A DNA stretch of 64,000 nt from Rhodamnia argentea (taxonomy: Eukaryota > Streptophyta > Magnoliopsida > Myrtales > Myrtaceae): positions 11,461,501-11,525,500 of the forward strand of contig NC_063151.1 of assembly GCF_020921035.1 (NCBI RefSeq). Reading direction: 5' to 3'. Shown here piece by piece: positions 1 through 64,000 of the stretch (position 1 is the stretch's first letter; every line of letters begins with the position of its first letter). The notes under the pieces were generated by a model that had not been told where the DNA came from, searched no databases, and saw only the letters and a list, made by a program, of their open reading frames with translations. Made by a program: the position numbers and the translations under genes.

Positions 1-1561
1 GCCAGCACCCAATCGACAAACTGATGACAAAAGGATCCTCTCACTTAAACTAAGTACGTGATTAATATATGCTTTTTACTTGCTATATCAGCAATGTAAT
101 ACACCATTCTTCCAACTATTCCACGGACCAAAGACTAATGTTGGTAAATTCCCTTAACTGTAAAAAAACAATGTCTATTGATTCATATTTGATATAAAAA
201 GACCTCGTTCGAAATTGAAGTCTTTGATGAACTCGGCGAAAGACATTACCAAAACTAGACCAGGCAATCCTAATAAATATAGTCATTTGAACCGCTCATG
301 ATTTTTTCCCTTTGAACCAAGAATGCTTTCCGTTGACGTGTTGGTTTCTCACCATTCATCCTCTGGATCCGTCCCCCAACGACCATGAACTCCTTCCTTT
401 GGCGATGATGCGATTCTCAGTGGTTGCTAAGAAATTCAAGACAGTTTTGACTTTTGACCAGATCGGAAAATTCAACGAAACCCTGATCCCTAGTCAAAGT
501 TGTCATGAATGAAACATGGAAGACCCAAGACGCCGCACTCCTCCCCTCCCTCCCCTCCCCACGAAAGGATCGATGAAGAATCCAAATCGAAGGCTGAAAA
601 CCCTGAAACACTCGCCCTTCAAACTCTCTGTACCGACACGTGATTCAGCATTGTAACTTTAGGGCAACCCGAGAATCAAACCAACGTACCAGAAGCTGTG
701 TTCCGAGCTTAAATGACTTTGAGTTCAAGCTCAATGGTGACAGGAATTATGTCGTCCATACGTGCTTCGCCATGCCTAATTCGACGAAATTCGATAAAAG
801 GAACGATTTTTTTCCTCCCCAGGTTCCGAAGTAACAACAAGGGTTGCCTCCAAAACTCATTCCTAGTCCCGCCCCATATGGTATCTGCTTCCAAGATGGT
901 ATTTTCAATGTGATAATTCCAAGTCCCTGGGTCACCTTTTAATCCCATTGTCTTGCGCGAGCATCACATGCTCACGATATGTAGACCGAACTACCGGCAT
1001 ACTCTCTTGGAGAATCACATGACGACACTCATATAATGTCTATGATAGGCGAAAGAAAAGTTATCTGTGACTTCCATTTCCATACAATGGAAGTCATTTA
1101 TACTGCGCGCAAATACATTTTGGAGCCTTAATCAGAAATTTTTTTCCCATTTGTCAAAGTTGAACCTTCTCTTGTCTGTGTTTTTCAGTCAAACTCAGTC
1201 TTAAGTCAGGTGTTCATACACCCAAAAAAAGCAAAACAACGTATGTAAAACTTTGTGGGTGGACTTATATCCTCTTTTGTTTTTGAAAGAGATATATCTC
1301 TATCCGGAAAAGCCTAAGCATGATCCACATCCTTTTGCTTTAAGGTAGGGACCCCAGAGAACTTTAGCAACAAAAAATTACACGTATTGCTTCAGTGAAT
1401 GTTCATATGATATATGCATTACTTGATCTTGTCTTAAGCGGTTTTAGCAAATAAGGATGTGTGAATGCTCTTTTGCTTCAGGTCCATATCTGCAATAGGC
1501 AATTATTGACCCGGGGACCATTAGTCTCATTTCCCATCATAATCTCTTTTATTTTTGAATT

Positions 1562-1599
<38 letters not shown>

Positions 1600-2194
1600 G
1601 AATCTTCTGCAATGTAATTCAAGAATAGGGTCAATTATTGCAGTCAAAAATCAAGAAAGCCCCGTCTCAAAGTCGGTTGCTTTTACCAGGAACAAGAGGG
1701 TTGGGAACAATCACAACCCACTTCGAGAATTAGAATGGGTTGACCCCATACAATCGTTTATAGAAGTGATCTTGTATCCGATACACTAACATCCCAATCA
1801 ACTTTTGTTTAGTGAAGCTATGGCCTTTAATGATAGGCCGTCGCCAGTCACGTGTATATCATAAGAGATAGCATCACATTATATTCCCAACTTTTGTCCG
1901 TGAAGCACGGATGCGCCGATCTTCTTTGTCGTCTCGCATATTGTTCGGATTTTTCCACGGCCATTATAGACGGCAATGTGTCGAAAAGTACTTTTGAGTT
2001 GCTTTCGTACATTTGGATTTTGGGGTATTGGTGAGACCAAAAGAATTTAGTGTATTGGTGTCTTACAGGAAAAGGCTTATTGTACTTTGTAGGATTTATC
2101 AATATGAAAAATTGTGGTATAATGGGGTTGTTCATATGCCGCCGTGGTGATTTATTCAAAACTCATTGAAGTTGTTAGGGGTAGTATTGCATGA
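1..2194. other. gene-free stretch
   Basis: No reading frame here resembles a known protein, and the short ORFs lack coding character on both strands. The stretch is AT-rich with one CT microsatellite near 1564-1595. I see no transposon ends that can be paired. Confidence 0.5.
1564..1595 (+). repeat. (CT)n microsatellite
   Basis: About 16 uninterrupted CT units lie in an AT-rich gap with no gene nearby. Similar CT runs occur at 2410-2444, 5741-5772 and 7047-7080. Confidence 0.95.
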
Positions 2195-2203
2195 TCCTGC
2201 CAT

Positions 2204-2408
2204 GGAAAAAGTATTAAAAAAGTTTTAAACATATTGCATTTACCAATTCAGCCCTAAAGTCCTAAATCCTTTTATATTAGTATAAATTCAGTCCAACAGA
2301 CCAATTTAGGCCTGAAATTGCTGACTTGGACAACAGTCGTCCAACGTAGTACAGGCGAAGCTAATATGGACAATTTTTAATAATATTTTAATTCTATTAT
2401 TTTCGTTT

Positions 2409-2448
<40 letters not shown>

Positions 2449-2895
2449 GGCCTATTCTGACAAGCACAAGCCTATGTTGACCCATGGCCGGTGAGGGTGA
2501 GCATGCGAGGTTGAGCACTGGAGAGGCCGACCCTCGCCTATGTCGGGTGAGGCAAGACCGACCCGGGTGAGGGTCGGCCTCGCCCTCGCCATCCGTGAGT
2601 TGGCACCGGCTTGTGTTGATCAGCAAAGACCATAGAAGAGAGAGAAACAAAATGTAGAAATAATAAATAAATATTAAAAATATTAAAATATTATTAAAAA
2701 TGGTTCATGTTAGTGCCAACCGTGCCACGTATGATGGCTAGTGTCCAAGTCAGCAATTTCTTACCTAAATTGGCCAAATGGACTGAATTGATACTAATGT
2801 GAAAAGGTTTATGACTAAATTGGTCAAATTAAAATATTTAAGACTGAATTGGCACCAACAGAATGGATTTAGAGCTTTTTTTTGGTACTTTTCCT
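2204..2895. mobile_element. Mutator-like foldback element, family 1
   Basis: Long imperfect inverted arms face each other. The left arm begins GGAAAAAGTATTAAAAAAG and the right end, reverse-complemented, reads AGGAAAAGTACCAAAAAAAAG. Both arms carry 'AAATTGCTGACTTGGAC'-type sequence. The element is flanked by an exact 9-bp duplication, TCCTGCCAT, at 2195-2203 and 2896-2904, the size made by Mutator-like transposases. The centre holds a CT microsatellite (2410-2444) and a GC-rich block near 2460-2600. There is no transposase, so it is non-autonomous. Related copies lie at 3651-4450 and 52144-52710, with a lone arm near 38128-38260. Confidence 0.85.
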
Positions 2896-2904
2896 TCCTG
2901 CCAT

Positions 2905-3650
2905 GTATACAAGTCACATTTTCTGGCCAAAAAGAGAGAGCCACTTATTTCCCAAAGGTTAATGTACACTTTCTAGGATTCAACAATCTCTCAACTAGTC
3001 TTCTGTAGAGTGTGACTATTACAAGACAAGTGCGGAGTCTTTTCCATATCATCTTCAAGTCTGAATATAAGCATCACGCAAAATCACCAGTCATGGACGG
3101 CATCACGAGCTTGGATTTCCCCTTTGGGTCAAAAGAAGGGTTCCCCAGCAATGACTTGGGTCAAACAACTTTGACCGGAGAAAGTGCACAAAGAATTCAC
3201 GATTCACGTCCACTGTGCAAATTCGTGTAAATCGCACGTATCGTTTGCTTAGCTCCCCCGCCCAGCGAAGACGAAAAAGCAACGACCGACCGCCTACAAA
3301 CGGAGTCGATGATACACACGAAAGAAACAAGAATTTGGCCCGCGGGGTTCCATCCCCGCGTTCCCTAAAGTCCAATATGATCCCACACGGTCAAGTTCAT
3401 TTGACACGATTCGTTAGTGATCCTTTGGCCACGGGCAAGACCTGGTTTTGAACTCGTGCTTTTCAGATTGAATCTCGATTCCACTCTTATTGATTAGACT
3501 TGACCTAACGAAGTTTTTTGCACGTATAGAGCGATTAGCCGTTGCTCGGATCCGGGGCGGGAGGCGGGACACAGATGAAATGCACGGGGAATTTCATGGG
3601 AGTTAACCCTAATGTGAGATTACTAAGTTGGGATCCTACGAGGCATAAAC
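2905..3650. other. gene-free spacer
   Basis: This is mixed-composition DNA between two foldback elements. The ORF-like stretches near 3012-3450 on both strands match no recognised family and have no gene-like splice pattern. I see no further repeat structure. Confidence 0.4.
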
Positions 3651-4450
3651 TGTTCAAAAAGTCCTAAGCCTAGTTATATGGCGGCCAATTCAATCCTAAC
3701 CCTTTCGATTATGCCAATTTAATCATAAACATTTTGACGATTTGTCAATTTAGTCATAAACATTTCAATTGTGTCATTTAGTTCTAAACCTTTTAACAAT
3801 TTGTCAATTTAGTTCTTTGGGCTAATTTTAGCCGAAAATTGCTAATGTGGATGTCAGCCGTCTTACGTGACACAACCGGAGATGACATGGACAATTTTTG
3901 CCAATTTATATTTATTTTTGGCATTTTAATTTCTTCCCTTCTTCCTTTTTCTTTTTCTTTTCTTTTTTTTTACTTTCTTTTCCTTCTTTCGTGTGGCTGG
4001 CTATGGCCGACCACAAACGAGGGCCGATGAGGGCTACACTCGCCAGCCACGGGCGAACCTACACGAGAAGTGGCCAACGGGGGCATCGCAGCCCTTGCCC
4101 TCGCTAGATCAAGTGAGAGTGACATTCGCCTAGGTGGCCTTCACTTGTGGCTAGCCACAAGGAAAAATGAGTTAGAAAAGAAAAATAAAAGAAACAAAGA
4201 GGAACAAAAAACCAAGCAAATTGTCCACATCAGCATATCTCGCCCCACGATGTTTACGGTTTCCGGCCAAAATTGATCGGAATGGCTACATTGGCCTAAA
4301 TCACTAAAAGGTTTAGGATTAAATGGGACAATTGAAAGGTTTACGCTTAAATTGACCAATCATCAAAATGCTTAAGACTAAATAGGTATAATTAAAATGT
4401 TTAGAACTTAATTGATTGCATCATATACTAAGTTTAGGACCTTTTAGACA
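3651..4450. mobile_element. Mutator-like foldback element, family 1
   Basis: The termini form a 14-bp inverted repeat with three mismatches: TGTTCAAAAAGTCC at the left and TGTCTAAAAGGTCC at the reverse-complemented right end. The arms repeat short phrases such as 'CAATTTAGTCATAAACAT' several times. A GC-rich core lies near 3990-4140. No clear TSD remains, so the boundaries rest on the terminal repeats and on similarity to the copy at 2204-2895. No coding capacity is visible. Confidence 0.7.
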
Positions 4451-4885
4451 ATTATATAGTAAAGAAACCCTAGTTGCAGAAGACCGAATGAGACACTACT
4501 GTTTTTTTATTTTTTTATTTTTGGCTCGAAACACTACTGGTTGGTTGGAAGGGTGCGAAAAGGAGATGGATACGAAAGGGAGATGAACATGGAAGTGCGG
4601 GCGGCATCAATAAAGCTCCAACGAAAGAGAAGTGTCTCTCATTCGGTCCCACTTCCCCGTAAGCCCCAAAAAGAGAGCGGCGGCTTTCTCACTTAGGGCC
4701 ATGTCGCCGCGGACATGACATTTGCCACGAGCTTGGAACTTTAAATCGCGATCCGGGCGGCATTTTAGACCTCAATTTGCCTTTGCTTTGTAAATTTTAC
4801 TTTCTCTTTCTCTCGCTCTCACGCTCAAGGAAGGAAATTCTAGAGAGAGAGAGAGAGAAATTGTTTGAAGAGAGAAGCTCTCAAG

Positions 4886-5029
4886 ATGGATGCTTGCATT
4901 GCTCAAATAATTAGATGGTTTCAAACGAAGAGGAGGTATCCTTGCATATCGACGAGCTCATCTCTTTACGGTCATAAATTTCCAATCCGATCTAACGATG
5001 AAGATCAATGGAAAGCCTCTAGAATGTAA
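4886..5029 (+). CDS. possible 47-residue ORF behind a gene-like leader
   Basis: An ATG at 4886 opens a 47-codon frame that starts MDACIAQIIRWFQTKRR and ends in TAA. The preceding 85 bases are rich in CT and GA runs, like the 5' leaders of the confirmed genes in this window. No family is recognised. It could be a real small protein, the first exon of a gene whose remainder is lost, or chance. A tandem duplication begins about 250 bp downstream. Confidence 0.2.
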   Translation: MDACIAQIIRWFQTKRRYPCISTSSSLYGHKFPIRSNDEDQWKASRM

Positions 5030-5279
5030 ATGCGTAAATTTCCTTGTCGTCCTAGTAAATATTCTGGTGTCTCTCGAAAAATTCTAGATACGATACGGTT
5101 CTACATAGTTCGGTCGGCCCATGGTTATTTCGACCAATTTCTGTCTAATTTCTTTGGTCGGATGAGCCTAGTGACCTTTTATCCGCGACACAAGGCCCAC
5201 ATGATGCAAGCGATTCCCCTTGCCTTTTCGTGAAAGACGGATCTACATAATTATTTCACAGTGAGGTGACAAACCGTTA

Positions 5280-5735
5280 ATTATTCGCATTGACATATAT
5301 GACTTTTAAGTACTCATCCTCGGAAATATAATGCGATGCAACTTATGCACTATTTTTTATTAAGTGATTAACAAATAGTGCATACTTTCTTTTAGGTAAG
5401 TAAATACATTTTAGGTTATGTGAGATTCGATACGGATATCCTTTTTTTTTTATATTCAAAACGGATATCCTCTCTTTATTAAGTGGATCTCGAACTCAAA
5501 AAATGTTTCACAAGCTTCCCTAGCTTGGGTGAGAAGTGGTATCTACAAATATCACAATCTACTCACATTGGCATATGACTTTTAGGTACTCGTCCTCGAA
5601 ACTATAATGCGATGCAACTTATGCACTATTTGATATTAAGTAAAATGTGTACTCTCTTTTAGGTACGTAAATACATTTTAGGTTATGTGTGATTCGATAC
5701 GGCTATCCTCTCTCTTTTTTCGGTCAAAATGGATA

Positions 5736-5776
<41 letters not shown>

Positions 5777-5885
5777 GATCGAAGGATATCCTCTCTTTGT
5801 TAAGTGAATCTCGAACTCAAAAAATGTTTTGCAAGCTTCCCTAGCTCAAGTGAGAAGTGGTATCTACAAATATCACAATCTATCG
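5280..5885 (+). repeat. tandem duplication of a ~300-bp unit
   Basis: Two diverged head-to-tail copies, about 5280-5563 and 5564-5885, share blocks such as 'ATAATGCGATGCAACTTATG' and end with 'GGTATCTACAAATATCACAA'. The second copy has a CT microsatellite (5741-5772) where the first has a T-run. Neither copy has coding potential or recognisable transposon ends. Confidence 0.85.
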
Positions 5886-6880
5886 CAATATTTTCCTAGC
5901 AGAAAATGAATAATTTGAAAAAAGAAATTCTAAAAAATGATCACTAATATTGCTTAGAAAAATGGATGAGTGAAAAACTTTTTCATCGTTGGCGAAAATG
6001 TTACAATGAATCTTTTTTATTGGCCAATTATTTGAAGTGTTATGAGTGATTCGTTTTAGGCAAATGTTTTTTAAATCATCCATTTTTTGGAAAAAAAAAA
6101 ATGGAGCCTAGGCTCCGTTCATTTTGTGGAAAATGTGATATTGCTAGAAAAATATTTTCCAAAAAAAGACAATATTTCCAGTGTTTCACGGAAACTTTAA
6201 AATGAAATGGAAAACATTTTCGGTCGAATGGTAAGGAAAATCAATTTCCTCCGTGCATTGCTTTTATTAATATTTTTTATTATTTTTTAAGAAATATCAA
6301 AAATTTTCTTTTTCTTTTTATTTTTTTTCTCTTTTTTTTATTTTTTTCTTATCTATATTAATATTTCTTCTTCGTACGGTCTTGAGCCATGGTGACGGGT
6401 TGTAGGGGAGCTTGTTAATCTTGGGCAAGGCCGAGCCTCACCTTACCGGATCCGACAAGGCTCGAGCTCGGTCGCTAGATCCGGAGCCTCACCTCACTTG
6501 TGGCAAGGCTTTACCAAAAAAGAAGGGCAAATAAAAGAGAAAAGAAAAGAAAATAATTAAAATTTGTAAAAATAATAAAAGAAATAAAAGAAATGTGAAG
6601 AAATGAAGGAAGGAAAGATATGTGCAAATACTTTGCTCTTCTCAAAAAGAAGAAATCATTTTCTCAACTTTTGAAGATGTTTTTTCATGGGTAAAAGATA
6701 TTTTCCTTGATTCACAAATTAAACCAACTTTTGAATTTCCAATTGAAAGATTCACACAACCTCAATACGCGGCGCAAGATAAACGAAAGTACCTTCGCTT
6801 CTCTTCTCAAGCAAAGTCCGGAAAAACTTAGAAATTACTTATCAGATTTCGACCAAAAATAAAAAATAAAATAAAATTAC
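5886..6880. other. degenerate foldback-type repeat region
   Basis: AT-rich DNA with blocks such as 'TGGAAAATG' and 'ACATTTTC' faces opposite ways around a GC-rich core at about 6380-6510. This is the same layout as the foldback elements elsewhere in the window. The ends and TSD could not be fixed, so this is a probable old non-autonomous element and not a delimited one. Confidence 0.35.
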
Positions 6881-6906
6881 TTATCAGATCAGCCTTTGCC
6901 GTTGTC

Positions 6907-6997
6907 GACGTCAAACTAGGTGGGATGGCGTCATCAACGCACCTGGAGGCACGCATGGGAGCTTTCCCGCATTCAAAATCAAAACTCCTATAAATAG
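6907..6997 (+). promoter_or_regulatory. NUDT-like gene promoter: TATA box and paired TGACG motifs
   Basis: A good TATA box (TATAAATAG) lies at 6989-6997, and about 50 bp later a CT-rich leader begins (7047-7080). Upstream, two CGTCA cores (reverse TGACG) at 6909-6913 and 6929-6933 are 20 bp apart. These are the core sites of TGA/bZIP factors. The spacing is wider than in the classic as-1 element, so binding is inferred only. Confidence 0.55.
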
Positions 6998-7041
6998 TCT
7001 ACCCCACTCGCATGTTCACCACCACCATCTCCTTAGCACAG

Positions 7042-7083
<42 letters not shown>

Positions 7084-7602
7084 TCGACCTCGCGCTCTCC
7101 AGTTCAGACCCCCTCATATATTTGCATCTCGGCAATCTCTCCTTTCCAACAAGCTAGACTTTGACGTTCCTTCCCTTCTCCTTGCAAAAGACCAGGTCTT
7201 TTCATGATTTTCTGTTGCTTCTCTTTTAGACAGGCTTTTTCCATGTCTGTCCTGCAAAATTTTGAGCCGACCCGTCTTTTACAGTCTTGTTCCTGGAGCA
7301 GGTTCCGTCGTCGTGTGCTGCCATGTCGTCGTCTGTTTGTTTGTTAAAGTTCTAACCTTTTCCGTTTTTGTTAAAAATGGATAAGCCCCATTTCTTCTCT
7401 TCCAGCAAACTGGGTTCGTATAGTTGGGTCCGTGGCTCCTTAAAAATGACTTCCTTTAGCCATTTCGAAGCAGTTTCGTGAACTACGTGTCGCAGAGGCT
7501 CTGCTCACTATGATCTCTTCTCCATGTTTTTGCAGTTAGTCACGAGCTTGCGACGAAGTTGCGAGAGAGCTTGAAGAGCTTGCTCTGTGGTTGGACCCCA
7601 AA

Positions 7603-10283
7603 ATGTCTGTTTCTATGGATGGGAATGTGGCAGGAGGGGTTGGTAAAGTGTTCGAGAATGGGTTCGCTCTTGACTTGCTCCCGTCAACAGACGACTACCA
7701 TGAAGGGGTCATCGTGGAGAATCTGGAGATCACTGCCCCTATGGCACCTGAGGTCTTCGGTGCTAGGCTCAGAGCCTCAATCTCCGAATGGAAGCGAAAG
7801 GTACACAGTCAACTCTTCGTTGGATACCTCTTGTGTTTCGTGGTTTCTCTTGCTTCGTGGAATGTCAATTTGATTGCTGCAATTGGACTTGGGAGTTTGC
7901 ACGGATTGGCATCCGGGTTCGTCATTGCCCCGGCGAGCATTTGAAGCTTATTTAGGAATTGCACGATCAATTTAGCGACAAGGAATCCTCAGTCGTTCTT
8001 CCGTGAAACCCTGAAAGAATGGCCTGCCTCAGTTTGATTAATTGCCTTAATTCATGCTTGTGAGAAATGACCATTCTTTTGTCAACACTTACTAATACAG
8101 GCCACTGTTATTAGTTAGACTCAGCACAGTCCAGGCTCTGTTGTTTTAGCTATGATATTCAGTTTGCTAACTCAGGCTTCAGCAATCTAAATCTCTGATG
8201 AAGCGCATTGATTTCTTCATCTTGCAGGGAAAGAAGGGTGTGTGGATTAAATTTCCCCTTGAACTCGCGAATCTTGTCGAAAGTGCCATAAAGGTTACAA
8301 ATTTCTAATCCTTCTGATATATTGGTTTCCACAGAGTCTTTTGACAGTTAACAAGTACATGGTCTTAATATAGGTCCGCTGAAAATATGATAAGTTTGTA
8401 GCTGGCAATGTAGTGGGAAAAGCTGCAGATTAATCTGTTTCGAAAGAATTCATGATTACAGCTATTTCAATAGTGGATTTTGGTTCTGGTGTCCTGTTTT
8501 CACCACTTAGCAGTTCGGCGCGTTTAGAATAACGAAACCGTTGAGGACGTTGTAGCATTGATTTTGGACTGCATAAAGCCTTCTTCTTAGAGGGGTTCTG
8601 GTGCTTTGTTGTATTGCTTTAATCTACTATACTGCTTCACCTATGTGCGTATTATGTATTTCCTTTACATATGTTGTATTAGGAGGGCTTTCGATACCAC
8701 CATGCTGAGCCAAGTTACCTCATGATGACATACTGGATTCCTCAAAGTCCCTGCATGCTGCCTGCAAATGCTTCGCACCGAGTACGCGTTGGGGCAATCG
8801 TCTTGAATGACAAAAGAGAGGTGTGGTGGCATCAGGGTTGATGTCTTGTAGCTTAAGCATTCTCAATTTTGCAGAGGATAAAACCTAGAAACTTTGAGGA
8901 AATAGAGAATGCCCCCATTGATTCTTCATCTCTTTAGCTTAGGCATCATTGACATGTCGACGGACTTCTTTTCTTGGCTGTACATATCAAGTGACTTTAA
9001 TAATCGTGCTCTAAAGGATAAATATTTGCATATTTGAACCCAGCTGCAAATCAGCGTCGCTGCAAACTTATAGAACCCTCGGTGATGTCTTGTTGATAAT
9101 GCTGGTCAAACATCTGCAGTATTTATCACAAGTTGGAAATGTCTGCTCTCTTTCGTTTTGATGCAAAAATCTCTGACATGCATTCTTATTGTTAGTCGTT
9201 TAACGCAAACCTTATGCCAGTTCTCACATAAGAATCGAGTTAATAAATAGCGTTTCCCTTCATTCAATTATTGCACGTTCAGATATTTCAGCTTTGTCAA
9301 TCTGGTGTTTGATGTCATCGATTGTCGATCGGCAGGTACTCGTAGTCCAGGAAAAGAGCGGCATTCTACGGGGGAGGGGTCTGTGGAAAATCCCCACTGG
9401 AATGGTTGACAAGGTGAATACTAATACTACAGAACAAAAAGTCGTCCTAAGGATTTGTCCACTGATATTAAAAGACATTCATCGTGACAGGACGAAGACA
9501 TAGAGGCAGCAGCCACGAGAGAAGTGAAAGAAGAGACTGGAGTAAGTGATAAGTACATGTCGATACGTCCATAGTTCTCGTCATTTTTGGTCATCAATGT
9601 GCCTTTTGATTTACCTGCTTTTCGTCTACCCAGATTGATACGGAGTTCAAAGACATCCTATTGTTCAGGTAAGTTATTTCTGTATCCAGTTCATTCAAGT
9701 TACCTCTACATTTGATTATGTGAGCTTGTAACTATATTAAAGTTACTTTGAACTTCATTATACAGCCATCCTTGGCTTCATTATACAGTTCTGATATGTG
9801 TTTGACTTGCGCATGTCTCGCTCAGGCAATCACACAAAGCATTCTTTGACAAGTCGGAGTTGTTCTTCTTATGCATTTTGCGACCGCTATCCTTTGACAT
9901 TCAGAAACAAGACCTAGAGATTGAGGCAGCTCAGGTAACTTTTCACTTCAAAGCTGTTAGAGAACTGTTCTGTTTCATAACACATATGTTTCACGTTGCC
10001 ATGAATGGCGCGATTGTGCTGATACGTGCAATTCCAGTCCCTGTTATAATTCCCTTTGTTTTTCCCACCTTCGCAGTGGTTGTCGTTGGAAGAATTTGCT
10101 GCTCAACCTTTCGTCCAACAAAACGACCTCTGCGAGTGCATTACTGATTTATGCTTAGCGAGAGCAAACCACGACTATTCCCGATTCGTCCCTGTGGTTA
10201 CGCCAGCAAGGTCGATTCCCGACAAGGGATTACAGTATGTCTATCTGAATGCCAAGACCTTACTGAGGGGAGAGAGCTTTTAG
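7603..10283 (+). CDS. NUDT10-like: Nudix hydrolase, plant NUDT2/NUDT10 group
   Basis: This family hydrolyses nucleoside diphosphate derivatives such as ADP-ribose or NADH, usually in the cytosol. Eight coding exons join in frame to 293 codons plus stop: 7603-7800, 8228-8293, 8683-8820, 9336-9413, 9491-9541, 9634-9668, 9826-9934, 10077-10283. All junctions are GT-AG. The N-terminal part includes GVIVENLEITAPM. The middle has EGFRYHHAEPSYLMMTYW and NASHRVRVGAIVLN. The complete Nudix box (G-x5-E-x7-REVKEETGI) is split across exons 4-6, and its acidic residues are intact. Length and exon contents match Arabidopsis NUDT2/6/10. The ATG at 7603 follows a likely 5'-UTR intron ending with the acceptor at 7535. 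The donor may be near 7195, but this is less certain. The exact substrate cannot be told from sequence. Confidence 0.93.
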
Positions 10284-10703
10284 ATGTTGTCCAAGTACCT
10301 GTTTACTCTGATTCATACGTAATTTAGTTTGCTAAAGTTTCTTCTTCCCCTGGCTCGGCTGAACTGGCATGCCGGTTCCGAGTTGTAATTGCAGTAAATG
10401 CTAGAAACAGTTCATACCACAGAGGATAATCAATCAGGAATCATTAGCTTGAGTAACCAACGTGGGCTGAAACAAAGTGGCCTTGCTTCTTGCTAGTACT
10501 AAGTTAAATTTGAGATAAACCCCGCAAAATCACATGGTTCAGAGACTATTTCTCTTTTGGAAAAACAAGTAGCCACAACATATTTTCCGTCAATAACAGA
10601 AGAATTCAAACCAAGCTTATACCCATAAAAAGAATTCATGGCTCACAGAAACACCTCAATAACCACTCAGTAAAAGAAAAATTGAAAAGTAGAGAAAAGG
10701 GGG
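10284..10703. other. shared 3' flank between NUDT-like gene and FLA pseudogene
   Basis: The two loci converge here. From about 10462 the sequence (GTGGGCTGAAACAAAGTGG onward) is closely repeated at 29080-29300 beside the second FLA copy, so the FLA duplication block starts near 10462. No other gene is seen. Confidence 0.6.
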
Positions 10704-12778
10704 CTACAATGCCAAAGCCACGAGCAACAAAGTAAATGCCATGAACCCAAAACTCCCACAGCAACTCCTAACACTTGCATTAGCCGTCCGGTCGGCCACA
10801 GTATTCTCTGGTGAATCAGCCGGCGCATCCGATGCCCCCATTGTTGCTGGGGCCGGTGGGGACTCGGCTGTCATATCTGGCATCGGAGCTGGTGCTGGTG
10901 CAGGCGATAGCACCGCCTTGAACAGCTCCTGGGGGAGCAGGACCTTGTCAAGTGTATAGATTGCCAGTGGCAGCTCATCAAGCAAAGTCCCTGTGATCTT
11001 CACTGTGTTGACTTTGGTCTACAGGGTCACATCTTGACCGTCGTTCTGCACCGTGAAGTCAAACTTCCTAGACCCATCGGTCGCCAGCGTGTTCATCAGC
11101 CTGTTGTTCGACCTGAGCATGGACATCGACATGTATATAGGCACCGCAAAGGACTCCAGGAATGAGGCCCTGTTGACCGCGGTTGTTGAATTTTGGTCGG
11201 AATGCTTTGAAGGGGTCATCGAGCGGGCAAAAGACCGTCAAACCTCCAATGACATTGTCCTGGAAGTCGCGATCAGCAATGGAGAATGCAACCATGATGA
11301 GTTCTTTATCGCTTGATCTTTCTCAATCAAGGAGTTAACGGTTTGATTTTTGCTCTTAATTAGATGACATCTCAAAAATCACTAACGCTTACTGCTTAGA
11401 ACATAAGACATTGCTGTTTCTGTGATCAATGGCATATATGTGAATAAGATGAAGCAACAAGCAGTTAGAGATATGCCCTAAAGCGACTATGTAATAGTTA
11501 CATGTTAGGGATTTCAGTTGTATTTTCAATTTCTTATTTAATTAATGGCAAAGACGTATTTATTCATTTGTCCAATTATTTACTTATATGAATAAATTCC
11601 ATAAGATCAGTTGTGGCTGGACCTATTCTTGAGATGTTGAGAATATGTGTGACAAGTTCACGGTTAGACCGAATCTTTAAACTGTTCCCGATCAATAGAT
11701 CATTGAATGGATATCAATGATCTTGTTGAGATCGGTGTGTTCTTGACTTCACAATTAAGTATTGGATACTTAAGGGAATGACAAATCACAGGTTATTGGG
11801 TATTGCGATGCCCGAGTTAGAACACATGTGCTTGTATTAGACAAGTTCACTGAACGTGACACGCGCTAAACGATTAGCGACATGGAAGCTTTTAGCGTGG
11901 TCAATGTCTAATCGTTCATGCTTTGATCTTGTATAAATAATCCTTAGACCTGAGGCACATTGTTGACTTGTGTGTTGGATGGCTATGATTCACGAGGACG
12001 CATATTGACGGTTTGTCGATCCGTCTTTGTACTTGATGGTCACACTTCATGCACATACGAAGTCACACATGTGCGCAAAATGGAATCTGTCTCCTTGTCA
12101 CATGCAAGGTATGATATCCTATGCGATTTAATTATGACAATGCATTGAAATCCTCGGCCGAGGTTGTAATCGAGAATAAAATGTTTATGTCTCATATAAA
12201 TGCATGTCGATTAAATTTGTGCATATGATCGAATTGGTGACTTGACAAATATTCCATGGTCTTTGTTCGATCGGGATATAGTAAGACAGAGGGATTGAAT
12301 TACACTATAGCCTAGAGCCGACGGGTTCATTATGTTCTTAAAGAATTCACATTGTTTGGGTAACCATGACATATTGCTAGATGTCACTCATGGCTTGTGG
12401 GACCTAGAGGTTAATTGGGACAATATTAATTCTCTTGGAAGTACTAATGTATTAGTGCATGTCTTACTGCCAACTCGGTGATGAACCTAGGGATGTTACA
12501 CACCTTAACCAATACATGACGACGTTAAACGGAAAGGCGATATTGTAAATATGTTTGCAATCACGACTATCGAATTAGTCGGACAAAAGTTAGATTAAAT
12601 GAGATTTAATTTTATTTTATTTTCGGTCATTGACGTACATGCATATAATGACATACACGTATTGTCCGGACACATATTGATGTGCCCAATTTGCGCACAT
12701 AAGGGTGGTGTACCTTTTGTTTTTATAGTAATAAAAATTGTTATTATTATTTGTTAAAAAAAAAAAGGTAATGCGCTA

Positions 12779-12842
12779 TGTGGTCAGCAACTACTTGCTA
12801 ACCACATAATATTATGTGGTTAGCAAGTAGTTGCTGACCACA
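12779..12842. repeat. perfect 64-bp palindrome
   Basis: Two 32-bp arms (12779-12810 and 12811-12842) are exact reverse complements with no spacer. The arm begins TGTGGTCAGCAACTACTTGC. A third, imperfect copy of the arm motif follows at about 12845-12868. An A-run lies just upstream. Confidence 0.97.
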
Positions 12843-12886
12843 CCGTCAACAACTACTTGCTGACCGCTAGTGCAGATCGTACAAAA

Positions 12887-12936
12887 ATGCACAACGCGCA
12901 CGATCCGAAAACGACATGATCGTGCGCGTTATGCAT
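12887..12936. repeat. 19-bp stem with 12-bp loop
   Basis: Arms ATGCACAACGCGCACGATC (12887-12905) and GATCGTGCGCGTTATGCAT (12918-12936) are inverted with one mismatch. This second hairpin lies 44 bp after the perfect palindrome, in the same solo LTR. Confidence 0.92.
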
Positions 12937-13403
12937 TGTAGACCGAAGAAATTAATTTGCAAAAACGTTGCAGAGTTTAGTTTTCTTAAGGGTGTGTGCA
13001 TGTGTGCGTAAAAGTATGAGAAAAACCAGAAATATCTCTTTGCACTTTTATTCTTGCATTGACCGAAAGAAAATTGAGCGTGCGAAGAATTATTCCATAA
13101 TATTGCTAGCACAATTCAAGTGGTGATTCTCGCGTTCGTTCTTCCGTTCATCGTTGCTATTGATGGTGTGTCTGAACTAGAGGCTCGACACTTATAGGGC
13201 TCGGATCGAAGAACGTCTGAACCTTTTCGTTTCAAGCACGTTTCAAGAAGCAATCCGTTAACCCTCTTAATCAATATATGATTTTCGATTGAAACGCACG
13301 AACTACGCCTCTAGAGATACATGTATGGGTTTTTATTTATTTCCGCTGCGTTTGACTATTTTATATATATTTTTTGCCTGTACATGTTATGCGAATCCCA
13401 ACA

Positions 13404-14109
13404 CAAGCCTCACTAACCATAAGATTCTGCATCACCAGAAATGAAACTGGATTTTTCTGGGCATGTCAACTGACCTTCAAGTCCAAACTTGCTTTGTTCC
13501 AATGTTTTACCTTTTTTCCCCCTTTTTTAACCCGAATATTTCACTTAAGGTGGTAATATCATAATATGGTATAGCAAAAGACAAAAAATAAGCATATGAA
13601 AGGGCTGGAAGATCAATTTATTCCATTCATTTGATTTGGATTTAGGAGGAGAACCAAAGATATCAAATTAGAAATGAGAAAAAAATGTCCCGAGAAAATC
13701 TCTAAATAAATTATATAAGTCAATTCTTCAAACAAGAAGATAAATCACTGCCCTTAACTCCACTAGAAAAATAAGCATTTCTAAAAAAGAATCACCACAT
13801 TTGCGCACTCGATCAACATGACTTTGCTAGCATACCGTGATAATTGTGTACCACAAATTTTTAAAAGAGCAGATCACACAATAATTTTTAATCATTTGTT
13901 ATTTATTTTGTGTGGCCTAAAAGAGACTATTCGCATAATAGTCATCCATACACTGTTATATAATCAATCTTCAAAGAATTAATAATCAATACACGCATTT
14001 GTTACTAATATAAAAAATAAAATAAAAAAGACCACACACACACAGAATTCTAACTTGTCCAATAAAAAGGTACTCTTGTACGGAGGGGTAAAATGCTTGA
14101 TACCATTAC
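13404..14109. other. remainder of the FLA pseudogene intron
   Basis: AT-rich intron sequence between the solo LTR's right TSD and exon 1. No coding sequence or paired transposon ends are visible. Confidence 0.5.
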
Positions 14110-14940
14110 CTCACAAGTCTTCATGGCATCAGAACTATTTGACAGCACGTCGGCGAACTCCTTGCAGCCATGCGCCGCCATCACGTCCGTCACATTCACC
14201 TGGGTCGGCTCCGGAACCAGTGCCGCCGCGACGGCCGACGGCAGCACCTTGCTGATCTGTATCACCGATATGTTGTACGGCACCTCCTCCACGGACCTCA
14301 CGTAGTACGGCCCAACATCGCCGCTGCCGCCCTCCTGTGGGGCAAAACCCACCTTCCCGCCCTTGAGGTCGGTAATGTTGACGAAGCCGGAGGAGCCCGG
14401 GGCGGAGCCGGTGGACTGGAAGAGGGTGGCGGCGAGGGCGAAGCCGTCGGTGAGCTGGTGGAGCTTCTGGGAGACGAAGTAGTCGAGGAGGACGTGGAGG
14501 GAGAGGATGTTCTTGAGCGTGGCGTTGGAGTGGTGCTCCGCGAGGAGGTCGTTCATGGCGGCGTCGGAGACGGCGAGGACTGTGATGGTGGTGCGGCTGT
14601 TGATCTCGGCCGCGAGGTGGGTGATGCTGAGATATTGGTTGAAGGTGGAGAAGTCCGGGTGGCCAGCGAGGAGGCGCGTGATGTTGTGCGCGAGGGCTGG
14701 GGAGGCGGCGGCGGCCAGGAGTAGGAGGAGTGCCGCTAGGAGGTGCGGCGGCGCGCAATGGACCTGCATTTTTCGAGAGAGAGAGAGAGAGAGGAGACGG
14801 TGGAAGCTCAGGGAGTGGTGAACAGGTTGGCGAGCTGAGCGAGATGTGATGGACGGTCTTCAGAGATTTTGAAGTCTGGAAGAGATGGTCAAAGATTTAA
14901 TTTTGAATTACGTTTTAAAATAAATAATTTTTTTTTTAAA

Positions 14941-16989
14941 ACCTCCATGACCATAATCTCATCTCGAATAAATCTCGAAAAATTAGACATACATTAGTAC
15001 CACAAAGAAAATTGACACGAAATGAAAAGAAGAATTTGGAAAATAGGAAATTGTATTTATGATGATTTCTTACATGTGCACAACGATATATAAAGGAAAT
15101 AATTTTTTTTTATTTTACAGCCAATCTCATGGATTGATTGATTCAATTAATCTATCAATCAAAGGTTTACACAATCATGGATTGAACAATTCGATCAATC
15201 CAAAATTTACGCCAATCGGGATAAGAACAAGAGTGCCATATTTTCCTAGGTGCCGCAAATTTCAAAAATAGATTACTTAAGTGACATTGGCGATTGCCCT
15301 TTCCAGAAAATCTGAGGTGGACAATTTTAGTATTTTAAAAAAAAATCCACATCGAAATAAAATACTGAAAAAATAAAAATAAAAAATTCCACGTCGCAAT
15401 AAAAAAATTAAAAAAATAATGAAAAAGTCCACATCGGAATAGAAAATTAAATAAAAAAATCTATGTCGGATGATTTGTAAGAAATGGCACAAAATGAACG
15501 ATTTTATTCTGACGTAACACTTAAAAGAGTGAAAAAAAAAAAAGTTATGGCACTCGTTCTGTTCTTATCCCTGAAACAATCTTTTACTTCGAATAGTTGA
15601 GTAAATTTCTGTAGCAAAGAGACGAAGTTAAAAACGTGCATATAGAATATAGATATTCGATAAACTAGAGCATATCCATCCATAGACCAATACCAAAGCG
15701 CCATACAACAGCTCGGCAATAGAGACATTCACAATTATTAATTAATGATTTCTGAATATCAGAGACCCTCTATATCTTTCAAAAAAAGGAACATTACATC
15801 AACAATATGATCGAATGCTAGAAATAGGCTTATTCTTATAAACTGTCATACGTAGTATTGTGACATCACAAATTTTGCCTCCATTTTCAAAAAACTATGA
15901 AATTAGCCAAGAGTTGACCAAAAAGCTGACTAAGATTTGACTGATGATATACAAGGCACAAAATTTTATAAACGTTTTAGATACGGTGAATAATTAGATT
16001 TAAGAGTGCAAAGTCAAAAAGCTGATGCATAATCTTTATTCAGTACCTATCTAATTATCAAAGTGAGATCACGGAAGTTGACCCAAAAAGAAACATTAAC
16101 ATGCAAAAATAAGGTTTTGCTCGTTGTCATGTAATGATAGACATTTTTCAGCGAACGAATGGGGATGACAACCTATGTAGCACCGACAAGTGATTTCTTA
16201 AAAAATTGAGAATTCTGACACGTTGGCACACATTGTATGTTAAATATATATTTTTATATATACATAACAAATTATCATTTTTATGTACTCCAAACATCAC
16301 GATATTATAGGTTTCTAGACCTACAAGTGCCTAAATGTCATAGCCATTTCATATTTGACATTTAGATATGATTGATTTGCAGTAAAAATGCTCGATGACC
16401 GCATATAGTAGCTTCAAACTCATAAGATCACATCATATTCCAAAAAAATGTTGATGGAAAATGTTACCCAAAACATAAAGAGAAAGAAAAAAAAAAGCAT
16501 CTCAAGGAATTGGAGATGTTGATAGCCCTGCCTCTTAGCAAGGATTCTTGCTGTAGCTTAGCCCAAAAAACAAAGAAAGAGCAACAATTCATATTGAAAT
16601 CGGTCGGATTAGGTCATTCTCAAATTTCCTCAAATGCCATGAGTTGAAGAATGCAACTACATTTCATTCAAATACTCCATAAAAATTGAAGAAAAAAAAA
16701 AAGCAATCCACATTCCACCATTAAGTTTAACAATCAACCATAAGTGGAAAACAAAACAAAAAAAAAACCTATTTCACCATTAAATATAATAAAAAGTCAT
16801 TCATTATATTATCCGCTCCTTCTAACAAAACAATGTCATTCATTATATTATCCGCTCCTTCTAACAAAACAATGGACTCTATATCTAGCTCATCAAGTAA
16901 AAAACTTACAACTTAAAGCACCTCAACATCTTCAAACATGTGAAATGCATCACTATTAATATCCCACATCTTGGTCTCTCCATAGAATA
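14941..16989. other. AT-rich gene-free spacer with small repeats
   Basis: It starts where similarity between the FLA 5' flanks fades. It contains the short inverted-repeat element at 15218-15571 and an exact 39-bp tandem duplication at 16796-16834 and 16835-16873. No host gene is supported. Confidence 0.5.
15218..15571. mobile_element. short inverted-repeat element (MITE-like)
   Basis: The left end reads GGGATAAGAACAAGAGTGCC and the right end, reverse-complemented, begins GGGATAAGAACAGAACGAG. The interior repeats 'TCCACATCG' or 'TCCACGTCG' between A-rich tracts. A related copy in the same orientation lies at 26989-27327. There is no clear TSD, so the superfamily is undetermined. Confidence 0.65.
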
Positions 16990-18236
16990 CCACTCTTAAA
17001 TGGACTCAACGTCATCAAAAGGCCCACTTCTAGATGCAAAATTTATGTACTCCCTATTCACCTTTTTAACGCTCATCCTCGTTAGGAAAGTATTTCCTAA
17101 TGCATTTCTTTCTTTGTTGGTTGATGTCATAATCCTTATATGGAGAAATTCGGGTAGGATCTTCATTGAGCCATTGATCGCTATAGTATCTAACAAAACA
17201 AAATAAGTAAGAGGAGTATTATATCATCATGTCGAAGAAACAATGACCAATATAATAGTAATCTCACATAAGTTTTGAACTTACCTAGGATTCAAGATAT
17301 TTACCAAGCAATGAAGTGGAGTATTGTTCTTACTTCAACAATCCAAAAGAATTGCATAAACCACCTTATAAAATGTAGGCTCCTCATCTAGCCTTTTCAC
17401 TTCATGCATATATAGTTTTCTTCACTTCTTCAATCATCAAATCCCACATGTCATAAACCAAGGAAAAACAAGGCCTGTCGGTGTGACAAATTCTAAGCAA
17501 GTCATAAATAGAAGCCGTGAAGGAAAGTATGTAATCAATTGAATCCCACAAAAGATGGTCCAATACCTTTTCCTTGCCACAAAAGATGATCCAATACCTT
17601 TTCCTTGACAAACCTAGCCCTCCATTGATTATTATCTCAATAGATACTCCATTTCTCACAAATAACCATGTTTTGAAGATCACTTTTTATCAACTTAAAC
17701 CTCCTAAACGTCACAATCATCGAAGCAAAACGTGTATCCGCCACGGAAAGCAACTTCACGTGAACAAACTCATTGTATATCGCTAATCTCATTGAATGGC
17801 TCATGATGAAATTTTTTATTTGCATAACATCATCAACAATCTGTGTAATTCAAATACACTCCTCATATGCTACTTGATTGGCCTTCACATTCTTTGCGGC
17901 ACAAATATTCTTCAAAGCTAGATTTAGGGTGTGCACCACACAAAGTGCCCAAACAATGGATGGAAATTCTTGCTTGATGAGTTATTCCGCGCTCTTATAA
18001 TTTGAAGCATTATTCGTAATGACTTGGACCACATTCCCATGCCCAACTTCATTGATTACTTCTTTTAATAAGTTAAAAATGAAATGCATGTCCTTCCTTT
18101 CTTCCGAATAATCAATTGATTTTATAAACATAACATTTTCATCCAACACCACCATGAAGTTAATAAGCAATCTCCTTGTGAGTCACTCCATCCTTCACTC
18201 ACAATACTTACACCCTTATCCTTCCAAATGTTTCTA
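16990..18236 (-). pseudogene. hAT transposase (DUF659 type), C-terminal part
   Basis: Fragments of a plant hAT transposase read in order on the minus strand. GVSIVSEGWSDSQ lies near 18200 and matches the 'DGWSD' catalytic-region motif. NVVQVITNNASNY lies near 18010, where the usual VTDNASNY carries aspartate, so the acidic residue is lost. Next come a 'LLSVADTRFASMIVTFRR' stretch near 17740 and an ERN-containing dimerisation-type remnant near 17100. Frames change repeatedly. The N-terminal half continues at 25082-25876, beyond the retroelement that split the gene at TSD AAAGG (18237-18241). Confidence 0.75.
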
Positions 18237-18241
18237 AAAGG

Positions 18242-18451
18242 TATTAGGAAAGTGAGCAGAAGTCCAATAACTTCACTTGGGAAGATCGCTAAGAGGAAAC
18301 TCGAACCCATCAATATATCCAGTTGGATCCACTTTCACTCAAAAACTTTAGCCAATGAGTTATGGACAAACTATGATATATTAACTGCTCAACACTATAT
18401 TAATCTTTAATGTGAGATTTCTCTAACACAACTCACACGTGCATCCTAACA
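18242..18451 (-). repeat. TRIM LTR, intact copy
   Basis: The 210-bp terminal repeat ends in CTAACA. It shares 'ACTATGATATATTAACTGC' and 'ACACAACTCACACGTGCATC' with the split LTR at 21892-22008 and 24977-25076. Confidence 0.85.
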
Positions 18452-18648
18452 ATCTCCCCCTCACGTGTAAGCACTAGTGTTAGGTTTGCTCCCCCTAAGT
18501 TTAGGTATTCTTCTGCACCAAGATATCTCAACTCAAATCTCCATCAACTCCTATCAGACCCACCCGCTTTGCTACACCATAATGCCTACCGGCCCGAAAA
18601 TCGCACCGGTTACCAAATTCCTTCCTTGAGATATTCACCAAACACCGA

Positions 18649-21600
18649 TGTCGCAACCTAAAAATTAGGCTAATGGATTATCGGGCCAATTGAATCAACT
18701 AACATAATTCGAACCCTCCCAAGTCCTACCGAATCGCAACTTAGGTTTATTCATGAAAAAAAAATATATTCAATTGGAGCCGCCACTAATCATTTACGGA
18801 AGGTTGATTAGAAACCTTAATAAAATAGAGGGAGAACTATTTTATTTCTGCGCACTAGAGAAAAATGGGATCGGGGACTTGGTTACATTAATTGGAAAAA
18901 TTAATGCCCTTCCGGTACCAATTTCGTGAAAAAGCCTTTTCGATTGATCGATGTGAATTCGATGATTAATTGGAAAAATGTGACATGAAGACCATATATT
19001 AAGCGCCCAGATGATGATTCTTTTTGGTATTTTCGGTAATAAAAACAATAAAAAAATTTGAACAAAAATAAACAAAAATGCCCATAATATACCTTTTAAT
19101 TTTCGATTTTTCCGAAAAATCCTCGCATTCCCAAAGATCCGGGCTAGAGCGAGATTTTATCCTCTACATCCTCGAGGATTCAAGCCAGTATGCGGATATA
19201 TGTATAGAAAAACAACGTCCATTCTCGCCAATGGGCAGAACACGAATTTACGTACTAAATCACATCCCATTCCACGAGATCATGGCTAAGGCGTGTGATT
19301 TAATTTTTCCGAAGGGTCTAGGCACATAGGGAGCATATATTATGGGCATGTTTGTTTAAAGATGTGCAAATTTTATAACAAATCAAAAACAGACAATCAA
19401 ATGATTAGATATGACAATACAAAATAAAATAAACACCAAATCACCTATGAATTTCGAAAATCACATGCGGATGTTGAGATTGGTAAGTAATCTTGCTTTA
19501 TCTGAAAAGGATTCCCATCTTTAAAAATTCGAGAGATTATCTTTTGAGATTTTGAAAGTATTTCAGATAATTCCCAAGTTAGAAAGAGATAACTCTAGTT
19601 CAAGGCAATCTTATCCGCAAGAGTTATGACATGCTTAGGATTTCCGAAAAGATTTCAAATTCGGATATAAGATAATCCGAATATTCCAAAAGACATGTGC
19701 AATCTTTTCAAGATAACGTTCGGGATTTAGATTTACTCGAAAACCAAGTCATGAGATATATCTAAAATCCAACAAATATATCTAAAAGTTGCATTCAAAG
19801 ATATGTACTTTATCCACAAGATTTGCTCAAAATTTTAGATAACTCAAGTTTAGGCAAGAGGAATCCTTGTAGATAATCGAGCAATTCAAACAAGTTCGGA
19901 TTATGAAAAGCAAGATAACCTTGATATAAAAAAATTAGAACTTTGACTTATCTTGAGATTGGCTTTCCAAAATTCGAACTTGGATCGTCGAGAAGCTTGC
20001 GGATATGGTGGACGACAACTTTTGCGGACAAAAGAGTGTTCACAATGGCTCTTGGTGCGGATTCATGTCAATGGCTTAGTGTCAAACAACCCAGGTTCCG
20101 TGCACGTCCTCCTCCTCTGCAGTGTTGACTAAATGTGATCTTTCATTCATCCCATAATGTCCAAGAGAGTTCTTGCATGAGTTTCGAGCATGCCGCATTA
20201 TGGGTGATTGACAAGTGACCAAGGAAACGTGAGTACATGTAAAGAATTTATGAAAAAAAAGAACTTGGGAGGTACCACCGTATCAATAAAACTTGCAAAC
20301 GAAACTAGACCAAACCAACCTTTTCATCAAGCATGCAAACAACTGCGGAAATATCGCTCGGATCGAGCATGGTAAACGCTCAATTTGGTGATCGACTCAG
20401 CGTGCCAAGCGGCATCGTCGTGGGGCTTAATTCCACGAATCTTTGAGATTCCACGAATGGCCAAGAACATCATCCTTGCGAGGCTCGAAGCGTAGGAACA
20501 AATTGCTTTCGGTGTGTGGAACTCGGAACAGCGGCCTCGTCTCGACACATGGAGGTTCATGACTAGACTTCTCGCAACAGCGGTGATACTCAGCCGAGGA
20601 CTTGGCGGGGCACACGATCACGGTTCGCTCACCGATGACGAGGACTTCAAAGTTGTGCACAACCTGACGGAGGATGGAGAAACCACGAACTCATGCGTTA
20701 TCTTGGAATCCAAAAGGAACTCATTGAGTGCTTGGGCAAATCTGAAATTTATCTGAAAATTTTGGAAGGGAATCATATTAACGTTTATAATATTACGAGC
20801 TTTGACTCAAAACTGCTGGGCATAAGTGATGTCCCTTAGACATGATTCCTCATAAAGGAAAAGCATAATGAAAGCATGCCAAAATAAAAGAAGCTGAAGA
20901 ACTCGGAACCCCTTTTGGTTTAGTTCGATGACAGCCTTGGTCTTCGCGTGGAGATTAAGCCTAGAAAGGCTCGGGCTCAAGAGTTTAAAAACGAAACAAA
21001 TCGTGATGATGATTCGCCTTAATCTGATGGCCGCGCAAAAACTTGTGGCTGCGTCGATGGAAATTTGCCTTCACCGAGATGGTCTCGTTAGAATCGAGGG
21101 AACGCCGGGATGCGAGAAACAATCAAGAACAATATCGGCGATTGCTCCTTTGGCGTCCGAATCCTTCTCATCATGTGTCATGCTCTTCTCTATTCTGCAG
21201 ACTTGGAATAATTTGCCAAAAGAAAACGAGATGTCTTTCTCTATCAGAATCTTCTCCACCTCCCTTTGGTCGTGTGCTTCTCTTCTTTGCGACCTCAATG
21301 TCGCTTATTGAATTGTGTCGCCCCCTATGGCCGTGTATTACAATGAAGTGGCCTCCTCCCCCGTCGTGTTGTGAACAAGCTCCCTATTTATAGAACAAAC
21401 TAGGGTTTCACGACTTTCGTTTAATTACGAAGTAGTCCCTTAACTTCAGGTAATCGCAATTTGATCCAGAGACAAAATATTCCATTTCATTAAGTCTTTT
21501 TCTCAATTAATGAGCATCCTTAATTAAAAGTCTTTTTCGCAAATAAAACATTAAATGGGCTGGTTTAAACTCAAATTAGACCTCAAGACCTTAATGAATT

Positions 21601-21838
21601 TTTCGGAGTTGCCCCCTAGCTAGCCGATTCTCGCTCTTTGAGCTTTGGTCCATCGCTCTTCGATTGGAATCCATTTTTCACCGCCCATCCGATTAAATTT
21701 AAATGCAATGTAATGCAATATGATGCTAAAAATAAATATGAAAAATGATTTGATTATTTTTGGTAGGAATTAAAATTAATTCCTAATTTTTATGCAAAAT
21801 AAATGACTAAAAAGATAGTCAAAATTTAGGTGTCAACA
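18649..21838 (-). mobile_element. large solo LTR, Ty3/gypsy Tat/Ogre-like
   Basis: A 3,190-bp unit reads TGTCGCAACCTAAAAATTAG at its left end and GGTGTCAACA at its right. On the minus strand it therefore starts TGTTGACACC and ends GCGACA. It is flanked by an exact 5-bp duplication, ACCGA, at 18644-18648 and 21839-21843. The terminal sequences resemble those of Tat/Ogre-type gypsy LTRs. A TATA-like CTATAAATAG is present on the minus strand at 21384-21393. There is no gag-pol, so it is a solo LTR. Short ORFs within it match nothing recognised. Confidence 0.85.
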
Positions 21839-21891
21839 ACCGATACATATTGAGAGTGGGTCACCAATCAACCAAGCGGCTCGATACTATT

Positions 21892-22008
21892 TGTTAGAAG
21901 AGTGCAGGTGAAGTCCGATACCTTCACTTGGAGATATCACCAAAAGGAAGCTCAAGTCCGAGCCTGTTGATATATTCGGTTGGACCCACCTTCACTCAAA
22001 AGCTTAAG
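21892..22008 (-). repeat. TRIM LTR, first part of the split copy
   Basis: This 117-bp segment begins TGTTAGAAGAGTG and runs into TTAAG, the target site of the solo LTR that starts at 22009. The remaining 100 bp of this LTR are at 24977-25076. Confidence 0.85.
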
Positions 22009-22924
22009 TGTGATGTCTCAAAATTTCAACGTTGGTAAAATAATTGAATTCAATGGATTTTAACCATAAATTCTAGTATGATTAATAATATTGAATTTTT
22101 GAGGATTGAGGGACAATCGATAGACATTGAATTATGGAATTGAAAATGGTATTGGATAACCCTAAGGCATTGGACAAGGAAAAACCAAGTCGAATTAATC
22201 GAGCCGTCAAACCGAAGCATCGAGACAATTTGCATCCAAACCTAGCCGTAACCAAATTTGAGTAATGGATTTACTATTTTGCCCCTAAAGGTAAATTTAC
22301 TTTTTTGCACTTGCCTTGAAATTACAATTCTACTCCTTTGCAAAATTACCATTTTACCCTTAGTGTTAAATTACCATAGTGACCTCAATTATTGATTACA
22401 AATTGACTAACTTGCACCTTTTTTATGAAATTACCCTTTTGCCCCTAGCATTAATGACAAAAGACAAAAGTCATCATTGGATGATATTTTGCTTGACCCC
22501 ACCATCACTTTATCTTCTTCCTTCTCTCTCTCTCTCTCCCCCCCCCATTCGGCCGACCACCCCGCTCTTTACCTCCATTGCTGCCCCCCAAGCTTCATCT
22601 TCATCGTCCTCCCCCGCCGCACCACCGCTAGTCGCCACCGTTCATATATCACCATCCATGACCGAGCCATCTCACCATCATTACCACCGTCCATTGTAGC
22701 CACCGCTGTCACCGTTGAGCCACCGCCGCACCACCCCGAGCCCAACCGACGTGCCCTTGATTGCCCGGCCACCATGCAACCGAGCCGCGCCTTCATCACC
22801 ATGTCGTTACCAAGCCACCCACCGAACCGAGCCACACGCCACCAACCGAACCATCATTGCGTGCCGTTCGTAGCCACGCCGCCATCGTTGCCGTTAGCTT
22901 TAATTTGTGAGTTAACTTCCTAAT

Positions 22925-23200
22925 CCTCGATTAGGATGTTAATTGCGTTTAGGGATTAGTTTAGTTAATGTTAATCGTGGTTAGAACATGTTAATCTTGG
23001 TTAATTTAGTTAACCTCGATTAGGATAGTTAACCATGGTTATGCTAATTAACCATAGTTAAATTAGTTAACCATAGTTGAGTTAATTAATCATAGTTGAG
23101 TTAGTTAACTAAGGTTGACTTAACTAACTGTAGGTAGGTTAGTTAACCGTAGTTGAGTTAATTAACTATGATTGGGTTAATTAATCGTGGTTGGATTAAA
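22925..23200 (+). repeat. degenerate tandem repeat, ~18-22 bp units
   Basis: Variants of 'TTAGTTAACCATAGTTGAG' recur about a dozen times with many substitutions, creating a series of TTAATTAA/GTTAAC palindromic cores. The array is internal to the solo LTR at 22009-24971. Confidence 0.8.
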
Positions 23201-23260
23201 TAATTATTATTGTTATTGTTATTATTTGGTGATGATTTGGTGATTGTTTTGTGTCCTTGA

Positions 23261-23261
<1 letters not shown>

Positions 23262-23297
<36 letters not shown>
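23262..23297 (+). repeat. (GT)n microsatellite
   Basis: About 18 GT units, likely polymorphic, inside the solo LTR. Confidence 0.95.
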
Positions 23298-23299
<2 letters not shown>

Positions 23300-25081
23300 G
23301 ACATCATAAGTAATCACCTAGATTGGGATTAAATTGCTATATTGAAAAATGAATTTTTGGACACGTAATTAAGGATGCAGCAGGACCTAGCATCAAACTA
23401 CCATGTTTTTTAGTCCAAAAATTCCAATATGGTGTAGAAATGAAGAATACTAAGTTTGACGAAAAACGTATGTCTCGGTGACCACGTGTGAATTTTTTAT
23501 GGAATTTTTAAGCGAGAAAAATTGCAATAAGTTGAGTTGCGAGCATGACCATATTTGCATTAGGCCAAATGCAAAGATATGAACCGGCATGATTGTCTAG
23601 TGTGCTCATAATGGAAATCATCACCCGGAGGGTGCTTGGGGACGATGCTTGATATATCCATGCCGACGGGAGTTCGGAATCACACGGCTTATCGAACCCA
23701 CCCCCACAATCCGTGCGGCCGGGAGTTCAACATCACACGGCTAGAAGGATACCGAGTCACAGCTTGTGCCGAGTCAATGCTCCTTACAAGAATACATGAT
23801 ATGTCCACGCCAGCCGAAGTTCGGAATCACACGGCTTATCGATTATCGTGCCCAATGAGACGGGACGATATCCGGTCATGCCGAAAGACCGCCAACCTTC
23901 GAGTTGTGCCGTGGCCGAGATCGGTCATAATAATCGGAACACGTGTGATACATTTTACATGCAAGACCGTGATAAGTATTATGGTGGTGTGCCTTGGCTG
24001 ATGTGTTATTTATATAATGCCATAACGGACACTATACGGGGTGTTGTGTCCCAAGGTGAGGTGAGTGTGCATGTGGTTAATGGTTGACTAGTTGAGTCAA
24101 GTGCATGATCACTTAGTAATTAGGGCGTTACGGAAGTCGCACGCTATTGATCTACCATTGATATTAACTTGCATGTTTAGGCCACTCCGAGCGAATCAAA
24201 ACCCTATTTGGGCTTAGGGCATTGATTTGCGAAGATTTTATATCTCATTTGTTGTTGTTAACTATTTTCGGGCCCTTAACCATAGAGAGCGGACCGGTTC
24301 GGTTTGGGGTGCCACTTGATCAAACCCACGATGTCACGTCGCATCCGATTCCCAATTCAAACCTTGTTTGGGAGTACCACGTAATGACGTTCTAGGTCGA
24401 AGAGGGGTTGGGGTACCTAGTACCTCACCGTTTCAAGGCCCGGTTCGTCCGTCATAGTGAGGTCCTCTTCGGGTCGATTTGAGATTTTGACAAACCTCCG
24501 AGCGCGAGCCCGAAGATCCAAACCTTGGACCCGATGGACATTGACACCCCCGATGGGGAAGTGGAGGACTTGGAGTTTGATCCAAATGATGATCCCGAGA
24601 CCTCGACCGACTACTAGCTCTGAGGAGGATGTGGACGTCGATCCCTTTTGAGTAGCTTGGAATAACATTAACCCCAACCCCGACCCAGTATTTGTTTATG
24701 GTTGCAGTAAATGGCCCCGAGGTAGGGCCTGTACATACGTACTTCCTAGGGTTAACAATAAATAAATAAAATGAGCTTTTGCTGTATGATGGTTATTGAT
24801 TTCCTTTCTAACTATCCCTGTTTTTATGTTGGTCTGGGGATGAGTATCGTTTCCGCATGCACTTAATTGAAAGATAAAATAAATGGGTCGATGACGTGCC
24901 TGGGACGTTGCCCTTAAATGACTTGAGACGTTTGGTATGGTTATTGTGTGCCCGAGAGTTGGGATGTGACATTAAGCAAATGAGTTATGAGCCAACTATG
25001 ATATATTAACTGCGCAACACCAAATCAATTCTCAATGTGGGATTTCTTTAACACAACTCACACGTGCATCGTAACAAAAGG

Positions 25082-25876
25082 TACACACAAACTCTTAATA
25101 TTTTTTTGGGTAAGGGCCACAAACTCTTAATATTTGTCTTTTCTTTTTGCAACAAAGTAGTCCTCAACAAATAATATTTTCGTGGTACATATCCCCGTAA
25201 TGTTGTGATTAGTAGCATAAGTGAAAGCGGATTGAAAGTAAAGGTTCCTTGCTAGATTAAACGGCAAACCCGCCACATAGAACATCCTAGCAATCTCATG
25301 ATCTAAATGTTCCCGTTGAGTCATGTTGAATGCATTCTCAATTGATGATCTACTCCCACTTCCAATCTTCCTTTTCCTAGAGTCAAAGGATGAATCCATC
25401 CCACCAATATTACCACATCCACTAGCTAAAAAATAGAAAGGGCAAAGGCACATTTCTAGGCGTATTACTCCTTAATCTAGTATTTACCTCTTCATTTAAT
25501 CTTTCCATCTCCAAAAGATCTTTTTTTTTCCTACTTTTCCGTGTTTTGCAATCTCTTTTCCACTTATCATCAACAAAGGGGTCCTAACTCTCATCTATGA
25601 ACTCTCAAAATCTTTTTCATAAAAATTTGCATCTCTAAGTGCAATTCCCCCTGCATCGCCATGATCAGCCAACCTAGTAATATACCTCAAAAGCAATTTA
25701 TTTACTTCTTCATTGGTGGATGTAAGTAATATTGTACTAGAAGGGCTACTGTCCATGTTTGATATCACTCTACAAAAAATAAAATTACAAGAACTATAAA
25801 TTTCATATGTATTAGAGCATGAATTTGTGTTAAACATACAAGTTTTGGCCCCCAAATAGACATCAAACACAGCCAT
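25082..25876 (-). pseudogene. hAT transposase (DUF659 type), N-terminal part
   Basis: On the minus strand, the segment near 25600-25760 includes YITRLADHGDAGG followed by ANFYEK, which resembles the BED zinc finger of plant hAT transposases. The usual CNFC cysteines are gone. The segment at about 25200-25390 has SSIENAFNMTQREHLDHEIA and GLPFNLARNLYFQSAF, typical of the region just before DUF659. The gene continues at 16990-18236 after the nested retroelements. It is interrupted and clearly non-functional. Confidence 0.78.
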
Positions 25877-26988
25877 ATGAACCTACAATATTAAAATGCT
25901 ACATCTGCGGTTCTTGAAAGCACAAAGCAAGCATGCTTTAAGAATATCATACAACCACACACATGAATTGGTCTATCAATTCTATTGTCCTAAATGATTA
26001 CAGTAAACACAAACCCAACGGGCAAAAGAAAAAAAAAAGTTGGGTAGGACAAAAAGCATATTGAGTTGTCAAGGCACTCAATCATGGGTATCAAATAATC
26101 AACAATGGCAGTAATGCAATTTAAAAGTAGCTATAGATTGGGCAAAATCAACTACTCTCCACGATATTCTAATTCAAGGCCATGCATCTAAGTTGCTACA
26201 TCCAATCTACCTCCCAAAAAACCCTCTCAGATGATTAAACTACTGGAACTAGTTCAAGTTTCTAAAATAGCAAGACAGGATTCGAAGCCACAATTTGACC
26301 AGCGGGCATTCCGGACACTGTCCAATCCTTATCTAATGTGCAAAAATTTCAAGTGTGCAGTATCCCGCTAGAGAAAAGAACATCAAGAAACTAGAGAAAA
26401 TGCACGTTTCAAAGTAGATCTTACAATTAAGCCTCGGAGCACGGACAACAAACTTACTATTGCGCACGTCCTCGGTCATCAAGTTTTTCCACAAATCAAA
26501 ATTTTTACCATAGAAGTCGAGGCAAGCCGAGGTGAGGCAAGCGAGAGGGCAAGCTGAGACGAGGTTAGCGACCGCAAGGTGGAGAGCCGCAACTAGTTGA
26601 GGGAAGGCGACAAATGCAGTGAGGGGGGCGAGATGAGACGAGGCCGGTGGTTGTGAGGCGGCAAGCGAAGGCGAGAAACGACACTTCGAGCGGAGGAGAA
26701 AGACAACGCCGGACGGAGCATGAAGGTGCAAAGAGAGGACACGCCCGGAGAGGAGGAGGAGGAGGAGGAGGAGACGCAAACGGAATCGAGAGCAGAGACA
26801 AAATTAAGGTTGCGTCTTTCTTTTGCCCTTAAAAAAAATTTTAACTTGCCGACCTCTCATGTGTCCACTATGTTGATTGCATGTCCGAGCATGTCTGAAC
26901 GTGTCCGGCATGTGTCGTACACCAACATATGTCCGACATGCTAAAAAATCCCTAGGAGAAGTGTTCGTGCTACATAGATGATAATAGC
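25877..26988. other. probable 5' leader of the dead hAT element; no host gene
   Basis: AT-rich DNA is followed by a GC-rich block (26540-26800) containing a GAG run. The open minus-strand frame at 26333-26779 is leucine-rich at its start only because of the GAG run and matches nothing. A similar GC-rich leader precedes the other hAT transposase at 41700-41990, so this is probably transposon leader sequence. Confidence 0.4.
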
Positions 26989-27327
26989 GGGAGTAACATA
27001 ACTTTTAGCGCTCACTTGAGTGTTATAATTTTTTTTTCGATCCCCTAAGTGCTATCGGGATTTCCCTCATCGGAAATCTGATTGGATGTCGGAATATCTG
27101 ATGTGGATAATTTTAGTATTTAAAAAAAAAACACATCGGAACAAAAATTAAAAAAAAATGAAAATCCACGTCATAATGGAAAATTTAAAAAAAATCACGT
27201 GGGACTATTTGTCAGAAATGACACTCAAATGATCAATTTTACTCTAACACTTAAGTGAGCGAAAAAAATTACAGCACTCAAGTAAGCGTCGTACGAAAGT
27301 TATGGCACTCGTGCTATTCATATCCCC
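26989..27327. mobile_element. short inverted-repeat element (MITE-like)
   Basis: Same family as 15218-15571. The right end, reverse-complemented, reads GGGATATGAATAGCACGAG. The left end reads GGGAGTAACATAACTTTT with a small deletion. Both ends carry 'GCTCACTTGAGTG'-like subterminal repeats. No clear TSD. Confidence 0.6.
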
Positions 27328-27339
27328 ATACCAATCAAT

Positions 27340-27482
27340 CTATGGAAGAGAATCAAACCCTATCTCTAACACTTGCCCTCAAGCTAGTGACTTGTATACG
27401 TAGAAGATGCCTATCTTTCTTAGCAAATATGGGTGCTATCTTTTGACATAGTGGTTTGGTGAAGATGTCCGCAGGTTATTTA
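27340..27482 (-). pseudogene. Ty1/copia pol 3' end fragment
   Basis: On the minus strand the frame gives ADIFTKPLCQKIAPIFAKK, matching the conserved ADIFTK motif at the end of copia RNase H. It joins the fragment at 28850-29079, from which it was separated by a Harbinger-like insertion. Confidence 0.75.
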
Positions 27483-28846
27483 GGGCTTGCATGGCAACGG
27501 TTCTATTTCTAAAAAGTGATTCTGATTAGAATTATTTTTTCTAATTTTGTTCCCTTGATGAGTTTTAGAGAATTGAAACGTGTTTGGTAACTGCACAAAA
27601 TTTATGTTCATGGAACAGAAACGCATTTGGTAATTACACAAAATTTTTGTTTCCGAAAATAATTTTTCTTCCCAATTTTTTGTCATTTAAGTCAAATAAT
27701 TATGTAGTTACTTTGTGAAATTTCATCATATATTTCAAATTAATTGAAGATTAATTTATATTGATTCTTTTATCTAACATATTGCATATAATATTTTTTT
27801 TGTGCTATTTCGTCTAATTGTCATGTCATAACAAGTCATTTTAAGCTTAAAAAGAGGATAGATCATGTTGGGTAGTGTGTGTTTTCGGATTAGCTCGGGT
27901 CCTCGTAGGCTTATACCAAATCGCCATGAAGGAATGTCAAATTCCATATTAGCGTGATTCGATAGCATATATATGTGTACATGCAAATGAAGTCGGCTAC
28001 GATCTTTGAGGAAGGTAGATTGAGGACCTTATTGAATAGTCGGGAGAAACTGTTCAATTCTATGCAACCAGAGAAATCTAGGGTCTAAGGACTTGGGTGT
28101 TTCCACCGATGCCTTTTTGGTACCAAAGTTGAGTGTTTTCTAAACGTGTTTCATATAAATTTTTAATTCATTTTTAAACCTATGAGGTAAACTAATGCTA
28201 ATTATTCTCGTAGGTTGTTTTTGTTTTTTTCAAAATTTTAAAAAACTAGACTAAGTCTAAAGTACTTAAACCTAGGCAAATCACAACCAATGAAATCAAG
28301 TGCGCAATCAAGGAATCATGACATTGATAAATTACATCATCAAAACCCTAATGAAGCCCTAAGGGCTTAGAGAAATATGGTTGGGGTTTAATTTCAAAGG
28401 TATTTATAATTTTCCTAAAAAAAAATCTATGAAATCTAGGGAATCTAGGCCCAAATCTATGAAAATGAGGTCATACTAATAATCTAAGCTTCTTCTATTT
28501 TTAGGGATTTTTTGAAATTTTTTATTTTTTTGAATTTTTTATTTATATTTTATTTTTTTATTATCTTATATATTTTTCTTTGAAAATGAGACATCGTTAT
28601 ATTTTAGGTTGAGTGAAAAGTGGCAAAAAAACTTAAAGGAAAAAATGAGAGATATATTCTGTTTTGTAATTCTTAAAAGTAATTCTTTTTTCTGAACCAA
28701 CTTTTTTTTTGTCTTGGTTTTGCTCCAAAATTGTTCCCGGGAACGGAATTTGAACCATAATCATTTACGTTATCAAACATGATTCTCACTCTTTTTTTGT
28801 TCTAGAGAACAGAATCAAAAAATCAGAAGCGTTGCTATGTAGACCC
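27483..28846. mobile_element. PIF/Harbinger-like non-autonomous element
   Basis: The 22-bp terminal inverted repeats are GGGCTTGCATGGCAACGGTT and, at the reverse-complemented right end, GGGTCTACATAGCAACGCTT, with 17 of 22 positions matching. A TTA duplication at 27480-27482 and 28847-28849 fits the TWA target of PIF/Harbinger. No transposase is visible in the 1,364 bp. It interrupts a copia RNase H fragment, so it is younger than that fragment. Confidence 0.8.
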
Positions 28847-28849
28847 TTA

Positions 28850-29079
28850 GCGGTTCCAATTCTTCTCATTGTAACTATTCCCTCTTGGATTTTATCTCGA
28901 GTAAAATGACAACTGACTTCTATTTGTTTTGTTTTTTCATGGAAAACTGGGTTCGCTACAAGTTTGAGTGCAACATCGTTGTCGCAGAGTAATGTGGTTG
29001 ACCCATCGACTCTTACGCCAAGATCTAAAAGTAAATCTTATATTCGGACTACAGTCTTTGTCATAGCTCGATATTTGGA
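28850..29079 (-). pseudogene. Ty1/copia RNase H fragment
   Basis: The minus strand gives DLGVRVDGSTTLLCDNDVA, then KLVANPVFHEKTKQIEVSCH and FTRDKIQEG. These match the copia RNase H order 'CDN..A', 'NPVFHERTKHIE', 'CHFVRDK'. In-frame stops show it is dead. It abuts the start of the duplicated FLA block at about 29080. Confidence 0.85.
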
Positions 29080-29397
29080 TGTGGGCTGAAACAAAGTGGC
29101 TTTGTTTATTGCTAGTACTTAGTTAAATTTGAGATAAACTCCACAAAATCACATGGTTCACAGATTATTCCTCTGTTGGAGAAACAAGTAACCACAATCT
29201 TATTTTTCCATCAATGACAGAACAATCTAAGCCAAGCTTATACCCATAAAGCACTTCATGGCTCCCAGAGACACCTCAAACACCACTCGGTAAAATAATA
29301 ATAATTGAAAGAAGAAACCCAAAAGAACAAGTTAGTTTCCCTAGTTAACACCAAAAAGTCACACTCTTACCTGAAAATGAAAAGTAGAGAAAAGGGG

Positions 29398-30881
29398 TTA
29401 CAATGCCAAAACCACAAGCAACAAACTAAATGCCACGAACCCAAATCTCCCACAGCAACTCCTAACACTTGCATTAGCCGTCTGGTCGGCCACAGTACTG
29501 TCCGGTGAATCAGCTGGCGAGTCCGATGCCCCTGACGTTGGTGGGGCCGGTGGGGACTTGTGCTTCACCGCAGCCTTTGGTGACTCGGCTGCCTTCTCTG
29601 GCGTCGGAGCCGGTGCTGGTGCAGGCGATATCGCTGCCTCGAACAGCTCCTGGGGGAGCAGGACCTTGTCCAGTGTATAGATTGCCAGTGGCTGCTCATC
29701 AAGCAATGTCCCTGTGATCTTCACCGTGTTGACTTTGGTCTTCAGGGTCACATCTTGACCGTCGTTCTGCACCGTGAAGTCAAACTTCCTCGACCCATCG
29801 GTCGCCAGCGTGTTCGTCAGCCCGTTGTTCGACCTGAGCATGGACATCGACATGTATATAGGCACCGCGAAGAACTCCAGGAACGAGGCCCTGTTGGCCG
29901 TGGAGAGGTTGTTGAATTTCGGTCGGAATGCTTTGAAGGGGTCGTCGAGCGGGCAAAACACCGTTAATCCTCCGACGACATTGTCCTGGAAGTCGGCATC
30001 AGCAATGAAAAACGCAACCACGAGTTCTTTATCGTTTGGTCTTTACTCAATCAAGAAGTTAAGGATTTGATTTTTGCCCTTAATTAGATGACATTTCAGA
30101 TATCACTAGTGCTTAGCACATAAGAAAACAAAATCTCATTTCTAACTCTTCAATGACCCCAAAAACAAAAAAAAACACTGAGTAATCTCATACGGAGGGA
30201 CAAAATGGATGATGCCATTACCTCATAAGTCTTCATGGCATCAGAACTATTTGACAGTGCATCGGCGAACTCCTTGCAGCCATGCGCCGCCATCACGTCC
30301 GTCACATTCACCTGGGTCGGCTCCGGAGCCGGGGCAGCCGCGACGGCCGACGGCAGCACCTTGCTGATCTGTATCACCGATATGTTGTACGGCACCTCCT
30401 CCACGGACTTCACGTAGTAGGCCCCGACGTCGCTGCTGCCGCCTTCCTCTGGGGCGAAGCCCACCTTCCCGCCCTTGAGGTCGGTGATGTTGACGAAGCC
30501 GGAGGATCCCGGGGCGGAGCCGGTGGACTGGAAGAGGGTGGCGGCGAGGGCGAAGCCGTCGGTGAGCTGGTGGAGCTTCTTGGAGCCGAAGTAGTCGAGG
30601 AGGACGTGGAGGGAGAGGATGTTCTTGAGGGTGGCGTTGGAGGGGTGCTCCGCGAGGAGGTCGTTCATGGCGGCGTCGGAGACGGCGAGGACTGTGATGG
30701 TGGTGCGGCTGTTGATCTCGGCCGCGAGGTGGGTGACGCTGAGATATTGGTTGAAGGTGGAGAAGTCCGGGTGGCCAGCGAGGAGGCGCGTGATGTTGTG
30801 CGCGAGGGCTGGGGAGGTGGCGGCGGCCAGGAGTAGGAGGAGTGCCGCTAGGAGGTGCGGCGGTGCGCAATGGACCTGCAT
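29398..30881 (-). CDS. FLA2-like: fasciclin-like arabinogalactan protein, FLA1/FLA2-type
   Basis: FLAs are GPI-anchored cell-surface glycoproteins linked to cell-wall architecture and adhesion. Two exons (29985-30881 side: 30222-30881; and 29398-29985) with a 236-bp GT-AG intron give 415 residues. In order: a signal peptide (about 1-27), FAS1 domain 1 starting HNITRLLAGHPDFSTFNQYL, FAS1 domain 2 with GGLTVFCP and YTLDKVLLP, a proline/alanine AGP region (SPAPAPAPTPEKA), and a hydrophobic C-terminus suited to GPI attachment. Several N-glycosylation sites (NIT, NAT, NIS, NVT, NSS) are present. Compared with Arabidopsis FLA2, the tyrosine-histidine motif of domain 2 is replaced by FF. The start codon follows a CT run by three bases. 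This is the intact partner of the pseudogene at 10704-14769. Confidence 0.95.
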
Positions 30882-31003
30882 TGTAGAGAGAGAGAGAGAG
30901 AGAGGAGACGGTGGAAGCTCAGGGAGTGGTGAACAGGTTGGCGAGCTGAGCGAGATGTGATGGACGGTCTTGAGAGATTTAGAAGTCAGTAGAGAGAGCT
31001 CGC

Positions 31004-31009
31004 CACGTG
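31004..31009 (-). promoter_or_regulatory. G-box CACGTG upstream of intact FLA
   Basis: A CACGTG palindrome lies 123 bp before the FLA start, in flanking sequence shared with the pseudogene copy. The pseudogene's equivalent stretch (about 14875-14900) lacks an approximately 11-bp segment that includes the box. Function is inferred from the bZIP/bHLH consensus only. Confidence 0.4.
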
Positions 31010-31059
31010 GTTAGAGATTTAATATTGAATTACGTTTTCAAATAAATAAATAAATAATT

Positions 31060-33286
31060 CCAACCTCCAGGACAATTGACTTCGAAATATTTTCTTTACA
31101 ATTTTACTTTTACCAAGATTCAGAGGGCTAGTACCAGTTCAATCGCTTGATAAATTGGATCAAAACGTGAAAATCGTAAATTCTTACAATATTTTCGCAA
31201 GCTTGTCATCAAGGTTCGTGAATCCACGGGTCACCAATTGGGTCCTCTCTTGTCATAAGTCACTTAAGTCCCGTCGATCGAATATGATTATCTTCTTTGC
31301 CAAGGCTTATCGGTTGGAATTAACTCTCTTAACTTATGAAGCCTCCGGTATCCAAACCCTTCGTGAAAAAAGAGGAAGTTTAGGCCAAAAAACTCACAAA
31401 AAAATATCGGAAATTAAGGAAGTTGTTCTGGTCAGATTGTGAACAGGCAGCTTCCGGGCGGGGCGGCTGAAAAAACTGAAATTAAAGAAAGGGCTTGTGT
31501 GGATTGTACTAAACTTTAAGGACAATCCAAATTGGATATATATATATATATATATAAACGAATTAAAGATTGAATAAAAAGAGACTTCCTTGGGAACACC
31601 TCACGTGATTTTAGCATCACTTCCACAGAAATCCATGTGACAAAGTACTAACTTTTATTTTATCTTTTTACTTTTATTTTAATGAAGCGAGGATGGTGAA
31701 TTTTAAAAAGAAAATAAAGAAAAAAAAAATTGGACCGAAAACCACTGCGCAAGCATAGGATATAATCAGGAATCTTTTACACTTTTTTTTAGATTGCGTG
31801 ATCCTTAATCATGTTATGGCACGACCGAAAAGTTCCTTACTCCAGCACCCCCCGAGATGGGCCCCAAAGGGTGGGACACGGTTCAGGCAGCAAATTTTTG
31901 TTTTGGCCATTTTCCACTCTTGCCCAAAAAAAAAAAAAAAGAGGGGAAAATAAAAAGGAAAGGGGAAAGAATTGTGGGTTTCCATCGGCAAAAAATATGG
32001 GATAATGATTTATGACACAAATATCCCTCGACACAAGTACTCCCTCCACTTTAGCCCCGGCAAATGTGCAAAGCGGTTCCTGAATTTTAAGATAATGTAT
32101 AATATCGTTCCAAAATTTTTGGTTTGTCTAATGTGACAGCTGGAATTTTGGTACATATTTAATTCAGTCACCGAACTGAATGAAAATATTCAATATTATC
32201 CTTCCATTAATTCAAGTTCGAGGACAACATTAATAATTCCATACAGTTTATGGACTAATTTTTTTTATCAAAAATAATGGACCAAATTGAAAATGTACAA
32301 AAAGTATAAGGATCACATTGAACAAATTAAAAGTTCGGAAACCATATTGCATATTGCCTTAAAATTCATGGATCACATTGAAAAATTTTAATGTTTAGAG
32401 ACCACATTACATATTGAACCAAAATTCATAAATTATTTGTGTCCACTAATAAACATTGGTCCACATTGCATATTGAACCAATATATATATATATATTGGT
32501 CCACTAAGCTGCCACAAAGTCCAATTTGTTTTCTTGGGCAGTTAAACTGTACCCGCATAAAACCCTTATATTGGTCTGGATACCACCTGACCTCAAAATG
32601 AAGACCCATTCCCTACCTCTCCATACTTTGACAATGTGTAATATGCCTCGTTTTCTCCTTCATCGTGGTCCGCAACACCAGATCAAGGTTGGGAGCCTCA
32701 TATCGGCCATGGACGATCTCAACCTCCACGGTGGGTCCTGAACTCAAATTCGAGGTTGCGAGCAACGATGGGGCCTCCATGGCCGCTCGTGGCCTCGAAT
32801 CAATGTACCGAGCTATAGCCAATGTCGCATGTATGAACTGTGAAGCTCACATGGAGATCTTTGCAAGAAGCGTGGCGTAGGGCGAGGGAGATCGTAGAGG
32901 GAGGAGATAGAGTGAGCAAAGAGAAGCCAGAGACAAAGAGATGCCGGTGGATAGAGATGGGGGGGGAGCGGTGGCGGACGATGGTGGCCCTTGTGGGCGG
33001 TGGTGGAGAGACTATGGTCTTTTGGGGGAGCGAGGTTAGAGGCTGTGGGTGAATTTGTGGGCTAGTGAAGAAGCATCATTGTTGGAGGCACTTGTTAACA
33101 TATTAATCGTGAAAATTTCATGGTTTTCATCATATTATGTGTATTTAATATTTACTAGTTCAAAAATTAAAATATTTCATGTTTTTGTATTGGAGACCAT
33201 ATAAAGTATGCTAATAGAGTACATCAGGAGCACTTACTAACAATATCATTTTTTTAATTATAAAAGAAGAGATTCATTCTTATTAA
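31060..33286. other. gene-free spacer
   Basis: It contains a TA microsatellite (31536-31556) and a region (about 32040-32500) of repeated phrases such as 'GACCACATTACATATTGAACC' that looks like an old repeat with unresolved ends. ORF-like frames at 32526-33052 lack recognisable domains. No gene is supported. Confidence 0.45.
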
Positions 33287-33289
33287 TAA

Positions 33290-33562
33290 GGTCGCGCATG
33301 ACTATCACTTCTAGAGTAGAATTTACGCTCCACAAGTGCTTTTGAAAAAAATATATGTTTAGTAATGCAACTTATGGAGAAGAAATTCGTTTAATTACGC
33401 AACTTCATTTTTCTACTTCTAGAGCCTTTTTTTACTCTAGAAGTAATTTTGGAGCATCTTGAAGTGGTAAAAAAATTTTACTTTTTTCCAAAAGAAAAAA
33501 AATCAACTTCTGCTAAAAAAAATTAAGTTTATTTCTAGAGCGAAAGTGTTATCATACACGTC
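33290..33562. mobile_element. Harbinger-like MITE A of a tandem pair
   Basis: The left end reads GGTCGCGCATGACTATCACTT and the right end, reverse-complemented, reads GACGTGTATGATAACACTT. It is flanked by TAA at 33287-33289 and 33563-33565. The right TAA is shared with the next element. Confidence 0.65.
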
Positions 33563-33565
33563 TAA

Positions 33566-34447
33566 TGGAGCGCATAGCAACACTTTTATTTCGGAAATCA
33601 ACTTATAATCAGAAGTTGATTTTTCTATTTTTACTCAAAAGCAGAAATTAATTTTTCTACTTCTCTAGAAGTTAATTTCTGATCAAAAAAATTTGTTTGG
33701 TAATAGTTGAAAATTTCTACCTTTTGAACATTATTAACACAAAATCTTCTAAAAAAATTATTTTCGGTTGCCAAAAATTTTCTATTTCATTTTTATTTTT
33801 TAAATTTTCTTTAGAAAATAATTATTACTATTAAAAATATTATATACTTTATAAAAATTTTTTTATTTTTTACTCCGGTGACTGGAGATGGCGACTTAGC
33901 GGCGACGGGAGGTGATTTGTTGCGTCGGGTGGTGGTAAGCGGCGGTGGTCAATGATTGGTAGGCGAGTGGTGGTCGACGGTTAGGGCAATGGTTGGCAAT
34001 TAGAAGTGGTGGACGGCAATGGGCTACGATGGTCACAAGTGGGCGTGGGGTGCGAGGCAATGGTCGGCGGTGAACAACGGCGGTAGGCAATGGGTGTCGG
34101 TACGTGGTGGTCCGCGGGAGGTAACGGTGACCGGCAAAGATGGGCGGGGGGTAGCGGAGACGGTGGAGGCGTAATTGGGAGAAAGAGGAGCCGAAAATGA
34201 AAAGAGTTCGAAGTAAGAAAGATATTAATATTAAAATATTTCTACCTCTAAAAGAGAAGCAATTTTATTTAACTTCTGAAATTGGCTTAAAAATAACTTC
34301 AGCAGAAATTTACTTTAAAAGTAGAAATGTAATGATGCGTAACCAAACAAATTTATGTTTGAGAAGTTGCATTAACAAATGGATTTTTTATTCCACAAAC
34401 ACTTTTGGAGTAGAAATTAATTTCCAAAAGTGTTATCACATGCGCCC
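33566..34447. mobile_element. Harbinger-like MITE B of a tandem pair
   Basis: The left end reads TGGAGCGCATAGCAACAC and the right end, reverse-complemented, reads GGGCGCATGTGATAACAC. It is flanked by TAA at 33563-33565 and 34448-34450. AT-rich arms surround a GC-rich core at about 33890-34190 made of GGTGG-like repeats. No transposase. Confidence 0.7.
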
Positions 34448-34450
34448 TAA

Positions 34451-35509
34451 GTAACTCGGCAACACCAATTAATGGTTAATTTTTCTCAAAAGGGGAAAAA
34501 AAATGAAGGAGTGGATGAATAGCGAAAGAAAAGGACGAAAATGTGTTAGCCAGTTCGAAAATGTGTTAGTCAAGAGTCAACGGTGCTGACGCCGAGGAAA
34601 CCTCCAGGTTAACGTGTCCAATCAGCGAAGCCGAAGTTTCCGGTCAGAGAAATATTGCCACGTGGATGGTCAACGGCGGTGGAAATTGAAACTCGGAAGT
34701 TGCACCCACCGACAACAACAGCAGCCGCCTGCAAGTCGATATTAATTACTCTTTAGTAAAATAGCTCCATCGTGTTTAGGCAATCAATCGTAGCCAATAC
34801 ATGACTGGGAAAAGTCCTTATTGGTCTCACATTTTGAGAAATTCCACAAATTCATAACAAGGCATTATACGAAGGAATAAGCACACGGAAGGTTCCTAAA
34901 CCGTCTCAATCGTGCACCGTCGTATCTGAACATTTTTTGGTCCGATGAAGCCCTTGAATTAGGTACTGATTATTTGAAGTTGGTCCTTCCGCTAAAAATT
35001 TTAACGGATCTGATGATGTGGTAGTTAATCTGTCATGCTAGCACCTATGTGTCCCGTGTCGACTATGTAGATATTAGAATCTTAACCTTTTTTTTTTTTA
35101 TAGAATATTGCGGCAGAGAATTAAAAACAAAGAAGAAAATTCCTCTAACGCGGGAGAAAGGTAAGGGAGGTCGGCGGCAATGGGCTGTGACAAGCAGCAA
35201 TGTTGAGTTACCGTCGTAAATCCATCGGTCCTCCTCGCCGCCGACGCCTCTGGCTCCCCACACATCCGAACACGCGCAGAGTACAAATGGAGAGGTAGGT
35301 ATTGCCCCGCCATAAACAATGCAAATATTGCCTACGAAAACTGGGAGCGCGGCAAATTGCGGGGAACTAGGTGGGGGATTAGGCGAAATGGGGCTCATTT
35401 TGTTTCTTATATATTTTATGTACTTACAATTGAAAACTCAATGCAACGTGTATTATCATATTCCATTTGTTTTTTGAAAAAAATTGAATGATTTTAAAAA
35501 TATTTTTCT
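34451..35509. other. gene-free spacer
   Basis: Mixed sequence with no recognised protein. A GC-richer patch at 35120-35390 is open on the minus strand (111 codons) but shows no domain, no splice context and no homologue I can name. Confidence 0.4.
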
Positions 35510-36299
35510 AGAAAATTTTCAATTAAGGACCTCAAATACCCTCATTTTATCAAATAAGAGCATGAAATGATTTTTGTTTCAAATAAGGGCCCGAAATGCC
35601 CTCTTTATCTCAAATAAGGGCTCGAAATGGATGTTGTTTTAAATAATGCCTAAAGTGGCCATATCAATCTCAAAAAATGGTGACTCACCGGTTGATAAGG
35701 GGTATTTTCATCACTTCATTTTTTTTCTTTATATATTTTTCTTTTTTTATTTTTCAAAAATTAAAAAAAAATTGTACCAAAAAAAAAAAAAAAGAAAAAA
35801 GGGCAAAAAAAAAAAAAAAAAATGTCCTCCCGCCTTGTGGCGCCCCAACATCGGTGGGGCGGTGGCGATGGTTGTCGGGGTTGTCAACACTTAGACAAGG
35901 GCTTGCTAGCACTCTCCCTGCTCTGGCAAAGGCCAATTAGCCCTTTTTTGGATCGCCGGCCATCGCCGCCACTCCTCCAACGTTGGGGAAGCTCGCACAT
36001 GCTAGAGGGCATTCCCTTCTTGCCTGAATCTCCTTCCTTTTTCTTTTTTTTTCACTTTTACTTTTTAAAAGTTTTACTTTAATTTGACTAAAAATTAGGG
36101 TAAAATCATACTTTGATGAAAATGCATTTGATCGGCCAAAATATTTGGTCAACCAGCCCTTATTTAAAATAGGAACAGCTACTTCGGACTTTTATTTAAG
36201 ATAAAGAGGGCACTTCGGGCCCTTATTTGAAATAAAGATCACTTTAAGCCCTTATTCGAGAAAATGAGAGCACTTGGTGCTCTTGTTTAGAATTTTCCC
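35510..36299. mobile_element. Mutator-like foldback element, family 2
   Basis: The arms carry repeated blocks like 'CAAATAAGGGCCCGAAATG' at the left and their inverse near 36180-36260. The ends are GAAAATTTTCAATTAAGG and AGAATTTTCCC. A GC-rich core (35820-36020) is bordered by A-runs and T-runs. It matches the copy at 56698-57380, whose 9-bp TSD is exact. The TSD here is not clear. No coding sequence. Confidence 0.72.
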
Positions 36300-39181
36300 T
36301 TCTAGAAATGATCGTTTATATTTATTAATAAATGAAAAGTGGTACTATTATCGACAATAATTGATGCTTAAATATCTCTATGGATATTGCAAATATTTTT
36401 CATTTGTTCATCTTTGCAAGCGATACATGAGATCATTTTCAAGAAATTACGTGCCAAATCCTTCATTTTTTTGCAAAACAAACACACCTTATATCTAGGT
36501 TAGGCTCACTCAACCTTGCTTCCACTTGTCCGTGGTGGGAGTTGTTTTTGCCAACGGTCATTCTAGTCTTTTCACGCTTTACTATGAACTTAGGTCCCTC
36601 CAAGCCTATTGACACAACCTGATTATGCTCATTTGTTCTCGTTCCATTAGTCCATCCAAACATTAACACACTCCTCGTTATACGGCTTGATTACCTTCTA
36701 TTCATATCAATCCAGCTTTTAGGCAATTTCTACGCAAGAGAGAGAAGAGTTAGGGTTATCTTTTTGCGATTCATAACTTAAATTGGCATTAATCCAATTT
36801 AACAGAAACTAACGGAGATAACTTTATCACAAGTATACAATTTGGGATTTTTAGTGATCAAAAAATTAAATTAGGATAAAATTGGCATGAGTGTACTAAT
36901 TTGAGGTTTTTTGTGGTCAAAAAATTAACTTAGAGAAAATTTGGCTTGAGATTTTGTGTGGTATTAATTCAAAAGGAAATAAAAGAAAGAAAGATAAGGA
37001 GAAAGCACACGCGCGATCACAAAACGACAGCGCTTCGCACGTTGAGTAAATGTTGGGAGGCGGGGTTAAAATATTTGACGTACCTCGTAAGGGGTTCCAC
37101 CCGACTTTGGGGATCCACGTGGACGGTTAATTACAATATTTAGTTGCTAAGCTAATTTTATTTGAACGAGACCCTTACACTCCCGTAAAATGATATTTGT
37201 GGCCCTAGGGAGTTGCGGAGATTCTCAATTGCATCCCCGGGTGTCATTGATTATATCTCTTTTAATTAATTTGAAACTGAGCTCATTTTTCATAAATTAC
37301 GCACTTGACCGTGGCTAGTCACCCGAGAAGAAGGAGATGATCATGTTGACCCGTTCTTCTCTCTCTCTCTTTCTTTCCTAAGTACACTGTGCATTGATAT
37401 GTATATTTAAAAAAAAATATGATGGAGCTGCTTATTAAAATAATAATAATAATTTCTTGGCACGTAAAAATAGGATGGGCTCCGAGATTCACTCCACTGA
37501 GAAGTCAAACCGAAGTGCAGACTGGCTCGTGCAATTCCTACTTTAATTACCTAACTCTTTCTTCTTTTGTGATATATATTGTGATCTTAGTTAATGGAAT
37601 ATCCCCGAAAAATATACATATATTTTATCAGTATATGTATATGCATACACACATACGTATATACATATTCACAGACAAAGAAGACCGTATATACATACAC
37701 ACATATATTTATGGTTTTTCCTCGCCGCACGCCAACTATTTTCGGCTGACCACCTCTTAAGTTTTGAGGGCTAATTTTTAGCCTGCTTTGGTTAGGGCTG
37801 ATGTTATATTTATATTCGTATCTTCTGTACATCACAGGATATTTATAGTATTTTATTTGCGTTTGACTTTGGGGGACTTCAGACAGAGCTTAACGAGGAA
37901 AAACCATCGAGATTAGGGTTGGTTAATTATGTTTTTATGCATTTCTATGCCCGGTGATAGATTTGTCGCCTTTCTTCTTCTTCTTCTTCTTCTTCTTCTT
38001 ATTTTTAATTATTTATTAAGAGCGTGGATTAATTTATAAGGGTTGGAGTCCGAAATTTTCCATGCCAAATAGGCTAAAGAGGTTATGAAAGTTTGAAGTA
38101 ATTTATATTTCGGCCTCGTACTTGAAAGGAAAATTTACCAAAAAAAAGCCTTAAACATGTTGCAACTGTGCCAATTGAATCCTAAATCTTTTGTATATAT
38201 GCCAATCAGTCCATTTGTTCGGCCCAAGCTAACGTGAATAATTTTTTACCGTGCTTACCCTTAGCAAATGTTGTAACCTAATAAAATGGAAGCATCCTAT
38301 AACCGGCCACGAAGAAAACGTTGAGTACCAAAAGATAAAACCATGTATGAGAATAAAAATTCCAATAAATTGATGGAGATTTTATAATACGTCATAAATC
38401 GCTTGCCTATGAAATCTCCGGTGGGTATTATAGTTATGTAGTCTTCCTCCACCTATTAATTTATTAAAATCTTTACGGATCCTTTTTTTTCATATTTCGA
38501 CAATGCAGTCTTAAAGCCAATGTTCAATCCCTTATACGACAAATTAAAAACAATTTCATCATTTGGCCACCATCCCATGCTTTGACTTGGGTTTTTCCGA
38601 TCCATGATGTTACTTGGGAACACAGTTCACTTAATTAGAAACCTATAAAAGCATACATAAGGATCGAATTACGACCTATCGATCTATTGAGGATCAACTC
38701 AGAATGAAGACGCTAGTACCATCAAGTCCAGCACTCGGAAGGCCATATCTACTCAAAATACAAAACGGATGGGCTCGAAAATCTCGAGATGAATCACAAT
38801 TTCTCTTGCTTCTCGCAATCATTGATGCCTAGCCTTCCGATTTGAGTTTTCTCCTATTTATAAGCCTCCGGATACAAATGTCGCGCTTAAAAATTACAGC
38901 CTTTATGTTCATCTGTACGTCCATTATGCCTTCTGCTAAGGATAGGTCTTCACCACGCAACATCAGCAATATATCGTGCAAATTCTGTGCAAGATGTTTG
39001 GCTTGATCTTAAGATTTCAATTGAAATGACACGAACTGGGTCTCCGATCTCGAAACTCCCAAAGGACAAGAAATCCCTACTTGGAATGTCCAGATCGGAA
39101 CAATCTGACCAATCGTACAGCCTTGCTCTTGCAATCTTCCAACACTCTTACCATTTTCGCCTACGGGGTTGAGGAGAAATT
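36300..39181. other. gene-free spacer with a lone foldback arm
   Basis: A single family 1 arm lies near 38128-38260 ('GGAAAATTTACCAAAAAAAA', then 'CAATTGAATCCTAAATC') with no partner. A TTC microsatellite lies at 37972-38000, and TA/CA-rich DNA at 37580-37700. No gene is recognised. Confidence 0.5.
37972..38000 (+). repeat. (TTC)n microsatellite
   Basis: About nine TTC units in a gene-free spacer. Confidence 0.9.
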
Positions 39182-39184
39182 TAA

Positions 39185-40315
39185 GATTGCATTTGATAAT
39201 CATGATAAAAATAATAATAGAATAAAATATATTTTATTATGTGTTTGGCTCCCAATTAGGACAGGATAAAGTATGATATAAGGGGAATATAACCTTGATA
39301 TAATTATCCCACGGAGAAGGTGTGATAAAGTTGAATATGATTTCTTCTTTCACAATAGAAAAAGCTATTTTTTTTAATAACAAAATTTTCAGATAATAAA
39401 AATAAAAATAAAATTAACTATGAATTACATTTGAATTCTAATATTAAAAATAATATAAAAATAAAATTTTATTTATTCCTATATATATTTATAAATTTCA
39501 GTTTTTTTCTAGTTTATAATATATTATGTGTATCTATAAATATATATACATACGCACTTCATATCTATATCATGACAAATTTTAGTTGTGGTAGTATAGT
39601 TTATTATTTAATAAAAATTTTCTTAAGAGATGATGGAATGGAATAAAACTAATGAAAAAAAGAGATATAAAAAAATAATTAAATAAAAATGAAGTAGAAA
39701 GAACCCAAATTTTAAGTAAACAAATTTGAACTTGAAAATGATCTTTCTAATTCTCGGAGAATGTGGGGCAATGAAATTTCTAATAAGAGCCTAGAAACCT
39801 CCATCTCCTTCTCCTATGTATTTCTCATTTATATTGAAATTTCATCACTCCTTTGTAGTTTTTTAGTTCTCATCAAAACTCTACGAAAACGGCGAGAAAG
39901 TCGAAACTTCTTCTTCTTTGTAGGTTTATGGTTTACGTCAAAAGTCTATGAAAGCGAAAAGAAAGTCAAAACTCATTCTCCTCCATAACTTTGTGGTTCA
40001 TGCTGAAATTTGACGAAAGAAGCGAGAGAGGCAAAACTTTTCATAATTGCAAATGTGAATAATCATATTTTCTCTTTCTTACTAGCATTTATAGTGAATT
40101 ATGAGAGATTCTTATAATCTCCGTTTCTGCATTTTCATATTCATTTTCACCGATATGTATAATTACCAAACAATAAACATGATTGATATGAATATATCCG
40201 GCTTTATTACTGTGATTCGCCAAACAATGGATAGGTTATGCCAAAATCCATAGATTTCATGTCCTATCATATCTAATCCTATTTTGGCTAGAAATCCAAA
40301 CGATCAAATGCAGTC
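39185..40315. mobile_element. Harbinger-like non-autonomous element
   Basis: The ends are GATTGCATTTGATAATCATG and, reverse-complemented at the right, GACTGCATTTGATCGTTTGG. TAA flanks both sides (39182-39184 and 40316-40318). Inner inverted motifs 'GTGTTTGGCT' and 'GCCAAACA' add support. The interior is very AT-rich and has no transposase. Confidence 0.7.
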
Positions 40316-40318
40316 TAA

Positions 40319-41402
40319 AGGTTCTCCATGCTCGACAAAGACTAAGCGCCTTAGAGAACAAAGAAAGGGGAGATCTTCCATCACATCCAAAAAACAAAAC
40401 TTAATAAATACTTACTCCCACTTCTATTATCATCACCAATCACTTACTCAACATAAGATGAAATTATTAAGATTGATTTACAAAATGGTTTGCAGAGTGA
40501 CGTGTCAAATTGCTATTGGCTCTTGATGCTAGGAGCGCACGATAGTAACCTAATACATTCACTTTGGGAGATGGCAAAGGGAGAGTTCAAGTGCTGACCT
40601 ATCAACACATTAGACCGGACCCACCTTCACTTAAAAGCTTAAATCAATGAGTTATAGGCCAGCTAAAATTAAACTTGTCAAAATGTGTCGTAAATTCATT
40701 TCTTAACCCATATATAATGGGTCGAGTTGATGTATGAACGAGTTATATTTAATAAATGGGTCATAAATAAGTTTAAACATAATATAACTGTTAAATGGGT
40801 CATGAATTAATCGTACATGGGTTTACAATTTACCATCAATCCACCTCTATGACTCTCTTTTTGTTCTCTCTTGCCATCACTCGATCTGATGCTTACTCCG
40901 CACTCTCACCTACGTTTGGGTATGAGTTTTCCTAAATTAGATTAAATATAAAAGTATTTTGAAAATATGTGTCGGGACAGGTTAGATATGAATTGAGTAT
41001 GTGTCCCTAGATTTTGCATTGCATGAAAATGGGTTAAATGAATCCATTTGGGTAGGATCATTTTCGACTCAAGCCACTCGTTTGATGAGTGAATGTGGAA
41101 CTGGGATATATTAACTAAAACACAACTCACTTATGTCCGAAGAGTTGAACACTACCCACTTGCTTGAAGGGTCACTAACATCGCTTAGTAAACTAATTTT
41201 GTAGATCAGCCTCACTGAATCTGGGATGGTTCATTTTTTGAACAAGAACCTTCGACGCATGCGGACCAAAAGGCAAAATCACTGGTCTGGCTGGGCTCAT
41301 ATTGGGTAGTTGGGCCTTCATTTTCGAATCCACTTTCTCCCTGCAATGCCTACCCTTTTAATAATACTACTCAAATAAGAGGCTCTAAGTACTTTTGCTA
41401 AG
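40319..41402. other. spacer with a degraded TRIM-type LTR fragment
   Basis: The stretch near 40550-40670 ('CACTTTGGGAGATGGC', 'ACCCACCTTCACTTAAAAGC', 'AATGAGTTATAGGCCAGCT') and the stretch near 41095-41135 ('ACTGGGATATATTAACTAAA') match the TRIM LTR at 18242-18451. About 430 bp of unrelated AT-rich DNA separates them. No TSD was found. Confidence 0.45.
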
Positions 41403-41481
41403 ATAAAACTTAGGGGTGGTCGGTTCCCGATCCGGTCTACTCCTACTCGGGAACCGATAGATTATTAGTAAGGGTGAGCAC

Positions 41482-44400
41482 TAGAGGTGAGCAAATCGGA
41501 CCGCCCGAACCAGGAACCACCGGGATCGGATCGGACCGATGGTCGGGTTCCCAATTTTAGATGGGCTGGTCCGGTTTCCGGTTCTTCATATTGGAACCGG
41601 TGGTCGGGTGGTCCGGTTCTTGGTTCCGGGGACATAGAACCGGACCAGATAGGACCTCCTGGACCGGATCGGTTAAACTTAAAAAAAAAAACCAAAATTA
41701 TTTATTGTTTAGGGTTTGCTCACCCTTTGTGCCTCTTCGGTCTTCACGTTTCAAGCATTTCGGCGTGCCCCTCTTGCTCACTGCCTTAGCCTCGCTAGCG
41801 TCGCTCGATCCCCTCTCGCGCTTGCGCCTCTCGCTCAGCCCCTCTCCCGACTCGCTCAGCCCCTCTCTCTTCCGTCACGTCCCTCTCGGTCGACGCCTAC
41901 CACTTGGAATCTCAGCTCAACTACGGACTGTCGCCTCCCTCACTCACTCTGTTTTTGGCCGATCGCGACCGCAATCACATCTCATCAAGGTAAGCACTCC
42001 ATGCTTTCTGTTTTTAGACATTCCAGAGTTCACGGGCATCTCATCTCGTTTGATTCCTCCGTTGTCTTTTGCACGAGTACAGCTTAAACCGTGCCCTTCT
42101 AATTTGGGTTGCTATTCTGGATAGTCATATGAGAAACCGTTGGGTCAATTGACTTAGTGGTTAGATATGTCATTTGCTGGGCATTGTTTTGCTCACCCTT
42201 GCTTAATATTTCAAATTTTTAGTTATGATGATGGCGGTAGTGAATGGTCGAATGGAGTATTGGGCAGTCCTCGTAAGAGCTTATTGCGGCATTGCTTTCT
42301 TAGGCCTTTTGCGACAGTTCCTATGCTTATCCCGTTAGGATTACGGATATAATTGGGAGAAAACAGTGTAGATGTTGCTATGCGATTTGCTTTTACCGGG
42401 TTTTATTCTTTGTCACTTTCTTGTTGTTGTTAATTGAACTATATTTCTTGATAAATGTCCACCAAGCGAAGGTTAAGATGAATCAACAAGCGAAGGCATT
42501 AGGTGGGACGCCTTAAGCACTAATGTCGGATGTTATATGATGACTTACCGAATGTCAGTGTCGGATTATTGTCATGATCTGTTGTGATTACCCGGATTTT
42601 TGTTGTTCTTTGCTTTAGTTTGTATTTGCTATGCGTACAATTAAGTCAAACTTATGGAAGTTCACCAAATGGCCATTTTACATAACATATAGGGAGTCAA
42701 GCAGCTAGAACTAGAAGTTCACCCTTAGCTTTTATAACTTATCATCTTTTTAATTCAAGTGATTTACTTACATGACAATGGAAGTGGACAAATCCATTGA
42801 TGAGATGACTTCGCCGATGGGCTCACTCGTACACGAAGGTGAAGAAGTCTTCGAAGAGGAAGTCGACACAAATAAGGTATCTCATGATTACCCCACTGCC
42901 ACTTCTACCGGTAAACGAAAGTTATCAACAGCCTAGTGTCATTTTCGTAAAGGCAACAAAGATAAGAATGGGAAAACCGAGGTGTTTTGCAAATATTGTG
43001 AGGCAAGGTATTGGTATTGTGTTAATAATGGCACTTCGCTATGTTGAAGCAAGTTGAGCAGGTGCAATAAGTATCCTCGCAATATAGATAAGAAGCAAAA
43101 ATTATTTGTCCCATGTAGAGTGGATAGGACTCAAATGACTAAGGGGAATACCAATACTGGTAGTGCTAATGTCTTATCGACATGGGAGTTTGATCGGGAA
43201 CGTTGCGGGCAATTGCTTGTTCGGATTATTATAGTGGATGAATAACCTTTTTCGTTGGTTGAAGATGTGGGATTTTATGTTTTTATCAATAAGCTACAAC
43301 CTCTTTTCAATCCAATCTCAAGATTTACAATGGCTAGAGATTACATGAAGATGTATCTTGCTGAAAGAATAAGTTTGAAGAATTTTTTTCGCAAGTTAAG
43401 TCTAGGGTCGCTCTCACGACCGATACATGGAGCTCTACTCAGAACTTGAACTATTTATGTCTCACTGCACATTTTATTGATGATGATTGGAAATTGCACA
43501 AAATGATCATCAATTTTGTGGTGATGTCTAGTCACAAGGTCAAAAAAATTGAGAAAATGATTGAGAAATGCATCTACGAGTAGGGAATAGATAAACATGT
43601 GTCCACGATCACTATGGATAATGCTAGTTCGAATAATAGCCATTAAGTTTTTGAGAGCTAAGTCTCTAAAAGATAAACTGTTGATCTTAGATAGTGAAGC
43701 TTTACACATGAGATGCACGGCTCATATTTTAAACTTGATTGTAAGGGATGGATTGCATGAGGTACGTGATTCTATTACACGTATTCGAAAAGTTGTTAGA
43801 TATGTGAGGGGTTCTCCCATGAGAGCTAAATCATTTCAAATTTGTATTGAGAGTGCAAGGATTACTTAAAAGGGCTCAGCTTGTCTTGATGTTTCCACTA
43901 GGTGGAACTCCACTTACCTCATGTTAGACACTGCCTTAAAGCTAATAAAGGCTTTTGAAAGGCTAGAAGAAGATGATCTTTTTTTCTCAGCTGAGCTTGA
44001 AGATGAAATTCCTAAACATGAAAATTGGGAAAATGCGAGAGTTCTTATCATATTTTTGAAGAAGTTTTATGATTCCACCAACAATATGTCCAGGACATTG
44101 TATATCACTTCAAATGATTATTTTGACGAGATAGTCGGTTAATATAAAACTACGAAACAAGCGGAGAATGCTTTAGATCCTAGAGTGAAATCTATGGGGG
44201 TGATGATGAAGGAAAAGTTTGACAAATATTATGGGAGTTTTGAAAAAGTGAACATGATGGTTTTGATTGCGGTGATATTGGATCCAAGAAAAAAGATGAA
44301 ATATGTGCGATATTGCTATAAACTAATCTATGATGATGATGAGATAATAAATGAGAGGTGCGATTATGTGAGGACTTACTTGGAACACTTGTTTAATTTT

Positions 44401-45699
44401 TATGAGAAGTCTTGTGGTTCCGGACCTTTTGGTGACAAACATTTGGGTGGTTAACTTCTCATTGATGCTAGTGGTAGTTTGAATCCCGATGGCCATGAGA
44501 AAGGTTACAAAGATGAGGTTGGTTTCACTGTGGGTTTCGATGTGAGTTTCGTTGGGGACAAGGCGTTCGAATACTTTATGGATGAGGAGAAAAAAGTGGT
44601 CGAGGGCAATTTATCCGAGATCGAAAAGTATCTTCAAGCCCCACGTGAAAAAGGTCGTACTCTTGACATTTTGATGTGGTGGAATACCGCTGGCTAAAAG
44701 TTTAAAATCTGCTCTTTGATGGCTCGGGATATCTTGGCTATTCCTGTAAGAACCGTTGCTTTGGAGTCCACATTTAGCACATCCGGTCGCATGCTTGATG
44801 GCTATCGAAGTTCTTTGACCCATAGAGTGGTGGAAGCTTTGATTTGCGCTCAAGATTGGTTGAGAGTGATTAACAAACCAATTAATGTTGAAGAGTGCTT
44901 CGAGAATGCAGAGAAGTTCGAGTTGAGTAAGTCATGGATATATCTTTTCTTTTATATCTTGTATTTCTTTCGTATATCTAACAAGTGAATGCTTTAATTA
45001 ATATCTTGCTTTTTTTAGCCTTGGATGAGGCTCATTCGGAGCTTACCGTTAAATAGAGTTTACAAGTTGGTGGAAGGAATATATATGGTGAGATTTTTCA
45101 TTCATTATTTGAGGTCGATTTCTATTAATTCTATTTCTAGTTCAAAACTATTGTTCGTTGCTTATATATACTTTTTGCAGGTTTCCCGCACTTTTGCTTC
45201 ATCCATCAAATATCAAGAAAGGACTTGAAGTCAAGAAATATTCTCATTTTTCTATTTCACTGTCATTTCGGCTAATGTCCAGTGATCATCTCCCCTTTCC
45301 CCCCCTCCCTTTGGGTGTGCTTTCAATGTGCTATTGATGATCATATGAGGATGCATTGAATTGTTGTTGACTTTTAAAGCTTGGACCGTGGGCACCCTCT
45401 TTAAAAATGCAGATAATGCGTTGTTTTCATTCAATGTATGTGCATTCAGGTCTGCGATGCTTTCCATGTCAAACATGTATCCACTGTACTAAGAGGTAGG
45501 TCCATTGGCAGTATGGAAGCTTTTGCTTATTGGTCCTTGGAATCGACCGAGAACCGGACCGGACCGACGGTCCGATCCGGTTTTTGGTTCCTAGGGTGGC
45601 CGGTCCGGTTCGCGGTTCTGGAAAATGGGAATCGGGACCACTGGTCCGGTTCTCGATTTTTTAGGAGAACCGGAACGGACCAAGAACCAATCACCCCTA
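41482..45699 (+). mobile_element. hAT DNA transposon with BED-finger transposase remnant
   Basis: A 4,218-bp element with ends TAGAGGTGAGCA and ATCACCCCTA lies between exact 8-bp duplications GTGAGCAC (41474-41481 and 45700-45707). Subterminal regions are dense in 'CCGGTTC' and 'GGACCGG' motifs on both sides, typical of transposase-binding repeats. Inside are a GC-rich leader (41700-41990) and a decayed transposase gene (42778-44990). The perfect TSD beside a broken gene suggests it was moved in trans or decayed after landing. Confidence 0.92.
42778..44990 (+). pseudogene. hAT transposase (BED finger, RICESLEEPER-like)
   Basis: From the ATG at 42778 the frame is open for 52 codons. It stops at a TAG (42934) where the BED finger's conserved tryptophan is expected, just before CHFRKGNKDKNGKTEVFCKY. 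Further stops lie at 43045 and 43243. Later pieces in shifted frames include TTDTWSSTQNLNYL (about 43420) and ITMDNASSN (about 43605), both from the RNase H-like core. The C-terminal dimerisation region carries LDILMWWNT, ARDILAIPVRTVALESTFST and GRMLDGYRSSL (44660-44820). Order and length fit the family. The gene is not functional as it stands. Confidence 0.9.
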
Positions 45700-45910
45700 G
45701 TGAGCACCACAAACTTTAATATTAATATATTAATTATAATTAGGTTAGCATTTAAGGAATAAAAAAAATGATCGGTGGATTATTAAGTTTATATTGTAAA
45801 AGTTAAAAATAAATAAATAAAAATATTCGGTCTGGTTCGGGCAGTCCATTTCAATCAAGTCCAGGCGGCTCCCGATTCAGTCCGTCCATCTTACTCACCC
45901 TAATAAAAGT

Positions 45911-47622
45911 CGCCTTCAATTCTTCCGTGATTGTAGAAGTTAGTACCGAGAGACTCTTGGAATTGACACTTTTGCCGTGACTCTGAACTTCATCTTCACT
46001 TCTCATGTTCATTTAAGAGTGTGATGGTGACTGCTATAATGATCAGCTCTTTCATTGCATCATTCTGTTCTTCTGCTTCGCTTGGCCTCTCTTGCATCAT
46101 CTACTGGTCAAAGGTTCTGTGCTTTCAACTGAAACAAACATATCCACGACATTGTCAGTTTAATAGTCTTAACTTGTGCATGAGGGCTCTCTGACGTACG
46201 GGGTTCTTCTCCATCGCCATCCTCAGCCTGCACCACTAATGCTAACCAAACGAGAATCAAGTCCACCGACACTTCAAAAGCTTTTGCTAGAATCGTTGTT
46301 CTCGGGTACGAAGGAATAGACCGAAGCATCACATGCTATGGGAGGAGAGCAGTTCGAACGCCAAAGATCGCGACAATCGTCATTCTAGGTGATAACGCTA
46401 GCTCCAACATGCGATGCCAGACGTGTGTCTTCGAAAAGGCATCATCCTCAGCTCCATGGGAAAGTCAGATGCAGTAATGGGTCAGTTTCTTTTTTCGAAC
46501 TGTAAAAAGGTAAATAGACTTGGAAAACCAAAGGGGAGAGTCACTGAAGTGTGCCTGATGTTTCGACTTTCGAGTTTCATTCGCTTGCTTCCTCATTCTC
46601 AGTCTCAGGACCATGGGGGCATCAGATGAAAATGGTGCATCAGAGAGGGACTTCTCTAAGGGACCGACAAAAGGGGCGATCCGTCTTTCACCGGAAAGAC
46701 AGAACTGCAATAAATTCTGGCCTACTGTGGCACGACCATAATGATGCAGTGAAATGGACCATGTGTGTGTGTCATTCCTGCTTGTGTATCAGACTATATT
46801 GTGCCCATACGATACACCAGTACCCACCACCCATAAATTTCTCATTCAAAGTCCTAACACCACCATAGCTAACTTTTCGGTCTCGGGTTCTCGCCTAGTT
46901 CCTCATGCCCGATATACAGCCAATAATTTCGCAGTGGCCCATTCTCCAGAAAGAAGTGTATCTTTTCAAGAAGATAACTGGTTTTTTTCGTGTCGGACAG
47001 TACGTACAAGTAGATGATGTTCCGTCCGTGAACTTGGAAGTCCTCGTCCTTATCTGTCTGTGTTCTATCAAGATGGCACTCGATAACTTCCTCCCCACAG
47101 TTGTTTTTCGTTTTGAGCCGAGCGGAGTTGAATTGGAGATCTCATTTGAACTCTTTTGATTCATCAACGTCTGCGTCTCCACTAGCAGCACGTCAGTTTC
47201 AATTTATAAGCATTTTCAGAGCAAGAAAGAGTTGCAAACTGAACCTCTTTTGAGTGCCATCACTTTTTTTCCCGATCGCTTGAGTGTCACATGACTTTTC
47301 AATCGATCACTTAAATATCGTAACATTTTAAAAACGTTCGAAGAGAAGTTACCCGGTGTTATTTTGTCCAAGCTTTGACATGGTTTTTGAAGATTCAGAC
47401 CAGGCATTCAATGCCACAGTGACCATCTCTGCAGAAAGAACCCATCAAAGGACAATCCTGGGGCCTTCTTGAGGCCCTTCCTCCCCCTCTTGTCTCGTTA
47501 TCTCTCTCTCTCTCTCTTATCAATTAATCCAATTAAGCTTTCTAAAATCTTTTATAGCTATGTTATAGTTCATCGTCTCTGATACACCCAAAAGCAACCT
47601 CCAAAACCCAGGAACATCTGAA
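45911..47622. other. spacer and pectate lyase upstream region
   Basis: Several medium ORFs lie on both strands (for example 46108-46332, 46551-46868 and 46895-47191), but none has a recognisable domain. A CT-rich run lies near 47500-47518, about 110 bp before the pectate lyase ATG, and is likely part of its promoter or leader. Confidence 0.45.
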
Positions 47623-49450
47623 ATGCCATCCCTCTATGTCTTTGCCTTGGTGATGCTACATGTTGTGACTCAGACATCCTCTGCTCGTTCGATGATGGTG
47701 CCAACATCGGAAATGGCCGAGTGGTAAGTGCCTATAACTTGATCTTGTGGCCAATTCGTTAACACACGGCATCATCACTTGGAAACAAACTCTAGATGCT
47801 TTGTTCCCATCACGTTGTCGTAAGTTTTGCCGCTAAATTCAAACATGATCAGGAATACAACTCGAAGGCAGCTTGGGACGGGATCGTGCCGAACGGGGAA
47901 TCCTATTGACGATTGCTGGAGGTGTGACCCTGACTGGGAATCAAACCGAAAGGTCCTGGCTGACTGTGCTATTGGGTTTGGCCGCAATGCTGTGGGTGGA
48001 CGAGACGGCAAAATCTACGTCGTGACCAAATCCTCCGATGATCCCGTGAACCCGCCGCTGGGCACCCTGAGGTACGGCGTGGTTCAGGAAGAGCCCCTGT
48101 GGATCATCTTCGATCACGACATGGTCATCAACCTCGAGCAGGAGCTCGTGATGAACTCGTACAAGACCATAGACGGGAGGGGACACAACGTCCAAATATC
48201 GGACGGCCCGTGCATAACCATCCAAAATGTGAGCAACATCATCATACACAACATCTACATTCACGATTGCGTGCCTGCAGGGAATGCTCTAGTGAGGAGC
48301 TCCCCGCAGGTTGTCGGAATGAGAGGCACGTCAGATGGCGACGGCATATCCATATTCGCGTCCCGTGACATATGGATTGACCATTGTACCTTGGCTAGCT
48401 GTCGCGATGGGCTGATAGATGCGGTTATCAGCTCGACGGGCATGACCATCTCGAACAATTACATGTTGCATCACAATGAAGTGATGCTAATGGGTCATAG
48501 TGATGACTATGTTGATGACAAAAATATGCAAGTCACCATTGCTTTCAATTTTTTCGGTGAAGGCCTGGTTCAAAGAATGCCAAGGTAAAAACATTTAGTT
48601 GTGCAAAGTTTTGTGATGGAGAGAAAGTTCTCGAGGGTAAGCACCAAAGCATCATTCTTTGTTGGCCGTGTGTATTTGCAGGTGTAGGCATGGATACTTT
48701 CACATTGTGAACAATGTGTACAGTGGTTGGGAGATGTATGCGATCGGAGGAAGCGCTAATCCGACTATCAACAGCCAAGGAAATGTCTTCATTGCATCGA
48801 ATAGTGAGCGCACCAAAGAGGTGAGTTTTAATCAACATGCTGTAGGTTTTTGGGGCCAGGAATCTTTTTCCCGGTCGTTGCCGATATGAGGTATTCCTAG
48901 CTTCGAATCAACTTAGATCAATGATGGACCAAACCGAGCTCAGAATGCACTCACGTAAAACTGCTCGCACGACGACGACATTTAAGTAAAACCTGAAAAG
49001 GCCGCCTTTGAAAATTTAGTCCTGGGAGGCCAGATCTAGGAGGAGAGCCAACTGCAGAAGCTTGTCCTAAATATTGTTAATTAAACCCTGATCCTGCTTA
49101 ATGGCTGAAAACTATGGCCTGGTGGCATTGTCGGGCCTCCCGGAGCCGCCTAGGTTATGATTAACTCTGTACCACGAGAACACTTATATATGGCTTCGAC
49201 CTTGCTTGAATCTTCTTTTGGTTAGGTGACCAAGCGAGAAAGTACAGCTGGAAATTCAGAGTGGCAGAACTGGAATTGGAGATCAGACAGAGATCTGATG
49301 TTGAATGGTGCCTTCTTTACACCTTCCGGGGAAGATTCTGCTTCAAGTTACTTGAAGGCATCGAGCATGGTGGCGCGGCCGGCTTCCCTGCTGACTGCTA
49401 AGGAGCCGAGTGCCGGTGCTCTTATTTGTCAGATTGGTGAGCAATGCTGA
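47623..49450 (+). CDS. secreted pectate lyase (PL1 family)
   Basis: It cleaves de-esterified pectin by beta-elimination in the cell wall and needs calcium. Four exons (47623-47723, 47853-48584, 48682-48820, 49226-49450) with GT-AG introns encode 398 residues. A signal peptide (about 1-21) precedes [17 protein letters not shown] and LADCAIGFG. The beta-helix core includes [37 protein letters not shown] and [20 protein letters not shown]. The catalytic RxPxxR motif is intact (R275, P277, R280, in QRMPRCR). [20 protein letters not shown] follows, and the C-terminus ends [11 protein letters not shown]. Two positions usually conserved differ: AFNHFGEG reads AFNFFGEG, and VNND reads VNNV. A plant PL1 enzyme is certain; whether it is fully active is not. 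Confidence 0.94.
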
Positions 49451-50823
49451 AAGTTTCCTGGAAGCAAAATATATCGCTTCAGTTGTCAACCTTATTTCAT
49501 AAAAATTATGTGATGTCCGTACTTGAACGGGAATTTGGACTTCCAAACGTTCTGATCTGCAATCGAGAATCAAGTTACACCAGAAAAACTTGCTAAAGCA
49601 TCGACAACTGGGAGATACTCGGTTTAAAATTACAGCAGTGAAATCGAACCCAGGTTGTTTCCAGATCCAGGATAACTTTTGCCGACAAATGTACCAAAAC
49701 CCGCAACTTCTCGATCTACTTCTCTATCCATCCGATGACAGCTAAACGTGTTTAGATTCGTTCGGTAGTGATCTCTACTTAAATGTGTCTGGCACCTTTA
49801 TGAATCTTTTAGAGTTTCCGATCTGTCACGAACTCGTAGGATCCATCAGATACTCTCAGTAGATTGTACATTTTCTTTTGCGGGGTGGATGTTAAAATCA
49901 CAAAGCCGTCGGCAAAGCAATCTCAAGTCAAGTAAAAGGGTAGGCCAACGACACAATCCGGTTCGGGACAATGAAGTGACCTAAGCCTTCTCAACCTTTT
50001 TTTTTTTTTCCATTTCTGTGCACAGGGCCAGACCACGAACGTGGAACAGCACGGCTTCAACAATCATGTGTTCCCCTCCACATCTGGCCTTCAGTGAGGC
50101 AACAATCAAACATTCGACCCTCCTTCAAAGTGGAATTCAAACCCCGGCGACATTTGACCTTCCTTACTAAGAAGGATCGCAAACACTCGCCGGCATTGCT
50201 TGGCCATCGAAACACTTGGTTTCAACAGTACATAACTCAAAAGGTAATTGATCCCAGGACGCATTAAGAGAAGAAACTCCACAGGTAAAACTCCCGGTTT
50301 CCTTCCACAAGTATGGAAATACATAAACTAGTCTTCACAACACCTTGAGTTACTACAATAACTTTACACTACCCATAATCTGCCATTACAGCAACTACTT
50401 CAGCTTCCAAACCCAAATTTCAAACCCTGAATCACTCACTTCTTTTACTTCTCATCCTCCATCCAAACCGAGGTTCACGTTCACCATACACCATTGGACC
50501 ACCCATCTGATCGACACTTCGCCTGCCTCAAGCCAAAAAACGACCATGGTCGTCATCTTCGTGGTCGTGAATTTAATGCCCGAATCCATTCTTGTCGATC
50601 AGATGTCAAGTACAGGCAGATTCAAGTCGAGTCCGCACAATTCAACATACTTCTTTGAGTCTACCCGTCAAGCAATTCTAGAAGAAAGACAGTTTTTCGC
50701 CATCACCACCTTCCGAAAAGCTCTTTCAATGGCCACAACAATGAGAATGTGGGAGCTCCAGCAAAAAACACTTCAAAGAAGGTTATCCTAGTGATTGAAC
50801 TTAATTGATTAGTGATTAATGAA
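49451..50823. other. intergenic region between convergent pectate lyase and NF-YB genes
   Basis: This is the 3' flank of both neighbours. The 148-codon frame at 50345-50791 (+) lies opposite the likely NF-YB 3' UTR, has no domain and is not called. No repeat ends are visible. Confidence 0.5.
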
Positions 50824-51378
50824 CTAAGGTCTATTTAAACTTGCTCCAGGACCAACTCCCCCTCCTCTCACCCCAACCTGATGAAACCCACCATAGCCGT
50901 ACACGTGTCCCTGGTGTTGACCCTGGCCCACGGGCATCATCCCGTACACTCCGCCGACGCCGCTACTCTCGCTGTCGTTGGCACCGCCGTCCTTCTCCCG
51001 CGCCACCGCCGCCATCTTGTCGCCTTCCAACTCCCTGAACCTCTGCAGATACACCTTGAGCGGCTCGACATACTCCTCGAACCCCAGCGTCGTCATCGCC
51101 CACAGCAGGTCGTCGCCGTTGATCGTCTTCCTCTTCTCCCTCTGGCACTTGTCCGACGCCTCCCCCGTCACGAAGCTTATGAACTCCGACACGCACTCCT
51201 GCACCGTCTCCTTGGCGTCCTTGGATATCTTCGCGTTCGCCGGCAGGGCCTTCTTCATGATCCTGCTCACGTTCGCGATGGGGAGGAACCTGTCCTGCTC
51301 GCGCAGCGACGAGAGGTCGCCCCCCGCCCCCGATCCATGGCCTCCCCCCGGCGGCGACTCGTTGTCCGATTCCACCAT
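50824..51378 (-). CDS. NF-YB: NF-YB subunit of the CCAAT-binding factor
   Basis: This subunit pairs with NF-YC through a histone fold and then with NF-YA to bind CCAAT promoters in the nucleus. A single 184-codon frame carries the full NF-YB domain: [20 protein letters not shown], then [40 protein letters not shown] and [16 protein letters not shown]. The core belongs to the non-LEC1 class, since it has no LEC1-type signature, and is close to Arabidopsis NF-YB1/3/8/10. The N-terminus is acidic and glycine-rich. The C-terminal tail is rich in glycine, glutamine and tyrosine. There is no intron in the coding region. A CT run lies about 330 bp before the ATG in the likely leader. Confidence 0.95.
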
Positions 51379-51799
51379 GACGCCGATTCCGATTACTGCG
51401 CGAGCTCTACAGGACTCTGCCGTTCGCTAACCGCCGAGAGAAGTGCCCGAATCGCAGAGATAACGCTGGCGCGAGCAATTAAGCCTTCGATGGCGAAATT
51501 CAGACTGCAGGATTGGGATTACCCCTTGAACTGCTATAGGAACAGCGTTCTTCGTCGTCGATCGTCAGACAGTGAAGGCCTTCACAGGACTTGAAGTGGA
51601 TTCGATCATGATAACATATCGAATCACGGCGACGCAAGGCGAACAGCTCGGAGTCGATGACTGCGTCAGAGGTGAACACCGGAGATGATATCCGTCTCCG
51701 GCGAGAGGACGAGAGAGAGAGAGAGAGAGGAGATTCTGGAGGGAGAGAGCGAGTTGGGTCCGTTAGATCGTGGCGTATAATAACGACTGCCATTATGAC

Positions 51800-51896
51800 A
51801 CGTGGCAAAACGTGGGCCGTTGCTCGGCGATAAGTTGTTTGTTTTTTGGGGGAGGTGGGATGATCTGGACCGTGGAAATGGCATCTGTCACGTGGG
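51800..51896 (-). promoter_or_regulatory. cluster of ACGTG cores upstream of NF-YB
   Basis: ACGTGGC (51800-51806), ACGTGGG (51810-51816) and ACGTGGG (51890-51896) lie 420-520 bp before the start codon. These are the core of ABA-responsive (ABRE) and G-box-like sites. Some NF-YB genes respond to ABA or drought, so the cluster is a plausible control site, but binding is inferred. Confidence 0.4.
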
Positions 51897-52143
51897 TGGT
51901 CCGATGGGTAGGGGTCTTTGGTTTGGTCAATTTCTCCATTAGTAATGACACGGAAAGTATCCGATGCAAATTGCAATAGAAAATTAGGTGTGAAACCAAA
52001 CGTGTCTCTCGGATTAATAGCGTCCTTTACCTAACTGCCTATGATTATGGTTTTGATTACTTTACCCTAATGACGAAGTTTGGCATTCCACTATCCCAAA
52101 AAAAATTATTTCTTATTCACGACTCGCGCATCTTATGTAAGGT

Positions 52144-52710
52144 GGAGAAAGTACCGAAAAAGCCATAAACCATTTAATTGAACTAATTTAGTCCTAAATT
52201 TTTTATATTTGTGTTAATTCAGTTCATCCGATTAATCTTTGCTGGAAACCGCTGACATAGACGTTGATCGTCCTGCATGTCACTACCGGCACCGAACCAC
52301 GACCGAATGTGAACAATTTCTAGGATCCTTTAAATATTTTTTTCCTAATTTTTTTATTATTCTTTCTTTTCGTTTTTCATTTTGGCCGGCGAGGGCCGCC
52401 AAGTCCTCACACGGGAGTCTTAGAGCCCTCGCCGAATCTCATGAGGGCGTTGCGACCCTAGCGAGCAAAAATATTAAAAAAAATAATAAAATTTAAAAAA
52501 AATCGTAAATTTGTAAAAATAGTTCACATCAATGCCGATCATGCCATATAGGACGACCGGTGTTCATGTCGTCAATTTCGACCAAAAAAATCGGATGAAC
52601 TGAATTGACATAAATGCAAAATATTTAATACTAAATTAGCCTAATTGAAAGGTTCAAAACTTAATTGATATTAACGCAATAGACTTATGATTTTTTTTAT
52701 ACTTTTCCCC
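52144..52710. mobile_element. Mutator-like foldback element, family 1
   Basis: The left arm begins GGAGAAAGTACCGAAAAAGC and the reverse-complemented right arm begins GGGGAAAAGTATAAAAAAAA. Both arms contain 'AATTCAGTTCATCCGATT'. A short GC-rich core (52385-52470) with GGCGAGGGC lies at the centre. The flanking duplication is too diverged to call. It is related to 2204-2895. Confidence 0.75.
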
Positions 52711-52900
52711 TTACATGAGTACAAATTTCTTATACTGAGAATAGTCATGCACCACGTACATCCCCAAATCCTCAAAGGCAATTAACAAACATGAAATTTA
52801 ATTAATCGAGCATTTTTCTTTTCGAAAACAAATTGTAGTTTAGCCAATACATTAAGTGGAAAAACCTAAATTTGTATATGAGCATGTGGGTGGTCTATAA

Positions 52901-54206
52901 GGGTGTGTTTGATTCGACTTTGAAAATAGGCTCTTGAGCAAATGCCAATGTCTTTCTTTGGTAAATGCAAATAACGTTTGGTAAAAACTCCTTTGGATTA
53001 AGTAGAGTTTGGCAAAAATATAAAATTGCAAAGGGCTTTTGGCTAGGGGTAAGCAAAAAGAACCGATCGGATAGGGAATCGCCTGGACGGGACCGGCCCG
53101 GTCGATTTGGTCCGATTCCCAAGAGCACCGGTCCGGTTCCCTATTCGGGGGATGGAACTATCCTCCCCGAACCTGCCCGGATTGACTGACAATTTCTTTT
53201 AGTTTTAATTTTGTTTCTTAAAAACATTTCAAAAAAATTATTTAAACTTTTAAATTATTAGATTTTGGCTGCTGATGCTAGTCCATTGGGAAGAAATAAG
53301 TGTTGAGTAACCTTCGAATTTGTTGTTATTTATCACATGGTAAATGAGCCCTTTTTGTCTTTTCTTCATTAGAGTTGTCACCTGAGGGTGGAGTGATGAC
53401 TTCGCTTTGTGATCTTGAGGAGAAATTCGAGAAGCGCAAGCAGCAGAGGAAGCTTTGGTCAATTTGCAAAGCCAGTGGGCAGAGGATCAAGTACGAGCTA
53501 TCCTCCATGGGACTGACACGGCATGCATGTCCAGACATGCCATGTGAACAGCTGGACATGGATTCCCTTGAAGAGTTGTGGTAAAGAGTTTTTTGAATAT
53601 GTGTTTTAAATACATGCGATCAATTCTTTTAGATCACCTGGGAACCGGACCGTATCGGACCGTGAAACTGATCATCCCTATTTTTGGTTGTTATTTGTTC
53701 TTTTTTATAAAAACAAAATGATAACCCTTCGCCAACCGACGAAGGAGCTAGATCCGGCGCCGTCGATTGCCGGCCAGAATAGCCTGGGGTCGGGCGACCC
53801 CTAGCGACTACCGCCTTGATTGCTACGAGGACGACGCTTGAGGTCGCATGACCCAAGCAGCGATCCACCGGGGCCGCGCGACCCAGGCAGCCCTTGCCGG
53901 CCCTTTGCTTGCCAGAGTTGCCCTTCGCCTACTAAATTTGCCCTTCACCAGCCCTTTGTCGGTCCGATCTCCTTAAAGAAGATGATGAAATGTAACAATC
54001 AAGGTTTCACTTTTAAAAAGGGGTAAAAATAAATTTTTAGTAAAATTTTTAGGGCAAAGTTGATAACTTATTAATTTTCATTAATGGGCCTTCATTATTT
54101 TCAGAATGTTGAAAGAACAACATTAATAGGGACCAGCATTAGACTTTCAACCTTTTTAATGCTGGCATTTGACCAAATGCCTCTTGAAAAGGCTTGTCAA
54201 ACACAC
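52901..54206. mobile_element. Harbinger-like element carrying a small hAT element
   Basis: The left end GGGTGTGTTTGATTCGAC follows TAA (52898-52900). The right end, reverse-complemented, reads GTGTGTTTGACAAGCC and is followed by TAG. 'CTCTTGAGCAAATGCC' near the left has its inverse near 54170-54195. The hAT-type element at 53044-53680 sits inside, and a GC-rich block lies at 53715-53965. No transposase is seen. Confidence 0.65.
53044..53680 (+). mobile_element. small hAT element with an exon-like ORF
   Basis: A 637-bp element begins TAGGGGTAAGC and ends GATCATCCCTA. It is flanked by 8-bp near-duplicates CTTTTGGC and TTTTTGGT (6 of 8 match). Subterminal 'GGTCCGGTTCC' motifs match the hAT at 41482-45699. 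Inside, a pyrimidine tract and TTCATTAG acceptor near 53371 precede an open frame (about 53380-53584) including CDLEEKFEKRKQQRKLWSIC and ending MDSLEELW-stop. The frame looks like a final exon taken from a host gene. The parent gene was not recognised. Confidence 0.7.
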
Positions 54207-54209
54207 TAG

Positions 54210-56400
54210 CATTTTCCCAAGAGGCTTTAGAGGCCCAAGGTCCATTGGAAAAGTAGAACCAAAAGCACGCTATATGATCCTCAAGAGGAATTGTGCCTCA
54301 CAAATTTTTCATTGTTGGATCTCAAAATAAAAAAATCGCAAACGTCCGGATTAAGATTTGTTGTTTTTTTTTTGGTCGGGAGATTAGGACTTTTTTTTCT
54401 TTGGTCAAAAGAAGATTAAGACTTTGTTAAACGTTGGAGATATATTGCATTTTATTGTGACAATGAAAGATTTGAAAGGCACGGGGTACCTCCTAAGAAC
54501 CTAGGAAGCACTGACAGTTTTCGGGGGTCTCCTTGTTGTATCGTATCGTGCCATGTCCGACACTCTACGATATGTGACAAACACGTGGTTAGAGCTCCAA
54601 ATACTCAAGCGACACGTGAATCTAGCATCACAACATACTATTTCGACACGTAAAGGGGTTAGTGGTCAAAATATAATTTTATTAATATATATATTTAAGT
54701 CATATATCCAGCTACCCTAAAATTAATATACTTAGCCATAAAAAAATAAATAATCATGAATCCCTAAAAGAAGAAAAAGAAGAAACTTACCATCGATATT
54801 TTTATATACATGATAAATTACCATGTATATAAAAAATATACATTTAATATATAATATACACATATCGTGTCGTGTCACATGTTGCGTGTCGGTGTCGGTA
54901 ATGGTGATACTTAGTTGAGAACTATATAACCACCCCTATCTACGTATTTATAAATATAAAAAAAATACTATATTGTCTCGCTTTTAAATTTTTCATTTTG
55001 CCCTTATCTACATATCACTCGAATATTGTAATGTGATTTATTCTAAAGAGAAAATACATAAAATGGGCCAAGCAGTATTAAACAGAAAAAACGTAAAATC
55101 GGTTGAAGAAAAAGGACAAAATGATAAAAGCAAAAAGTCAACTGACCACTTTTCGCTAAAAGGGTTCCATCCCAGAAATTCATTAAGGGCGAAATGATGG
55201 CATTTATATTCATGAGAATAATTTCTGGCTAGAAATCGATTTTTTATTTATTTTTATTTCTTAGACGAGTGTTTTAACGGAGAAATGCATTTGATAACAA
55301 CACAAAATTTCTCTTTTCGAAATAGAAATTTATTTGATAAAACAGAGATGATCGTACCATATAAACAATTACATTCAATTCCTGATTACACTTCCTTGCT
55401 TCACTGTACCACCCAACAACACTGCAAAAGATCAGCACTAAAAGACATGCAATCCTTAAAAGACAATTCTTTAAAGGCTCAAGTGATGATATTTTGAAAC
55501 TTCTAAATACAATACATAGGTCGCCATTCCGAGGGCGCGAATGATAATCATTCTATTTCTTGGAACAATTTTCGGTGATAAATATATTTTTCTATTTCTA
55601 TTCTCCCGACAAGTTTATAAGTAAAGAAACTCGTTTGATAATCGCACAAAATATATGTTCTCAAAACAGAAATTCATTTGATAACAATATAAAACTTCTG
55701 CTCTCCCGATGGAGGCTAGGATTGCGATGGAATTGGGGTTGCAACGAGAGGCAGAGCTATAGTTGCGGCGACAAACGTTCGACATTGGTGGCGAGTAGAA
55801 GTGTCAAAGGGATGGGCCGGGTCAAAAATAGTCTGACCCATAATATTACATTTAACTTGTTTTGATCTTTTTTTTTCATGTAATACAAATCCAACACCCA
55901 TACCCAGCCCTACTCATATTATTAAAACGCTTCTATATTTTATTCAATTTAAAAAACTAATATCTTATTTTTTTTTTTTCTGATCATTGGATTTCCTTCT
56001 TCCTCCGCCAACCGCCGACCGACGACATGGACGAGAGAGAAGAGAGGGAGTGATGAGAAAAATTCTAACTTTTTCTTATATTCATGAAATAGAGAAGTAG
56101 AATATATTTATTCCAAACTTATTTCTAAGCTAAAAATTTGTCTCGAAATTTCATTATCAAGCGAATTTCTATTTCAAACTTATTCTCAAAAATAAACAAA
56201 TAGAAAAATAAATTATCGTGTGCACTTTAATTGTTGCCGCAGGCAACCAACCTCATTTTATTTTGCTACATTTTGTAGAAAAAAGATTGATAAAAAAAAA
56301 TAGCAAATGCTCAACATTGTCAAGCATTATGTTCTATTCGACCAAAAAAAAGTATTATATTCGGTCGTTCAATTAAAATTATTAATTTATATGAACAGAA
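54210..56400. other. gene-free AT-rich spacer
   Basis: No gene is recognised. An element-like stretch, about 55536-56229, has inverted ends (GGGCGCGAATGATAATC and, at the reverse-complemented right, AGTGCACACGATAATTT) like the Harbinger-type elements, but no matching TSD. The rest is AT-rich with no clear structure. Confidence 0.45.
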
Positions 56401-56417
56401 ATAATTAAAAGGCGGGT

Positions 56418-56567
56418 TTGAAACTCGTAGGCGTCGGTGATTTAAGGGGGGTTGTGGCGGTGGGATGTTGCGCTAGCTCCCCCCGAGGAATAGTCGTGCT
56501 CCACCGCCGGTTTGAGCCATAGCTCGCCAGCCGCGTGGACACCTCGGTTATCAAAACAAAAAAAATA
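56418..56567 (+). mobile_element. SINE-like retroposon
   Basis: A 150-bp GC-rich body ends in an A-rich tail (ATCAAAACAAAAAAAATA). It is bounded by an exact 17-bp direct repeat, ATAATTAAAAGGCGGGT, at 56401-56417 and 56568-56584. A long TSD plus an A-rich 3' end is the mark of LINE-driven retroposition. A B-box-like GGTTTGAGCC (56509-56518) lies about 45 bp after an A-box-like TGGCGGTGGG (56455-56464), so a pol III promoter is plausible. No known plant SINE family was recognised. A 5'-truncated LINE or a small processed RNA are alternatives. Confidence 0.75.
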
Positions 56568-56697
56568 ATAATTAAAAGGCGGGTACAGAAAAACTAATTC
56601 ATTAATTCAAGGATAGGTACGCCAAATGCAAAAAGAAATGCTCTTTATGGCACACTCGGAATTATAATTCCCAATAGCAACTACTACATTCGACTAG

Positions 56698-57380
56698 GGG
56701 AAAATTTTAATTAAGGGTCCAAAGTACTCTTATTTTATCAAATAAGAGCACGAAGTGACATCATTGTTTCAAATAAGAGCTTAAAATGGCCATATCAATC
56801 TTAAAAAATAGCCTCTCACCAATTAATTAGGGGTATTTTTGTCATTTAATTTTTTAATTTTTTAATTTCTTTCGTTGTTTATTCATCTTTCAATTTTCTT
56901 TAAAAAAAAAAACACACACACACACACACACATGGAAGGGAAGGGCTGCCTCTCGCTTGTCCATGCTGCCCCACCACTAGTGGGGAGCGAAGCTTGTCGT
57001 CGGGGTCGCCGATGCCTCAAGGGTATCAACAGGCCCTCGCCACCGGTTGGCGGGGTCGCCGGGTACCCTGACAGCGACTATCGCCACTCTACCAACACGG
57101 GCGGGAGGGCAACCATCTCGCCTATGTTTTTTGTTTTTTTTTTTTTGTATTTTTTTTTTTAGTTTTTATTTCTTAATTTAATTTAACTAAAAATTTAATT
57201 AAAATCGTATTTTGACGAAAATGCCCCCGATCGGCCTGAATATTTAATCGGTGACCCGGCCGACAAAGAGAGATCCTTATTTGAAATATGCACAATCACT
57301 TCATGCCCTTATTCAAAATAAAGATCGCTTCAAAATTTGAACGAATAAAGACACTTCAAGCCCTTAATTAAAATTTTTCC
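56698..57380. mobile_element. Mutator-like foldback element, family 2
   Basis: The termini are GGGAAAATTTTAATTAAGGG and, at the right, CCCTTAATTAAAATTTTTCC. These are flanked by an exact 9-bp duplication, TTCGACTAG (56689-56697 and 57381-57389). Repeated 'CAAATAAGAGC' blocks fill the arms. The core at 56940-57125 is GC-rich, and a CA microsatellite lies at about 56912-56931. There is no transposase. Sister copy at 35510-36299. Confidence 0.9.
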
Positions 57381-57389
57381 TTCGACTAG

Positions 57390-57963
57390 TCACAATTTTT
57401 TCACCATACAATACATCTCACTTTTGTCCTTCATGGAAAGGGATGCAACTTACACAGATCCATCTGTAAAATTATAGCTTCATTAGAAGTTTGGATCACT
57501 CTCACATGTAACAAGGGATGCGATTAGGTTAAAAGGGCGCTTCACCGAAGTTTACAAACCGACTGGTAAAACACAACTGTAAGTGCAAAGCAATATAACC
57601 AAACCACATCAAGTAGTATGAATGATAAATCCAGCACAATCAAAGAACACTCCCCAAGGAAGCCAGGGCTTCAGGGGCTCGCACCCACCCCGCACACTGC
57701 CTTGGGATCATCAAGCAACCAGAAAGACGCTACGCAACGCTGAAAGGAGTATTCTCGAATTTGAACATAAACTAGTTGCAGCACTGCCAAGCAGCTGAGT
57801 TATCGATACATCCTCTTCTTAATTTATAAATTAGATTGCCAGCATGTACAAATCACTTTGCATGAAAGCTGGCTCTTTCACAACTACTAAACAGTCGGTA
57901 CAAGGTGCACAATGCGGAAAACTAGGCACAAAAACTACCACTACCTACACTATATTTTGCAGG
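57390..57963. other. 3' flank of the DEK gene
   Basis: Moderate-composition sequence just past the DEK stop codon, likely holding its 3' UTR and poly(A) site. No other gene is seen. Confidence 0.5.
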
Positions 57964-60900
57964 TCAGGTTTTCACTTCAGGGGCATCTGCCAGTGGTTCG
58001 TCTTTCTCAGCATCGCCTTCTCCATCTTCGTCGTCAGCCTCATCGGCAAGTTTAGTGAGCTCTTCCTGGATCATCAGCTTTATAGATGACTTTTTCAGTG
58101 TAAGATCTGTGTCGAATTGCTCGGCTGAAAAGTTGCCAACAAATTCATTAGGCTGCCATAAAGACACTAACAAACGAATTTTCAGCCACTAGTTATGTAC
58201 CAATATGACAAGATATTTTCTACATTTTTGGAGTAACAAGGGTTTTCCCGTGGTTCCCATAAAGAACTGCCTCAATTGTTAGATCAGAGTCTTTCCTTTA
58301 CCGTCAATGACCCGTTTACATAAATTTTTGGGGGGATCAGAAACCCATATACATCATTAATGGTGAGATCCTACCCGAGTCTCCTTTTAAAACCACGGAA
58401 GTGCAGAACTGCCCTTCTATAGCACCAAAGCTTCAAATAACAACAAGCAATCAAACATCCATCGATTTTAGATACAAAGATAAATTCTAACAGCACTTGG
58501 ACCAATCACTGTATAATCACAAGGGAGACTAGGATGATAGCAATGCTCACTTAACAAAGTTCCAGTGCAAACTTCAATGTTTCAGCAACTAAAGACACTT
58601 TGTAATAATAATTCCCTATCCAAACCATCACCTGTCGAGTTTGGGAGGATTTGTCCATGGACATGTAATATAACCGATAACGCACCTGTACCTCATTATT
58701 CATTCAAGTAGACATAATACAAGTTGACTGTACAATCATACCCCAATTATTGACTATAACAACGCAAATGCCAAGCCTGCTCCAAAGTATCACAAAACAC
58801 CAAAATCATTCAGGCAAGTGTGACAAGTTTTAAAAATTCCTCTGTGAAAAAGGACCTATATCATTCAGCAGAGTCCAGAGGATATGCAGCAGAGAAAGGT
58901 CAAAGCTTAAAGATTTAGCCACCACGATTAACAAAGGATATATTGGGAATGCAGCAGATCAATAACTTGCAAATGACTTGCAAAATCAGCCAGCAAAATG
59001 ATTAATTTGAACGTTGAGGTGCTTGATATCACATAAATGCTTCAATGTTGAGAAAACATACCTAACTGTTTCAGAATATCAGTGAAAGTGGCCTGCAGAA
59101 TTGAAAACCCATCCTACGTTAGATGTTACAAGCTAATTCGACATATCAGTGTGGAGATTACTCGCCCAAAAATAAAAAAGAATAAAGGCATGGACGGAGC
59201 AGTTAGCCTTCTTCAAGAGGCTGTAATAAAATGCAAAACAACATTTACTGTGTATATTGCACTTTCCAACCAACAACCAAAAACAGAAAAAAGTTCAAAA
59301 CGGCAGATCTTTTATGCCACTTAGACATCAATAGTCATAGACATCTTGCAAGCAAACAGAAACTTTTTAAGCAAGTTGCAGTCTTGCACCAAGCAAAGGA
59401 AGAAATGCAAAATCACCAACCAATATATCCAAAGACTAGAATCGCACCGTATTGAAGTCAACTTCCTTAAGAATTTCACAAATTGCATTTCGAAGCTCAA
59501 CATCGCTGGGCTTGAGAGTCCCTCCCTTTGATTTGACATTTCCTTTGGCAGCTCTTTTCCCTTCCACAATACAACAAACTTCAGTCGGTTCCATTTAGAA
59601 CAGTGCATTAGAATGCCATTTCTTACCTTGTTGCACAAAATTTAATTCTAAGTAATTGCCGAATGTTTTTGTACCTTATACCACAAATTTATGTATACAT
59701 ATGTGAAAAATCATGCAATTAAGGGGATTCTTATATATACAGATGGTACTTAAAACTAGGAACGAGCATGAAGGATTAACGACATTTCCTTAAATTTTGA
59801 GTTGTTCAGCTAGACTGATCACTCCAAGACCTTTGGTCTCAGCCTGGACCCAATGAAAAAAGTGGGATCAATTTCAAGCATAAAAAAGTTCACTCAAGCT
59901 TCAGATTAGCCACTAATTAACAAGCAGTGAAAGTCCATTACCTCAATAACTATTGAAAAGAAGAGCAGACTGCATTGCATACCCAAAAGCACAGAGAATA
60001 ACAAATGGAATGAAATGGAGTAATCAACTGACCAGTTTTCTCCTTGGAGGCAGACTTTGGAGGAGTCGAAGACTTCTTGGTTACTTGTTCGTTCTTCTTC
60101 CTAGAGAACACCGCAGGACCACTGTCACTGTGGTCGACTTTTGTGCGCTTTGATGATGATTTCCTTTTTGTTGCTTTGGGTGGTGGACTCAATTTTTTTG
60201 ACACCAAACTTTTCCTGCTTTTGGCTTTTCCAACAGATTCCTTTTTGCTGGATGATTTTGCACGACTATTTTCCTTCTTCCCCGTGTCTTCTTCAGACTC
60301 GTCCTCAGAAACATCTTTTTCCTCACTTTCTGACTGGTCTGGCATCTCGTCATCAGACTTTTCTGGAACACCATTTTCAGTTTTTTCCTCCTCTTCTTGT
60401 TCTAGTTCTAGTTCATCCTCTCCCTCTTCCTCCTTCTCTTCTTCAGAATCATCTTCTGTATCAGAAGCAGGCTTCTTTCTTTCCTTGTTCAAATTATCCT
60501 CACTCTTTCTTCGACTCTGGAATCAATCCAACCCAAAAATAATGAAATAACAAAGCAGTGCCACATGATCAAAAGTTGAAGCCCAAAAAGAATACTTTTT
60601 CGGAAGTAGTAAACACTTCAGATTATTGATTATTCGTGATTGGTTCAGTCATTCAGCCGATGATAAAGAACAATTATCATCAATATCACAATGCTTCTAG
60701 TGAGAAATGAACGATACCTTGACTGTCCGCTTCGAGGAACTCTTAGATGCAGATGAAGTTCCTTTTACCAACCTCTTGCGCTTTTGGCCCTTACCGGACT
60801 GCCACATGTAGAGAAGATCAAAACATGAAAAAATGCAATTGCAAAGAAACCAATCACAATATCAATGACTTCCCATAAACAATTACAGATGGACAACCTC

Positions 60901-62999
60901 TTTTTCAGCCAGTAACAAGGTAGTTGTGGCATGGGGAGCCACCAAGAAGTCAATCAGCTTCATAACAATCTCTTCCTGAAAGTGCGGACCAACTAATCAG
61001 TACAAACAACAGTTGGCATTGTAAACAAAGAATATGCTATTCTCCAAATCACACAAGCAAGTCTAACTCGTTGGCCCTACTACACAGCCAACAAATATCA
61101 TATTATATGATCACTTTCAAGACTGCACCTTCGCTATGACGAACAGGCAATTTAAGGGACCAAAAGGAAAAGAACCAAGCATTCCCGAAGAAAATACTGT
61201 TAAAAGACATATAACAGACTACCAAAACTGATGTTGCACCAACCTTTCTAGTGGATGTCTTTGAGACTGGTATGTCAAGCACATCACACAATTCGAGCAA
61301 TTTCTCTTTAGTACACTTGTCAAGTTTTTCCTTCACCTTATTCTTCTGCTTTTCCTGTAGTTGCAACATAGTTAAAGGTGAAGCTCAAAGACAAGCCTTT
61401 CAGTACCCCACAACTCAGCAATTTCCAGACATAAGTTTGCCACATTAAAATCTCCTCCACTTCCAAACACCCCAACCACCCCCCCAAAAAAAAAAAACCC
61501 TCACTGCACAAAAACCCAAAAAAAAAAATAATAATAATGCTATAGACCTGTATTTACCTCATTAACATGCCATACAAAACCAGAAAACCTCGATATATTA
61601 CCCTTGATCTGGAATGCCTGCAAAAGTACAGAAGAGGAAGGTTTATCAAACAGCGAATAGAATGCTCAAGAATTTCAAAACCGACACTCTCCTAGGACAT
61701 CCACTTAACTTGTCTAAGGAGTACATACAAGAAAGAAAGGGGAGGAGAAGGGGGGGGGGGGCAGCAAATCACGGCCATTGAGAGATAAGAATTAATGTTA
61801 CCTTCCCTCTCCTTCCAAACAGGATGTTATGCAGCAGTTTAAAGGTGTCATCCATCTTCCTTCTCGACAATTTGAAAGCCACTGACAAAATGTAGAGACA
61901 GTTGTTTAATGCACCTTATCATTCTGCATGGATGGATCCCATAACATGCAGAACCAGGAAAACATGTCAATCAAAGTCATGCCCATTTCCAGGTTTCAGA
62001 CATTCCAAACCTCAACTACATTCTATACTAGACCCTAAGTGATTGTACGCTGAGCATTTTTCGTGTACGCCAACAACAAAAGAGATGGTTGTTTTCCAGG
62101 AACCATGGAAAACAGTTTCAACAATATAGGGAGCTAGAATAAAAATGAGAGTACCATTGGGTATGTCCTTCAATGGTGTTCCACGGCCCTGCAATTCCAA
62201 GATAATATGATCAATGAAATTCCTACACATGAATCCAGTAAAATGCAGGGTGTGAATTAGTTTTATAAACCTTTTCTATATGGAAATCCTTAGTGGCATC
62301 TCTCTCAATAGATGCCACCAACCGCTCTACAGACTTCCTCTCTCGTACAGGACGATCTACCGTAGGAGTCCTAGGGGTCCTGTCATTTTTCTTTTTATTC
62401 CCTCCAACCTTCCCCCCAGCATTCTTCTGCCTCCTGCGCTTTTTTAACACTTTCTCATCTGTACTTTGTTCAGCCTTCTCTGTCTCAGTCTGCTCCTCCA
62501 TACTCTCGGTCTTCTCTTGTTCCTTCTCCTCACTCTCCTCAACCTTCTTTGCATCATTCTTTTCCTCTTCAGCCTCTTCTTCCTTCTCTTCTCCAAGCTT
62601 CTCCTCTTTAATTTCTTCATCCTCTCGTTCCCCATGTTTTACCCCATCAATAACCCCCTTATCTCCCTCCTCATTATTCACTTCATCTTCCTTCATCTCC
62701 TCGGGTACCTCTTCCTTTTTTCCAGCAGGAGATTCTTCTTCCATCTCTTCAGTTTTAGGTTCTTCCTCTTCTTTTTGTTCTTTCTTATCATGCTCTTCCT
62801 TTAAATCCCGGCCTACACCCGTTTTATCAGTCTCCACTTTCTCTTCATCTTTATCATCTTCCTCTTCTTTCACTCCATTAGTTTCCTCGGTTTTTCTTTC
62901 AGTCACTGCATTGCTGTCATGAGGTCCAGATCCATTTTCTGCAGGTGCTACTACTGCTTCTGATTCAGAAGCTGCATTTGCCAAACCTTCCTCACCCAT
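57964..62999 (-). CDS. DEK3-like: DEK-domain chromatin-associated protein
   Basis: Plant DEK proteins bind histones and DNA in the nucleus and affect nucleosome accessibility. Eleven exons join in frame to 653 codons plus stop: 62271-62999, 62155-62188, 61802-61881, 61558-61617, 61244-61354, 60898-60975, 60718-60798, 60033-60516, 59448-59560, 59062-59092, 57964-58124. Every junction has GT-AG. Exon 1 is a long Glu/Lys tract ending in a basic patch (KKRRRQKNAGG) and VERLVASIERD. Exons 2-5 carry the DEK N-terminal domain (GRGTPLKDIPN, KMDDTFKLLHNILFGRRGK, SRFSGFVW). Exon 5 continues with EKLLELCDVLDIPVSKTSTR. An acidic/basic low-complexity linker follows. DEK_C lies in exons 9-11 (ELRNAICEILKEVDFNTATF and LTLKKSSIKLMIQEELTKLA). 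Length and order match Arabidopsis DEK3/DEK4-type proteins. Confidence 0.95.
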
Positions 63000-64000
63000 A
63001 ATTCACTTGATAGGAGTTGAATTATTCAATCAAGAATTAACTTCTTCACAACCTAATAAGAATACGATAAATCAGTACATGAGAAACAATTATGACTAAA
63101 ACCATACTTGCAAGAAATGAAAACATTTCAACAATTCCGTACATATCATCATGTTCCTGAGAGTGAAATGTGAATTCAACATGTGGAAGGACATTGCTCA
63201 GTGATCAAAGGAAAAGGTCTGTGCACATAAACAAATCCTTCAGCTATCTGACCTCAAAAGTTAGCTTTAAAGGTTGCTTCTCTGAAGATTCATCTTAAGT
63301 GGTTTCAAAGCCATACATATACACCAAAGCAAACTCCAAGAATAGTCTAGCTATGGGGTATGGGCTGAAGTAAAATTACCAGTAGGCTTCCAAGAAGCAC
63401 CTATTGACTTGAGTCAAATCACAAGTACAATTTGGAAATGATCCTGATGATAAACCAGCGCCCATTAACGTTAAAACACCTGATGAAAGGCTACCCGTGG
63501 TGTGCTTCGGAAGCAATACTCCAATGTGAGGTCAGTGTTGCTAGAATACAGCTAACCCAAAGATCTGTTGTAGATGCTGAACAAAAATATGGAACTAATT
63601 ACAACGGATAACTCTATACATTAGTAAATGTTTGTGCTATCGCCAAGACAATGGTGACGCTTAAATTCCTATCCAAACCGAGACAACCCTAAAAATGCCT
63701 TGGATAATACGTAAGTCCAAGAACTGACCAATCTTATCCCAACAAACGCCATTTTCTATACAAATTGTGATTAACACTAGTAAAAATTAACAGGAAAACC
63801 TTCCTACGCTCCTGAGGAGGAAAAGAAAAGCATCTAAACACTTCAAAACAAAAATAAAACGGAAAAAAAAAGGAAATGAAGGCGCAATTTCATGTTCGGA
63901 AACCGTAGTCCCGAAACGGAGAACCAGGGTGAGCAGAAAGCTCGTTTCTTTTTTTCCATCATTTGCCTCATCGACCCGCAAAAGCTACAATTACACACTC
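63000..64000 (-). other. DEK 5' region, probable UTR intron
   Basis: No coding sequence is seen. On the minus strand an acceptor-like TTCTTATTAG ends near 63059, just before the leader that precedes the ATG at 62999. This suggests a 5'-UTR intron with the first exon near or beyond the window end. This is inferred. Confidence 0.35.

Follow-up and report, generated by a model that had tools for sequence, protein, structure and literature searches.

The window, a 64,000-nucleotide stretch of Rhodamnia argentea DNA, contains a nested stack of transposable elements. A dead hAT transposase gene is interrupted by a TRIM element, which is itself interrupted by two solo LTRs, here called LTR-A and LTR-B. 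The stack, its boundaries and its empty sites are real. Copies, paralogs and empty sites were taken from a plant genome of 346.7 Mb, and each similarity search scored its best 40 candidates. The parts of the stack are as follows (TSD, target-site duplication; PBS, primer-binding site; PPT, polypurine tract).

16608-18236, minus strand: 3' part of the hAT gene, with DUF659 pieces (PF04937, E 0.0043, 1.3e-19 and 1.9e-5, plus paralog alignment)
18237-18241, no strand: left TSD AAAGG of the TRIM (single AAAGG at the empty site in L045, L046, L047, L051 and L060)
18242-18451, minus strand: TRIM 3' LTR, outer end ...TAATA in place of ...TAACA
18452-18648, minus strand: TRIM interior, PPT side (from genome copies)
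18452-18462, minus strand: TRIM PPT, GAGGGGGAGAT (from genome copies)
18649-21838, minus strand: LTR-A, a 3190-bp hybrid solo LTR (TSD ACCGA, 18644-18648 and 21839-21843)
21844-21891, minus strand: TRIM interior, PBS side (from genome copies)
21878-21889, minus strand: worn TRIM PBS, TAGTATC-GAGCC, tRNA-iMet type (from interior score and genome copies)
21892-22008, minus strand: inner part of the TRIM 5' LTR (84/108 identical to the 3' LTR)
22009-24971, plus strand: LTR-B, a 2963-bp solo LTR of a Ty3/gypsy-like element (TSD TTAAG, 22004-22008 and 24972-24976)
24972-25076, minus strand: outer part of the TRIM 5' LTR, TSD TTAAG included (90/105 identical to the 3' LTR)
25077-25081, no strand: right TSD AAAGG of the TRIM
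25086-25117, no strand: private 32-bp insertion made up of an 18-bp direct repeat and 14 further bp, not present in the hAT paralogs examined
25118-25802, minus strand: 5' part of the hAT gene, homologous to L045 804-1490 (83-86% to paralogs L045, L046, L047 and L051)

All three 5-bp TSDs (AAAGG, ACCGA and TTAAG) are exact, as a preliminary description of this DNA had reported, and the two solo LTRs that it placed inside the TRIM, at 3.19 and 2.96 kb, both run TG...CA. The empty sites come from the same genome: 23 of 24 hAT paralogs are contiguous across the TRIM site, and TRIM copies are uninterrupted at the LTR-B site (38 rows among the matches listed; one L027 row has a change in the site itself) and also at the LTR-A site (12 of 14 rows, with ACCGA present once or as a variant). 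Rfam at its gathering threshold and a tRNA scan returned nothing within the window.

The proposed genome search for parents yielded full-length relatives, with TSD, PBS and PPT, for both solo LTRs. The possibility that LTR-A is an undescribed complete element was ruled out, since each of its ends corresponds to an LTR end in full-length relatives. L038, a relative of LTR-B, encodes in order RVP_2 (1.2e-20), rve (0.0016, below the Pfam cut-off) and SH3_Tf2-1 (2e-24); a full-length relative has the PBS TGGTATCAAAGC, the PPT AAGGAGGGGAGAAT and the TSD AGCCA. The LTR-B parent is Ty3/gypsy-like in its upstream protease, its integrase far downstream and its LTRs with PBS and PPT; the one short piece scanned between protease and integrase in L038 (1452-1877) gave no match. 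Seven ORF pieces scanned in L035 and L042, relatives of the LTR-A parent, gave no RT or IN match, and the matches found were to G-patch, DUF7745 and the plant mobile domain. L042 appears deleted. The LTR-A parent may resemble Ogre/Tat elements.

The exact TSDs, the paralogous empty sites and the full-length relatives support the insertion order read earlier, namely hAT, then TRIM, then the two solo LTRs. The order between the solo LTRs is not given by nesting; divergence suggests that LTR-A (3.19 kb) arrived last. On the whole, what the preliminary description observed is confirmed, and its interpretation is partly supported.

The TRIM element and the interrupted hAT gene

By arithmetic on coordinates, the TRIM has LTRs of 210 and 217 bp around a 245-bp interior, close to the earlier estimate (about 210-217 and 240 bp), and at 0.67 kb it lies below 1500 bp. 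Its LTR halves align, as had been expected, when compared piecewise without joining, and its LTR ends are those of the genome copies. Of 20 TRIM regions fetched, 14 entered the comparison (all but L015, L016, L017, L023, L024 and L025). Seven of the 14 have exact 5-bp TSDs (two share one flank), three match at 4/5 positions and four are uninformative; at least two complete copies have different TSDs. LTR starts are spaced 396-562 bp apart in 12/14 copies and 309 bp apart in L014, with the spacing not fixed in L026.

The PBS and PPT adjoin the LTRs. In the window's minus-strand sense, and judged by eye, a TGGTATCAGAGC-like site follows the first LTR in 14/14 of these copies, and a GAGGGGGAGAT-like tract precedes the second in 12/14. 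A plus-strand TRIM was rejected: against the iMet PBS its interior start scores 3 versus 8 for the minus strand, a score also reached by 96 of 20,000 random 25-mers from the window, and the genome copies decide for the minus strand. The PBS was typed by what we take to be the tRNA-iMet end. Because the element lies on the minus strand, the PBS-like site and purine tract that the preliminary description considered rightly placed had been assigned to the wrong ends.

The element resembles TRIM elements as presented in the available text of Gao et al. (2016, PMC4717578) in its length below 1500 bp, its two LTRs, its several copies with different TSDs and its interior, presumably too small for a retrotransposon protein. 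It does not differ from them in kind, and the window copy is unusual only for the two solo LTRs inside it. For TRIM elements in Myrtaceae, the literature matches listed contained nothing useful.

Hallmarks of hAT transposons are an 8-bp TSD and terminal inverted repeats. In the interrupted gene, three pieces to the left of the TRIM cover positions 25-143 of the 152 in the DUF659 profile, with only the middle one above the Pfam cut-off. The right half has no meaningful Pfam match on its own pieces; it aligns with the initial portion of the paralogs that the left half matches. This homology begins at 25118 in 21/24 paralogs and at 25111, 25121 and 25079 in the remaining three. Paralog L045 has both DUF659 (2.8e-50) and the hAT dimerisation domain (Dimer_Tnp_hAT, 4e-12), the latter as PF05699 at 2713-2928; a PDB sequence search with a hAT paralog found nothing up to E 1. 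By paralog alignment, the window copy lacks L045 about 2733-2958, a deletion of about 230 bp near 16979-16987 that removes most of the dimerisation domain. Removing the TRIM rejoins two halves of one gene, as claimed earlier, but no open frame results because of stops, the private 32-bp insertion and the deletion. The loss of most of the dimerisation domain and the 32-bp insertion had gone unmentioned.

The window's TRIM LTRs (K80 0.221) are sisters in a neighbour-joining tree with 22 other LTRs, for which 11 TRIM copies supplied LTR pairs. Per-LTR divergence, at 0.09-0.13, exceeds the end branch of the hAT copy (0.072-0.075; a second hAT tree omitted L067, whose match is short). The hAT split should predate the TRIM LTR split, contrary to these divergences, and unequal rates are assumed. 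Because the two disagree, absolute ages are withheld.

The hybrid structure of LTR-A

LTR-A is a hybrid, with a U3 from one lineage (X) and an R-U5 from another (Y1); its R-U5 matches other places than its U3 does. Its parts, all on the minus strand, are as follows.

18649-21352, minus strand: R-U5 segment, lineage Y1 (to L070 and L071, 94-100% per 150-bp tile over 19249-21348)
21353-21358, minus strand: U3/R switch point; distance from the TATA box, counted from its first T, about 35-40 nt
21359-21838, minus strand: U3 segment, lineage X (94-97% to 24/39 other scored places, query 21380-21838)
21385-21392, minus strand: TATAAATA box (TATA box)

From 18649 to about 19250, LTR-A is less similar to L070 and L071 than in the rest of the R-U5, so that more than two sources may have contributed to it. 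For a plant, scanning the U3 for bacterial promoters is uninformative.

An ordinary nested stack, in which the mosaic is an intact X-Y1 family that the searches missed, is very unlikely. Such a family could escape when the best 40 candidates are scored, but a junction-spanning query should rank its copies high. For LTR-A, the best 40 of 134 comprised itself, one full match (83%), 3 matches ending at query 227-229 and 35 starting at 158-259. For L072, the best 40 of 136 comprised itself, 4 with R-U5 only and 35 with U3 only, so that none spanned the junction but itself.

The TATA spacing places the switch at the U3/R border. Sharing of R-U5 only begins at TATA +26 to +37 in 11/12 pairs, which are not independent because they share LTRs, and at +1 in one; the transcription start is predicted from this spacing. 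Sharing of U3 only has scattered ends, from -41 to +66. The R-U5 search covered 15 places, and five copies with long R-U5 matches (the window and four others with matches >700 bases) have five different U3s (5/5); four further places (L113, L115, L117 and L118) entered the pairwise junction comparison. Not all U3 types are unrelated, since those of LTR-A and L070 show a distant relationship (78% over 184 nt).

One R-U5 with many U3s would also be accounted for if there were no recombination, the U3 evolving far faster and only the R-U5 being constrained, and the U3 is the variable part of crapaud in the available text on that element (PMC10787394). This explanation is nevertheless most improbable, for the converse is also found. 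Eleven LTRs with the LTR-A-type U3 fall into 8 R-U5 classes that are mutually unalignable over the 90 nt compared, and that may align farther along, as happens at the U5 end of L121's LTR (82% over 221). Within the 3.46 kb compared, similarity between L120 and L121 is confined to 485 bp of U3 at 96%.

Two probable full-length elements, paired by spacing and strand, carry the same hybrid in both LTRs (2/2 pairs looked at). The junction is identical at 164/164 positions in L130/L132 and at 164/169, with one gap, in L124/L133. The hybrid therefore likely forms before integration; for LTR-A, whose own parent is gone, this state is judged from relatives. Gene conversion in the genome between LTRs of different lineages, after integration, is a known process, and the crapaud paper, in the part available, resorts to it to explain full copies whose LTRs differ (PMC10787394). 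We give it little credence here, as the two matching pairs disfavour it and it does not predict the clustered R-U5 starts. The different lineages of its two ends could also mean that LTR-A arose by ectopic recombination between two elements, its ends not coming from one insertion. With exact ACCGA on both sides and TRIM copies uninterrupted at that site in 12 of 14 rows, this is scarcely credible. The recombinant nature of LTR-A had been missed in the preliminary description.

Proposed history and wider meaning

We consider it very probable that the locus is a nested stack in which LTR-A was a hybrid made before integration by first-strand transfer. A hAT transposase gene of a multi-copy family would have been struck by the 0.67-kb TRIM on the minus strand, and the TRIM then struck twice by long-LTR elements, LTR-B (plus) entering its 5' LTR and LTR-A (minus) its interior. 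Recombination between its own LTRs would have reduced each long-LTR element to a solo LTR. The source element of LTR-A would already have had hybrid LTRs: during reverse transcription, strong-stop cDNA (R-U5) from the RNA of one lineage may have jumped to the R of a co-packaged RNA of another and been extended into its U3. Such strand transfer would therefore give the U3 of X and the R-U5 of Y1, joined near the transcription start. Co-packaging, first-strand transfer and solo-LTR formation are all inferred.

Du and co-workers, to go by a title of 2010, reportedly dealt with LTR swapping in soybean, an exchange of LTRs between elements. In the available text on Arabidopsis Onsen (Sanchez et al. 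2017, PMC5668417), new copies have LTRs from two parents, and most LTR recombinants fit a first template switch in R. LTR-A resembles them in both respects; the Onsen hybrids arise within one family in an induced burst, whereas here the R-U5 is unalignable past the start of R (90 nt compared) and one U3 occurs with 8 R-U5 types. Variation among the crapaud LTR subfamilies of Podospora is likewise confined to the U3 upstream of the TATA box, with a template switch proposed, but crapaud keeps R and U5 and varies U3, whereas here both sides are exchanged (PMC10787394, in the part available). That text also cites hybrid LTRs of Ty1/Ty2 in yeast. In the accessible part of a report on Drosophila rover recombinants (PMC12992720), mixed LTR types are similarly ascribed to strand switching between co-packaged RNAs; the 5' and 3' LTRs of one rover insertion are mismatched, whereas the pairs looked at here match.

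The stack alone is ordinary plant genome decay. Hybrid LTR-A is likely a trace of two RNAs copied together, and a hybrid LTR marks the position of the copying switch, near where the cap site is expected. If a single promoter segment stands on 8 transcript starts and one start under 5 promoters, inter-lineage copying of co-packaged RNAs would be frequent. It is possible, though we hold it only tentatively and rather doubt it, that R-U5 and U3 are inherited separately in this group of elements, with first-strand transfer directed for the most part to a second RNA, which may even belong to another lineage, and requiring no more than about 30 nt of R in common (GAGGCCA...AATACACGGCCA). If so, the R-U5 would be a module, acquiring a different promoter and probably also another body in almost every round, and LTR-based families and LTR trees would therefore not be real lineages here. 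If inter-lineage exchange is so widespread, promoter exchange could be counted genome-wide without experiment. Hybrid LTRs are a warning against using whole LTRs to class such elements or to date families.

The hAT gene and its TRIM insertion

The stack consists of the following features (L-numbers below denote regions of the same genome, and C-numbers its contigs):
16608-18236 and 25118-25802, minus strand: two parts of a dead hAT transposase gene
18242-25076, minus strand: TRIM, with target duplication (TSD) AAAGG
18649-21838, minus strand: LTR-A, a 3190-bp solo LTR in the TRIM interior, TSD ACCGA
22009-24971, plus strand: LTR-B, a 2963-bp solo LTR in the TRIM 5' LTR, TSD TTAAG

The genome searched comprises 346.7 Mb in 74 contigs, and the window lies at C2:11461501-11525500. 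All three TSDs are exact and lie where the preliminary description had placed them, and the two TRIM LTRs align as it had proposed, at 90/105 and 84/108 identical positions with the split LTR left unjoined. The empty sites compared are paralogous, not orthologous. An empty TRIM site was found: 23 of the 24 hAT paralogs run across it, their matching halves lying -3 to 8 bp apart, the exception (L064) carrying 59 bp of other sequence, and AAAGG is single in L045, L046, L047, L051 and L060. To that extent the claim that removing the TRIM rejoins the hAT halves holds, but no readable gene would result, because in the window copy DUF659 is in three broken pieces (one above the Pfam cut-off), about 230 bp carrying most of the dimerisation domain are missing, and a private 32-bp insertion adjoins the TRIM. 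The paralog L045 has a 540-codon stop-free frame with DUF659, and a hAT dimerisation domain further on. At the LTR-B site, TRIM copies continue straight on in the 38 LTR rows listed, one L027 row having the site itself altered. At the LTR-A site they do so in 12/14 interior rows; the exceptions, L013 and one row of L016, differ on one side.

The TRIM LTR has at least 42 genome matches including itself (best 40 of 423 candidates scored) and the interior at least 43 (best 40 of 248). Copies from 14 of 20 regions taken were compared. Read by eye in the window's minus-strand sense, a TGGTATCAGAGC-like site follows the first LTR in 14/14, and a purine tract like GAGGGGGAGAT precedes the second in 12/14 (L013 has none; in L026 the start of the second LTR is not fixed). 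The TRIM is therefore a minus-strand element, and the PBS-like site and purine tract had previously been assigned to the wrong ends. The window copy has an intact purine tract and a worn primer site (TAGTATC-GAGCC). The 5-bp TSDs are exact in seven of the 14 copies and match at 4/5 in three; three of the remaining four resemble array parts and one is cut.

The window TRIM LTRs are each other's partners in a neighbor-joining tree of 24 LTRs, at a K80 of 0.221 (210 sites). This copy is evidently old, since each of its LTRs is matched about as closely by certain other copies (0.184 and 0.195) as by its partner and 2 of 11 other TRIM copies have pairs so divergent (L018, 0.232; L021, 0.219).

Two of the copies with exact TSDs, L011 and L012, lie 1.26 Mb apart on C3 and share identical flanks and TSD, and are therefore probably a segmental duplication instead of two insertions. 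Rearranged copies were also seen: L027 has three LTRs, L016 several LTR pieces and L025 a repeated interior, while an LTR adjoins another copy's purine tract in L013 and another copy's primer site in L018. Tandem LTR elements are described in PMC11899658. A fragment at 40553-40642 resembles the inner half of the TRIM LTR (74% over 91 bp). Elsewhere in the window, fasciclin-domain gene sequence is duplicated on the minus strand (10462-14954 and 29081-31076, 86-93% identical), with the two parts of one copy about 2.7 kb apart; 64 bp at 12779-12842 match their own reverse complement completely and could be a simple repeat; and an open frame at 47824-48585 has a pectate lyase domain.

Relatives and relative age of the solo LTRs

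The genome search proposed in the preliminary description recovered full-length relatives for both solo LTRs. LTR-B has at least 42 matches besides itself (best 40 of 456 candidates scored). A full-length relative spans 9.9 kb between LTR ends and has TSD AGCCA, PBS TGGTATCAAAGC and PPT AAGGAGGGGAGAAT; its protease, weak integrase match and SH3 domain follow Ty3/gypsy order. In two others, L040 (C3:35534900-35542000) and L041 (C3:25098400-25105500), LTR-to-LTR spacing is about 3.06 kb and the interior almost nil. The LTR-A group is large, with 2327 candidates for one LTR end (best 40 scored), and its full-length members include C11:4781177/4791884, with TSD ATCAA. Of eight close LTRs aligned, a single full-length element accounts for two, and the other six are solo, with TSDs exact in three and matching at 4/5 in three. 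Another relative, L042 (C3:26211900-26219900), has one apparently truncated LTR; its open frames correspond to a G-patch protein and to a plant-mobile-domain/DUF7745 protein.

The shorter end branch of LTR-A (0.038 at its U5 end, against 0.10 for LTR-B) and its low K80 to relatives (U3 to L120, 0.023; R-U5 core to L070 and L071, 0.025-0.027) suggest, but do not prove, that LTR-A inserted after LTR-B.

Probable exchange at the U3/R join

Similarity along LTR-A, in 150-bp tiles, changes at about 21349, just downstream of a TATAAATA box in element orientation. The middle is 98 and 97% identical to copies on C5 and C4, and the U3 end 94-97% identical to 24 of 39 other scored places, a set differing from the middle's matches. 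A 401-bp query spanning the switch (best 40 of 134 candidates scored) returned itself, one full match, three matches ending at query positions 227-229 and 35 beginning at 158-259. The full match, L070, is 83% identical, and its U3 is a distant relative of that of LTR-A; the join at high identity occurs in no other copy among those 40 of 134. On these sequence comparisons, LTR-A is a hybrid LTR, with U3 (the part before the inferred transcript start) and R-U5 (the part from it) drawn from different sets. A second drop in similarity lies at about 19250, the last 600 bp of U5 being less like L070/L071 than the rest; this step may perhaps be a further template switch.

Each of the five copies matching the LTR-A middle over more than 700 bases (LTR-A, L070, L071, L072 and L116) has a different U3, those of LTR-A and L070 being distant relatives. 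The L072 junction query (best 40 of 136 scored) returned itself, four matches in R-U5 only, window LTR-A included, and 35 in U3 only. Sixteen LTRs were compared in 120 pairs (matches of at least 85%), in which the same LTRs recur, so that the pairs are not independent. In 12/120 pairs R-U5 is shared but U3 is not; counted from the first T of the TATA box, the shared stretch begins at 26-37 nt in 11 of these and at +1 in the twelfth. Another 14/120 share U3 only, with ends ranging from -41 to +66, and 6/120 match straight through. In plants, transcripts begin some 30-35 nt from the TATA box.

Eleven LTRs with the U3 of LTR-A were examined at the join (LTR-A, L120, L121 and eight more). They agree at 28 or 29 of 29 positions around the TATA box and fall into eight R-U5 classes (BLAST, E 1e-5, 90 nt compared). 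By eye, most have the first 30 nt or so of R in common, GAGGCCA...AATACACGGCCA, and the U5 end of L121 is 82% identical to that of LTR-A over 221 bases; the R-U5 types may align again beyond the 90 nt compared. Exchange at the U3/R join thus appears general among the LTRs compared. The G run at the join (21353-21370; L120, L121, L124-L131) varies in length under the same U3 (two G in L129, five in LTR-A, seven in both L125 and L126), which could reflect RNA cap copying or several start sites.

Probable timing and mechanism of hybrid formation

Both LTRs were examined in two probable full-length elements with the U3 of LTR-A, the LTRs having been paired on strand and on their spacing of 9.3 and 12.3 kb. 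From the TATA box onward, the L130 and L132 LTRs agree at 164/164 positions, and those of L124 and L133 at 164/169 with one gap. If the hybrid had been made by a change after integration, one LTR only would be altered, but both LTRs agree in each pair, which points to formation during reverse transcription. In such a process, R-U5 cDNA copied from one RNA would anneal to the R of a different RNA and then be extended into the U3 of that second RNA. LTR-A's own parent element is lost.

Template switching of this kind has precedents: most Onsen LTR recombinants are reported to fit the first template switch (PMC5668417), and a first-switch mechanism is proposed for U3-limited variation in crapaud (PMC10787394). 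Within the literature searched, what looks new here is the two-way exchange between segments that can hardly be aligned.
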